DNA of 64,000 nucleotides from Apteryx mantelli (taxonomy: Eukaryota > Chordata > Aves > Apterygiformes > Apterygidae), in NCBI RefSeq assembly GCF_036417845.1, contig NW_027118693.1:2304001-2368000 (forward strand), given 5' to 3'. How positions within the stretch are numbered: the first letter of the stretch is position 1; the number at the start of each line of letters is the position of its first letter. Made by a program: the position numbers and the translations under genes. Below the pieces are notes generated by a model that was not told the DNA's origin, searched no databases, and was given only the letters and a program-made list of their open reading frames with translations. Shown piece by piece: positions 1 through 64,000 of this stretch.

Positions 1-295
1 TGCCACAAGTACTGGCTCTTAGCTAGCACTCTGGCCTACCTCTGCAAGCAAGTGAGGCAGGAGAGTTGTTTCCTGTGTCTAAAGACAGGTGGGATGAATC
101 AACCTTTATTTCATGGCATTGGATATAAACAAAGAGAAAATGAGAATCCCTTGTGCAGTTCTGGTCTCCCACCTCAAGAAAGAAAAGTAGGACTAGGAAA
201 AGGGAAAGGAAAGTTGATGAAGGTAGCAAGATGAATTTGACCACACATGACATTAGTTACTCTTGTCACACCTTCAACTGACTGGCTTCTGAAAT

Positions 296-845
296 GGATC
301 CTCCCAACCATACCATAGTGGGAAAATTCTTCGGGAAGTCCTTTTCAGTCACTCCTCAAATGTAAATCCTCTTCTTCACACTGCCATGGGTGATTTATCT
401 GCTCACTGCCATGGGGCATATGGTCATGATAGCCATCATTTGACTCAACCACCAGTTCCACCCCTAGCGTATCTCTTCCCCAGCAGCTTCTCCTTCCTAG
501 ATATTTGGTTCCCTTTGCCCCTAAAAGGTTTGTCAGCCTCATCTTGGAGATTAACACCATCCTGTGGCTACTTGCCAATCCCAGACCTTCCTTTCCATCT
601 TCCTGGGCACAAGTGAATTCAGTCTGCTTGTTGTGATGTCTTTTGATTGCTGTGGGGCCATTTGCAACCCATTGCACTGCACCATCTTTATGAAGCCCTG
701 GTTGGGCTCCATGCTCATCTTTACCCATTGGGTGACAGCATCTCTGTCCTTGCTCAGCCCCACCATCTTATATACCAAGGTACCCTCTGCTCCACTTTTA
801 GCTATGTGGGGCCTGAATACAGCAAATACTTTGCACCAACCAAAG
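296..845 (+). pseudogene. Olfactory receptor pseudogene (fragmented)
   Basis: This is a decayed class II olfactory receptor, an odorant G-protein-coupled receptor. Reading through several frames recovers an N-terminal glycosylation motif (NHT near 310), a TM1-like stretch, the loop piece LNHQFHP, SFSFLDIWF near 490-515, then [10 protein letters not shown] near 620-650 and AICNPLHC at the end of TM3. At least two in-frame stops lie between 355 and 440, and frameshifts lie near 480 and 550. Nothing after TM4 can be recovered, so TM5-TM7 are absent. The DRY box has been changed to D-C-C. Assignment to the olfactory family is secure from the TM2-TM3 motifs, but the subfamily is not. It is one of two plus-strand receptor remnants at this end of the window. 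Confidence 0.75.
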
Positions 846-870
846 CCAGATAAAAGGCTTCAACAGAGGG

Positions 871-2540
871 TTACCCACATGGTGAGCAGAGAAGCTGCTT
901 TGCTGTAAGCTCTCAGCAGCTTTGCAAGTTCCTCGAAGAAGGTACATTGAGGAGAAGCATGATGTTAGCTGACATCCAGCAGACTAAGACGACACAACCC
1001 TTTGAGCGTTGGAACTTACCCAGAAAATGGGGAGCTGAGACTGTCACCTCTGATTCACTGAGGCTACAGTGATATTGCTGTAGGTGACCGGGCTTGAGTT
1101 TTTGCTCAAATAATTACAGCCACTGGTTCAATTTCAGCATATCTTCCAGATGAACCCAGTCCAGAGATTCCCCTCTGCCAGACTAGAAGCAGAGAGCAAG
1201 ACAGGGCATTTGGGATCTAGGACTAACCTGAGCTCCAGGTTAAAACACCAATGCAAACATGGGCTATTGCCCACTACTGAGCTTCCCGTTTTACTCTCTG
1301 TATAAAAGCCACCCACTACACTCTGAGACAAGGTCTGGGGGGACAACAGAGTCTGTGGAGAACCTCTGGTTCACTCCTTGAAACCCATCATCTCCTTCTC
1401 CCCTCTGCCCCTGCATTTTTGAAGCATCCTATTTGTGGAGTCATCTGCTCCTTTCCTTTATATATCTAAAACCAAATGCAAAGGTGGAGGGAAAAATGTC
1501 AGTATTTATTGCCTATGTTTTCCTTGGACTTCCTTCTGTTAGACGTGTTCTTTGGTTTGAAAAAGAAATTAGCTACTTAGTAAATTAAGAAGTTTGAGAC
1601 AAAGTAGTGAGTTTCATCAACTTCATTAGAGGTGTCTGTGAGCAGCTGGTGTCTGCACTTGTTTTCCCTTGTTCCCTATGTTGTTAATGGGGGCAAAGAG
1701 AGAGCTCTAGAGAGAGGCTGGCTCCTCCCAGACTGTAACTGGCATGTGAAAGAAGTGTTGCCAGTCTCTTCCAGACACTCTTCTCTCTCTCTGCACTGAC
1801 AAGATGGGAGGGAGCTAACTTGCTCAAACTGAAGTGCCTGACTTTTAGACATCTAAAACGTCACCCTGCTTAGTATTATTTTGTTCCAGATGCTTCCTAC
1901 ATCAAATAATCAAAAGGACAGCCTTTAAGTTCTTTAAGATGAGACGATTTCCCCCTTCCCCTAAAGGGAAAGCAAGGCATTTAGGTCAGGACATTTAATA
2001 ACAATGTTTCCTCAATGTTTCTGGAGAAACAGAGAGGAAGAAGATGTGGAAGAAAGCAGGGGATTACAAAAGAGATCCTCGATATTGGCTTGTTTTGAAA
2101 CCACAGATGTTCCAAGTCAAAAAAGGCAAGTACTGAAAAGTAGAAGGAATAACTTTCAAAATACTTATCTAAATGGATGGGCTGGCATCTGTAGATACTA
2201 GTAAGTATTTTTGCCAGGAGATTAGGTTGGCTTTTGAAGCACAGATGTGATGGATGTTTGCAATAGGTCGAAGTGAACAGGGAATTTCCCAGGCATGGCA
2301 TGAACTAGTTCTCAACCTCTTTACAATACTGTGCTTGCGAGAAAGAATCCTTTGTGAGTGGCTGGAAAAGGTAGAAAGAAGACAGTAAAATCTCTGAGGA
2401 CTGTAAATGTGAAGCGGAGAAATCAGGGTGCGATGAATGGCTGAGAGGAATATTTCCGTCTGTGCTACCTAGGAAGCAAGCAAGGGAGCAAAGAAGGAAG
2501 GATCTACCCTCCTATCCAGACTGTGAAATTCTCACACTTG
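871..2540. other. Intergenic, nothing recognised
   Basis: AT-rich, non-repetitive sequence between two olfactory-receptor pseudogenes. I see no open frame with protein-like composition, no RNA gene and no recognisable mobile element. Confidence 0.4.
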
Positions 2541-2583
2541 CTTCTTCGTGCTCCTGTCTCAGCAGGATGTACTGAAATTAGAC

Positions 2584-3547
2584 ATGGGACCAGGAAATGA
2601 AGCTATAGTTGCTGAGTTCATCCTGGAGGGTTTCTCAGGGCTTGATCAAAGACTACAGCAATTTCTGTCCCTGCTCCTTCTACTCATATACCTGACAACA
2701 GTGACAGGGAACACAATGATCATTTTCCTCATGTATGTAGATCACCGCCTGCAAACTCCCATGTACTTTTTCATCAGCAATCTGGCATTCCTGGAAATCG
2801 TTCACATCCTCCACAACCATCACATTGTTGGTGATTCTGAGCTCTGGAAGGAGCACAATCTCATTAAGCAGCTGCTTTGCCCAATCCTATTTCTATTTTG
2901 CCCTGGGTTATACAGAGTTCTCCCTCCTTGTTGTCATGTCCTTTGATCACTGTGTTGCCATCTGCCAACCTTTGCATTATGCTGCTGTCATGAAGTGGCA
3001 GCTGTGCACCCACCTGGTTGTTGCTGCATGGGTCCTAGGCTTCACACTCTTCAGCTACCACCTGGTTCTCCTCTCAAAGCTGACTTTCTGTGGCCCCAAC
3101 AAGATCCACCTTTTTTTTGGTGACAGCTCCCCCTTATTCACACTGTCCTGCTCTGACACCAGCCTGCTTTGGAAAGCAGACCCCATTTTCATATCATTTC
3201 CATTGGTGGGTTCCTTATGTTTAATCCTGGTGTCCTACATGGGCATCTTCCACTGTATTCTGCACATGCCAGCAGCATCTGGGAGGAAGAAAGCTTTTGC
3301 TACATGTTCTTCCCATCTCACCAACTTAGCCATTGTCTATGGACGCTGCATTGTTCTCTATGCACGGCCCTCAGAAGGGGTTTCCTTGGAGAACAACAGA
3401 ATTGTAGCTTTGCTGAACACTGTCCTGTACCCGTTCTTAAACCCCTTCATCTACAGTCTCAGAAACGGGACTGTGAAACTGGCCCTGAAGGAAGCCATTG
3501 GTCGTGCAAAGGTTCGGCTTTTTCCCCAGTCGTGGTCCTTTTCATGA
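2584..3547 (+). pseudogene. Olfactory receptor pseudogene, single frameshift
   Basis: This nearly full-length, single-exon olfactory receptor is broken by one frameshift near 2797, apparently a loss of two bases just after the FLEI motif of TM2. The first frame holds [22 protein letters not shown] (TM1) and [15 protein letters not shown] (TM2). The second frame resumes with [29 protein letters not shown], the TM6 motif KAFATCSSHL and the TM7 motif PFLNPFIYSLRN, and ends in a C-terminal tail. The start chosen is the in-frame ATG at 2584; an upstream CTG frame is not needed. Further decay: the DRY box reads D-H-C, and the extracellular-loop motif FFCD reads FFGD, losing a conserved cysteine. 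The pattern suits the OR6/OR49-like receptors, but the subfamily is uncertain. Confidence 0.88.
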
Positions 3548-3732
3548 CAGCAATTCTAATTATGTATCATGTATTATATCACGCACACATATGTATAGCT
3601 ACTAAATACAGGTGCCTCAGGAGATTTATTTTCTCATTGGATTGTAGCAGTGAAAGGAAGGAACGTGAATTGTGTGCCTTGGTTGCAGGGGATTATTAAA
3701 ACAAAATCCAAAAAATATTGATAAAATGTTGA

Positions 3733-3758
3733 ACACACACACACACACACACACACAC
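3733..3758 (+). repeat. (AC)n microsatellite
   Basis: Thirteen uninterrupted AC dinucleotides just downstream of the olfactory-receptor pseudogene. Confidence 0.95.
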
Positions 3759-3759
3759 T

Positions 3760-4960
3760 TCTTAGGACTGGGACATAGACTGCCAGTGCGTGCTGACACA
3801 AGGAAGTTTTCATAAGTCATCTCAGGAAATTTAGCTGAAAATTCTGGGACAATGTCCAAGGGTTGTTGAGAAAAGCTCAGAACACCTTCTCTCCCCAAAT
3901 AACAGAAGGTGCTCAGCATGAAAATTAAGCTCAGACACTACAATGGGTTCAAATTCATTGGATTCAAATCCATAAAAGACTTCTCAGTTTCATTAGTGTG
4001 ATGAAGACAGCCTCATTGATTTGTCAATGATAGCCTGCAGACAATAGTTTTATTATTCACTCTGGAGGGAGATTTCTTAAAAATTCTTATTTTCATAAGG
4101 CACTGTCAGCATGTCCACTGTTTAAAGCCCTGCTTTATCTGTCTCCATTGATGACTCTAGGATGCATTCTCCTGAAGGAAAAAAAAAGAACATCATATTT
4201 CTTCTTGGAAAATTAGGCATTTTCTACCTTCCTTTTCTTTCCTGAAGGATTATTTCAGGATCAAGATTTTTTTCAAATAAACTATGTATGCTTCTATCAC
4301 ACTTTTTTCTTCTTGTCCATCAATGAAATTATATATTCCTCCCTATCCCCCCTTATTTTTTTACTTCTGTCTCCATCCATATCTTTACATGGCAAAGTGA
4401 TGGGCAGAAGCATGTACAACTGATAAAAGGAAACATATTTTAGAGGAATAATCAACACACAGAGATCCCTTTTCTCCTTTTATTTTGCATTCCACAGGGA
4501 AAAACAAAGCACAGAGGAAGGGAAGGCATTGCCATTGCTTTACTCCTGTGCAGTTGTTTCTAATCAGCATTTCATTTTGTTAGGGCCTCTGAGGGGCAGA
4601 ATTGTCCTTAACAGCTCTTTTAAAGTTTGTGTGTGAGTGTCCCATTTCCGAAGGGAATTCTACAAGGGTGAACTCTTTATAGGAAAATCCGTCTCCTCAT
4701 GTGGGACCCCAGGGAAGCTATGGCACGTTGGGTGACCAAAGCTCAGCCCAGCAGAGCACTTGGGTGCTCTTGGGCACCTTGGTCATCCTGCTCTGGGTGG
4801 GTCCTCGTGCACCACAGTGAAGGATGTGGTGGCCCTGGGTCTTCCCATCCAGGCCCACAGCTCCACCAGCAACACAGGGTTAGGGTATGCAGGCAGATGA
4901 CTAGGCTCTGCCTCGGGGTTGACATAACTGAACAGGGCATGAGAAACTAGTGGCTATGAG
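3760..4960. other. Intergenic, nothing recognised
   Basis: Mostly AT-rich to about 4680, then more GC-rich. No coding, RNA or mobile-element signal could be supported. Confidence 0.35.
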
Positions 4961-4969
4961 AAATCATTG

Positions 4970-5712
4970 GATACTGTAGGGAACAGAATGAGACCCTGCC
5001 AAGTCCAGACAGCACAGTGAGGGATGGCTGGATTTCAGCAGTGATTAAGGGAGAGTTATATGAGAAAAGGACAAGCTTCACACATAACTGGCATATTGGG
5101 GATCCTTCAGGGAGTAGACTCTTGCAGCACCAGCAGTACTGAGGTAACAATATCAGAAGCACCATATGAGCCAGGGGTTACCTAGCTAACAGTACCAGAA
5201 ATATTAAACTTGAGTACATAGGCAGTAAAACTGGGACCAATGAAGAAAAAAATACTTAGAGATGGGCTGTTTATTTCAAAGGGGATAAAGCTGGAGAAAG
5301 GGAGGGATCAAGCTGCATCATGGAAGAAGCAGCATGGGAAAATGGAGGCAAAGGGAATAAAAGGGGCCAGTCATGTGTAAGCAAGCTGCCGGGCCGTGTA
5401 CCTGGTCTCTGCGGTGTAGCCTATCATTGTATTAAATCCTATTCCTAGCTCTTTTCTGGGTGAGTGTGCTCACTGTTCTGCATGAGCGCATGTGTGGAAG
5501 GCTTGCAGATGTCAAGGCAGCCAGCTACCAGAGACACCCATGCGAGGGTGCGTGTGAGGTCTCCTGCAAGCTTTGAGTCTGATTAGCTGGTGAGCAAGAA
5601 CAAGACCAGGCCGTTTGTATCGTTCGTGTTTATGAGTGCTACTCGTGTCTCCGTGGTGCCTGTAAAGGTACTGTGCCCCTGCCGGAGTTGATTTTTTGGT
5701 GGTCAACTATGT
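4970..5712 (+). mobile_element. LTR-like segment (endogenous retrovirus), approximate bounds
   Basis: The order of signals resembles a retroviral long terminal repeat read on the plus strand: a TATA-like AATAAAAGG at 5356, a polyadenylation-type ATTAAA at 5431 followed by a T- and G-rich stretch, and a U5-like tail ending near GGTGGTCA at 5705. No target-site duplication was found, so the ends are approximate, and the left limit (a TGTAGGGAAC near 4974) is a guess. No gag, pol or env reading frame lies next to it, so it would be a solo LTR. The TATA to polyadenylation spacing is short but workable. Confidence 0.4.
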
Positions 5713-7300
5713 CCGTACAGAGTGTGTGTATGCCTCTTGGAAGTACATGCCCTGTCTCACTACTGGCAGGACCAGGGAACAGAGAACCGCAGCAGTCTCC
5801 CTTCCAGTGGACCAGGAAGGAGGAATCCCTTTATTCAAAAATCCACTGGATCCAGCGTCCTCTAACAGTGCAGGCCTTGGAGGTGCTGCAGCCACTTGGT
5901 CTTGATGTTGAGGTCCCGCTTCTCTGTCACCTTGTGGTTCCCAAAGGGCACAGAGGCTTAGGCTTTGGGGCTGCAGCATGAAGGACCAGCTTTGGCACAC
6001 ATCGTTCTAGTTCCCCACTATTGATTTAAGCAATACAAATACAGAGATCTTATAAGTGTTTGGGTCAGTGATCCCCTAGAGTCAAAGGGAGTTTTGTTTT
6101 GTTTTGTTTTTTTCTGATCAGACTTTCCATCTGCCAGCCTTTATCATAAAAGTGGCTGGGGTTGGACAGGCAGTGCCATATGATCTACCCTCCATTTCTA
6201 AACCATCCACAGAAAGTAGCACTATTTAGTCAGTCTAAATAGCAGGGGCAATGGCCACTGTTTTGTTGGTGGTCCATAAACAGGACAGTTGTGCTAAGCA
6301 AAACTCTGTTGTCTCAGGATCTGCTACACATTACTCTACACATCTTCATCATGTCCAAGGGTAAAAAAGAAGCTGGAGGATATTTAAGTCAAATAACTAT
6401 CTCAAATATCTCAAGACCTGTTTTCTCCTTTTGCACAACAAACATTACTCTCCTGTTAAGGATGGTAGGAAGGTATTTGGGTTGAGAAACTTTTCTGAGC
6501 TTTGTCAGGCATTGCACAAACATCTCCATAGCGGCATTATTGCCATTTCTGCCTGCTCTGAGACTGCAGATAACATGGGCACAAGAATAAGGTGCCTTAA
6601 CTGCAAGCTGATGTTTAGATCTGGGGCAGCACAAGGCCCTGGCTGTTAGTCTTTAAATGGTTTGTCCAGGATTTTGTGAGAGAGGTACCCAGTCTACATG
6701 GAAAAGCATCACAAATGTAAAAGCTGGGAATGCTTTTTGCACTGTGAAAAGATCTTGAACGTCAGCCAGCACCAGTGTTTCACACCTGTGGTCGAACCCC
6801 AGAAATAGGGAAGGGCTGTATTTGCTGTGATGTGTAACACGTGCAGGAAACTGGGACAAATCACATTTCTCTCCTGGAGGTAGCACTGGAAGTAGCATGC
6901 GATGAAGAAGAGGTGAAAAGGAAAGCTCGGTGAGAACGGGAGTTCAGGAGGGTCACAAGTCTCGGGGACTTTCTGGGGTTGGCTTCACCCACGCTGGCTC
7001 GAAGGTCTCCATGGTGAGGGACAGTCTGTGACACACCATGTTGCATCTCTATGGTCGCCTGGAGGGGACACCCTCCCTACCAGCTCTATGGTCAGGTGGC
7101 TCATCTGGGCTGGCCTCCAGCGCTTCTCTATGCTCTCCCGGCAGAGGGACACTCTGGGATCCCCCCTCCAGCCCCTTTCTTGGGCTGCTGATGGAGACAA
7201 AATTTCAGGGCCACCTGCTCATGGCAGATAATGCCAAAGGCTGCGATGGCCCCTGGGTTGTTCGCCACTTCTGAAAAAAAGGCCGCAGCCTCCCGGGGCT
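5713..7300. other. Intergenic, nothing recognised
   Basis: Unique-looking sequence with no supported gene. It becomes GC-rich towards the CpG island that starts near 7300. A T-rich simple stretch lies near 6092-6112. Confidence 0.35.
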
Positions 7301-7319
7301 CCCGTGACGTGCACGTGCG

Positions 7320-8230
7320 TCGCCTTGCGGAGACTCGCCCAGGCCCCGGGGCAGAGCAGGGCCCTGTGGCAGCAGCACCCCGGCAGCACCGTTTCCCCGC
7401 CGACGCTCCCTTGCAGCACAACTCCCGCAGCCCAGGGCCAGCCCGGCGCCGCTCCCCCTCGCTCCCCGCCCCCGGCCCCAGCCGGCAGCAGCCGCTGCAG
7501 GCTCCGGCCACACGAGCACACGCCGGGCCGCAGCGTCGCTCCGGGCTCCCTGCGCAGCAGCCGCCAACACCCGCCGCTGCCGCAGCTGCTTCTCCGCGGC
7601 CTCGAGAGCGGCGCCATGTCAGGGCCCAGCGGGGGCGGGGCCGGCGGCACCAGGGCGGTGGCCATGGACACACAGGCCCTGCCCCCAGGGGGCCGGAAGT
7701 GCCGCTTCCCACGGAGCATGCGCACTGGCGCAGAGGAGGGCAGCGAGGGCCGGGCCGGGGCTGCCCGGGCCCTGCGGGGAGGGAGGGGGCGAGAGGCAGC
7801 TGGTGCCGCGCGGGGCAGCGTCTCCCGGTGCGGCGCCGTCCGGAGCCTCGAGCCGCAGCGCCGGGAGCTGCCATGCTGGGGCCGAGGGCCGAGGGCCGAG
7901 GGCCGCGGGCTGAGCAGAGCGAGCGGCTGTGCGCGCGGGGGCAGCCGGAGCCTCTGCGGCCTGGTGTGTGCGAGCAGCTGCTGGGGAAGGCCCGGCCTGG
8001 CCTGGGCCGCCTGTGGCCCTGCGGGAGCCCCCGGCTCTTGCGCTCTTGTGTTGGTGGCCCCGCGGCTCAGTGCCGGCTGCGGTGGCCGTCTGTCAGCACC
8101 GTCCCGGCTGCGAGGGGAGGGCGTGGGTGCAGCTGGACTTGTGGTGGCTCCAGGCTGGAGGTGACAGCAGGCGTGGTGGAGCCAGCAGAGGTGCTGCTGG
8201 TGCTGCCTGTGGGCAGAGTGGTGTGAAGGC
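7320..8230. promoter_or_regulatory. CpG-island promoter of arm A
   Basis: Very GC-rich, CpG-dense DNA with Sp1-type GGGGCGGGG near 7632, an ETS/GABP-type CCGGAAGT at 7693-7700, and an NRF1-like CATGCGCA near 7718. No TATA box is evident. The same ETS motif is kept in arm B (46054-46061, inverted), which supports regulatory function in the ancestral copy. Long open frames exist on both strands here, but they are ordinary by-products of stop-poor GC-rich DNA, their proteins are low-complexity Arg/Ala/Gly/Pro, and the arms do not preserve a shared start codon. I therefore annotate a promoter and no CDS. In arm A it faces only a broken exon downstream. Confidence 0.6.
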
Positions 8231-8536
8231 ACTTTCTGAGCTTCCTCGCAGACCTGCTGGTCTTTCCGTGGGCTTCAGAGTCTCAGGCTCCTTTCTCTTC
8301 CCCCCACCGCAGCAGCAGGGATCTGGAAGCAGAGGCTCAGGGAAGCTCCTTGCCTTTGGTGTCGTCCCTGCCTGGAGCTTCCTGCTGAGAAGCCCCTGGG
8401 GAAGTGTCGTGGGGGCGAGCGGGAGCTGTGAGCAGCCCTGCCCCACGCAGCCCCTCTGCATGGGGAATGAGCCTGCCCTGCCGGGGCCGCTCCTTCCCCC
8501 TGAGCTTCCGCAGCCCATGTTCACCCTGTTTGTAGT

Positions 8537-9045
8537 TGTTATAGGTAAATGTGACAAATTGACAACCACTCGGGCCAGGTTGCATAAATCCCAATTTAAT
8601 AGAATAATTGAGCAAGTCACAAGTAAGCAAAACAGCGCTGGGCGGCCGGGGAGTCTCCTGCTCCACCAACGGCGCGCGCAACCCCCCCCTCACAGTCTCC
8701 TTATATGCGATTCCAGTTCCGGGTATACGGGGCACCTCCTGGAACTTCTGCGGTTGCGACGGCTATTGCTAGGGGGTCTTCTTCAGCCCTCTGGTGGTCG
8801 TGGGGATGAAGGCTGGAGTCTTCCTCTGCATTGTGTGCCATATTAGGCTGTCTAACATTGCCGCTTCGCTAGCTCAGCTCAATTTTCTCAGGCGGGGTAC
8901 ATGCCCCCCACCACAGGCTGTAGGATGTTCCCACAGATGTTCCCAAGGCCGTTTCTCGCTGATGTAACAAATTAGCACATACCACAATACAAGATATTCC
9001 CAAGGCTGTTTCTCACTTTGATGCAACAAATTAGCACATATCACA
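8537..9045 (-). mobile_element. Solo LTR with 5-bp target duplication
   Basis: The element starts TGTTATAGG and ends ATCACA, and is flanked by GTAGT at 8532-8536 and 9046-9050. Arm B keeps the empty site with one GTAGT copy (near 43995), so both ends are exact. Orientation is minus: read that way, a TATA-like CATATAAGG lies near 8700 and a polyadenylation-type ATTAAA near 8600. The U3 part contains a tandem duplication of about 50 bp (8939-8987 and 8990-9040, plus-strand coordinates). No internal retroviral genes remain. The empty site shows insertion after the A/B duplication. Confidence 0.88.
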
Positions 9046-11360
9046 GTAGTTATCCCTGGATGTTGCCGGGAGAAGGCTGGGTTGTGCTTTGTGTCTGCTG
9101 GGAGACCGTTGCTGGCGAGTTGTGACTGAAGGATCAGCATGAAATGTGCCTCTGGCTAAAAGCTGGACTGGAGCACACAGGCATTTTTTGTCACCTTGGG
9201 TTTTGCCTTCTGAAATACCAGCATGTGCTGACCGAGAATGGATTTTGATAGGAATGGATTTGCACTTAAAATCGACGCCCTGCTTTTTTTGTAAGTCAAA
9301 TTCGGTAGCATATTGACAGCCGATGTTCTCTGTATGACAGGAAAGGTGCAGTTAAGGATATCGGCTTTGTTCTGTGGACGCTTTGTACATCTAATACCCT
9401 CGACGCTTGGGCCGCTGGCCAGCAGAGCACCGGCACAAGAGCACCGGGATGCAATGCTGCCACTTCACCGTGGAGCACAAGAGAGTCGGTGCAAGAGGGA
9501 CGGGGGCTTCAGCCAGTGCCTGTGGGGTGGCCTTGGCCCTGGCACAGTGATGCACCCAACATGCTGCCAGCAGCAGCAGCCGTGCAGATCTGAGCATGCA
9601 CTGGTGCAAGAAGAAGAAACATGTCCTGAGGAGTCATGTTTTAATTCTGCATTTCGGATACCGTAATTCATATTGCTGTCATGTACCCTGATAGCAGTTT
9701 TTTCATGACCATCCCTTCCCTCATGTGTGTTGGTTCTGTGTGAAAGTGCACAAGTGATAATTTCTGCTGTTTTACTGTCCCTGTAGTTCACGCCCTGTAA
9801 AGCCTGATCGGAAACGTGTTATTAAAAGTGAGGGCTGGCTAAGATAAGAAGTGGAGCACAATGAAGACACCTGCCTTGCTCTGCCCTGCTCCTGGAAGTG
9901 GTCTGCTGCAGGCCAGGCTGCCTCTTGGAAGGCTTTGTCATCTCAAAAGTGATTATTACAGCAGTGTGTCCCTGGCAACTCTCGGTGCTAAATTCCACAC
10001 GGATGCAGAATTGGTTCACTTTTTAGGTCATTTTCACTGTACAGGTTTTGAAAGGAAATGATTTCTTCTGTGTGTCTGAGAGGGCTTGCAAGCATTTCCA
10101 TACATAATGTTCTTTCGTCTTCCCTCTGCTGTTCATTCTTGTATCTCTTTTTTGTTCTCTCCCTCCCCACTTAGCTTTCTCGCTCTTAGCATGCTGCTGA
10201 AGCAAAGCAAAGGAACTAGGGTGTGTGTGTGGGGGGGAGGCGGGGGGGAGAGAGGGTGCTTAAAAGGTGCAGAAGGCAGGTATGTGAAACTAGGGAGCCC
10301 TTTTAAAAGATGTGGATTTTCTGCTCTCCTGTTATGGGGAAAATCAGGAAATTGAGAGGAAGAAGAGAAAAGAAACTTTTTTCTTAAATGAAAGTCAGTA
10401 GGTTGTATATTAAACGCAATTAATTAATGGTATTAACTCCATTCCCCCACCCTTCAATCTCAAGGGCTTAACTTCATTCTGGCTGTGCCAGGGGCATGAT
10501 GGGAAAGGGCAGAGTCAAGAGGCTGCGGCCTGGCTCTTCAGTGCAGCCGCAGGGCAGAGGGCTCGAGGGTAGTAAATGAGCGTGGGGAGAAACAAGCCCA
10601 TCTTCTGAACCTCAGCACCCAAGTTCAGCTTTTTTTTTTCTCTTTTTATGGTAGCAGGTTGGGGGTTGATGTCACATCGAGCTGAGGGGGGTGTAAAACC
10701 ATGCTGCAGCAGCACATGGTCCATCGCCTACAGTCCTGCTCTCAGCCCGTGCCAGTCCTTGCAGTTTTGTGATGAGAGGGATTTCTGGCTGAAAACAAAC
10801 CCCATGAGTAGGAAGAGGATCACAGGAGAGGGGAGCACCTGCTTTGCGGGCTGGCCTGGGGTTACAGCAGCTGGAGGAGATGCTGAAGCCGAGCCCGCAG
10901 TGAGGGAGTGAAGCTGCAGGTTGTCACGCTTCATTTGGAAGGAGACTGTTCCCATCTGCCAACCTGATGGTCAACCAGGTGGCCAAGCTGGTGAAGAGAG
11001 CCTTAAAGTGGGAGTGAGTGGGAGGAGAGGGTGACAAAAAAGAGGGAGGATGTAATGGTGTGGGATGGCAATGAAAAGGTGCAGGGTGATGTGGGGAAAA
11101 GAAACGCCGAGAGAGCAGTGGGAATGCAGGGAGCTCTGCCTAGGGACGGACGGTGAGGCATTCAAGAGTGTATGGGTGAGGATTAGGGGGCAGACCAACA
11201 GGGGTGGCCTTGTAGTGGATTTCTGCAATGGATTGTCTGAAGAAGGGCAGCCTCTGCAAGGCCCAAGGAGCGCTGAGCTGGGGAGAGGAAAATTTGTCCT
11301 GCTCTGCAGATGCCAGCTCCCAGGCGGGCTCAGAGCTGGAACAAGAGGCTTGGAGGCAAT
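9046..11360. other. Intron-like DNA shared by arms A and B
   Basis: No open frame is preserved, yet blocks across this whole stretch recur in reverse complement at 42.0-43.95 kb. It lies between the CpG island and the exon remnant at 11.8 kb, so it probably is the first intron of the ancestral gene. A short GT-rich and G-rich tract (10221-10250) has a CA-rich counterpart in arm B near 42904-42940. Confidence 0.5.
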
Positions 11361-11368
11361 GACGTGGC

Positions 11369-11735
11369 GATGGATGTCCCCACGGTGGCCACCAAGGCAT
11401 TGAGATGGGGATCCCCACAGTGACCACCAAGGCATTGTGATGGGAGTCCCAATGGCGACCACCAGGGCTTTGTTGATGGGGGGTCCCCATGGTCACCACG
11501 AAGGCATTGAGATGGGGGTCCCTGTGGTCACCACCAAGGCATTGTGATGGGAGTCCCCACGGTGACCACCAGAGCTTTGTTGATGGGGGGTCCCCATGGT
11601 CACCACGAAGGCATTGAGATGGGGGTCCCCGTGGTCACCACCAAGGCATTGTGATGGGAGTCCCCACGGCGAACACCAGGGCTTTTTGATGGGAGTGGCG
11701 TCATGCACACAAGGCCATTGTGATGGGGCAGTCCC
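11369..11735 (+). repeat. Minisatellite, about 35-bp units
   Basis: About ten units begin GATGGG at a spacing of 34-36 bp (for example 11404, 11439, 11475, 11511, 11545). Each carries a TCCCC and GACCACCA core, and unit variants recur in a higher-order pattern of about three. The inverted equivalent lies at 35575-35745 beside copy 1 and has fewer units. Copy 2 lacks the array at the matching place (about 41960-42030). Confidence 0.85.
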
Positions 11736-11789
11736 TGTGGTGACCGTGTCTTTGCTGGGGCCAGAGCCCTGAGGTCCTCACTCCGAGGA

Positions 11790-11947
11790 GAGCGGCTTGA
11801 TCAGGAGGAAGCAGCTCCCCTTGGTGCCAGAGTGGCAGGCCTCTGGAAGAGGATCCTGGAGATGGGCAAGAGCAGCAGGCAAATGTCTGCTCCCAGCCCA
11901 TGGATGGGCTTCTAGGCACACAGGAGAGCAGGAGAGGCCACATCCCA
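11790..11947 (+). pseudogene. Broken exon of the tandem gene family (copy 3)
   Basis: Reading from GAGCGGCTTGATCAGGAGG, the peptide begins ERLDQEEAAPLGAR and continues to EMGKSSRQMSAPSPWMGF. It lines up with the copy 1 exon at 35383-35541 (ERLRQEAAAALGAR, then EMATERETNAHSQP). An in-frame TAG stands at 11913-11915. The splice donor that follows this exon in copies 1 and 2 (GTGAGC or GTGAGT) has become GCCACA here. None of the later family exons was found downstream, so this is a truncated remnant. It shows that arm A once carried the same gene, transcribed on the plus strand. Confidence 0.7.
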
Positions 11948-11999
11948 GACTAGCCTCCTTCAGGCCTTCAGCTTCACAACGTGTCACAGCTTCAAATGA

Positions 12000-14440
12000 G
12001 CTCTCTAGAGCAGCACTTCCCATGCCCCTGGTGTGGAGAGAAGACTTTGGGTAGACAAGCAGGAGACAGGGGAGAGAAAGGGCAGAGACACCAGGCTGCA
12101 GAGCTGCGGCTCCCAGCATCACAGAGGGGGTGCCACAGGCTCAAGAAGCAACCCAAAGAAGTAAAGGAGTCCTTCCTTTTGCAGTGACTTGAAAAGCCAC
12201 ATCTCTGACACTATTCAAGGCAAATGGAGTCTGCCTTCTGCAAGATTTGTCCCAGGGCTGTGCAGAGACTAGCAAGAGCAGGAAGGCTGGTTGTAGGGAT
12301 GTTCTCAAGCTTCAGCAGCTGCAGAGCTGGGAGCTGGTCATCTCACAAACTTCGGAGTGAGTCAAAATGCAGGTACTGAGGCATCGCACTGCCTCATAAC
12401 CTCTGCACTGGAGCCTGGACAGCAGCATTGCAGTGTGTGGGCATGTCCTCAGAAGCCCAGAGACATAAAATGTAGGAGATCCAGGATGTCAGCGCTGTAC
12501 AGACCCCGGGAGAGCAAGGGTGCCTGCGGGGAGGAGGAGGGCAGGGGGCTGAGGAGCATACCCAGGGGAGAAGCACAGCCCCAAGGTGACACTGAAAAGC
12601 ACAAGGACCAAATGAGGCCCTGGGATGAGAAATGGCTTTCCTCAGGCTCAGCCAGAAGGAAAGATGGGCAAATTTCATGGGAAATGGGAAAACTTCCCCA
12701 CATTTGCTACCTGGCCTCGCCCATGGCTTTGGAGCCTGGCAGGCTCCAGGGTCCTGGATAAGGGCCTCGGGATGATGTGTGTCAAGGGTATGTTTGCTCT
12801 TCTCTGGCATAGCATCTCTAGCTCAAGCACTGCCGACTGAGAAACCTTGCCGAGCACTTTTAAAAGCAAAGAGTCTGCCTTGGTGCCTAAAGGAGGAAAG
12901 CTACGTCCTGTCCCACATTGTCCTACATCCTGCTTCCACAAAAAGAGTGGCCCACAGCAGAAACCAGTTTTGAGGCTCACCAAAGCATTTCTCAGCCTGT
13001 GGCCATGCTTTGTGCTGGTTCATCCCACATGCCTTGGATCCTGTAAAAACGCCAACCCCCAAACCCCAGATTCCTGCACAGGTCTGCCCAGTGCAGTGAC
13101 CTGTCAGTGCAGGGGTGCAGAAGTGACATCTCCAGTGCCCCATTTGAGATATTTCACAGTCTTTGACAGTGTCTGGAGACACTCCTGAAGGATTTATCAG
13201 AAAATTATGGAAAATAACTGCAGTGAAGGCAGGTGGCTGCTTTCCAGCACATGAGGGGAAATCTCTCTGCTCTCTCCCTGCCTGTGCCATCTCCATGGCA
13301 GTGACCTACAGAGCCCCCAGATGACACAAGCTGAGGTCACAATGGGACATGCCACATCACAGGGAGGTCTCCCCAGTGTTGTGGGTGGGGACCCTCACTT
13401 CCCTGTGAGGCCGAGGCACTCCTGGGCACTGCTCACACCCTCCCCACGGCTGCCCTTCATAGTGGCTCCATGGCAAGGAGAGGGGACAGGAGGCAGTGGG
13501 ACCACGTTGGGGCCCCTCACCAACAGGCGGAGGAGCAGGGGCATGTTGGAAAGGAGTTTTGGGTAATGAGATGGGAAGAGCGTCCTGTTTCTCTGGCTGG
13601 AGAGGTGAAACGAGAGCAAGAGGGCAAGCAAGATGGAGGACTGCTGGATGGACACCATCAGCCAGGACCACAGCTCCTTGTTCCAACACTCCTGCGGCTC
13701 TCCACCAAGGGTAAGGGCTTTGGGAGCTCCTTCTCAAGGTGTTGCACAGAGACTGTTAACTGCCAAAACTGCTGTGGATCCCGGGCTGTGGGGGTGGCTG
13801 GACAGGGCTGGGGGCTGCTGCGAGAGCCCTGCCTGAGGGTCCCCTCTTGCTTGGGGGACAATGTGGCAGCCAGGACTGCTGGGTCCTGGGGCTGGGGCTG
13901 TCCTGCGCCCCAAGGCTTCTGTGTGGCCAGCTCCATCGCCTCTTAGGGTGGGGGGGGCATGGGAATCCATGACAGGTTTCCCTGGGAGTGGGTCCCCCTT
14001 GGGGTCTGGCTCTGAGAAGAAAGGGGTCCTGCATCCCAGAGGCTGAGGTGGCCTGCAGCTCCATGAGGCTCTCAAGAGCCTGCTGGAAATGTCCATATAC
14101 CATAATGAAACCATCACCTTGTAATAACCCCAAGTCCACTGGGTGTTTGGGAAAATCTCTGTTTCTTCCCCCTGGATCCTTCCAACTTGGCGCAGCATGT
14201 TTTGCGCTCAGAGGTGCCATCTTCAGATGGCCACAGCCCCTGTCCTCCTGCAAATTGGGCTAAACCTCTGCACCCAAAAGAACATACATTGGAGAGAGCA
14301 GATTGGAGACAGGCGGAGGTGCAATCCCCATTCAATAGGTCCTGGCTGACCCCAAGGTCTTTTCTCTGAGCTGGGGTGGGCAGTGCTGGGGTGAGCCCAA
14401 CACAGCCATCTCCCCCAGCCCCCTCACGACCCCACACCAC
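12000..14440. other. No gene supported
   Basis: GC-moderate sequence without recognisable exons of the neighbouring gene family. A short ATG frame at 13632 runs into a donor-like GGTAAGG at 13708 but has no homologue elsewhere in the window, so it is not called. Confidence 0.35.
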
Positions 14441-14449
14441 CGCTCCCTA

Positions 14450-15310
14450 GCCGAGCCCTAGGGCTGCTGTGGGCAGGGGGCCAGGGCAGGAGGGGCGAGA
14501 GGACACTGCCCTGCCCTGCCCTGCCCTGGGGGCAGCAGGACGCTGCCTGCAGGCTCCAGTGCCACGGCCAGCCCCAGGGCCCCCACGCCAGCGCCATGAC
14601 TGCCACCAGCACACGCCCCAGTGCTGCCCCCCCACGCCCCACACGGCCCCCAGGGCGCAGGGCAGCCAGCAGCCCCGCGGGGCCCCTGCCGCACAGCCCA
14701 TCCCCGCCGGGGCAGCGGCCGCGTCCCGCGGCCCCGCCCTGCCCACCCACACGGCGCCGCGCTGCCCCCAGGCCCTGCTGCGCCCCACGCTGCCGCCCAC
14801 AACATGGCGCCCGACCGCGGGGGAGGGGGCGGACATGCCCGCCAGGGCAGGAGGGCCCATCGTTGCCATGGTATCGCCCAATGCAGCCCTCCTATTGGCT
14901 GTCAGGAGGAGGAGGGCGGGCATAGATTTCACTGATGGCTCTGTCAGCCAATTGCAGTCCAACATGTGGAAAAAAATAAGGCGTCAAAGAAAGAGGTGAA
15001 AGAGGAGCGGGAGCAAAGCAGGCGAGAAGCGAGCGGGCGAGAGGGTTTGGTGGGGGCAGCGGGCGCGTTCAAATGGCGGCGGGTGCCCTCCCGCCGGGGC
15101 GGGGCAGCGGTGCTGGCACCGGGGCTGCTTTGCTGCAGGAGCTGCAGCAGGGGCTGGTGGGGCCGTGAGCAGGGGCCAGAGCGACGTGGGCCAGAGGGGG
15201 GAGCTGCCCTGCAGCCAGACGTGGCGACCTGCCGCGAGCAGCTGGGCCGGGGCGGCTCGGTGGGGTTTGGGGGCAGGAAGCCTTGGCCCTGTGGTGGCTC
15301 TGGGATCCCT
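14450..15310. promoter_or_regulatory. CpG-island promoter with CCAAT boxes
   Basis: This is a second GC- and CpG-rich island. It contains an inverted CCAAT box (ATTGG, 14894-14898) and a direct one (CCAAT, 14948-14952) about 50 bp apart, next to a GGGCGGG element near 14916. A short (CCCTG)n run lies near 14510-14528. Unlike arms A and B, I found no second copy in the window. A 32-codon ATG frame begins with ATGGCGGCGGG at 15073; it might be a first coding exon, but no convincing downstream exon was found. Strand and target gene are unknown. Confidence 0.5.
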
Positions 15311-16200
15311 GTTAAAGCGTTTCCCTGAGGTGCTGCTGCCAGCGCAGCCCCAGGTGCTGCTCGGAGCTGCGTTTGGGAGGTGCTGGGCAAAGTGTGAGCA
15401 GGCTGCTGGTGTCCTCGCGAGGTGCCCTTCCCAATGGTGTCTTCTGTTGTGAAAACTGCATTTCCGAGTGTCTCTGAGAGAGGCTGTGCCCGCATGTCAT
15501 GCCGTGCCTTAGCTGTTGTTTTTGCTCCCTGCCTCTTGCTTTGCGCCAAGACCTGTGAGCCTGGCAGCAGGGTGAAGGGTGTTTGCAGAAGAGCTGTGTA
15601 AGTGTGAGCTGTTTTGCTTGTCAGGGGCCCTGAAAGTTGATGAACGGCCAGTGCTTGCACTTGCCGTTGTTCTTTCCATGCTCCTATGTCAGGGTGTAGA
15701 GTTGCTGAATTGTGTCTCTGCTGGTTTCACCAACTGAGATGCCCTGGCCTGAGTCCTTCCACGTGTCTCCAATTGTGAGGGCCTAAAATAGGAGAATGCT
15801 TGTTGTCGTGGATGTGTAGAGGATTTTCTGGTTTTGTTCAGCATTGGGGAAGGAAGCAGAGTTCTGAGTTGCGGGAAGGCTTCTCCCTGTGCCTGGGACA
15901 TGAGGCCCTGCTGTCTTCAGTTTCATGATCGCTGTTCCCATGCAATCCTCCCATTAGAAAATGTTGCCAAGAATTCCTTGCAGGCTGTTCTGCAATTCTT
16001 AAGTTTCATAGGCTAGGTGTTGATAATGCATAGCAGCAGCTAATCTTTTGGTGTAGTAACTGGTAGGCAATGGGTGTTTCAGAGCACTGTGAGTATTATG
16101 AGGCCTTGATGTGAATCTGTGATGTGATGATGTGGATCAGGGAGGCCATTCAGTAGGTGGCTCAGCCCTGGAGGATGGGAGGGGAAGCTGCAGGTGGCAA
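15311..16200. other. No gene supported
   Basis: Sequence falling in GC content away from the CpG island. No exon, RNA gene or repeat could be supported. Confidence 0.35.
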
Positions 16201-16224
16201 GAGCCCCATGGTCCGGGTGTGGGT

Positions 16225-16975
16225 AGTGAGGTCAGCACTGTCTATGAGAGCTATGCCAGAAAATCACCAGTGTGAAATCAATTCTTTGTAAGTAGCTGAT
16301 AGGCCATCAGGAGGCACATGACTTGGCTCTTGCTGATGAGGTCATTTCTACTTGAGTACCTGAAAGGCCATCTGGAGGAAGAAGGCTTGTCTGTTGCTTG
16401 TGAGGTCACTTGTAAGTGATGAACTGATTGGATCTCAGGAGCTCTGTGAGTGGAAAGGTGTTTCTGAGGTTGTTTCTACCAGAGCGGTTGATAGGGCAGC
16501 AGCAGGTCCACATCTGGGATATGTTTGGGATATGTTTATTTTTGAGAACATTTTTGCCTGAGGAGCTGATAAGGCAGGATTTGTCTCATGGCTGGGGAAC
16601 TTATAGTGAGGTAGTTTCTATCTTGGAGTCTTCTAGGCCAGTGACAGAGACATGGCCGTGAAGGTGACTGTGAGGTCATGTCTTTCTGAGTCCCTGCTAG
16701 GCCAGCAGCAGGCAGTTAGGCATGGGCGTTGCTTGTGAGGTCTCTTTTGTCAGAGTACCTGCTAGGCAGGCAGTAGTTGATGGCTGGGGGAGTTATTTGG
16801 AGGGAACTTCTGTCTCTGAAGGGCATAGGCAAGCAGCAGGCATGTGGTGGGTGTATGGACTTGTGAGGTCACCTCTGTGTGAGCAGCTGACAGGTGAGGA
16901 GAAGACACATGGCTTGGATGGTGATGGTGAGATCACTTCTGGGTTTGTTGTGTGTGCTCAGAGGAGGGCTTGACC
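16225..16975 (+). repeat. Degenerate tandem array with GAGGTCA cores
   Basis: Diverged units of roughly 60-66 bp carry a GTGAGGTCA-type core and a following GATAGGCCA- or TAGGCCAGCAGCAGG-type core, for example near 16312-16402, 16672-16700 and 16865-16930. They match the cleaner array at 19690-20027, in the same orientation. Many units have lost one of the two cores. Confidence 0.6.
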
Positions 16976-19080
16976 CCTGCAGAGCTCTACAGCAATACAG
17001 AAGTGCAACTCATTAATCAAGCAGAAGTGGATGTTCCACGTTATCTGACACAAATTTTATTCCATTCCGTCATTCTGAGTTAGTACTGCTACATTTCAAA
17101 TGCAGATGATGTTCTGTGGTGAGCATGGCCATGGAGTTTGCCTTTCCACTTGTTGCTAAGTAGAAGCTTGCAGCGTCCTTGCAGTCAGCTAGGGAGTCCA
17201 GCTAGACTTTTGAGGCTGCTAAATGAATGTAGTGCTGGTGTAAATGAATGTAGTGCTGGTGTGAGCAGTGGTGTGAGTAATCTCTTCTTGCCAAGGTGAG
17301 TGCGCTTTAGAAATTGCCCCTGTCAAAAGAGGAGGGAGCCTGTGAGATTTTCCTGCAAGGTCTGAATGCTGTCTCCCAAACACGACCTGGTATACAGAAA
17401 TGGTGTCACCTGTGCCAAAAAGAGGGGTGGAACATCTTGCTGGATCTGCTGGCTGTGCTCTCACCAATAGAGCTCAGCACAGAGGGGAGACATTTGCCCC
17501 TGCCTGTTGCGACTATGCAAGGCCAGCAGAACTGCCAGTAAGACTCCGATTCTTTCTTTCTTTCTAGGTTGCTCCACTCATGGAGGTTCCCAGTGCAGTG
17601 CTAGAGCCGCTGAGGATGGAGGCAGGATGCCAGGCTGTGTCCCTGTACCTGTTAACATCTTGGCCAGCATTGTGAGCCCTCTGTGAAAGCAGCTGCAAGT
17701 GACTGAGAAGAGGCTACGTATGGATGCGAAGGCTTCCATAAATGCTCCTGTCTTCCCTGGGTGACTTGGGGTGTGGGTTCAGCTCCTGATACCTCTGCTG
17801 TGCTGCAAATTCCACATCCCACAACTGCTGTTCCTGCCAGCCCGCTCAACAAATGCTCTTGTGCCCCCTCCTTTTCCTAGGAGGTTGTGGTGCCATACAG
17901 GATGAGTCCAAGAGCCTTATAATAGATGCCCGCATGTCTTGAGTGCCTTTGTGTGAGTGCCCCAAAGCGTCCGTAGCTTGACCTGAGGAAGTCTCAGAGC
18001 TCTTGGGCTGCTGGCTCTGCGAGGGGTGAGGATGAGCCCAAGGCCAGGTTGCCCATGGCACCCAGCCCTCCGTGCTCTGTGAAGCCAGCTGTGGAGCGCG
18101 GACTGCTGCTGCAGAGCCTGCGCAGCCAGGAGAGCTGTCATTTCAGCAGCCATCCAGTGTGGGGCTGCCTCATTGCTTGGGCCTCATTTCAAAGGCTCTG
18201 CACCCTTTTTCCCTTCCCTGGGGCTCCTTGTGCAAGTAACTAAGGAAAGGAACGGAGGTTACTGTGGGCTCAGGAGGACTTCCGGACTCTCAAGTGTTTC
18301 TGTGTTGTATCTGTATCTTTTGTATTGCTACAGAAAATCACCATGCCGCCATCCCTAGCTGGAGATTCCTGAGGGGATGGGAGTGGAAAGCAGCAGCCTG
18401 CTGTGCCCAAAGCAAGCAGGATCCTTCCCTCTGAACAGAGCAGCATCACCCAAGGAGGCAGCTCTGTGCCTGATCTTGTGCTGCTCATTTGCAGAGGCCT
18501 TGTGAGCCTAGAGTGCCTTGGCCACCTTGTGGTGTTACCTCAAGAGCTTCCCTGAGTGTCTGGGTTGCGGAGCCAAGGGAAGGCAGTGAGCAGAGCAGTG
18601 GCTGTGGAGTGTGCAAGTGGCGAGTGTCCTGCATGCATCTGTTCTTGCTGGCACTTGGTTGTATCTAGCAGAAGAGGCAGCTGTGTGGGGCAGAGGCATT
18701 GTGTTTGTAGAGTAGGTGGCAGGGCAGAGGTCTGGCATCAGGTTGATGGCTGGTGCAGTGCTAAGCTGATCTGAGAGTGTCAGAAAGCCTTTGGAGTGCA
18801 GCTGCTGCCTCAGCTGATCTCTGTCCCTAGAAATGCACTAGAAATGGAAGTGGCATGCTGCTGCCATTGTGCAGGTGCTGCAGTGCAAAGGCTCCCAGCT
18901 GGGACTTGATGGTACTAAAGGAAAAGCGAGACCAATCGTTCCCTTTTGTGATTTGTTGCCAGGGTGGCAGAGTGGAGCTGTCGCATGATGTGGAGAGAGT
19001 CTTGCCAGGAGATGAAAGCCATTTGCAGAAGACTGTTCTGTATGGAGTGATCACAGCGTAATCAAGGGACGTGAGAGTGG
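16976..19080. other. No gene supported
   Basis: Unique or strongly decayed sequence between two parts of the 65-bp array. It includes a small perfect tandem duplication at 17221-17262. No exon with paralogous or family support was seen. Confidence 0.35.
17221..17262 (+). repeat. 21-bp perfect tandem duplication
   Basis: Two identical adjacent 21-bp units begin AAATGAATGTAGTGC. Confidence 0.9.
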
Positions 19081-19089
19081 CCCAGGTGA

Positions 19090-20027
19090 GCTTCTCCTCT
19101 GTGGAGGTTTGCAGTTTTGAGATCCCTTGTGACTCAGTCCCAGATAGGGCAGCAGCAGGCACATCGATGCCATTTGTGCTTGAGAGGTGAGTCGTGGATC
19201 TGAATCTGGTAGGCCAACAGCATGCACGTAGCTTTGGTGATGATGGTGAGGTGCCTTGTGTCTCAATGCCTCCTAAAGGGGGAGCAGGGCCATTGCTGCT
19301 GTTTCTGGTTCTGAGCCCACTTCTGCATGAGCACCTGGTAGACCAGCAGTATGGAGGTTAGTGCTGTTTGTGCTTCTGGGGATGGTGTGCCTCCGTCCAT
19401 GCTAGGCCAGCAGCACACACATGGTTTGAGCGCAGAGTGTGAGGCTAATTATGTTTCAGTATTGAGAGGCCAGGGGTAGGCACATGGCTGCTGTTTTTGC
19501 TTGTGAGATCACTATTTCCTTACGAACACATAGGCCATCAGAGGGCACGTGGCTTTGATGAAGCCTGTGAAGTCACTGCTTCCTGAGAACCGGATAGGCA
19601 AGAAGGAAGCAATTTCCTTTGCCACAGAGTTAGAGCACTTGGGCATGTGTAAATAACAGGCAACAATGAGACACATTATCGCTGTCTGTGCTTCCGAGGT
19701 CACTTGTGCGTCACTGCCTGATAGGCCAGTGCTGGTCCTGTGGGTGCAGTTTGTGGTTGTGAGGTCACTTGTGGTTCAAGAGTGATAGGCCAGTGCTGGT
19801 CACATGGGTGGAGTTTGTGTTTGTGATGTCACTTGTGGCTCAGTGCCTGATAGGCCAGTGCTGGTGATGTGGGTGCAGTTTGTGGTTGTGATGTCACTTG
19901 TGCCTGAGTGCCTGATAGGCCAGTGCTGGTCCTGTGGGTGTAGTTTGTGGTTGTGAGGTCACTTGTGGCTGAGTGCCTGATAGGCCAGTGCTGGTCCTGT
20001 GGTTGGTGTTTGTGGTTGTGAGGTCCC
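19090..20027 (+). repeat. 65-bp tandem array with AGGTCA half-sites
   Basis: Between 19690 and 20027 the GAGGTCAC or GATGTCAC core recurs at 19696, 19761, 19825, 19890, 19955 and 20020, a spacing of 64-65 bp. Each unit also carries GATAGGCCAGTGCTGGT and GTTTGTGGTTGT. From 19090 to 19690 the same motifs appear in more decayed form. AGGTCA is the half-site bound by many nuclear receptors, but no binding is shown by sequence alone. The array ends abruptly at an LTR. Confidence 0.8.
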
Positions 20028-20919
20028 TGTGGGAACAAGAGAGTATTCAAGGAGAAAGCTAAGGGCGCACAAGGGAAAAACAGTACGTGGTAGCCAAAGC
20101 TCACCACCCTTTTGCAACGTGAGTAACGAACTAGCTGGTGAAGGACAGACAGTTTGTTCCAGCTGCACGGCGGAGGAGGGAGCGATATGGAGGTATCACG
20201 GTCTGCCCCTGACCACAAAAGGTTGCATCCCAAAAAATAATTGCTGCTCACAGACTAACTGTTGACCTATAGTGCCCCTAGCCTCATTATCCCTGCTTAC
20301 CATGTTAAAAAACATGCCCTTTGCTGCATAATGATATGTAAATAAGGGCGGCATACCCCCAACAACTGCGCAAATGGCAATCTGGCCAATGAAGTATGTC
20401 TGCCGCACTTCCACATCCCACCTTCAGCAACTATAAAACAGAGGATAGCTCACTAAAGTTTTTGGAAGGGAAGAAAATTGAACCGCCGACCTGTTCACCG
20501 GAGATTGCTGACGAGCGAGCCTCCTTCTCCCTCCCCCAAACAGGGTCGCCTCTTTGGTAAGACTTGTGCCTCCGACAAACGTTGGACGTTACCTGGGAAA
20601 ATATATTATTATTGAAAGCGCTTAATTGTTAGTTTGAGCTCATAGAAAGAAAATTTGTAGCAGCGAGTGCATTTATCAATGGTAATTCCGAACCTGTTGT
20701 ATCTGTCGCTTTAATAAAATCTTATTCTTTTTACTTTGCGAAACTGTCTCAGGGAAAGTCCTCAAACAGGGGGGCTCTGGCAGGCAAATGTAAATTACAA
20801 AGATTCTTTTTACTTTGCGAAACTGACCCAGGGAAAGTCCTCAAACAGGGGGGCTCTGGCAGGCAAACGTAAATTATAAAGATAAGGAAGGGCCTTCCGT
20901 CCCTCCCTTTCACGCGACA
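20028..20919 (+). mobile_element. Solo LTR at an array orientation switch
   Basis: This LTR starts TGTGGGAACA and ends CACGCGACA. It has a TATA box (CTATAAAAC, 20431-20439) and a polyadenylation signal AATAAA at 20713-20718. A 79-bp segment just after the signal is tandemly duplicated with few changes (20724-20802 and 20803-20881). No internal viral gene is present. No target-site duplication was found: GGTCCC precedes it and CCAGCT follows. The motif array to its left runs in the plus orientation and the related array to its right in the minus orientation. Confidence 0.75.
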
Positions 20920-20959
20920 CCAGCTTTACCCGTCTCCGCCTCTCCCCTCTTCAGGAGCT

Positions 20960-21640
20960 CTCCTCTCTCCTGGGGGCTTTCTCCTGCCCTTGATGACCTC
21001 ACATGCCTGCCCACCTGCTGCTGGCCAATCACTGCTGTGAAAGGAGACACCTCACAACCAAAGCCACCAATGTCACCTTCACCTGTCCCTCCCTCTCCCC
21101 TCCTCCCAAGCTCTCCTTGCTGCTGGGCAGCCTCTGTGATGCTCTTGATGACCTCATAATGCTTCCCCGCCCACTGCTGGCCAATCGGGTAAGTGTAACG
21201 GAAGTGACCTCACAACCAACACACCAGCCATTGTGCTTTCACCTGCCTCTCCTGCTCCAGCTCCCGCTCCCACATGCCCAGCTGCTGAATCAGCTCCCAC
21301 CGCTTGCGGTGACCCCAGTGGCTGCTCGCCTGCTGCTGGGACAGGAGCGATTCACCAGCGATGTCCTAGCAGTGACCTCCACCTGCCCCCTCTCCCCTCC
21401 TGTGGTGAGATGTCTCTGATGTGCCTGATGCCCTCGCAGCACCTGCCTGCCCAGGACAATCCTGCTGCTGCAGCTAAAATAACCTCCCAGCCGGCATCCA
21501 GTCCTGTCCTCTTTAGGAATGCTACACCCTCTTGTCTCCCAGGGCTCTGGCCTCTCCTGAGAAGCACTTGATGACCTCACAACTCCTGTCTGTTTGCCTC
21601 CTGCTGGCCAAGCAGGCTGTTTCAGGCAACAGTAGTGACA
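20960..21640 (-). repeat. Inverted-orientation counterpart of the 65-bp array motif
   Basis: Diverged units of roughly 150-200 bp contain TGACCTCA (20993, 21149, 21206, 21568) and CTGCTGGCCAATC-type cores. The order 'GCTGGCC(A/T)ATC, spacer, AGTGACCTCACAACC' matches the reverse complement of the unit at 19696-20020, so this stretch carries the same motif pair in the opposite orientation. Confidence 0.6.
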
Positions 21641-21778
21641 TAATGGTGTCATTTCACCTGGGCAGACTGTCTGATGCTCTGGCTGGGCTCTTTCCACATG
21701 GGAAGCTCCACTTCCCACGAGAGGAGCAATGCACCCTGTTCCCAGCTCTGCTGGGACAGGGGGGAATGGAAATTCAGG

Positions 21779-21783
21779 AAAAA
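21779..21783 (-). terminator. Pol III terminator of tRNA-Ala
   Basis: Five consecutive T on the minus strand, about 8 nt past the tRNA 3' end. Confidence 0.7.
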
Positions 21784-21790
21784 GCCCCCC

Positions 21791-21862
21791 TGGCGATGCT
21801 GGGGATTGAACCCAGGACCTCCTGCATGCAAAGCAGGCGCTCTTCCACTGAGCTACATCCCC
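21791..21862 (-). tRNA. tRNA-Ala (anticodon TGC), acceptor pair 3-70 altered
   Basis: This 72-nt cloverleaf on the minus strand includes the discriminator A73. Every D-, anticodon- and T-stem pair is intact: D stem GCTC/GAGC, anticodon stem CCTGC/GCAGG around loop TTTGCAT with anticodon TGC, and T stem CTGGG/CCCAG around TTCAATC. A box TAGCTCAGTGG and B box GGTTCAATCC are canonical. A run of five T (minus strand, 21783-21779) follows within about 8 nt and suits a Pol III terminator. The odd point is the acceptor stem: position 70 is G, giving G3-G70 where alanine tRNAs carry the G3:U70 wobble that alanyl-tRNA synthetase recognises. All other acceptor pairs hold. It may be a single-base mutant, or an older inactive copy. 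Confidence 0.9.
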
Positions 21863-22474
21863 TTACAATTTGCTGGGGAAAGGGGAATGGGGGATGGTAC
21901 GGGGGGCACTCTCATCCCATGATATATCCATGACGAGCACAGCCCTGTTGCGCCCTGCTGCCCCGAGAGCCTCAGCAGAAAGCAGCATTCAAACCCTCCT
22001 GCTGGGCCGCAGGCTGGCATGGGGGAAGCTGGGATTGCCTCTCAGCTGGGACTGGTGCTGGACCAGGGCTGCACCACGAAGTGCTGCCCCTTCAACATCT
22101 CTGCAGTCAATGGGGGCAGGAGGAGACTCTTGCTGCAGGTGCTGCTCCCACGCTCTGGCCCTCCCAGGGCGGGTCGATGGAGAGGAGCAAATCCCTTCCC
22201 TGAGTCACCTCTGCCACCCTGTGCAGCACTCCTGTGTGCGTCACACCTGTCCCCGATGTCAGCATCAGGAGTGAGTGGGGTGAGGGACATGCCCTCCCCA
22301 GGGTGATGTTCCCACAGCTCCGATTGCCCCCCAGGGTGTGCGACGGAGGGGCCACGGGAGCAGGCAGAGCTGGTCGTGGGCAGGGAGCTGCTCGCAGCCC
22401 CTCACCTGGACACCAGGCCTCTCCCCACACCACTCTGCCCACTAGCATCTGTTGGTGGGCAAAGGGCAGCGTCC

Positions 22475-22634
22475 CCTTCTCTGGGGCTGGTGACGTGGCT
22501 GGGCTCAGGGACGTTCCCATTCCCACAGCACCAGGGACTGTCCTGACACTGTAGCTCCGGTGTCAGGACAGTCCCTGGTGCTGTGGGAATGGGAACGTCC
22601 CTGAGCCCAGCCACGTCACCAGCCCCAGAGAAGG
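22475..22634. repeat. Perfect 75-bp inverted repeat, 10-nt loop
   Basis: Arms 22475-22549 and 22560-22634 are exact reverse complements with no mismatch, separated by the loop TGTAGCTCCG. Transcribed from either strand this would give a hairpin of about 75 bp. No reading frame crosses it. The right arm ends 8 bp before a second inverted-repeat element at 22643. Confidence 0.97.
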
Positions 22635-22642
22635 TCTCTCTG

Positions 22643-23176
22643 CAGGGCAGAACAGACAGCATTCACTAAACCCTGATTTATTCTATTTTAGCCCTAGTAA
22701 AGTGTTTGTCATGCTTGGTGGTGTCTCTGTGGCACAGCAGGGAGCGCATTTGGCTGTTAACTGAAAGCTTGGTGGTTCAAGCCCACCGAGGGATGGTGCC
22801 CTCGTGGTGGGGTGCTGCCTGAGGGGGTTGTGCTGCCCGGCACCCCAGGTTTTGCCCCCAGTCCCCATGAACTAGTGGAGAAAAACCTGCTCTGACTCTG
22901 GCTGGTGAATTGCTCAGGGAAGGACCTGTCTCCTGAACCAGGGCTGCTGTGAACAGAAGGGTCCTCGCTGGTGGGGCTGGTGCCACTGACCTTCCTGTTC
23001 ACACCTGTGTGTGTGCAGAGATGGGTCTTGCAGAGGGGAGTTACACTGGGAGGGAACAGGGAGGGGGAGAGGGGCATCAACAGTGTTAGGATCACCACCA
23101 AGCATGAGACACACACTTTACTATGGCTAAAATAGAACAAAACAGGGTTTAGTGAATGCTGTCTGTTCTGCCCTGT
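22643..23176. mobile_element. MITE-like element with about 82-bp terminal inverted repeats
   Basis: The left arm at 22643-22723 starts CAGGGCAGAACAGACAGC. The right arm at 23093-23176 is its reverse complement with only a few mismatches and a 2-nt indel. CAGGG-type ends occur in hAT-like DNA transposons, but no 8-bp target duplication was found, so the class is unproven. The interior has no transposase and holds a tRNA-Asn-like sequence directly inside the left arm. Confidence 0.5.
22723..22795 (+). tRNA. tRNA-Asn-like sequence (anticodon GTT), probably a pseudogene
   Basis: The 73 nt match the asparagine tRNA layout: GTCTCTG acceptor start, anticodon loop CTGTTAA, T arm GGTGG-TTCAAGC-CCACC and 3' GAGGGAT plus G73. 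Defects are a G7-G66 mismatch, an A12-C23 mismatch in the D stem, and several wobble pairs in the acceptor and anticodon stems. The nearest run of four T is about 55 nt downstream. The identification is firm but function is doubtful. It lies immediately inside the left terminal inverted repeat of a small element. Confidence 0.75.
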
Positions 23177-23179
23177 GTC

Positions 23180-25830
23180 ACCCTCCAAAGAAGAGAGGAA
23201 AGGGAAACAGGAACAGGCACAAAGGAATCCCAAAAGCTTTCCCAAAGCATCTCCTGGCTGTGTCTTCACCAGCCCCTTGATGTGCTGGGAACCTCCCTGT
23301 GCCTCCCCTGCTCACAGCAAATGCTCTTTTCTGCTCCCGGGAACTGACCTGGGAAACCCAGAGGGAAAAGGGAAAATTGTGCTGTGACCTGGTACTGAGG
23401 GGATAGAGAACACAAAAGCAAAGCCTGTGTGCAATGTTCAGGAGATGTAGGAGAAAAAAAAGTAAATGTGGAAAGCAAAACTGACTGCCAGGCTCTAATC
23501 TGGGGCTGTTGTGAAGTCACAGTTTTACAGGCAGGCAGGTTTCACCCTCCCTGCTGGACCCCAGGGGAGTCGCTGCATTTCTGCCCTGTCTTGTGCCCTT
23601 TCAGCAGGAAGGAGCAGATGCAGAGGGATGTTTATTGGGGTCCCAGACAGATCCCTCCGTGCTCTTTCTCTCCCTCATCAGAGCCTGCTGTTTCCTTCCC
23701 TTTTACACCTCTGATTCCAAACACCAGAACCAGGAAATCTTTGGGCAATTAGTCACAACCAGGGCTTCAACATTTTGCAGGAAACAGCTCCCTGAAGTCC
23801 CTGCTCCATGGGCAGCTGCTTAAACAGCCTCCTGCCTGCGACTCACATTCAGCGCTCATCCCTCTACAGGTGCTGGGCCAGGATGCCAACGACAGCCCCC
23901 CACTGTGCACTGTGCTCGTCTCTTGCAGTGCAAATCCCCTCTTTTCCCACAAATCCAGTCTTTCTCCTCTCAGGCCTACTGTCCTTGGGAGGGACAGCAC
24001 CAGGCTGAGATTTGCACTCAGCAGCGACACAGCTCCATGCAGGTTCCTTGCAGGAATGGATCTTGACCTGGAATGGCCTGCACTTCCCTCTGCTTAGCAG
24101 CACCACAGTGGTTTGTGCTATGCGCTGCTGACTGCTCCAAAGAGCAGGCCCCAAAGATCAGAAATGCTGGACACCTGGTTGCTAAAAGCCCCCAAAGTGA
24201 GACATGCAGGGATGAAGTGGAAGCCTGTACCTGCCTGGCCAGTGTGAGCTTTCCAGTATTCACCGAAGAGCATGCAGGTAGCTAAGATAGCTCAGGGGAT
24301 CAGGAGATGGCAGCAAACCCATCAGCAGAAACAGGGCTGCTTCAAGCTCAGTTCATTCCTCATTCCCCAGGAGGCCTTTGCAGGGAGGAAAGGGACGGCT
24401 CTCCAGCTGGTGAGCATTGCCTGGGCTGGGATGCTGAGAGGGCCCTGGGGCAGGCCGTCTGCTCCCTCTTCACTCCATGCAGCAAACTGGCTCTACAGCT
24501 GCACACCTCTGGGAGCTGCATTATTCCCATATTTGCTTTTCTGAGAGTTTCTTTGAAGTATTCATCAGCTAGTCTAAGATTTCATCTGGAAAATGCATCT
24601 CCATTAAGAAGATCCCAGAAAAGCCCGACTCTCCTGACTATTGCCCAAGCTGGGAGAAAGGCTGGGAGTGCAGCAGCAGAGGCAGCAAACAGAGACAGAG
24701 CAGTTCTTGCAGCAGTTTCCAGGCTTCTGGGCACTTCTGGAGGCCTGTTGCTGTTGCTCCTTAGGATTTGCTTCTGGAGGATTTCACCTCCTTCAAAAAC
24801 TCCTCTGCAGCTCCATGACTGGAAAGACCCTGGGCACAGAGACAGGCTCTGCCTGTCCTGCAGGCTGCCTCCCAGCAGGCGAGGGGCAGAGCCCTTGGCC
24901 GTCACCACACTCCCTTGTCCTCCTCTGACTCTGAGCAGGACATGGCCTGGGTCCAGACAGGGCCCCGCTTATGGCCCCAGCACAGGCTGCTCCCTGTAAA
25001 GGGTGAAACCCCGACGTTCCCAGCATGGAGCTGATGCCAAAGCAGCATCCAGAGCCCAGACGGCCCCAGAGCCATCAGCCCTCCCCGGCCTAGTTGCGGG
25101 GACCTGAGCAGGGCTGCTCACCCTGCCCCACTGCCCCCCACGCTCCCCTTTCCCCCCATGCCTTTCCCACTGCCAGCCTTTGCAGTTGTGTGTGCCTGGT
25201 CTGCCCACTTGCCTTCAGCACAGTCACGGCTGCACTGGAAGCCCATGAAAATGCCAGTGCTCCTGCCCTCGAGCTGGCATCCACCCCACACCTGGAGCCT
25301 GGCCAGGCAAAAAGGTATCACCTGTCCAGTGCCCTGGCCGTGCAGCCGAGGGCAGGGGTCTTCACCCCAATTTCCCTGCTCCTCCCCTTGCTCCCAGCAC
25401 ATCTGCTGCTGTTGTGCCCATGTCAAACCCTCCTGCTGCCAGACTGTGCGGGGGCCGAAGGCAGCTCCAGCTCCCCTGAGGGCTGCGCTGAAGCCTTTCA
25501 GGAGCAGGCTGAGGTGGGGCTGGCACCACCAGGGTGGGTTGGGAGAGGGCAGCTCCCCTCTGGCACGCTGGGGCTGGGGATGAGGCTGGGGCTGGGCACA
25601 GCTTTTCCCTGGGGAGCTCCATGGGGAGCCGCTCTGGGGGATCCTCCAGCTCTGCCCTGGCAGCAGCACCAGCGCTCAGGGTGCCGGGGGGAAGTGCAGA
25701 GAGGGTGGAAGGGGGCCGGGCTGGCCTGGGGGAGCATCGAGACCTTGTCCGTGCACGCAGGGATGGAGTGAGGAAAGGCAGAGCTCAGGTGGAGCTGGAA
25801 GCAGCGAGGGAAGGGGAGGGCAAGGAGAAG
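23180..25830. other. No gene supported
   Basis: GC-rich to moderate sequence. Many medium-length open frames occur on both strands but none shows family motifs, paralogy to other exons here, or splice-site support. Confidence 0.35.
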
Positions 25831-25834
25831 GCCT

Positions 25835-25990
25835 CCTGCCAGTGCAGCCACAGCAAAGGGCAGGCAGCTAAGGAAAATGTGGGCCTGCTGCTGAGTGGGG
25901 CAGGGCCCTAGTGACCTCGGGCATGGAAAGGGCTGGGGTATTAAATGCCCTTCTTGTCTCAGCTTTCCCGGGGAAGCTCTGCCTGAGGCC
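25835..25990 (+). mobile_element. CR1 LINE fragment (ORF2 region)
   Basis: The stretch GGAAAATGTGGGCCTGCTGC followed by a GGGCATGGAAAGGGCTG-like segment and AAATGCCCTTCTTG matches the CR1 ORF2 segment just upstream of the reverse-transcriptase core, in the plus orientation. It is short and decayed. Confidence 0.6.
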
Positions 25991-25999
25991 TCCCAGCAG

Positions 26000-27420
26000 A
26001 GTCTGGCGGGTCCAAGCACCCGGCCCCCACCGAGTGCAGGCTGTTCCCCACATGGGGGTCAGCAGAAAGCTGTGCTCCGGGATCTGCTGGGGTCTGGTGA
26101 AGAAGAGAGGCCACGCAAGGCTGCCCTTTTCCCCTCCGTTGGGATAGGGAGACCTGCAGGAGGACAGAGCTGGCCACGCACCACCCCACAGCTGGGGTGA
26201 GCAGCCAGCGCTGGAAAGGGGTAATGTGAGGGTCTGGTGTGGGACGATGGCCCTGGGGCAGCTTCCCCAGTGTCTCCATGCAACTGGGCTGGGCTCTTCC
26301 CTTCTGCACCCTCTGTGTCCTCATGCCTTTCCCAGGAGACCTGCATTTGCCCTGCCAGCACACTGCTGTGTGCTCCCACACTGCCCGTTCACACACAGGA
26401 GCTGAATGGCAGCATTTTTCCTCCCCCACGGCCTTGTTTGCCTGCGCCAGGCTGAGGTATTTGGTGTGCGTCTCTCAGGGGAAGGTAGCAGGTGGGGGAG
26501 GCTGCAAGAGATGGTGAGGATGCAGCGCAGTGGGTTCTGGGGTTGGGGGCATTGTCTGCACCTGAGGAGCACCTCAGAGAGGCCATGACTTATAGATACC
26601 ATCCAAAGCCACTGCCTCCACCAGCTTAGACATGTAGCTGGGTGAGAGGTGAAGCCGCTCTAGGTTTCTATGTGAGATTGCTCTTTTGCAAAGATTGTGA
26701 TGTTTCCAAGAGGAAAACCACTGCTGCACCAAACTGCGCTCTCACGGAATGTGTCCCAGGAGGACTGTGAGGAGAATTTCCTCCTCCAGGCATGCTGCAA
26801 ATAGGAAAATGCCCTCCAGGCTCAAACACCTACAGGTATCTGCTACATGGAGACTTCCCCTTTGCAACCATCTGTGCTATTTACAGCTACTTTCACAGGG
26901 GCTGATGTCTCCAGATGATGAGGGCTTGGTTTCTTTGGATTTCTTTCCATACCACAGGCTGGATCACAGAGTCTCCTTCAGTCTCAGGTCAGAGGGGCTG
27001 TTCCCCAAATCCCCCTTGCAGGTGGGAAAGCCCCAAAGGGCTGGGGATGCCTGGCTGGAGAGCAGCTCTGCAGCAAAGGCCCTGGGAGCCCTGTGGGACA
27101 AGACAAGCAGGAGTCCCCAATGTGCCTGGGTAGCAAGGGCCACCACTGCTGCCTGGGTTGCATTAGCAAGAGTGCAGCTGGCAGGGTGAGGGAAGGGGTT
27201 GCTCGCCTCTGCTGTGCACTGGGCTCTGGGCCCATTCTGGAGATCCCCACTACCAGACAGGCACACTGATAGGCACCACACCAGCAAGCGTGGGACTCAG
27301 GATGGTGCAGCCCATAGAAGAGGGGTTTGCTCTGGGGTGCTGCCCAAGAGTTTAGCAACCCCGGGTGCACCACGGCCAGAGTCACCACACTGTGGGGTTG
27401 CTGTAGCCCTCCAATGACCA
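26000..27420. other. No gene supported
   Basis: Sequence between a CR1 fragment and an LTR. No exon, RNA gene or clear repeat was recognised. Confidence 0.3.
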
Positions 27421-27475
27421 CATAAGAGCTGAGTGAAGCTAGTCAGCAAAGGAGAAGTGACACCGCAGACTCACA

Positions 27476-28145
27476 CTGTAAGCATCCAGGTACTGTGCAA
27501 TTTTGCACTGGGTTATCTGTTGAACATCCATACTGATATCCGTTGACATATGTACAGTTATCTGTTGCGCATCCTGTTGGCATCCATACTGTTATCGACT
27601 GAGGCCATCTGTTCTATTGTGGAACTGTGGTCTGACATTGATCGGTTGGATAATGAAGTGAGCCCGGGAAGGATAAAAGTAAGCCACATAGCTCTGTGTG
27701 GACTTGGACTCAGCGTCAGCTGGCCTGCGGACCCAGCAACCCACCCATCAGCAGAGGCACCCCTGATGCCAACTGCCAGGGAGAACCTCAGTCATCTTGG
27801 TGCAGCTTGAGCGTGGTGAGAACAGTCCAGGGGAACCTATACTGGAGGGGTGGCCCATAAGGACAAGGAAAGGGTGGGAACAGTCAATGTACTGTGCATC
27901 CGGGAACAGTCATTGTACTGTGCATCCGTGGCTTAACCATAGAGCTCTGATATGTCTATTCTATTTTTAGTTCTTTACTACACTTTTTAGTTTTTTATAC
28001 TTGTAGATTGACTGGTGTTAATTGTTTAGTGTAGTCCAACGTCTGTCATTTGTGTAGAACTGCTCAGCTCTAATAAATTCTTATACTTGACAAATGATGA
28101 TCTCTCAAGTTCAGTGCAAGTAACCCCAGAATCCAAAAGAATCCC
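27476..28145 (+). mobile_element. Solo LTR (ERV), approximate bounds
   Basis: LTR-type signals on the plus strand: a TATA-like GGATAAAAG near 27671, an AT-rich R-like stretch, a polyadenylation signal AATAAA at 28072-28077 and a short U5-like tail. A 26-bp segment beginning GGGAACAGTCA is tandemly repeated near 27880-27930. No target duplication could be set, so the ends are approximate, and no internal retroviral gene is present. Confidence 0.55.
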
Positions 28146-28164
28146 AGACCCCCCTCTAGTGGCA

Positions 28165-28640
28165 CATCACAGGCACACTGGAGCTGGTGCAGTGGAGACC
28201 CCTAAGCATGTCAGGGCTGGAGCAAAGGATGCATGAGGAGAGGCCAAGGGCACTGGGTCAGTGCAGCCAGGAGAAGGCGCAAAGGAGTCTTACTGCTGTG
28301 TGCGGCTGCCTAAAGGGAGGTGTTGAGAGGATGGAGCCAGAGTCTTCCCAGAGGTGCCCAGGGACAAAACAAGAGGCAGCAGCACCAGCTGCAGCAAGCT
28401 AAATTCCCATCTGAGAGAAGACAAAACTTCCCAGACATTATTAGTGTGGCCAAGTGCTGGAACGAATACCCTATGTCATGGGGGAATCCTTCCTTGCACA
28501 TGGTCAATCCTTGGCATCGCAAGGAGGCCCAGAGACACCTGAGCTAGTCAGCTCCACTCTGAGCAGGAGGTTCAACCAGACATCTCCAGAAATCCCTTCC
28601 CACCCAAGCTAGCCTGTGACACATCAGACTGGTTTTCTAT
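28165..28640 (+). mobile_element. CR1 LINE 3' region
   Basis: GGATGGAGCCAGAGTCTTCC, then GGTGCCCAGGGACAAAACAA and GAGGCAGCAGC, match the 3' end of CR1 ORF2 in the plus orientation. A paralogous copy sits at the same relative place behind copy 2 (36600-37080), so the insertion predates the tandem gene duplication. Confidence 0.7.
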
Positions 28641-28744
28641 CCTGCTCCGTCTGCCTTCATTGCCATTCTCTGCACACGAGGATTTCTGTCACCATTTGCC
28701 TGAGGATCACCAAGGATTGCTGAGGAAAAAAAGCTTCAGCAACT

Positions 28745-28750
28745 TTTATT
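28745..28750 (-). promoter_or_regulatory. Polyadenylation signal of copy 1
   Basis: AATAAA on the minus strand about 115 nt past the stop codon at 28864. The paralogue has the same hexamer at 37163-37168. Confidence 0.65.
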
Positions 28751-28863
28751 CAAAGCAGGAGGCAGGATGGACTCTGCTCCAAGCTGAAGGCCTTCAGCAT
28801 GATGCCTTGCAGCTCTCTTGCTCTCCCTCTTTGTGCTGTGCACCTAGAGGTGCAGCCCCAACC

Positions 28864-29018
28864 TCAGGGTGCCTGTCTGGCACCTGCATCCTCGTAGAGT
28901 CCCTCTCCCTGCTGTGCAACACAGCCGCAAGGGAAAGCTCTGCACAGAGCCCGCAGCGCTCTCCTGAGGAGCGACGGCCGTCGCCTGGGAGCTGGGCTGT
29001 CCGGGAGGGCAGCGATGC
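28864..29018 (-). CDS. Copy 1 last exon, basic C-terminus
   Basis: The acceptor CCCCACAG begins GCATCGCTGCC, completing a Gly codon split with the 70-nt exon at 29224-29293. It encodes RRALRALCRAFPCGCVAQQ and ends QAP-stop. The copy 2 equivalent (37283-37437) is also exactly 155 nt with the stop at the same place. Confidence 0.75.
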
Positions 29019-32000
29019 CTGTGGGGAGAAGGAGAGCTGTGAGCGAGAGCCTGTGCGGGCTTGATCCCTGCCCCTGCTGAGGCCGGGCTGACCGTGGCTG
29101 GGGCACAGCGACTCTCTCCAGTGCCTCTGAAGGAGGGAGGGAGGCAGGGCTGCGCACCCCTGGCCTCGCTGGGGTTCACACCATCCCCAGGAAACTCTCA
29201 GCTCAGCCGTGCTGGAGACATACCTGTGTTGACCTCTGCCGTCTCAGTGGAGGACAGGCGTGGACTTCCAGCACCTCTGTGCTCAGAGGCAACCTGCATG
29301 GAGAAAGAAATCCAGCCTGTTTGTATGCAGTCAGCTTGTGACGACTGGAGTAATGCTGCCAAAAGCCCCGACATCCCAGGGGAGGGGACCTGCAGCTGGC
29401 ACGCCAATGGGACAGTGCTCATCATATGGACATCACAGTGGTGCTGGGCTGGAGGCCATGACAGGCAAATGGAGCCAGCTGGGTGCATGGCAGAAGGGGT
29501 CTTGCTGGCTGGTTGTGTGATGTGTCTGGTGCTGGGCTGCCCCTTCCCTCCTTGCTCTGTAGCTGTGCCCAGGGCAGACACCAGGGCAGGGGGTGGAGGG
29601 GACATGAGGCCTTGTGCACAGGGTATGGTCACCTCAGGCAGGCTGAAAGGCAGAGGCCTGGCCATGTCACCCATGGGACACAATGCAGGGGCAAAGGGCT
29701 GAGGGTGAGAGCTTGGCACCGTGGGCAGGTGGGGTTGGTGGCCCCTGGGAGGGGGCAGCTCTCCTCACCCACTGCGCACACCCCCAGGCTCACGCATCCG
29801 GCTCTGTTTGGTGGTGAGCGCTGACCCTGCACTCCTGTCTCACCTGGTGCCGAGGGCCTCTGGCCAAGGGAGAAGCCTCCAGGCTGGCTCCCAGGGGCAC
29901 TGGTGGGGCGAGAGGCACACTGCCGGGGTCACTGGCTGCCCCTCTGGTAGCTGCTCTGTTGGTGCTGGGGGGCGAGCGGGGCAGGGGGCTCTTGGCAGCA
30001 GCTCCCAACTCTGCCTCCTTGCTTGACACAATGTCCTCTTGGATCTTAGAAATGCAGGAGGTCTCCACTTTTAAAACCTCTTCATCCTGTGCTTCCTCTT
30101 CAGACAGGTCCACTTCTTCACTGTGCATCCCTTCGGACACTCTCTTCCCTGCTCCCTGCTCTGGCTCCTTCTTGAGGACGTGGGCTGTCGGCCGCTCCAG
30201 CAGCTCCTCTTCAGTTCTCACATCCCTGAAGAGCTCCAGGCGTGTGACATCTGGTTTCTGCAAGTCAGGGAATGAGGTTCTTCTTAAGACTTGCAATGAG
30301 AGAGGGAGAGGTGTGAAGGGAGAGGTTTTTTGAGAGCCAGCTGGGGCCACCCACCTCCCACTTGGTGCCACACAAGGCAGAGCAGCAGGCAGTGAGTTGG
30401 GTGTTGGGGCAGGAGTCCAGGCCTCGTGTCTGCCACATAGGCTGCCAGTAATGCTGCTCGCCCTCTCCCTGGGGCCTGGGACAGCCACTGGGCATCGAGA
30501 AGACTTGTAAGCATGCGTGTGGGCTTTAGCACTCAACACTGTGCTTCTCCCTTTTCTTCTTGGCACTCTTGCACTTTCCCCATTTGCAGGCAGACTCAGG
30601 CCCAACGGCAACACTGTGAATGCAATGACGGCCTGGGAGTGAGAAGGACCTTTTGCTAAGGTGCTTCTGTGCAAACTGCAGCAGATGCCTGTGGCTTTGC
30701 ATGTCCTTCAGGGTCCATACCCACCACAGGAATCCCCAGCAGCTGCCTGTGTGTGTTTGAGACCATTGGTTTTCAGAATGCTGTTGCGGTATTTTAGTGC
30801 CTGCCTGCTCTGGGGTCAGCTACTGCAAGTGCTTCTGCAGTTGAATTTCACCAACCCTCCCAAGCTGGCCTGTCCCCATTTAGGGTGTTTCCCCCAGTCT
30901 CTGCAATGGGACCTGTTGGCCCAGGAGTTGGGCAGTGCTGAGCAGAGCTGGGCTGGGAGGATTCAGCTGGTGCCAGGAGCCAGGAGCTGGGTAGCCACGC
31001 AGCCCCACTGCGGACCCTGCAGCAGCCGGTGCTGGGCACAAGGACACGTGTGACATCGGGGCTGTCGCAGCTCAGCGGGGTGGCTGGCACCAGGCACAGG
31101 GGAGGTGACAAGGAAAAAGGGTCCCTAAAACCAATGCTGGGAGATGACACCTTTTCCTCACCCACCCTGCCCCACACCGTCCTTCACACTCACCTCCTTT
31201 GCTTTGGGAGTGGGTCGCGCAGATGTGGTGAGGGAGAAAGGCTTCCTCTTGCTCTCACGTGCCTCAGACCTGCTCTCTCTTGGGCTGTCGTCCTTGCCCG
31301 GAAGAGGGGCTTTCTGGAGTTGCAGGAAGCTCAGCCCCGTGCGTACCATCCAGTTGTTGCTGAGCCCCTCCAGAGACTCTGCATTCCCCAAGAGGATTCT
31401 CAGATGCTCGGACACAAGATTGGGGTTTATGCGCAGGGGCTGGCTTCGAATGTGGGGGACGATGTTCAAACCTGGCTGTCGTGAACTCTTCCCTGCCCAG
31501 ATCCCCAGCCCGGCCCCCACACCTGGGGCAGCTGGGGCAACGGCCCCGCCAGCAGTGCTGGGGCCCCCGGGGGTGGTGGGCACTGGTGTGGGGTGGTCGC
31601 TAGCAGGCCCTGCTCGCTGGCACCTGGAGAGCTCCTCAGCGAGTGCTGCTGCCTCGGGCATGTGTCTCTCGAAGCACGTTTCATCCCTGCCAGTGTCTTG
31701 GTGGGATCTGCTCTGCAGCAAGACGTCCCCATCCGTGGTGTCAGCCACAGGGCGCGTGGTTTTGTCAGGCTCTGTGGTCTGGTCCTGGCCTCTGCTTGCT
31801 GACGCGTCTGGGCTGTCTGTGTGTGCCGACAGCCCCTGCACCACAGCCGTGCTGAGCTCCAATGCACCTTCACCCCTGTCTGGCTGTGATGGCTGCCCAC
31901 CGGGTCCTGGACTTGCACCTCCAGCACGGCTCCAGGCTGCCACCAGCAGCTGCCAGACTGAGTCCTGCAGGGCTTCGGCAGGTGGTGCGGGGCCATGCGG

Positions 32001-35000
32001 GACAGGTCCCCGGCTCTCAGCCCTCCCTGCCATACCCAGGTCTTGGAGGATGCCTTGAGGAAGGCCTGCAGACTCCCTGGGAGAAGGCGTTGTGGACTGG
32101 CGTTGGCCCATTTCACTGTTGTCTGCTCTCCTCCCTTCCAGTGTTGGCAATAGTTTTCCTATTATGTCCCTCACCAAGGAAATATTCTCAGCATTGAAGT
32201 CGCTGGTGGGAAAAAGGGACACAAGTTTCTCTGAAAGTGTTTTGATGAGCAGGGAGGAGACGGAGACGTTGCTGGCTTCGGGCAGTGAAGGCTTGGAGTG
32301 GCCGCAGGGCTCTGCAAGGTCCTGGTGCATTTCCTCCACTGTGCTGTCATCTGCACCAGGCAGCTGGGGTGATGGTTCTGCAGGGGTGCAGGCCTGGAGC
32401 CAGGCCCCAGAGATCCCCCTCAGCACCAGCCTGGCTGCAGCCTCGCACAGAGCTCTGCACACGCTTTGCAAGTACAGCTGCCCAAACTGCACCAGCAGCT
32501 GTGCACACACTGACTGCACCATGCTCTGAGCATCACTGTCTGCACCCAAGCACTCCTCGCAGAGGGGAGCTGGACCTTGCCCTCGAGACAGCTCCGTCAT
32601 GATGCTGCTTCTGAATTTCTCAGCGGGGGACACTTGCCGTTCAGGAGGCTGCTGCTCTCTTCTTTGGCATGCTGAGAAGTCACTTAGCAGAGAGTCATTG
32701 CCGTGTGCTGCTGTGTCCAAGGGTTGTGCCTTGGCCCGCTGGGCACAGGTGTCTTTGGAAGCTGGCAGCAACCTGCTCCTTAGCTCATTGCATGTTTCCT
32801 CAAAAAGCTCATCCAAATCAACCCCAGCTGGCGCCTGTGGCAGCCTTGGCAGTGTTGGGCAGGTTGCCCAGGGTTTGCCCTGCTCCTCATATGCTGGCCC
32901 GCCTTGGTTCTCCTCTTTAGACACCGCCTGGGCTCCCGGGGAGGAGCAGGATTGCCCGGAAAGCTGCTGGTTAATTGGGGGAAGAGTTCTCCTCTTTACG
33001 GGTCCTTGCAACCGCCATGGTTTTCCCAGCGCTTGTCTGGAAGACCGAGGCCTGACTGCAGGCGTGGAGCAGACACGTTCTTCAGTTCCTCTGGTCAGGG
33101 CACAAACATCCCTCCTGGATAGTTGAAGGGAAGTTGAAGCAAGATGAGAGGGCTTTTGTTCTCCCACTGCCAAACCAAGAGATGGAATCTCTTCTGCAAC
33201 TAGCCCCCTGTTTCTCAGAGGCTCTGCCTGGAATTCCTGAGGGGACCGTGCTCTTGTAAAAGCCCTGCAGGACAGTTTCTCCCTGCGCTCCGGAGGAGCC
33301 TTCTTTATAATGCAGACGGAGGCTCCCAGACATTCCGCCCTCGCCAGAACATCTTGGACAGTGTCCTCCGCCATCTGGGTGACCATTGCATTGTCGGTGG
33401 TGAGGTCATCCACGAGGTCTTGGCGTTTGAGCGCCTTTAGAAGCACACCTTCTCTAGGGGCAGGGTTTCTGAGGTGTGGAAAGCTTTCCTTGCCAGCTGG
33501 ACGTCGTTTTGGTTTGACATCTGCTGTGGATGGATATTTATAAGAGGCTTGGCTGAAAGGATGCATCTCTGCTCTGGAGCGCTCCATGGGAAACTCCGGC
33601 TTGAGTCGTGCCCTTAAACCTTCCTTTGACAAACTGGGAAGGTGTGTGGGGCAAAACTGTGGGGCCGGTGGGGCTTCTCCCATGGGAGTCCTCTGCATGG
33701 GTCGCTTCATTGGGGCTGAGAGGACGACCCCGTGGGTACTCTGTGAGGGGAATCTCCCAGGCTCCTCACAGCTGCTGAAGACAGGCGTTGAGCGTGCCGA
33801 TGCTTGTGCGCTTGCTCTCGACATCTCTGCATACTCGCAGGCAAGTGGGTGTAAGATCCCTATAATCTGCCTCAAAAACGCGGTCATGATGTTCTCAATT
33901 TCCCTGTTCCTTTCTTCCAGCCTGTCCCTCTGCAAGAGAAGCAAACAGGAAAGGCCAAGTGAGCCTGCTCCTTCCCTCCCTGCTCTCCATCCATCCCACC
34001 TGGCAAACATCCTCCACCCCTGACACCAGCCTCGATGGCTGCGCTCTCCCATGAATGTGTCTGCTACCCTGCTCCAGTCAGGCAAGGAGAGGACTCATAA
34101 TGGCAGGGCAAGTGATGGGCACAGGAGGCTTTCTCAGAGGCCCCAAGGGATGCCCTGGCAGACTGCTGGGCCTGGCTGTGGTCCCAATGGGCCAAGGGAG
34201 GATTCCTTCTGGGATCCTGGAGAAGCTGCCTCTTGGTTTCCATGGGGCAGGCGAGGAGGTGAATGGGCTTGATGGGGCCATCTCAAGGGCACACAGCTGT
34301 GTTTCTGAGGCCAGCGCTGGGTTCTGATGCTGAGTGGAGGGTGGTGAGAGCAGAGACAGGCAGGGGCTGGCTGACTGAGGGCTTTGGGGAACCTTCTTTG
34401 GGGGAAAGGGCCTGCAAAGAGGCAGAAGGATTTGGGGAAGCTGAGAAGCGCTATGAGATCCTTGGAGAAGCCAAGCAAGAAGCAGCTATGGGAATACTGT
34501 GCTCTTCAAGGCCAGTTCACGCTGGCAGCAGAGCCTGGGGAAGAGCCCCTCTATTGCTGAGCTGGAGGCCAGAGAGCCAGGAGCTACAGCACTGTCCTGA
34601 TGGCAGTGGGAGCTGCAGGTGCTCCCAGGCCCTGGGAGCTGGGCTGCCTGGTTGCCTGCTGAGAGATGGGAAACCAAACCTGGGCTCTGAGGGTTGCACA
34701 CTCTGGTCCCCATGTGTGCTTGAAGAGGGGGCAAATGATTTTCACGTAAGGCACGGGTTTGAAGCGTGAACTCCCCATGCAGAGCAGGCAGCCAGCCTGC
34801 AAGGGGGCAGAGACCTCCTGGCCTCTCCAGGCACCTCCTGTCTGGTTATCAGCAGGTCGGAGGAGTCTGGAGGAGGCTTTACCACTGTCTCTGTTCAGCC
34901 ATTTACCTTTTGTCTCTTCTTCCCAGAGGCCCGAGAGCTCCTTGGACCAGGGAGTGAAGGCAGCCCATCCCGGTGGGACGAAGCCCTGACCCGGCTGCGC

Positions 35001-35541
35001 TGCATCGCTGCCAGCATCTGCCTGTGGCCCAGCTGTGGGGAGACAGAGAGTCAGGATGCAGGCAGTTGTGTTTGCAGACGCAGCCCCTGAAGGGCAGGAA
35101 ACCCTGGCTCTGTTTCTAAGGCAAGAACACGGCTGCCACAGCCAGGCTGAGCTCAGCCTGCAGCTGCTCTCTGCTTCTCAGCGCTGAGCTCACCGCAGCC
35201 ATGTGGGCCTTGGAGCATCCGCATGCCCCACTCTGCCCTGGGTGCCAGGAATAAATACCCCACTGCTGCCGGAAGACCTCAGGGCTGGCTGTCCCACCCC
35301 AGCTCCCCCTCCCCACATCCTCACCCTCTCCGTGTGGGTCCCGTCCCCACTGCCAGCCTCTCCCTCCAGACCCATCGCTCACCTCTCTGCGCTCCTGAGC
35401 ACCCAGGAGCCCGTCCGCAGGCTGCGAGTGGGCGTTCGTCTCCCGCTCCGTGGCCATCTCCACAATCCTCTGCCGGAGATCTGCAGTTCTGGCACCGAGG
35501 GCAGCTGCTGCCTCCTGCCTGAGCCGCTCTCCTCAGAGTGG
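28864..35541 (-). CDS. Uncharacterised multi-exon protein, copy 1 (open)
   Basis: Coding exons from splice signals and comparison with copy 2: about 35541-35383 (ERLRQEAAAALGAR, donor GTGAGC), 35032-34907, 33929-31194, 30257-29844, 29293-29224 and 29018-28864. The five from 35032 on join in phase with no stop, giving about 1,166 residues; a further exon near 35110-35220 is uncertain and contains a stop. The product is mostly disordered, rich in Ser, Pro, Glu and Arg, with helical blocks and no signal peptide or membrane segment. The last exon encodes a basic tail (RRALRALCRAF). I do not recognise the family; the repeated helical SSLLIKTLSEKLVSLFPTS-type blocks recall testis fibrous-sheath proteins such as FSIP2, but that is an unverified guess. 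The CpG island upstream of copy 2 was not duplicated beside copy 1, so its own promoter is unclear. Confidence 0.75.
29844..30257 (-). CDS. Copy 1 exon e, 138 codons, acidic
   Basis: The acceptor CTTGCAG precedes AAACCAGATG and the donor is CACCAG|GTGAGA. It begins KPDVTRLELFRD and has an acidic run near VDLSEEEAQDEEV. Copy 2 aligns as KPEITRVELLKD but starts 21 bases further upstream because the same acceptor there reads CTTGTGG. Confidence 0.75.
30258..31193 (-). other. Intron of copy 1
   Basis: GT-AG intron of about 936 nt between exons d and e. The equivalent in copy 2 is only about 166 nt (38963-39128). Confidence 0.6.
31194..33929 (-). CDS. Copy 1 large exon, 912 codons
   Basis: The acceptor TTGCAG precedes AGGGACAGG and the donor AAGGAG|GTGAGT closes the exon; both are canonical and phase 0. 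Rough residue map within the exon: 1-40 helical (RDRLEERNREIENIM), 170-205 helical (DLTTDNAMVTQMAED), 370-400 (DLDELFEETCNEL), 465-505 Cys-rich amphipathic (SVCAQLLVQFGQLYLQSVC), 555-600 (SSLLIKTLSEKLVSLFP, LVRDIIGKLL), 640-770 low complexity, 820-860 conserved with copy 2 (PHIRSQPLRINPNL against CHIGGEPLRVHPDN), then FSLTTSARP. Shared blocks such as PHGPAPPA in both copies confirm real coding sequence. Confidence 0.8.
33930..34906 (-). other. Intron of copy 1
   Basis: Donor GTAAAT at 34906, acceptor TTGCAG ending at 33930. No other feature was seen within. Confidence 0.6.
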
Positions 35542-35574
35542 GGACCCAGGGGCTCTGGCCCACACAGGGACACG

Positions 35575-35745
35575 GTCACCACGGGGACCCCGACCATCAC
35601 AATGGCCTTGAGGGCACGATGTCACCCCCATCACAAAGCCCTGGCAGTCGCCATGGGGACCTCATGGCCATGTCCTGGCAGTCCCCCATGGGGACCCCCC
35701 ATCACAGTGCCTTGCTCTCCCCATGGGCATCCCCATCTTTGCCTC
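35575..35745 (-). repeat. Minisatellite beside copy 1
   Basis: Units with CATGGGGACC and CATCACA cores are the inverted equivalent of the arm A minisatellite at 11369-11735. They lie just upstream of the first recognisable exon of copy 1. Confidence 0.7.
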
Positions 35746-35749
35746 CAGC

Positions 35750-36590
35750 CCTCCGGGATCAGTTTCCGAGCCCAGCTGGGAGATGGGTTCTGGGGAAAAG
35801 GAAGAATCTTCCTCTGCTCAGCTCTGTGCTCCCCTCTGCCTTGCCCAGACAGCTACTCTCCTTGACTCCTTCGGTATCCAGGCACTCACAGTCCCCAGGG
35901 AGGTCTCCACAGATGTGCTGGCCCAGGCTCAACAGGGGAGGGCCAGGGCTCACAGGACACCTCAGCAGAGGCCCTTGCAGCTGGCCTGGGTCATTGACAG
36001 TGCTGTCGGGAGAACCCTGGGACACAAAGGTGTGCCCAGGTGTGGGGAAGCCCTGGGGAGCCTCGTGGGGGCAGTCGCTGGGGGCAGAAGGGGCAGTTGG
36101 GGTTGCAGCAGAGCTGGGTGTCAGCCCCTGGGATGGCCAGCGAGGCCATGCAAAGCCAGGATGTCCATGCATAACTCTCCCTCCACAGAGGCCAGTGAAG
36201 TGCTGCTGCACGTAATGCCACAGCAGATGAGTTGAGACTCATGTCGCTGTTGCTCTGGAGGTGCCTGGGCAGGTAACCAGCCTGGCTAGAAACACCCTGT
36301 GGGGGCACGGCACCATCAGAGCAAGCTCCCAGCAGTGCGTGGGGGTAGGACACTTTTAGGGGAAGCTCACGGCACAAAGGGGCAGGGCACTCTCGGGGAC
36401 GGTCACAACAGTGGTGGGTAGCCAAGGTGGGTAGGAGGTCCTGGGGACAAGCAGAGCTGGAGTCAGCAGCGTGCCCGGGCAGCAAGACCAGCCCTGCACT
36501 CCAGCTCTGTTAGCAGAGTGCAGCCAGCAGGGCGAGGGCAGGCATTGCTCCCCTCGGCTCAGCATGGGAGAAAGCATGTCTGGGCACAGC
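35750..36590. other. Tandem-duplication junction region
   Basis: Homology of copy 1 to arm A fades by about 35900, and the copy 2 3' flank (CR1 fragment) begins near 36600. The breakpoint of the tandem duplication should lie in this interval. No gene is supported. Confidence 0.4.
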
Positions 36591-36599
36591 GTCCAGTTT

Positions 36600-37080
36600 G
36601 GGCTACCCAGCCCCAGACAGACGCGCATGCGCTGCCACGAGCCCAGAGGAGGCCCCCGAGCTGGTCGGGAGCTGGAGCAGGGGACGTGTGAGGCGAGGTC
36701 AAGGGCGCTGGGTCTGTTCACCCAAGAGAAGGGAAGGTGCAGGGGGATCTTGCTGCTGCCTGCAGCTGCTAAGGGAAGGGTGGGGACAGGATGGAGCCAG
36801 AGCCTTCCCGAGGTGCCTGGGGACAGGACGAGGGGCAACGACACGAGGGGCAACGACACAAGGGGCAGCAGGGAAAATTCCCATCTGAGAGTGCAAAAAG
36901 CCTTTGAAGCCTAAGCGTGGTCCAACAGAGACACTCAGAGCTTGACACTGCCAGGACCTGCAAAACGCCTTCTGGCTGCCACACTTGCAGCAGGACATTG
37001 GAGCAGAGACCTCCAGAAGCACCTTCCCACCCCAGCTGCTCTCTGACTGGCTGAACGGGTTTCCTTCCAGACCTCACTGC
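36600..37080 (+). mobile_element. CR1 LINE 3' region, duplicated
   Basis: GATGGAGCCAGAGCCTTCCC and GGTGCCTGGGGACAGGACGA match CR1 and the paralogous fragment at 28165-28640. A 17-bp segment (GGGGCAACGACACGAG) is locally repeated two to three times near 36830-36870. Confidence 0.65.
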
Positions 37081-37162
37081 CTTCATTGGCATTGCCTGCA
37101 CTAGTCTTCCTCTGCAGATTTACCTGACACCAAGTAACACGGGTGGAAAAGCTTCCAAAGGT

Positions 37163-37168
37163 TTTATT
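37163..37168 (-). promoter_or_regulatory. Polyadenylation signal of copy 2
   Basis: AATAAA on the minus strand about 115 nt past the stop at 37283, at the same position as in copy 1. Confidence 0.65.
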
Positions 37169-38248
37169 TGAAGCAGAAAATGCCTGTCACCAACCAGGGT
37201 TTGTGAGAGCTGTGGCAGCATTTCTTTAGCACCCAGGACAGTCTCCATCACTCTTCCTCTTTGCTCTGCACCAGCCCCCATCTCAGGGGACCTGCCTGGC
37301 ACTTGCATCCACACACCGTTCCTCTCGCTGCCCTGTGACACAGCGGAAGCGGAAAGCTCTGCGCAGAGCTCGAAGTGCTGTCCTGAGCCGCAAGGGCCAT
37401 CGCCTGTGAGCCGCTGTTTCCGGGAGGGCCGCGTTGCCTGTGGGGGGAAAGAGAGCGGTGGGCGAGGGGCTGCATGGGTGCAGGCAAGCACCTGCCTGTC
37501 CCCTGACACCAAGGGCTTTCCCGAGGGGTCGTGGCCTCGGCACAGCCAGCTCCCGAGCGCTTACTGCTGCCGGCCTCGGTGCCACTTGCTATGCCGGGAC
37601 AGGCCCACCGACCCCAGAAGGCCTCTCAACTCGGGTACATGCCTGGGTCAGCCTCTGGTGTGTGCCTGAAGGAAGAGGATGACTTCTCCTCATCTTTGGG
37701 CTCAGACGCAACCTGCATGGGGAGAGCAAGAACACTCACCCAAGTGCCATCAGCTGGCAATGCTCAGGATACTGGTGCCCCGGGATGTACGGGGGGAAAG
37801 GGTTTGCGGTGGGGGGATGCTGCCAACAGCTGCGAGTCCCAAGGGAAGGCACCTGCGGCTGGCACAGCAATGGGACAAGGCTTGTCAAGGAGTTGCAGCA
37901 GCAGGGCTGGGCTGGGGGCCATGATGGGCAGGGGGAAATGGAGGCAGCTGGGTGCGTGGCAGAAGGGGGCTTGCTCGCTGGGTGTGGGAGGGGGCTGCTG
38001 CTGGGGCCGCCCCTTCCCTCCTCGCTCGTCACCCACGTGCCTTTGGCACTTTGAAATGGAGATGACCAGGCATCTCCCCCATGCGAGATATTGCAGAGGG
38101 CAAATGGCTGGGGGTGACCGCTTGGCACCAGGGCCAGGGGGGTCCCATGCGATGGGGCACCTCTCTGCACCCACCCTGCACACCCCACACACAACATGCA
38201 CAGCAGCTCCCTTTGATGGTGAGTGCCCATGATGTGCTCCTTGCTCAC

Positions 38249-38962
38249 CTGCGGAGGAGGGCCTCCAGCCAAGGGAGAAGCTGCTGGCTTTATTTCCTCA
38301 GGCCACAGTGCTTCGAGAGGTGGGCTGCTGCTCTCCTCCCAAGTGCCTCCAGCCAAGGGAGACGCCTCTGCTGCAGCTTCTGCAGGAACTGATGGAGAGG
38401 GAGGCACAGTTTCCCCTGCATCCTGAGGGCTGCTGGCTGCAGGGGAGGCCTCCAGCTTTGTTCCTGTGCTCGCTGATGGGGTGAGAGACACGCTGTCCCC
38501 TGCGTCTTGAAAGCCATCGGCCAAAGCAGATGCCACTGGCTCAGCTCCTCAGGGCGATGCTGGGTCAAGAGCCGTGCTCTCCACGTCACTGGTTGCCTCC
38601 CTGGTAGCGTCTCCGGCCTTGACATCGGGCGAGCAGGGCACCTTCTGGGGGCACGTCTCCATATCCGTCAACAGGCTCCGGAGGCTAGGTCTGACCCAGG
38701 TCACGCACAAGGAGGTGTTTTCCTCCAGCTCCTCCAATTGCAAAGGCTCTTCATCACTGTCCTCTTCCTCGTCAGTCCAGTCTGCTTGCTCATCCTGCAG
38801 CGCTCCCAGGACTCGCTTCCCTCTTCTCACCTCCCGCTCCCTCTTCGGGGCATGGGCATACAGACGCTCCAGCACCTCCCACTTGGACCTCGCGTCCTTG
38901 AGGAGCTCCACTCGAGTGATCTCAGGTTTCCACAAGTTACAGAAGGAGTTTCTGGCAAGGAG
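38249..38962 (-). pseudogene. Copy 2 exon e with in-frame TGA
   Basis: The acceptor CTTTTAG precedes CTCCTTGCC and the donor is CCGCAG|GTGAGC. It has 238 codons with a TGA at codon 138. After the stop the frame continues through short Pro/Ala/Ser repeats (EASPLAGG, AASPLAGG) like the end of the copy 1 exon (EASPLARG), so the stop is a later event or marks a shortened protein. Confidence 0.6.
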
Positions 38963-39128
38963 CTAAAAGAAGAGAGGGCAATTTGTGAAGGCAGCAGCTT
39001 TTCCCACCAGCAAAGGCCTCCTGCGGTCCCGCCAGCAATGCCACAATCAGGCTGTCACAGTGCCACGCAGCAGCTGGCCCCACCGCAGGGAGAGGTACCA
39101 CCTGCCCCGACCCATCCCTTGCACTCAC

Positions 39129-40949
39129 CTCCTTGGGTTTGACGTTCAGTGATCCTGACGCCGTCAGGGAGAAACGTTTCCCCTCGCCCTCCTCTTCCTC
39201 GCCCTCGCTCTCCTTCAGGCTCTGCTTCTTCCTCTGGAAACAGGCTTCTCGGAGCTGCGCCAAGCTCTGCCCGGTGCGTGCCAGGCAGCTCCTCTCGAGC
39301 TCCTCCAGCGGCTGCATTTTGATCGTGAGCACTGACAGATACTGCGAGGTGTTGTCCGGGTGAACGCGCAGCGGCTCTCCTCCAATGTGGCAGATGATGC
39401 CCAAAGGCTGCTGTTTTGGGCCCTGCCCTGCCCGTGCTCGTCCTTGTGTCCCTGGCCCACCGCCCTTGCCCGGGGAAGCTGGTGCACCAGCCCCGCTCAC
39501 CTCCCTTTTGCCCCCACGAGCGTGGGGATCAGGCCTTTGCTGAGCTGCGATGGCTGTGCTTTTGCCACGCTCTGTGGTCTGCTCCTGGGCTGGCAAGGCC
39601 AGTGGTGCTGCATCGGTGGTGCGTGCCTCGAGCCCCAGGCCTGCGTCCTCCAGAGCCACGGCAGGTGGTGCGGGGCCATGTGGGGCAGGCCGCTGGCTCT
39701 CAGCCCTCAGTTCCATGCCAACTTCTCCAATGATGCTCTGAACAAGGCCCGAAGGCTCAAGCAGCGAAGGCGAGGGTGACTCAGGTGCAGCCATTTCACT
39801 GTGCAACCTGGCAGCGATGTCTTTTGCAGAGCTGCGTGGTACCTCTGCCAAGGGCGGGCTGCTGAGTCCAGCCTCCTCTGAAACACCTTTGGCTGTCCTT
39901 GCACACTGCAGGGGACCATCCGGGGCAGAAGAAGCTGTTTCTTCCTGGAGCATCTCGGCCGGGGGCACTTGCAGTTGGGGAGGCTGCAGGTCTCCACCTT
40001 GGGACCCGGAGGACTTGCTTAGCACCAAGTCCTGGCTCGGCAGCATTGCGTCCAAGCGTTGTGCCTTGACCTCCTGGGCACAGGCATCTCTGGCAGCTGC
40101 GGGCAGCTTGCTCAGTAGCTCCTGGCACATTTCTTGGCCAGTCCTGGCAAAACTCTCTCCTGATGGGGACTCTGGCAGCCTTGGCACTGTCAGGTAGCTC
40201 GGCCAGGCCTCGTCCTGCTCCTTGTATGCTGCTGTGCCTCGCAGCTCCCTTTCAGCAATGGTCTGTGCTCCTGGGGCAAAGCAGGAGTTTCCTGAGGGCT
40301 GTCGGCTTTTCAGGGCAAGAGCTGTCCTGGTACCATCAGCCTGCAACATCCTGCCTTTTCCCAGTGCTGCTCCAGAAGACCCAAGCCTCGGCTCAGGAAA
40401 GGAATGAAGATGCTCTTGAATTGCCCAGGGGAGAGCACGAGCTTCCCGCTTGGATTTTTGAAGGGGAGGCAAGGAAAGATGGGATGCCTTTAGTTCCTCC
40501 TCTTCCACGCTCTTCCCTGACTCCAGAGACATCCCAGCACCACTAACAGGCAGGAAAGGTTCCCTGGAAGCAGCTTCACTGGAATTCATAGCCAGCCTCT
40601 CTAACCCCCCCGTCACTCTCACCACCATTCTCCTGGCCACACCTTCCATATCCATGGCATTGGCCCTGCCTCTCGGAGAAGATCTGCAGGATGTTTCCAG
40701 AGCAGGCAGCTTGGTTTCACTTGTAGATCCTGCTCTTTTACCTGCGGAGGCCTCCAGGCCTCCATGTGCCTGCCTGGCTGCCTTGCTTGGCAGAGGTGGT
40801 AAGCCGGGCAGATGTGCTGTCTCTGCTCTTGCACAAGTCCTGCCGGGCAGTGTCTCCCTGGGCCCCAAAGGAGCCCTCTTTAGAAGGCCCGTGGAGGCAT
40901 GCAGAGCTTGCACCCTGACAGGCACATCCCTGGCAGTCTCCTCCACCAT
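39129..40949 (-). CDS. Copy 2 large exon, 607 codons, open
   Basis: Open throughout. It begins MVEETARDVPVRVQALHAS (copy 1: MAEDTVQDVLARAECLGAS) and ends FSLTASGSLNVKPKE before GTGAGT. An acidic stretch (SEGEEEEGEGKR) differs from copy 1. Ser/Pro/Glu-rich, probably disordered; function unknown. Confidence 0.65.
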
Positions 40950-42029
40950 CTGCAATTGAAGTCCACGAGAAAGGCCAAGTTACTGCCGTCCTTTCCCCCC
41001 ACCCTCCATCCTTCCCACATGGAAACTTCCTGTGGCCCCAACACCCTCAACCACAGCAGCACTCTCCCATGCAGGCGGCTACCACCCTGCTCCCAAAGGC
41101 TGGGTGGGGAGAGGGTTTGTCACCATGGGGCAAGAGACGGGCAAAGGCAGCTCCCTCGGACACCCCGACGCATGTCCTTGCAGACGTCTGTGCAGAGCAG
41201 GCGGTCAGCCTGCCGGGGGGCAGAGACCTCCTGGTCTCTCCCAGCACTTCCCGCCTACTTCTCGGCAGCTACGGGCAGTCAGGCAGAGGCTTTGCCACCA
41301 GCACTGCTCAGCTCTGTACCTTTGCAATGCCGTGTTCAGAGGTTCATGAGCTCTGTGGGCCGGGGAGCGAAGGCAGCCTGTCCCATTGCTGGGATGAAGT
41401 CAGGGCCCGGCTGTGCTGCATTGCTGCGGACAGCTCCTGCTGGCCCACCTGTGGGGAGAAGGATGCACATGCTGGAGGCGGTTGTGTTGGTACGAGCGGC
41501 TCCTGAAGCACAGGAAACCCCAGCCCCGTGTCCAAGGGAAGCTCATGGCTGCACACAGCCTGGCTGAGCTTGGCCCACAGCTCCTCTCTGACCCTCAGTG
41601 CAGAGCTCATGGGCTCCGTGGGGGCCTTGGAGTATCCAGGTCACTGTGCTTTGTGCGAGAGAAAATCTCCAGGGCCAGGAATAAATGCCCCCTTCCCAGA
41701 GGAGCTCATGCCTGGCTGTCTTCTCCCAGCTCCCCTTCCGAACCATCCTTGTGCTCTCCGGGCACGTCCCATCCCTGCTGCCTGCCTCTCCCTCCAGCCC
41801 CATCACTCACCTCGCTCCTGCACTCCTGCCTGCCTGGCAGCCTGTCTGTGGGCTGGGAGCAGGCGTTTGCCTGTTTGTCCTCCAGTTTGTCCCCCACGCT
41901 GCGTGCATTTCTCTACAGGCACTTCAGAGAGCTGCCTCCTTGTGCTGATTTCCCAGAAAAGGGGTGAGACTTTTCGCCATACAGTTGCCCTGCAACCTCT
42001 TCCTTATTTGCCTGCATACTCTGTGGTCA

Positions 42030-44000
42030 GCTCCTCTGGGGTTGCTTTTCTCCGCATCACCCTGCACCTTTTCCTTCCCATCCCACGCCATCACTTCCTC
42101 ACTCTTTTTTGAGACATCTTCTCCCCTGAGTCATTCCTACTTTAAGGCTCTCCTCACCACCTTGCCCAGATGGTTGACCATCAGGTCAGCAGACGGGAAC
42201 AGTCTCCGTCCAAAGGAAGCGTCACAACCCACAGCCTCACTCCCTCTCTGTGGGCTCAGCTTCAGGACCTCCTCCAGCTGCTCTAACCCCAGGCCAGCCG
42301 CGGAAGCAGGAGCTCCCTGCTCCTGTGAACCTCTTCCTACTCATAGGGCTCATTTTCTGCCACAAATCCCTCTCATCACAAAATGGCAAGGACTGTCACA
42401 GGCTAAGAGCAGGACTGGAGCCTATGGGCCGTGCACTGCTACAGCTTGGTTTTACACCACCCTCAGCTCCATGTGTCACCAGACCCTAACCTGCACCATG
42501 AAAAGGGAAAAAAAAGCTGAACTCTAGTGCTGAGGTTCATGAGACGGGCTTGTTTCTCCCCACACTCATTTACCACCCACAAGCCCCCTGCCCTGTGGCT
42601 GCCCTGAAGAGCTGCGCCGTAGCCCCTTGACTCTGCCCTTTCCCATCGTGCCCCTGACACAGTCAGAATGAAAGGAAGCCCTTGAGTTGGAACAGCAGGG
42701 GAATGGAGCCAATACCATTAATTAACTGCACTTGATATGCAACCTACTGACTTTTATTGAAGAAAAAAAGGTTCTTTTCTGTTCTTCCTCTCAATTTCCT
42801 GATTTTTCCCATAACAAGAAAGCAGAAAATCTGTATCTTTTAACAGGCTTCCCTAGTTTTCAATACCTCCCTTCTGCACCTTTTAAGCACCCCCTCTCTC
42901 CCCCACCTCCCACACACGCACGCGCACACACATACACACTAGTGCCCTTCCTTTGCTTCTGCAGCATGCTAAGATTGAGAAAGCAGAAGTGGGGAGGGAA
43001 AAAAAAGGAGATTCAAGAATGAACAGCGGAGGGAAGACAAAAGAACATTGTGTATGACAATGCTTGCAAGCCCTGTCAGACACACAGAAGAAGCTCCTAA
43101 AAAGGGAACCAGTTCTGAACCCCTGTGGAATTTGGTACCTATGGTTATCCATGTTGCCAGGGACACATGGCTGTAATAATCACTCCTGAGATGACAAAGC
43201 CTTCCAAGAGGCAGCCTAGCCTGGAGCAGACCACTTCCAGGACCAGGACAGAGCAGGGGAGATATCTTGAGGGTGCTCCCCTTCTCGTCTTAGCCAGCCC
43301 TCACTTTTCATAAACATGTTTCTGATCAAGCTTTACAGCATGGGAACTACAGGGAGAGGAAAGCACAAATCATCACTTGTGCACTTCCAGATCAGCACAC
43401 ATGTGGGAAGGGGCAGTCATTAATAAACTGGTATCAAGGTACATGAAGGCAATATCAATTGTGGTATCTGAAATGCAGAATTAAAACATGAATGCTCAGG
43501 ACATATTTCTTCTTCTTGCATCAGTGCATGCTCAGATCTGCACGGCTGCTGCCGCTGGAAGCATGTTCCGTGCATCACTGGGCCAGGGCCAAGGCCACCC
43601 CACGGGCACTGGCTGAAGCCACCAGTCCCTCTTGCACTGACTCTCTCGCGCTCCACGGTGAAGCGGCAGCGTTGCGTCCCAGAATGTCCCCAGAACAAAG
43701 CTGATATCCTTAACTGCACCCTTCCTGTCATACAGAGAACATCGGCTACTAAAGTCGAACAGAAAGAATTGGAGGGGCTGATGTTAAATGCAAATCCATT
43801 CCTCTAAAAATACATTCTCCGTCAGCACATGCTGGTATTTCAGAAGGTAAAAACCAAGGCAGCAAATAATGCCTGTGTCCTCCAGTTCAGCTTTTAGTCA
43901 CAGACACATTTCATGCTGCTCCTTCAGTCACAACTCGCCAGCATCGCTCTCCCGGCAGACACAAAGCACAACCCAGCCTTCTCCAGGGATAACTACAAAC
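42030..44000. other. Intron-like DNA of arm B
   Basis: Non-coding sequence matching arm A 9046-11100 in reverse. A CA-rich tract lies near 42904-42940. It is probably the first intron of copy 2. A further diverged partial copy lies in the plus orientation at 47490-47900. Confidence 0.5.
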
Positions 44001-45026
44001 AGGGTGAACATGGGTTGGGGAAGCTCCGGGGGAAGGAGCGGCCCTGGAAGCGCAGGGTCATTCCCCCATGCAGAGGGGGCAGCGTGGGGCAGGGCTGCTC
44101 ACAGCTCCCGCTCGCCCCCACAACACTTCCCCAGGGGCTTCTCAGGAGGGAGCGCAAGGCAGGGACGACACCAAAGGCAAGGAGCTGCCCTGAGTCTCCG
44201 CTTTCAGGTCCCTGCTGCTGGCGTGGTGGGAAGGGAAAAGGAGCTGCCAAGCCTGGACAAGAGCCCCAGACTCCAAAGCCCACACAGAGATCAGCAGGTC
44301 TGCGAGGAAGCTCAGAAAGTGCCTTCGCCCACTCCCTGCCCACGGACAGCACCAGCAGCACCTTGGCTGGCCCCAGCAGCCTCTGTCCCAGCTGCTCCCG
44401 AGCACCTGCAAACACGCAGATGCCCCTGCACACCGCCCCGCTGCCGCCAGCTGCCTGTCTGTGGGGCAGAGCTGAGTGCACAGGGGCTGCCACGGCGGCT
44501 GGGCGCCCGGACAGGGAAAACACGCAGCACACACAAACAGCTGCCAGCAGCAAAAGCTCCAGGCACTGCAGACACGGCCAGAGAAGGAGAGGAAACGAAA
44601 GCAGAAATGCTGTGGCAGCGGGAGTTTGGAAACCCCCCTCCTATCCCCTCCACTGCAGACGTTGCCCTCCGAGCAAGCCCCCGCGCACCCTCCCCACCCC
44701 GCACCGCCTCCGCCCTGGACGCTGCGGGGGCCAGGCCACGAGCCACCTCCGCTGCCGCCACACCTCCGGCACAGGACAGGGGCCTCGTTCCTGCCGCGCG
44801 CCCGTGTCCCGCTGCCCACACAGGGGCTGAGAGCCACGGCCCTGCGACGCCTCCTCGCGCAGCTGGCAGCACTGCTGCGGCAGGGCAAGGCTGTCCTCAG
44901 GGCCGGGCTCTCTCTGCCCCCCGGGCTTCCCCCAGCACCAGCAGCACAGCGTTTCCCCTCCTTTCGGCCCTGCCTGTGCTGCTCCGCGGCTGCTCCGCGG
45001 CTCCCTGGGCAGCACGCTGCGGGGGG

Positions 45027-45540
45027 TGTCACCGAAATCGGGAGTAAAAAAACTCCTTAACACCAGCGTAGCATTAAGAAGCAGACATTCTCTTTATTAC
45101 AGTGCCAGATGCACGGGGGATCGCTCCGCCCAACGTGCACGCCGTATGTTGCATCAACCAAAGTTTATATTGCCGTTACATACATATGCATTAAATTTCC
45201 CAGAATGATTATACATATTCATTCTATTTCCTGGAACTAATTATCATATTTGCATAGTCATTATGCATGCAGTCTGCGTCCCCGAGGGGCTTCTATGGGG
45301 GTCTCTGGTGGTCCCTAGTGGTTGCTTAAGAGGTGCCTCTTAGTGTCTTTCCACGAACTCTGAGCTCCTTTTCCATATATGGTCTCGGCTTGGCTCATCG
45401 CTTTGTTTGCAAAAGCTGTCTGGTTCCTTATCTTGGTTTCAACTGGTTTCTGCTGGTTTATCTGTACTCCTTCAGGATGTACCAGTCACAGCTGCAAGAA
45501 CTGTGCTTGGGTGCATTCTTGTCTGAGACCCCCGGTAACA
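45027..45540 (-). mobile_element. Solo LTR in arm B
   Basis: Ends TGTCACC and GGTAACA form a short inverted repeat. GGGG flanks both sides (45023-45026 and 45541-45544). Read on the minus strand it has a TATA-like CAATATAAAC near 45164, a polyadenylation signal AATAAAG near 45090 and a terminal GGTGACA. The low-complexity G-run makes the target duplication only moderately convincing. No internal genes. Confidence 0.8.
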
Positions 45541-45701
45541 GGGGCAGGAGCGCGGCGGTCAAGCTCCTGCACTGGCACTGACGCTGAGGGTCCCCTCGCA
45601 GCGGCGACGGCGCTCACAAACAGCTGCCGCAGCCGCCACCGAGCCCAGGGGCCGCCAGCACAAGGGCTGCAAGAGCCGCCGGCTACCGCGGGGCCGCAGG
45701 C

Positions 45702-45742
45702 GGCCCAGGCCCAGGCCCAGGCCCAGGCCCAGGCCCAGGCCG
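45702..45742 (+). repeat. (CCCAGG)6 hexanucleotide repeat
   Basis: Six uninterrupted hexamers in the CpG island, equal to (GGCCTG)n on the minus strand. Arm A has only one or two units at the matching place (about 7998-8015). Confidence 0.95.
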
Positions 45743-46620
45743 CGCCGCGCCTTCCCCAGCAGCTGCTCGCACACAGCCGGGCCGCGGCGGCTCCGGCTGC
45801 CCCCGCGTGCACAGCTGCTCGCTCTACCCGGCCCGCGGCCCTCGGCCCCGGTGCGGCAGCTCCCGGCGCTGCGGCTCGAGGCTCCGGGCGGCCCCGCACC
45901 GGGAGACGCTGCCCCGCGCAGCACCAGCCGCCTCCCGGCCCCTCCCTCCCTCCCTGCAGGGTCCTGGCAGCCCCGGCCCCGCCCCTGCCTCGCCCCACCC
46001 TGCCCCTCAGCCGCCCTCCTCCGCGCCAGCGCGCATGCACCGCGGGAGGCGGCACTTCCGGCCCTGTGAGGGGGCGGGGCCTGTGTGTCCAGGGCTTCCG
46101 GCCCCGTTGCTCGCTGGCCCCGCCCCCGCCGGGCCCCGCCGCGGCGCCGCTGTCGAGGCCGCGGAGAAGCAGCTGCGGCAGCGGCGGGTGTTGGCGGCTG
46201 CTGCGCAGGGAGCCCGGAGCGACGCTGCGGCCCGGCGTGTGCTCGTGTGCGCGGAGCGTGCGGCGGCTGCTGCCGGCCGGGCCGGGGCTGGGGCGGAGGG
46301 CGGTGAGCGAGGGGGAGCGGCGCCGGGCTGGCCCTGGGCTGCGGGAGTTGCGCTGCAGGGGAGCGTCGGCGGGGAAACGGTGCTGCCGGGGCGCTGCTGC
46401 CCCAGGGCCCCGCTGTGCCCCGGGGCGCGGGCGAGTCTGCGCGAGGGGCGGCCGGGCCGGGAGGGGCCGGGAGGGGCGAGAAAGCTCTGCACGGGGGGCG
46501 GGTGGGGGCAGGGGCTGTTTGTGAGCCCCCCGGGACCCAGAGGGGTGTTTTCAGCCCGCGCTGCGGCCTGGCAGCTGCAGAGAAGCCCTGAGCTGTGAGA
46601 GCTGCCGTCGCCAGGGAAAC

Positions 46621-49600
46621 CAAGGCAGCAGGTGAGGAGGGAGAGGAGCAGAGAAGCCGCTTTCTGTGCTCCTGCTGCCCCTCGATGTCCTCCCGCGGTG
46701 GAAAGCTGAAGGGCTCTGGGTGCGGGTGGGGAAAGTGGTGGGGAAGTAGATAGGCCTGAGCTGCCGTTGCAGTGTGCCGGGGAAGTACAACATTCAGTGG
46801 TTTTGAGTAACCTGTGGGAATGTGACTTTTGTTTTTTCAGCTTAAAATGCTGATCCCTGGCAATCCATCATGTCCAGGAATGGTGAGAAAAGAGGGCTGT
46901 GAAAAGAGCAGGGCCTGAGCTTACATCATTATGTGTAGAGTTCGGGTGCTTTTTTGATAGCTTCCTTTTTTCCTTCAAGTTGCTAAGGAGGAAAGTAAAA
47001 GGATGCCCCCAAATGGGCAGTGTCCTCGCTAGATGAAGGAGAAGGACGTGAGCACACCCTTGCACAGAGCATTTTCAAAAGGTTTACAGGTTTGGGCTCA
47101 TTTTTTCGGTTTGTTCCCAACATTCATCAACACCAGGGTCCTTATTCCTTTCTCCCAGACCCTTAGTTATACCTAAATTGTGAAGTCAGAGTGTAACCCT
47201 CTCATGGAGGTGTGCTTTGCTGTTGGAGAAGGAGGTAGCTAAGCGTAGATTCATTTTTCCTTGCTTCTGTGTTGTGTCCATCTATTTTCCCTGGCTGTCA
47301 CTGCTTTAGCAAATCCAGGATTTCCCCATTCATTTCTGAACTGTGAAGAGAAAATGGATCTTCCAGTGTGATCAAACTGCTTCTAACCCCCCAAGTGTCT
47401 GATAAAGAAGGACAGAACAAGAGTGTCGCGGGTGGTGAGTGCTCTTCTAAACCTGGCGAAGGATGTGCTTTTGTTCAAGAGCAGGTATTGTTACTGGAGC
47501 CAGGTATTTCAACTGTAGGTATCCCTGAATGTCACATTGGGAGGGTTGAATTGTACTTTCTCTCTGCTGGGAGGCTGATGCTGGCAAGCTGTGACTGCAG
47601 ACAGCCTGACTGAAACTTGTGTTGTGCTACATCTTGAACGGGAGGACACAGAAATAGTTTGCCTTCTTGAGTTTTACCTTCCAAAAATACCAGACCGCGC
47701 CGAATGAGAATGTATTTTATAGGAATACATTTGCTTTTTCCATCAACCCCCCAATATTTTCTGCTTGACTTTAGTAGTATATTGACAGCAAGTATTGCAT
47801 GTGTTCTAGGAAGCGTGTGGTTAAAGATATCAGTCCTGTTGTAGGAAGTTTTTCTGCACGTGCCGCAGAAGGGAGATCATCCAGTAGAGATGGTACCAGT
47901 TGTGTTTGGGAGCAAAACAGTTGAGAAGGAGGGATTTTGTAGAAGACAGTCTGAGGAAGCCTTACAGAGTTTCCTAGTCTTCTTGAAAGCAACTAGAAGA
48001 AAACTTAGAAACCACTTTCAGTCTCTGTTGCTGAAGTAGAACTCTTTGCAAGACTCCATCTTTGTATCAGCTGACAAAATCTTTCAACTGACTGTTACCT
48101 TCTGCCTGGTGAGGAAGTGTGCAGCTGAGACTTGTTGAAAGACGTAGTTCCTGAGCCCTGCTTTAGCAGGATGTTGTTTAAGTGGTTGTGAGCTGCTTTT
48201 CTGTCTTTTATCTCCTGTCCTACATAGACTTTTCTTTTTCTGGAGCTTACAGGAGGTCGTCATTTACATGTTTGCTTCTGCCCGTAGATGGCTTAGTACT
48301 CTTTAGTGTGTTGCTTTCCTTGAGGAAGGAGGCAAGCTTTATGTCTAGGCCAGGGTGGTATGTTGTTGCTAGTACACCCAGAAACGTTGGGTGCTGGAAG
48401 GGGGTGTTAGTGGAAGGCATCTGAGAAAGTGGCCAGAGACGCTGCGGTGGGTGAAGTAGCCGTGTGTGAGCGGTCTGTTGCCTGGGCGAGCTGTGTGGGG
48501 TTGCTGAGATGCTGCAGTGGTGGCAGTAGCTGCTGCTGGAGAGACCTTCCCGTGTTTCTGTGGGAGATAATCCGGGATGTGCTTGGAGGGGAGAACTTTG
48601 GGAGCTGAAATGTGATGTTGGGAGTCAGGGCCCTGTGCAGGGCAAGCAGTCTGTGAGAGACTTCTCTGTAGCTGCACAGCCCTGTTGTGCCTGTTCTTTC
48701 CTCAGCTTTGAGTTACATGTGGAAGACCCTGGCCAGACTCGAGCAAGGAAGAGAAAATCAGGAGTTACGCATTATTCAAATAACTAATATGTCTGATTGT
48801 TCTTAGGTGTCACGTACCGTGGAAAAGTATGGTTCTTCTCCTGAATCATTGTTACTGAAGTTGTGTGGCTTTTCATCCATTCTTTTGTCTTTGTGAGTGT
48901 CCGTGTGGCCAGGGGCCCAAGGAGGTGTCGTGGGGGCTAGCCCTAGGTGTGATATTATCTGTGCTGAGTGAATAGGGGAGGATACACCATGTCTAGCGCC
49001 AGCAGGAGGGATCCCACATCAGCAGAGTGCCCTGGACTCCAGGCAGTGTTTTCTGGTTGCGTGCCTCTCCCCGTGGGCAGCAGCGAGAGCATTTCAGCTG
49101 AAAGTCTAAGATCTTTTGGTCGAGGAAGTCCAAAGCAGCCAGAGCATTTATGCTAATACAGCTTCTGTTGGAAGCTATAGAATGAAACAAGCTCTCTCTG
49201 GAAAGAAAGGAGGGGAAAAAAAGCAGGAAAGAAAACACCTCATTGCTAGTGGTTGGCTGAAGTGGCTTTGTAAGGTTTATGTGAAAGGGAAAATGTGTGT
49301 TAAAAGAGTACGAGAGAACCTTTAGTGTGCCAGTGGTTTTCTTAGGTGTCGACTGAGCTCTGTTCTCATGGGGGTGACCTTTGTGGTGTCTGGCTGTTTG
49401 CAGTAATGTCAGATAATAAATTCCTTTTGCAACCTTAGGAACCCTTTACTTAACTTAATGTTGAGTTTAGACAAGCCTCTTAAATAATTCCTTTTTTTTT
49501 GTTTTTTGTTTAGTGATGGCAGAGCTTTCAAACCAAGTAAGCAAATTGTTCGTGTTTTAGAGGAGCCCAGTTGCACTGTTTATATTATATTTATTTGTGA

Positions 49601-52022
49601 AAAGCTTGTTTTGTGGTGCAAAATGACAAGGTCTAGTGTGGAGCCTCGGAATCAAGCCCCTAGCAGGTGGCCTGCTTCAGTTCTCCTGAATGTTCCCATG
49701 GTATTCGAAAGGCCTGTTTGTCAGAGTTCAGGCTTCCTCCTCAGCCTGTCAGTATTAGGAAGTTGTCTGCTTATCACCCCTAAACTGAGAGCTCCCTACG
49801 TGTAATTGTCCTTGAAAGCTGACTTGTGGTTTTCCTCTCAACACTTTCCCATCTTTCAGTGCAGGTGTCAAGGGTGGTGATACTTGGGGGCCCAGAGTGG
49901 TCTCAGAGGAATGATCAGATTGGGTACAGGGTCTCTGTTACCACCCTGGACTGAATGCCTTTAAAGCACAGTGAGCGTGGGATACCATGAGGGTCAGTTG
50001 TAGGTCTCCCGGCTGCAAAGGGGGATCTTTGTCAATGAAAATCCTGTTTTTTGGAGGAAAAGGGCTGTATATAAGGAAGCTTCCTTGTCTGTGTGTTTGC
50101 TTGGTCTTCAGAGTCTGCGTGGTTTTAATTGTGCTCCTTTCCAAACGGGGTTAGTCACCCTTCTGAGTAGCCTCTAAAATACAAGCGAACCTTTTCACGA
50201 CGTCCATTTGTAAGTCAGCGCGCTGGTCTTTGGTTTGAGGGAGCTAACTGTGCTTGGATGCAAATATGGCGTCAAATGTTCCTGTTTTCCCTTGCAGGAT
50301 AATACCTAGCTTGCAGTCTTCCTCCCCAGTAGATCACCAAGCACTTTACAGAGGAGGTGCTGGTGGCTTCCCCATTTTCCAGCTAGTGAAACTGAAGCAG
50401 AGAAAGAAAAGGGCTCTTGCCCTGTGTTGAGGGAAGAAAGAGGCAAGGGACCCCAGCTCTCCCTTCTCTGCCACTCCTGTTGCTGCAAAACAATAGTGCT
50501 GGAAGCTGATGTGATATTTGCTCTTGTTCATGTGTGCAACGGAGGTTGTAGCCAGATTCAGCTCTGCCAAAAGCCTTTCTTAAGCAGGAAGTGGGTTCTT
50601 CAGAACTGACTGTGATGACACTGAAACAGCTCGTTTGTGTCTTTCTCTGTTTCTCTCCGGCATTACAGACCAGCAGAAAATGTCCATGACGAGGGCAAGC
50701 CAGTGAAGCAAGCCAGTGCAGAGGTAACCTGTGTTGTTTATTCATTCTTTTTTAGGGAAAGCTGACTGAGTATTTTCAGCCATAAATGTTGCACTCGTCC
50801 TTGTATGTTGTTGAGTAAAGAGTGCTCTCGTGCCATAGGCTCATTCTAGAATGGGAAGAAACCCATTCTGACTGATGCAGGAGAGAGAGAAAAGGAGCAC
50901 CGGAACGAAAAGGATTCAAGGAGCAGCTGAATGCTGGTGACCTGTGTCTACACAACAGGGAAGTGTGGGCTTTAAAGGCAGAATGTTCTGTTATTGACAA
51001 TAGCAACAGATAAACACTGTGTGCTCTTCAGAGAGTGGCGTCTAAACATTTGTCTTTTAAAAAAAGGACTTGATAATTGGTATGGATTAAAATCCTGTGA
51101 AAGGGAAAGAAATGCCATTAGTCTCCAGCTCTGCAGAAGTTAGAAGTAACACTGATACAGCTTTAATGGAAAATTCAAGTCTGTGTGTTTCGGTTTGGAG
51201 TTTTCTTTAATGATTCATTTGAGCTATTTAGTTCTTTGAATTATTTCTTTGAGATTCAGCGACAGGGTTTCTACTGTCCTCTTCTTTTCAGAATGCTTCT
51301 TGACATTCCTATATCAGCCAGAGCTTTCTTCTCTGTTACGGATGGGGACAATGAGCAGAACATGTAACACTCCTGTGAGTAAAGACTTCACCAGTAGCCT
51401 TGATTTTTGTGAATCCCCTAGGACAGCTGAAGTGGCTAGTGTTGCATCATTTAATTTGGATAAGTTTACAGCCTACAGTGAATTGTGGGGAGTTTGCGTC
51501 TAATACACAGACTTGAGAAAAACATGTTTCATCATTGCTATTCAGGTCTTCCATTATTGACACCTCTTTGAAAGATAAGACAGCTTGAAAGAAGTTCTCA
51601 TGTTAACAGGGCTAGCTGCTGTGCTAGTTACTTGCTTATTTTTATGTCTTTGTCCTTACATTTATTACCATGGAATTACAAGTAGACATTTGTGGTTTAA
51701 GTTGCAATCAGGAGAAAAGAAAAAATTGAATTTATAGTCAGGTTAAAGACTCTAGAGGGAAAGGAACTTGGCAAGAGGTCCTGAAATCAGAGTAGTAGCT
51801 TCTTGATTATTAGAAGTAATAAAACAGGTCAATAATTTTTTTCCTAAATGGTGTGCTGACCAGCAAATTTCAGTGGCAGTATTAAAACTGTCTATAGTAT
51901 GTTTTTTTTGTTTTAAATTATAGCTGGTTCTTCAGGGTGCTCATATACAGAACAGTACTTTTTAAATATCCTTTCTTAAAACAAACTGTTACAATTTCTT
52001 TTACATTCTAATTTTCTTGCAG
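46621..52022 (+). other. Intron-like region before the USP42-like exon
   Basis: AT-richer sequence between the CpG island and the recognisable USP42-like exon. Short acceptor-donor bounded stretches occur near 50669-50722 and 51292-51370, but their peptides do not match known USP42 sequence, so they are not called as exons. A diverged plus-strand copy of the arm A/B intron block is at 47490-47900. Confidence 0.4.
47490..47900 (+). repeat. Third, diverged copy of the arm A/B intron block
   Basis: GGTATCCCTGAATGT, CTGCTGGGAGGC-TGATGCTGG, AGCTGTGACTG and TAGTATATTGACAG follow in the same order and orientation as arm A 9050-9325. It is more decayed than A is from B. Its presence downstream of the USP42-like promoter suggests the module is older than the A/B duplication. 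Confidence 0.65.
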
Positions 52023-54186
52023 TCATTAACGATAGAATTGCTCTGCCACAAAGGATTCTTCTTCCACCTGGGAAGATTTCCATGGATTGGCAACAAACAC
52101 CAAGTGTTGGAGCTGGCCTCTACAGCCTGAGCAGTACAGGTTTCCTCAATTCTGTTCTGCAGCATATGGCTTGGGCACCCTCTCTCATCAGTTACCTGCT
52201 TTCTCTTGAACACACCCACACTCGAGTGAGTCCTTTTGAACATGTTCTTTTCAGTCTGTTGGACAGGTCGGAAGGCAAAAGAGTGACGGTGATTCTGTGA
52301 AGAAAACTCTTAATTTTCCTATTTTACCTGCAGAAGCTGCCTTTGAATATTGCATTAAGAGTGGGCTCAGAATAGCTTATGGAGTGCGTTCTTTCGTTTA
52401 ATGCACCATGCTAAAACTTCAAAGAAAGATCATTTCTTGCTTCATGTAAATAATCACATGCATTGGAAAGTAATGCATTTAAGGAATAGTTGGCATTTGG
52501 TTTTCCTGTCAGTAGAAAGATGATAAAATTTAGGATGTGGGCATCATAGATTCTCATTGTCCTTGACAGCCTAGTTTCCATCATGCTCTAGTACTGTGAT
52601 AAAGGATATGGTCACTGTTGAGCCACTGGGGCAAAAGGAAAACGAAACAATAAAAAGCCACGTGAGCGAGCCTCATGTGAACTCAGATAGAAATTTCTGT
52701 GGGAAATTATATGTATTAAAATCTAGAGTTTTAATTTGGGTAAAAACAATCCTTATTTTTCAAACACTTGAGTTTGTGTTCTTTGAATTTTATTCTTGGT
52801 CTTGAATTTATTTAAGCCTAGAAGCTCCTTGTCATATCTTTATGTGTTTATTTTGACAAAGGCACCTACATGCTTTTTGGTCTGGCACCTTAGTACATAT
52901 TCCTCGCAATTTGACTCTATTTGCATATTGCATATAACAATTATTTCAGTTAATCATCCATTTGAAAAAAGGCGGGTAGAAATACTTATACATATGTGAG
53001 TGCAAGGCAGGAAAGGGAGGGTTGGATACTGGTGCAGAGAGACACTCAAGATTCAGAAGGGGTTAAACAGGATAGATTTAATAAAGAACTTACACTGCGG
53101 ACTGCACGGGGAGCCCTGGGAACCGCGCAGAGGGGTCGCTGATGGGAGGCTGCTGGACGCATGGGCCGGACACACAGGTTGGATGCCTAAGTGGGACTTC
53201 ACTCGTTGTCAAGAATTAACTGTCTGCTTTACACCTTCTGAGCTCTGCTCACAATTTATTTCCAACTTGGACATGTCTTCTGAAGCTACCAGAATCATTC
53301 ATCAGATATTTGGATCATTTCTAAGATCCGGAACTACTTTTTTAAACTATTACTCTCCTTAGAATTGATCTGTGCCTTTTCTTCTTTTTGTAGAAAACAG
53401 CTTATAGAGTGACTAAGTAGAATGTATTAATACTTTAAATCAGCACAGTTAGGCTCCTTCACATATAGTTAAGCATTTACCTTTGGATTCCAGTAACCTG
53501 CTTGAGCTGCAAAGCAGTTTTGGCTACCTGCAAGGCATTCCTTGGTGTTCCTTTGGATCTAAAGGTAAGATTGTAGCTATGGTTCAAGATATTTAAAGGC
53601 ACCTGCAGCTTTCCAAAAGAAACTCTGTTTATTTAAAAATGTTTACCGTTAGCACAAAAGAGCTTGTTGGTGGATGGGAAGTGGATTGGACTTTGCCCTT
53701 CTGTGGCAGCCCTGTGTGTGCTGGATTTAAGCTGGACAAATAATAATTATCATATCTACACACATGATGATACTATCGTACTTCCATGTTTTGTACTACC
53801 TCGATACACATCTGATTGTTATACTGATGGCTTTTATTGTTTTTGTTATTTACGACATCGCATACCACAGAGAACTTACCTGTATGGTACCACAGCCAGG
53901 AAGCTACATCTGTCAAAGTAAAATCATTTTAAAATGAGGTAAATGTTCATCTTACTCTGTTTCTGCCTCCTTCTTCGCTGCGTTTGCTGGTTCCCAGTAG
54001 GTCTCTGAAGTGTGAACTAGCAAGGTCCTGTTGTAAACTCCTGATAAGTGTTTGGGATTTTGAGTTTGCAGGAACTTAGTGCTCTACTTTCTTACTCATC
54101 CTGGCAGCCTCATGTGTCTCTGGAGCTCTAGAAGAATTTGTGAAGCCTAAACAGCTGGGTGGTGAAAATTGCTATAAATGTATCAA
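52023..54186 (+). pseudogene. USP42-like deubiquitinase gene remnant, catalytic Cys lost
   Basis: USP42 is a nuclear ubiquitin-specific protease. Exons recognised: 52023-52225 encodes RIALPQRILLPPGKI, MDWQQTPSVGAGL, then LSSTGFLNSVLQ and LISYLLSLEHTHTR. 53209-53330 resembles the helical part ending IIHQIFGSFLRS. 53494-53564 encodes TCLSCKAVLATCKAFLG (a zinc-knuckle CxxC half). 54108-54186 encodes ALEEFVKPKQLGGENCYKC. The Cys box GNTCFLN reads SSTGFLN; the codon is GGT at 52139-52141, so the nucleophile is absent. The exon between the Cys box and the 53209 block was not found, the donor after FLRS is damaged, and no His-box exon was seen. Introns are present, so this is a segmental copy and not a retrocopy. 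A pseudoenzyme is possible but the decay favours a pseudogene. Confidence 0.75.
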
Positions 54187-54189
54187 GTA

Positions 54190-55860
54190 AGGTTACTCCC
54201 GATTACCTCTTCATACTAGATTCCTGTTTTTATATGTTGCATGCCTTAGAACATAAGTTACATTTTGACTTAATTTAGGAATACAATGAGACAGAGCTTC
54301 CTTTATATGTAACTCATCCACAGAAACCATCCAAAGCTGGGAAAATCCATTTGTTTCTAAGAGAGTCATTTTTTTCATTCTGTTTGAATATTGGAACTCT
54401 TTGGTAAGAAGTGCAGTCATCAAGTCCCATTAGAATTTTATTCCTAGCGCTGGCTACACTGGGTCTGGTCAGCCTCCCTAACTGTGAAGTTGCACGCAGA
54501 AATGTTCATGCGGCCAGAAGTTAAAAGACATATCCTGCATGTAATGGTAAGCTGAAGCAAGGAGGAACTGTGGAAAGCCACCTCAGAACTTGGTATCTAA
54601 TTCTGAATTTCATAGGATTTTACAGAATGCTGTTTTTTGGGGTTTTTTTTCTTGTTCATAGGCATTCTCCATAGGTCTGGAATTCTCTGCCTTGTATTCT
54701 GACACAAGAATTTGAAAAGAGATTATTTAGATCTTTCCACTCTATTAGCTGTCGACAGTATTTTTCTTGATGATGTAAACTGACGTATTTCAGTAGTAAT
54801 CTCCTTCCCTGTAGTAGCAGTTGAATTCCAGTGGTTACCCTGTATGTGCTATCTTTGAGTGGACTGTGTAACAAATTTACAATTAACAATTTCATTTCAA
54901 AGGTTTTCAGATGTTTCTATCCCTTTTCAGACAACCTGAGTACCTTCTTCCTGTCAATGTCAATTAGTGACTCATTCCTGTCAATGTCTTGCTCTTGTAG
55001 AATGACTGTTTTCTGCTTTTGTGTTCTCAGCCTTGATAAATGATCCATTTTGGGAATTCTTTGCAGTTTCTAGTCCTGAGGAAGGAGGCTCCCTTTCTGC
55101 AGTTCTTTCCGTTTTTGTATTACAGCAGAAAGCATTTATCCAGGACAGGAGTTGGAAATAGGCACTTCTGCACAACAAGAAGTGCAGCTTTGTGTAACAG
55201 TGTGGTCGTATGCTCTAGGGAGAGATTCACCTTCCTGCAACATTATGAGCTGGTGGCAAGCCTTACTCTCTGGCATAACAGAGATACCTAATCTGTCAAA
55301 AGCTAATGTTCTCAATGCTTTGTTTTGTAGAGCTGTCCTCTTCTGTCCTGCTGTCTTCTCTGTATTAGCAAATGTGAAATGCAGCATATGGATTTATGAA
55401 AAGAAAAAGTGTATTATGCAAGTAAGTATCACTCAAATAGCAGAAGCATGTGCGAGATGTTAAAATTGGTTTGGCTCTTTTTGGGGGGGTTGTTTAGGCA
55501 ATGCTGTGAGGTATTGGTCAGATTTGGGTGCCCTGAAGCAGCATCTGAGGGTGACTGGAGCCTCTGTGGCAGGTTTCGGTATGTCTGGGGGCACTTTGCA
55601 GTGTTTCAGAGTGTTTGGGGGCTGGTGGGAGTTTTGGGGCAGCTTTGGGGAATGTTTTGGCATTGGTGCTGGAAATGCAAAGCGAACTTGGTGTGAAAAA
55701 ACTAGAAATGCCTGGAGAGCAATGACAGGCTATGCACATGAAAGTCTTTCCCAGCTAAAAACATCAGGATGTTTTCTATTAAATGTCTACAGTTGGAAGC
55801 ATTCTTTCTTCTTCTTTGCACCTGTAGCAGGCAGATCCAAAGCAAACAGTTGTGTGGTAA
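54190..55860. other. No gene supported
   Basis: AT-rich sequence downstream of the last recognised USP42-like exon. The His-box exon was looked for by motif and not seen. Confidence 0.35.
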
Positions 55861-55867
55861 AATCAAT

Positions 55868-56095
55868 TTCACAGAGTCACAGAAGCGATGAGGTTAGAGG
55901 GCGCCTCTGGAGATCATCTAGTCCAACCCCTTGCTCAGAGCATGGGGTGGCTGGGGGGGCCATCGTCTTCCTCAGCCCACATCACTGTGGGGTATCTGGG
56001 GCACCTGGTCATGCACTTGGTTGGCCCTCTGTGGCCTCCTCACCCTCTCTGAATGACCTGCCATGGTGCCTGCATCTTTAGAGCCAGAACAGATC
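55868..56095 (-). mobile_element. CR1 LINE 3' end
   Basis: TTTCACAGAGTCACAGAAGC followed by GGAGATCATCTAGTCCAACC on the plus strand is the reverse complement of the CR1 3' terminus. Confidence 0.85.
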
Positions 56096-56099
56096 TGAG

Positions 56100-59035
56100 T
56101 CCCATCTCCTGGGCTCACGGGTTACAGGGCATCAGCAGGGCTGTACCGGCTGCAGGGAGGGAATCACTGCATGGAAATGTATTGGGGAACTGTGTTGCCA
56201 TGTGGTGCTGCGAAATGTGACCCAGAACCTATGAGAATCTTTCTGGAGCATTAGGTGATCACCAGGAGAAGCATCTCAAGACCCCTCAGTGAGACATCTT
56301 CTCTCTCTCCCTTGATTAGAAAGGGAGCTCCAGACTCCTGGGTTAGACGGAGACATCTGCAGTGAAGGGACCTGGCATTGGGTGAGATCAGTGTCATCCC
56401 TGTTGTCACCTAAAATGGAGCTGCGTATCATTGATGCATTGCAGGGAATGAAAAGGGAGTGTGGCTGGATGTTTAGAGACTCCTTTAAGATGTCACTGTA
56501 ACACAGGTATGTTGAGAGAGGTGCAGATTGGGCCACCCAAAAATGCAGCGTTTCATGAAGCAGCATGCTATTAGCTCTGTCCAAAGAGTAAGGAGTGGCA
56601 TGGACAGCCCTGGGCAGGGAGTGGTCTTGGGCCCCTGGGCTCTGTGTGGGATGTAGAAATAGCTTTGTTAGTAGCGTAGGTCCTATTAGAAAAGAAATGT
56701 TTAAAAAAGTCAATAAAAAAATGAGAAAGAAATAATAATAATTAAATAAGATCTAAAGAGAAGAAATGTTTAAATAAACTTTTTGGCTTTTAACACTCTG
56801 TCCTCCTTGATTTTGTTTCTTTTTTAATGTACTGGTCTCCTGGAGGTTTGTGTGTGGTCTTTTTTTAAGGAAAGTGATTTTCAGAACTGGGGTGGGATGC
56901 CATCACAGGGTCACGGACATCTGATGCCATTGCAGGTGCCCTGATCCCCTCTGCCCAGCCTCCATCTGCGGCTCCGAGGGGCTCCGGACTCCCGCAGGTC
57001 CCCTTGAGAGCTGCCAGGCCCAGGCAGGTACCTCGGAGACCCTGGGGCCTCTCCAAGTGCCACTGGATGCTTGTGGTTAAATGACTGAGCTCTGCCTGAA
57101 GAGGTGAAGTACTGTTTTCAACATTTAAATAAACATGAGAACCTTTTCCTCAGCTGAAATGGTTGAATAATTTTAATAAAAACGTCCATGTTTTCCCATG
57201 ATGAAATAATGGAAATCTTCAGGAAGGGCGTGACTCTCAGCAGAAGAAATATTGATCTGCCCCTGAACTTGCATTACCGCTGCTCTATTATTCTGTGTAT
57301 ATAATCTCAGTAATCTTTCCAATATTTTCAGATGTCCTGATTCAACTGATCATTTCTGAAGGCATCTTTGCATCAGACTGTCTGGGCATGTGCACTTCCA
57401 CTTGTTTCCAGTTTTCCTCCTCCCCTTGCTCTTTATCCCTTCAGATACCTCTCACCTCTCTAGTTGCTGCTCTGAGCTTCAGGGAGTCTAAAGCTTGCCT
57501 CATCTTTCAGGAGTCCTATTGCCTCTTTAGCCAACTCCGTAATTGTATTTCTATCCTTTCCTATCTATCTGTCTAGAACACTTCTAGTAAGGCTGTCCCT
57601 TGTGGAAAGTGGACCTCACTGGCGGCACCTTGCACTTGAAATAAAGTTGAGGAGTGTGGGTTTTGTTAAACTGTAGCATGGTTTATTTTTGTCTGATCAC
57701 AATTAAGAAAAATCCTTCTGTATCTATTTGCAGCTAGTTTTCTAAGGAAAGCGGGTGGGAATTGGTGCACAGGAGCTGTAACGTTCGGCTACAGAGTCTA
57801 GTGGAGAAAGGTTAGATTTTTTTCACAAAATGATGCAAGTCCCCAGTGGCTGATGGGAGAAATGGCAGGCTTGGGGAGGTGAGGGGGTAGATTGTCCATA
57901 CAGGTGTCCTGTCAAAAATACTGCTTTTTTACACAGAAAGGTTCATTAGGACACACTCTGTATCAATAGCAGTTGGAGAATGTGGCTATCATGTATTCTA
58001 TAAGCTGAAAAAGAAAGCAAGCTTTAAAAGCAGAAATACTTTTTTTTTTTTTAAGTGCTCATTGAAATCTTCTTTTAAGTGCTCTCCAGAAACCTCTCCA
58101 ATTAGCCATACAAGAATTGAAGAGCTGAAGAAAATTATGGGGAGTGCCATGAGTTGCTAAGGCTTTTTGCATTTAACGACTCCTCTGATGTATTTGGTGC
58201 TGAGTCCATTAATCTCAGACACTGAGAGGAGACTGAACAAATCTCTGAAAAAGTTAAAGCAAACCTGAGTTTCTTGAAGCATTAATGGGTCCCAGTGAGG
58301 GCCATCACTCACAGAGCCTCCCCAGGGGCTGATTAGAGCTGAAAGTTGGAAGCACTGATTGCAGATAGGCAAAAGCAAGGTGCAGGTGGCTCTGATGCCA
58401 AGTAAATCTTGATGTGTTTTATCAAGCAGAATGGTCAAGCCCCACACCCAGGCCCTGAGTAGGGTGATCCTTTCCCTCGCACTTTGCTCAGGGCTCTTCC
58501 TGGAGGCAGTGTGAGGGTGGGGGTGTGCAACGCCGAGTGCAGCACAACGGTATGGCACCTCCTGGCCTCTCCAAGGACAAGAAGGCAGCGAGGCCACAGT
58601 GCCATAGGGAAACAGTGTCTTCTCATAGGCCTCAGTGGCAGATACACCAGCCATAGCCAAGAGGACAAAGACCTCAGTTCCGTCACAGGCTTTCAGCCTC
58701 GGCAGTGCCCTTTGTTGTTGTCTCCACCCCAGACTGTCCCATGCTGTCCCAAACCTGTGCCTGTTTCCCTGCAGCCTGTAGACATCCAACCTGCTTCCCC
58801 ACCTTGCTCTCACCCTGGGATCTCCCCACCTCTGCTGATGTCTCTCTGCCCTCACTGGCTATTCCTTGAAACACAAAGCCAGGGGCTGATCACGGAGTCC
58901 CTCTGGGTGTCAAGTTGCACCACAGCACAAGTGATATTTCTTTTTTAAAAGGGTCAGTCTGAACTTCTCAAGATGCAGTTTTTTTGGCTGTTTCCCCTTC
59001 TCATGCTATTTACGACTACCAAGAATATCTCCATC
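56100..59035. other. No gene supported
   Basis: AT-rich with simple A-rich stretches (56700-56770). A 232-codon minus-strand frame at 58157-58855 has no recognisable motif, and I do not call it a gene. Confidence 0.35.
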
Positions 59036-59039
59036 ATCT

Positions 59040-59650
59040 CTGAAACCACCCTTCAAGCAGTCACAGGCTACTTCTCTACTGCCCGTAGCCTCCACTTCAC
59101 CAGGCTAAAGCAGCCCACATTCCTCAGCCTCTGCATACAGGCCATATGCTTCAGGCCCTTAACCCCATCTTGGCAGACTCCTCTGGACCCTCTCCAAGTC
59201 CTCCCCATTCCTCCAGCACTGGACAGTCCACACTGGGACACACCATTCCAGATGTGAGCACCAGTGCTGAGTCAAGGGGGATAATAACTGCCCTGGCCTG
59301 GGTGGCCAGGCTCTTCCTAAGGCAGCCCCATATGCAGCTGGCCTGATTTGTGGTGAGCACGCACCACTGGCTCATATGGCATCCCTTGTAAGATCCTGGC
59401 CCTTCTCCTCAGGGTCACTCCTCTGCCGGTCAAATCCCAGCCTGTCCTGATTCACAGGTTTTGCTGCCCCCAGCGCTGGACTTGCCACTTCTCCTTGTAC
59501 AATTGCATGAGGTTTCTGTTGGCCAAATCCACAAGTTTCTCAAGGTCCCTCTGCACTGAAGCTCCTTTGTGTCAGCTATAAATGTGTGTGCAAATGGCGC
59601 ATCCTGTCTTGCGGTGCCTCTGACAGTGTAACAGCATGAGGAACTGCAGG
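59040..59650 (-). mobile_element. CR1-like LINE fragment
   Basis: Plus-strand phrases CCAGGCTAAAGCAGCCCAC, CCTCTGGACCCTCTCCAAG and GGACAGTCCACACTGGGACA are the reverse complement of the CR1 3' part, in a different subfamily state from the longer copy that follows. Confidence 0.65.
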
Positions 59651-60009
59651 ACACTACAGATAAAAGAAGGAAGCGCTAGTTTAGTGGAACTGCCAGCCAA
59701 GGTTTTTCCTAATACCCAACCTGAACCTCTTTTGCTTCAACTAATGCTCGTTGGCCCTCAGCCTCCCATCATTCACAACAGTGAAGAGCATCATCTCGTA
59801 ACGCACAGGTGTCGTAGGCTGTGAGGAGGGCCCGTTCTGGACAAGCAGTCATTCGTAATTAAACTTTGAACTGAAAACCTTTCAGGCCCAAGAGGCACCC
59901 TCACACCGCTAGGAGGAGCTGGCTCTGGGGATGCCATGTCTTGTGCTAACCCTTGTGCAGAAAAGGCATTCATGACTGCAAGAATCACAGTAGCTATTGC
60001 CAGAGGTGA

Positions 60010-62200
60010 CAGACTCACCAAACCATTCCGGTTGGAAGGGAACATGGGAGTCTCTAGTCCAACCTCCTGCTCACATCACGATCAACACTAAATTCAAACC
60101 AAGTTCCTCAGGGCTTTGTCCAATAGCATCCTGAAAGCCTTCGCGAACAGAGAGTCCATAACCTCTCTGGACCCTTCCTCAAATGCTTCATTATCCTCAG
60201 TGATTTTTCTCCCTTATATCCAATTTTAGTTGCACTTCTTTCATCTTTTAGCCATTGCTTCTAATTCTCCTGCCGTGAATCTCTATGAAGAGTCTGGTTC
60301 TTTATTGGTGGTAACCTTAAGCTGAGAAGCTGCTATGAGTCCCCCAAAGTCTTGCCTTCTCCATGCTGAACAAGGCCTGTTCCCTCAGCCTCTCCTCACA
60401 GGGCAAGTGCTGCAGCACCCAACAACCTTGGGTCCTGCCACTGAATTCACTCCCAGTGATCAACAGTATTCTTCTACCAGAGGCCCCAAACTGGTTGCAG
60501 TATCTAGATGTGCCCCAACGAGCCTAAGTAGAGGGGGAATAATCCCTTCGTTCAATCTCCTGGCTTTGCTCCTGTTCAGGCAGCCCAGGATGCTGTGGCC
60601 TCCATTGCTGCCAGGGCACACGGCTGGCTCACATTCACCTCGCTGCCCACAAACTTTCCCAGGTCCTTTTCCACAGAGCTGCTGGCCAGCCAGGCACTCC
60701 CCAACCTGTATTACTGCAGGGTGTTGGTCTCTTCCAGGTGCAGGACGTGGCATTTGTTTCATTGCTGAATTTCATATGTAGTGTAGACCCTTGCATCCTC
60801 CACTTGCCACTAGCTTCCAGGTAAAGCGCAACCCATTCACAAAAATGCTCTGAGCTCGATCATCCAACCAGCTTTTTGCCTACCTTGTATACAAGAATAT
60901 AGTGTGAGACAGTGTCAAACACCTTGCTAAAATCACAGCAAATGACATCCACTACTCTCTGCTCCTCCGCAAGTACAGGTCTTTTATCACAGAATTCAAT
61001 CAGGCTGCTGAGGAATGATTTACCTTCAGTAAATCCATGCTGACTGCTCCCAGGCACCTCTTCTCTCTCACGTGCCCAGAAATGTGATGCAAGAGGACTC
61101 GCTCCTCACCAAAGTGAGGCCGAACAGCCTGCAGCTCCCCAGCTTGTCCTTGTAGTCTTTTTTGGAGATAGGCATAACATATTCCTTCTTCTGCTCATTG
61201 GGACCTCCCTTGATCTCCACAACCTTTCAAAGATGATAGAGAGTGACCTTGCTGTGATAGCAGCCAGATCTGCCAGTGTCCTCAGATGCCGCCCATCCCA
61301 TAGACTTGTATGGGCTGAGTTCTTGCAAGTCATCCCTCACTCAAATTTCATCCACTGCTTGCAGTTTTTCTCCTCCGGAGTCCTGACTCTAGGCACAACA
61401 GCCCAGGAGACCTTGTTGGTGAAGCTTGAAGCCAAGAAGGTACTGAGCTCCTCAGACCTGCCTGCATCTGCGGTTACTAGATTTCCTGCCCCATTCTGCA
61501 GTGAGCCAACATTTTCCTTTTTATTCTTTTACTGTACTGAAGCAGTAGCAGCTCTTCTTCATGTGCTTGATGTCCCCTGCAGGTGTCTACCATCGAGGAG
61601 CTTTGGCTTCCCTAACACCATCCCTGCTTCACTGGACACTGTTTCTAAATTCCTCCTTTGCAGCGTCTCCCTCCTTCTGCTTCCTGTATGCTGCCTTAAT
61701 GCCCTGAAGCTCAGCTGTGAGTTCCCAGCACAGCCAAGTCGATCTCCCGAGATGTCTGTTAGTTTTACGGAGTATTGTGATGGACCATTTTTGTGCTTGG
61801 CAGGTGCTGTCCTTAAGGACCTGGTGGCTTTCCTGAGCTCCTGGGCCCTTCAGAACTGCCTCCCATGGAATCCCCCATCAATCCGCTGAACAGGCCAAAG
61901 CCTGTTCCTCTGAAGTCCAGGGTCTGTGCTCCGCTACTATGCTCCCTCACCCCCTTCAGGATCTAGAACTCCACTTTTTTGTGGTCAATGTAGGGAAGTA
62001 TGACACTGACTATCCCATCCCTTGTCAGTTCCTCCGTTTGACATTTCCAGATACAGAAAGCATCACGATTATTGGCCCAGTGTGCACCTGCATGAAGAAG
62101 TTGTCCTTGACGCCCTCCAGAAACCTCCTGGACTGCTTGCACCCTCCTGTTTACCCTTCCAGTGAATGTCACGGAGATTAAAGGCCCTGCCATAAGAAGG
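60010..62200 (-). mobile_element. Long 5'-truncated CR1 LINE with reverse-transcriptase remnant
   Basis: The 3' terminus lies near 60015 (GGTTGGAAGGGAACATG, then CTAGTCCAACC on plus). Moving up, it covers the ORF2 3' part (60350-60780), the reverse-transcriptase core with QHGFTEGKSFLSSLI and CCDFSKVFDTVSH (61057-60860, minus), and the upstream ORF2 region with CCTCTGAAGTCCAGGGTCTG near 61910. Frameshifts and stops break the frame throughout, and the 5' end is missing. It cannot encode an active element. Confidence 0.85.
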
Positions 62201-62296
62201 CTGGTCTCTCTTTGTGAATGGGCTGGTCTCTCCCGAAGAGCTTGTACCCTACCATGGGGGCCCACCAGTCATGCAAGTGACCCCACCACATCTCAG

Positions 62297-62672
62297 TTAT
62301 TCTAACAATGTTTCAGTCAGACTGGTCATGATGAAACCTGTTACCAAGGGCCAAGGACATCGTGTGTACAATGATCCCACTTGAGAGCAGAGACAGGCTG
62401 GCATACAGAGCAGGTGGCAATGTAATGGTGGAACAAGGTTCCCACTAACAGGGAAAACCCTGCAGTACCCAAGGCCAGGGAGAAATAGAACTGGGCTGTA
62501 CAGGAATGGCAGGAGAGGGGTTTGCTGCCCGAGTTGGCTCCGCAACACCTTGGGGCCTGTGACAGAGGTGAACCAATCTCCAGGAAGGACAAAGTGCCAT
62601 GGAGAAAGTCCCTGAGCATGGACAGCCTGTGATCCAACCACCCTGTGGGCATCATTATCGCAGTCCCTGTTC
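62297..62672 (-). pseudogene. Olfactory receptor pseudogene (TM1-TM4)
   Basis: On the minus strand, two frames together give MMPTGWLDHRL (TM1/loop 1), FLHGTLSFLEI (TM2), CTAQFYFSLALGTAGFSLLV (TM3 start) and HHYIATC (replacing DRYVAIC), then KWDHCTHDVLGPW and a TM4-like tail. At least three frameshifts separate these pieces. TM5-TM7 are absent, perhaps removed by the CR1 that starts near 62200. Its orientation is opposite to the receptors at the left end. Confidence 0.7.
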
Positions 62673-63975
62673 ATATCCTGTGGGGGGTGAAAAGAGGGTC
62701 AGGGAGAGGAGAACTAGAAGGTTTTAAGAGTCCAGGGACATGAGTGGAGACCTTGGCCTGATGTGCCTCCCATTTATGAAGCATGCTTGCATGTAGATGG
62801 TATGGACTGTGCCTAAAGGCAGAGGTAGGACTCATTTGTTTGGGCACAGGTAGGAAATCCAAGATGCCCTGGGGCACTTGCCCACCAACCACTCCAAAAG
62901 GGCATGGTTTTTCCTCTAGGTCCCATGCTGTACCTGCTAGAAACGTGGGGTTGTGCAAGAAACCCCAGGCATCTGACATGGCCCTGCCAACCTATTTTTG
63001 TGTCATTAAATCAAGGGTCTGCACTGAATTTCATTAGCTGTTTGCACTGTAGGGGTCTGATTGTGTCTCAGCTTCATAGTGAGTGGGGCTCTAGTCTTAG
63101 TAGGCATCCACTGTCATTTCAGACGGCCAAGAAAATTCCCCACCTGCCCCCCACCTGATGCTCTAGAAGGAAGTAGGTCTCACACTTGCTGCATCAGAGC
63201 AAGCAGACACTGGCACATGCCTTGGACCCCCTCTGTCTCTTCAAATGTCGCCAGGTGTTTGTGTGTGGGCAACTGTCTCCCACCCTCCATCTCTGGTGAT
63301 TATAATGGCAGCTTAAATAAGGATCTCACATGCTGGTATCTCTGTTGTGCACACTTTGGCTTTGGCAAAGGGAATCCCACCTCCTGTGCATTTGTGAAGT
63401 TCACGGGAGGGAGCTGAATCCCACTGCATCCCAGGGGGTTCTAACCTGGCATAAGATGCCCAGATTGACTCATCTGAATCAATACCAGAAGCATGGGAAA
63501 ATGAACTCCCTTCTTGTCCCTGACGAGGTGTCCTGCCTAATTAAGAGATGGGAATTGGGGCTTCCAGAGGGGGATGCTTCCACCTCTGAAAAGGTCCCTG
63601 GGGTAGAACAGCCTTTGATCTACCCATGCTGTGGACATCATTAGCATGTTCGCTGTTCATATCATTGGATGAGAAGATTCAGGAAGAGGAGAACCGTCAG
63701 GGTTGAGAGCACAGACACGGGAGTGGAGACTCTGGTCTGACGTGCCTCCCAATCCTGCAGCACCCCTGGATGCAGCTGGGATGAACCTTCCCTCCATGCG
63801 GTGGTGTTGGTGTTCAGCTGCTGGCACACAGGCCCCCAAATCCTTTGAGAAACCCTGTGGTGTCTGCCCCATATCCACTCTACCAGCACATGGCTTTCCT
63901 AGAGGTTCTGTGTGGTATGTGCCAGCCACATGCGGTTGTGCTGGGCATGCCAGGCACCTGGCACGGCACTAGGGG
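62590..63975 (-). repeat. Duplicated olfactory-receptor upstream block
   Basis: 62590-62990 and 63580-63975 share ordered segments in the same orientation: CCTTTGATCTACCCA-like, TGGACATCATTA, CCTGTTCATATC, GAGTGGAGAC, GACGTGCCTCCCA and a CCAGGCACCTGGCACG-type end. Diverged direct repeats of about 400 bp, 1 kb apart. Confidence 0.65.
63550..63665 (-). pseudogene. Olfactory receptor TM1-TM2 remnant
   Basis: The minus strand reads ANMLMMSTAWVDQRLFYP then RDLFRGGSI, the TM1/first-loop segment of an olfactory receptor, matching the copy at 62640 (MMPTGWLDHRL). Nothing further remains before the duplicated flank. Confidence 0.6.
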
Positions 63976-64000
63976 CTTTTTTTATTCTCTGAAAATGAGA

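What the first reader, a model, noticed from the sequence alone, without database searches (positions are those of the whole stretch)
28864..41957. Unrecognised tandem gene family with a preserved exon plan
Two minus-strand copies share exon order, phases and exact lengths for the last two exons (70 and 155 nt) while the protein has changed at many positions. Length conservation under heavy substitution suggests coding constraint. Copy 1 is open for about 1,166 residues across five phase-matched exons. I recognise no domain; the helical blocks resemble testis fibrous-sheath proteins only loosely.
Basis: partly seen in the sequence, partly recalled or inferred. Interest (0 to 1): 0.8.

Follow-up and report, generated by a model that had tools for sequence, protein, structure and literature searches.

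The report
Amplified kiwi FSIP2-like sperm-tail genes
The two neighbouring genes are shortened relatives of FSIP2, a structural protein gene of the mammalian sperm tail, and in the kiwi this pair has been copied at least eight times in one chromosome region, with one gene of the pair still largely intact and the other mostly breaking down.

Summary
Copy 1 is open for 1,166 codons over five spliced exons; a further 5' exon with an ATG gives 1,191. The last two exons are 70 and 155 nt in both copies. "Unrecognised" is wrong: both copies match Pfam PF15783 (FSIP2) above its cut-off, and kiwi, rhea, emu and ostrich have relatives, mostly uncharacterised or misnamed. The genome is kiwi, Apteryx mantelli. 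The pair is a two-gene module present eight times on the 5.65-Mb contig C282, including a 99.7% identical inverted pair. Exons diverge as fast as noncoding parts, but indels are rarer in exons. Type I (copy 1) has an intact main exon in 8 of 8 modules and exons B-F fully open in 6 of 8; type II (copy 2) has B-F open in 3 of 8, and the window's copy 2 carries two stops and a GC donor. A sequence resembling canonical FSIP2 on C13 is broken. Best reading: a weakly constrained, amplified palaeognath "mini-FSIP2" family, probably for the sperm-tail fibrous sheath. Expression was not testable.

The parts
35383..35457 (-). Type I (copy 1) exon A: ATG and 25 codons (MATERETNAHSQPADGLLGAQERRE), GT donor
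   Evidence: ATG present in 8 of 8 modules; GT donor 8 of 8; corresponds to the start of the older NCBI kiwi model P0006 of the C13 gene
34907..35032 (-). Type I exon B, 126 nt
   Evidence: AG/GT in 8 of 8, no in-frame stop in 8 of 8
31194..33929 (-). Type I exon C, 912 codons; PF15783 match (profile 619-703 best here; 149-320 in related copies on other contigs)
   Evidence: open in 8 of 8 modules
29844..30257 (-). Type I exon D, 414 nt, entered through an acceptor 27 nt downstream of the older one; PF15783 708-789
29224..29293 (-). Type I exon E, 70 nt
28864..29018 (-). Type I exon F, 155 nt with stop; tail RRRPSLLRRALRALCRAFPCGC
   Evidence: similar tail in type II, C13, C19 and ostrich P0002
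41811..41905 (-). Type II (copy 2) exon A homologue; no ATG where the emu model starts, in 8 of 8 modules
   Evidence: against P0001
41320..41448 (-). Type II exon B, 129 nt; in-frame TGA at 41346-41344 in the window
   Evidence: TGA also in M3 and M4, absent in 5 of 8
39129..40949 (-). Type II exon C, 607 codons, open here; PF15783 616-715
38249..38962 (-). Type II exon D, 714 nt; in-frame TGA at 38551-38549 in this module only
37643..37712 (-). Type II exon E, 70 nt; donor GC in the window, GT in the other 7 modules
37283..37437 (-). Type II exon F, 155 nt with stop
28694..44694 (-). Two-gene module (type II upstream, type I downstream), aligned in eight copies on C282
   Evidence: seven modules 98.15-99.73% identical; M1 diverges strongly upstream of about 42000

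Best explanation
The finding is a two-gene module of a palaeognath family of shortened FSIP2 relatives ('mini-FSIP2', covering much of the PF15783 region), in kiwi (Apteryx mantelli). Shown: PF15783 membership, a six-exon plan shared with a dispersed paralogue and NCBI's models of it, three old paralogue lineages (type I, type II, C13 type), and amplification of the module to at least eight copies on one contig. Inferred: the type I genes are expressed in spermatids and make a largely disordered 1,191-residue scaffold. As proposed for mammalian FSIP2, it would dock AKAP3/4-type anchoring proteins in the fibrous sheath that palaeognath sperm retain. Amplification would hold dosage while single copies decay, so frame and splice sites are kept mainly in type I and the amino acids drift almost freely; type II is mostly being lost in kiwi. 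Expression, AKAP binding and location are not shown.
For: PF15783 above cut-off in both copies and in each exon D, and in paralogues on C13 and C19. Relatives only in emu, ostrich, kiwi and rhea among the six proteins returned by three searches; the C13 protein carries the source name 'Fibrous sheath-interacting protein 2 C-termin...'. NCBI kiwi proteins of the C13 gene use the same exon blocks. Eight modules. Type I: exon C intact 8 of 8, B-F open to the end 6 of 8, ATG 8 of 8, GT/AG 8 of 8; exon C N 78, S 54, stop 0 against a neutral 87.4/41.7/3.0, P 0.04 for each of N and stop. Indels per kb lower in exons in 6 of 6 comparisons, e.g. 1.65 v 5.28 (C25), 0.90 v 3.04 (C333), 0.16 v 0.84 (M1). 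An AKAP_110 gene without stops exists (C1, 691-aa open frame). Emu and tinamou sperm have full fibrous sheaths, Neognathae do not; FSIP2 interacts with AKAP4, and fibrous sheaths were absent in FSIP2-deficient mouse sperm (PMC11276731, passages).
Against: Exon substitution equals noncoding substitution in 6 of 6 comparisons. Whole type I CDS omega-like 0.77 is not significantly below 1 (P 0.09), and type I exon D has 12 N to 1 S. In the C23 and C25 comparisons most exon indels are not multiples of three (5 of 14, 6 of 16 and 2 of 10 are). Type I exon D has lost its older acceptor. Two of eight type I copies stop 39 codons early. Type II B-F is open in 3 of 8. No kiwi type I protein came back from the protein search. 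No expression data. One paper search for kiwi sperm with fibrous sheath gave nothing relevant. AlphaFold2 gives no fold for the emu relative beyond one helix (mean pLDDT 37).
Confidence: 0.6

Rival explanations
1. The module is now non-functional: a pseudogenised, recently copied segmental duplication that looks open because the copies are young.
For: Exon divergence equals noncoding divergence in 6 of 6 comparisons; type II lesions in 5 of 8 modules and no exon A ATG in 8 of 8; every C23 match longer than 300 codons carries in-frame stops; type I exon D acceptor lost in 8 of 8.
Against: Type I exon C: no stop among 132 changes where 3.0 are expected (P 0.04), N below neutral (P 0.04; 0.0095 for seven copies); the only indel there is 6 nt; type I splice sites kept 8 of 8 with the shifted exon D acceptor.
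Confidence: 0.3
2. Copying is driven by the repeat-rich duplicon, not by the gene; any coding benefit is incidental.
For: Part of the type II 5' region recurs on many contigs, inside a stretch that is 98.7% identical over 7 kb between C10 and C355; ten decayed AKAP_110 places lie on contigs of which several also list such fragments; an inverted pair of modules on C282.
Against: On C282 the whole two-gene module was copied, and the two genes differ in decay although they share neighbourhood and age.
Confidence: 0.35
3. Fast change in type II and type I exon D reflects diversifying selection (sperm competition) rather than relaxation.
For: Type II exon C in seven copies: N 49 against a neutral 42.4, P(N<=obs) 0.984; type I exon D 12 N to 1 S.
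Against: Small numbers, several uncorrected tests; in type II the excess sits in the gene with the most lesions.
Confidence: 0.12
4. The proteins are nucleolar or SR-type proteins, as the ostrich records are named.
For: Ostrich records are called 'nucleolar and coiled-body phosphoprotein 1-like' and 'serine/arginine repetitive matrix protein 2-like'.
Against: Only PF15783 was matched in the Pfam scan at E up to 1. The names probably reflect low-complexity similarity (inference).
Confidence: 0.03

Closest known systems
FSIP2 (fibrous sheath-interacting protein 2), PF15783
   Same: Above-cut-off match over the later part of the profile (615-789, and 149-320 in type I relatives); a donor-like GT follows the homologous codon (KPKE|GT here, KPEE|GT in the C13 5.15-Mb remnant).
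   Different: 1,191 codons (type I) or 962 (type II, exons B-F) against 6,907 residues in human (length from PMC11276731); largest exon 912 codons; tandem and amplified; nearly neutral amino-acid change.
Kiwi C13 gene (P0004, P0006 LOC106482691) and rhea LOC134145482 (P0005)
   Same: PF15783, homologous exon blocks and splice sites, same kind of C-terminal tail in C13, P0006 and P0005.
   Different: Separate paralogue lineage (100/100). Kiwi-rhea protein identity 79%. NCBI's P0006 leaves out parts of exon C, and P0004 ends after exon D.
Emu LOC135329235 (P0001), ostrich P0002 and P0003
   Same: Type II lineage, 100/100 support; emu 75% and ostrich P0002 60-66% to the window's copy 2.
   Different: Their models read through where the window's copy 2 has stops; the emu model begins with a type I-like start, perhaps a fusion of neighbouring copies.
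Ampliconic testis gene families of mammalian and Drosophila sex chromosomes (recalled; PMC6690552 seen in a listing with the start of its abstract)
   Same: Near-identical multicopy genes, inverted repeats.
   Different: Chromosome type of C282 unknown; expression unknown.

Membership tests
FSIP2 (PF15783) | Match to the FSIP2 profile above the curated cut-off | tested here: met
   71.2 and 74.5 bits (cut-off 27) for the two large exons, 33.4 and 36.4 bits for the following exons
FSIP2 (PF15783) | Very large protein (6,907 aa in human) | tested here: not met
   Largest exon 912 codons, whole type I 1,191 codons; so these are FSIP2-related genes, not FSIP2 itself
FSIP2 (PF15783) | Shared exon boundary with canonical FSIP2 | tested here: inconclusive
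   Donor-like GT after the homologous codon in the C13 5.15-Mb remnant; no intact canonical gene was at hand to compare
FSIP2 (PF15783) | Partner AKAP3/4 present in the genome | tested here: met
   AKAP_110 match on C1, 291.5 bits, 691-aa frame without stop; which AKAP it is was not tested
FSIP2 (PF15783) | AKAP4 binding; fibrous-sheath location; testis expression | not testable with these tools
   No expression, proteome or binding data
Ampliconic gene family | Several near-identical copies over one region | tested here: met
   8 modules on C282; 7 of them 98.15-99.73% identical over 16 kb; M3/M4 inverted at 99.7%
Ampliconic sex-linked family | Location on a sex chromosome | not tested
   No marker search for Z or W was run

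The most novel reading that the evidence does not exclude
In kiwi, and perhaps in palaeognaths at large, the giant FSIP2 gene has been lost and its sheath role passed to a family of small FSIP2-like genes that evolve almost freely in sequence but are held by copy number, in an ampliconic array; pieces of its partner family AKAP3/4 spread in subtelomere-like duplicons alongside. This would be a case of a structural sperm protein replaced by amplified short paralogues.
Probability: 0.25. Interest if true: 0.72.

Novelty: new variant of a known kind. Interest (0 to 1): 0.5.

Why it matters
A review reports a reduction of the sperm fibrous sheath in birds: ribs and columns in emu and tinamou, simplified in all Neognathae (PMC11276731, passages). 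A family related to the sheath protein FSIP2, found here only in palaeognaths, amplified and weakly constrained, while the one canonical-like FSIP2 sequence found in the genome is broken, makes the molecular side of that reduction testable. It also gives gene models to proteins now called uncharacterised, nucleolar or SR-like in four ratites.

Tried and rejected
Rejected: 'long open frames of 1,100-1,284 aa' in the C23 array. The open_frame column suggested them, but the two C23 loci read (L037, L040) hold no frame over 585 and 365 aa. Rejected: Pfam hits DZR_2 (E 0.0023) and Alpha_E3_glycop (E 0.009) as chance; that scan took 144 of the 244 ORFs of 75 codons or more outside the finding. A solved-structure search gave nothing (best E 0.95). 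AlphaFold2 of the emu relative gave no fold except one helix at residues 53-105, so no fold search was run. Gap lengths between type I and II: exon D 6 of 6 and exon B 1 of 1 multiples of three, but exon C only 5 of 13, so not decisive. Not answered: synteny of the C13 FSIP2 remnant (PF05172, NUP35) and a genome-wide count of the duplicon by a 34-base pattern. Paper searches listed no paper on a bird FSIP2-like family; only open-licence papers are held and only the top rows were seen.
Full report
OBSERVATION. The claimed gene structure is real. Copy 1 (here type I) on the minus strand has exons B 35032-34907, C 33929-31194, D 30257-29844, E 29293-29224 and F 29018-28864; joined they are open for 1,166 codons with GT/AG at each junction. 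Upstream lies exon A with an ATG at 35457, which makes 1,191 codons; the ATG is present in 8 of 8 modules. Copy 2 (type II) has the same order and phases; E and F are 70 and 155 nt in both. The window's copy 2 is broken: TGA in exon B and in exon D, and a GC donor after exon E.

WHAT IT IS. Both large exons match Pfam PF15783, FSIP2, far above its cut-off (71.2 and 74.5 bits against 27), and so do the following exons (33.4 and 36.4 bits). Three protein searches returned six distinct proteins, all palaeognath: emu LOC135329235, two ostrich records named nucleolar and coiled-body phosphoprotein 1-like and serine/arginine repetitive matrix protein 2-like, two kiwi models and one rhea protein. Each search scored only about 8,000 candidates within a length range, so absence from other birds is not shown. 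The C13 gene of this genome is 99% identical to an Apteryx mantelli protein lying on a contig of 28,588,406 bases, the length of C13, so the genome is kiwi. NCBI's kiwi proteins for that gene use the exon blocks found here: the rows seen place P0004 on exons B and C and P0006 on exons A to D, and the sequences continue, P0004 through exon D and P0006 to the exon F tail that I translated from C13. P0006 leaves out parts of exon C, and P0004 has another start and no exon F. The last exon ends in a basic tail with cysteines (RRRPSLLRRALRALCRAFPCGC in type I; similar in type II, C13, C19 and ostrich P0002).

COPIES. In the own genome (408 contigs, 1.504 Gb) the type I exon gave 67 matches, 50 of 886 candidates being scored; PF15783 gave 54, 52 of 139 scored; the type II exon gave 78, 72 of 3,843 scored. 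All are lower bounds. Contig C282 (5.65 Mb) holds eight modules with type II upstream of type I, between 1.98 and 5.41 Mb. All eight were fetched and aligned over 16 kb: seven are 98.15-99.73% identical to each other, and M3 and M4 lie in opposite orientation at 99.7%. The eighth (M1) differs strongly only upstream of about window 42000. Contig C23 holds 20 places of decayed type I relatives between 10.33 and 11.64 Mb (my count of the rows); every match there longer than 300 codons has in-frame stops. Other type I or II relatives lie on C25, C29, C333, C6, C8 and C19, and the C13-type gene on C13.

CONSTRAINT. Type I exon C is open in 8 of 8 modules. Exons B-F are open to the end in 6 of 8; M3 and M4 stop 39 codons early. 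Type I splice sites are GT/AG in 8 of 8 when exon D starts at 30257. The older acceptor, CAG in the loci read on C25, C23 (two), C333, C13 and C19, is CAA in all eight C282 copies. Type II is open through B-F in 3 of 8 (M5, M6, M7); lesions are a shared exon B TGA (M2, M3, M4), a shifted frame in the last exon of M3 and M4, a window-only exon D TGA and GC donor, a stop in M1 and a frameshift in M8. The exon A ATG of the emu model is absent from type II in 8 of 8. Distinct changes were counted against a context-matched neutral simulation. Type I exon C: N 78, S 54, stop 0 against 87.4, 41.7 and 3.0 (omega-like 0.69; P 0.04 for N and for stops); without M1, 59, 47 and 0 (0.59, P 0.0095 for N, 0.09 for stops); type I B-F, 102, 62 and 1 against 110, 51 and 3.5 (0.77, P 0.09 for N, 0.10 for stops). 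Type II exon C 54, 18 and 1 (1.49); type II B-F 83, 30 and 3 (1.37). Type I exon D runs the other way, 12 N to 1 S. Several tests were made and none was corrected for number.

Divergence of exons and noncoding parts is equal: 14.9 v 15.5% and 14.8 v 15.3% (two C23 loci), 10.0 v 10.6% (C25), 4.4 v 4.2% (C29), 5.3 v 5.4% (C333), 2.2 v 2.3% (M1). Indels per kb are lower in exons in each of these six (4.4 v 8.3, 5.0 v 8.5, 1.65 v 5.28, 1.10 v 1.66, 0.90 v 3.04, 0.16 v 0.84), though in C23 and C25 most exon indels are not multiples of three. Between type I and II in exon C, NG86 gives dN 0.48 and dS 0.62 over 479 codons of aligned blocks that I chose by length and identity. This is weak protein constraint with preference for the frame. 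Three paralogue lineages are old: type II groups with emu and ostrich (100/100) and the kiwi C13 gene with rhea (100/100); type I was sampled in kiwi only.

CANONICAL FSIP2. The only FSIP2 match of a different make-up is C13:5153385-5154005, AT-rich, with three in-frame TAA. Its one minus-strand frame of 120 or more residues in the 10 kb read is 184 residues long (54.6 bits to PF15783), followed by a frame break; beyond the break the homologous exon end KPEE is followed by a donor-like GT. I read this as a broken canonical FSIP2. Synteny could not be checked, because the search did not complete, and scoring of PF15783 candidates was capped.

SURROUNDINGS. A piece of the type II 5' region recurs on many contigs; on those whose length I know (C7, C10, C19, C25) the listed fragments lie within about 4 Mb of a contig end. 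Two such places, on C10 and C355, are 98.7% identical over 7 kb; they hold the exon A, B and early C region and also resemble window 9046-11936 and 40443-44109. AKAP_110, the family of FSIP2's partners AKAP3/4, has a 691-residue frame without stops on C1, weaker matches on C3 and C9, and ten decayed places with stops: C333 (two), C10, C20, C132, C380, C371, C11, C285 and C25. On C10 and C333 one lies about 37 kb from a listed type II fragment. A common duplicon is therefore likely only for some, and hitch-hiking is as good a reading as function. No AKAP_110 match lies on C282.

MECHANISM. Shown: homology, exon plan, amplification, uneven decay. From the literature (PMC11276731, passages): FSIP2 is a fibrous-sheath component that interacts with AKAP4 and AKAP3, sheaths were absent in FSIP2-deficient mouse sperm, emu and tinamou have full sheaths and Neognathae do not. 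Inferred: type I encodes a disordered scaffold of the kiwi sperm sheath whose dosage is kept by copy number. AlphaFold2 on the emu relative is mostly below pLDDT 50 (887 of 997 residues) with one confident helix at 53-105, which corresponds to the start of type I exon C; six sequences are a thin alignment, so this is poor evidence for disorder.

CHECK. On holding the report against the calls I corrected the count of decayed AKAP_110 places (ten, not nine), the identity range, the reach of the NCBI models, and added the spacing and indel results that go against the reading.

Noticed in passing
C10:30082690, C333:1878135 and 3675324, C20:147224, C132, C380, C371, C11:1949230, C285, C25:1335562: Ten decayed AKAP_110 (AKAP3/4-family) places with in-frame stops; on C10 and C333 about 37 kb from a listed type II FSIP2-like fragment, elsewhere farther or with none listed.
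   Followed up: partly
window 40443-40955 and many contigs; L042, L044: A fragment of the type II exon C with a 192-residue open frame recurs genome-wide (3,843 first-look candidates, 72 scored), often near contig ends, inside a stretch 98.7% identical between C10 and C355.
   Followed up: partly
L039 (C13:5148500-5158499), minus strand 4829-5380: AT-rich remnant that looks like the canonical FSIP2 gene, with stops and a frame break.
   Followed up: partly
G000:C23:10.33-11.64 Mb: Twenty places of decayed type I relatives with in-frame stops, TGA the commonest.
   Followed up: partly
window 2527-3544, + strand: Olfactory receptor split over two ORFs (PF13853): probably a frameshifted pseudogene.
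   Followed up: no
window 21791-21862 (-) and 22722-22796 (+): tRNA-Ala(TGC) and tRNA-Asn(GTT) predictions.
   Followed up: no
window 11369-11693: 35-bp minisatellite; the same kind of array lies next to the exon A fragment in L042 and L044.
   Followed up: no
L044 4462-5049, + strand: ORF of 196 residues with a retroelement-like look (impression only) beside the duplicon fragment; not searched.
   Followed up: no
C282 M3 (2.643-2.659 Mb, -) and M4 (2.699-2.715 Mb, +): Inverted pair of modules, 99.7% identical: palindrome-like arrangement that would favour gene conversion.
   Followed up: no
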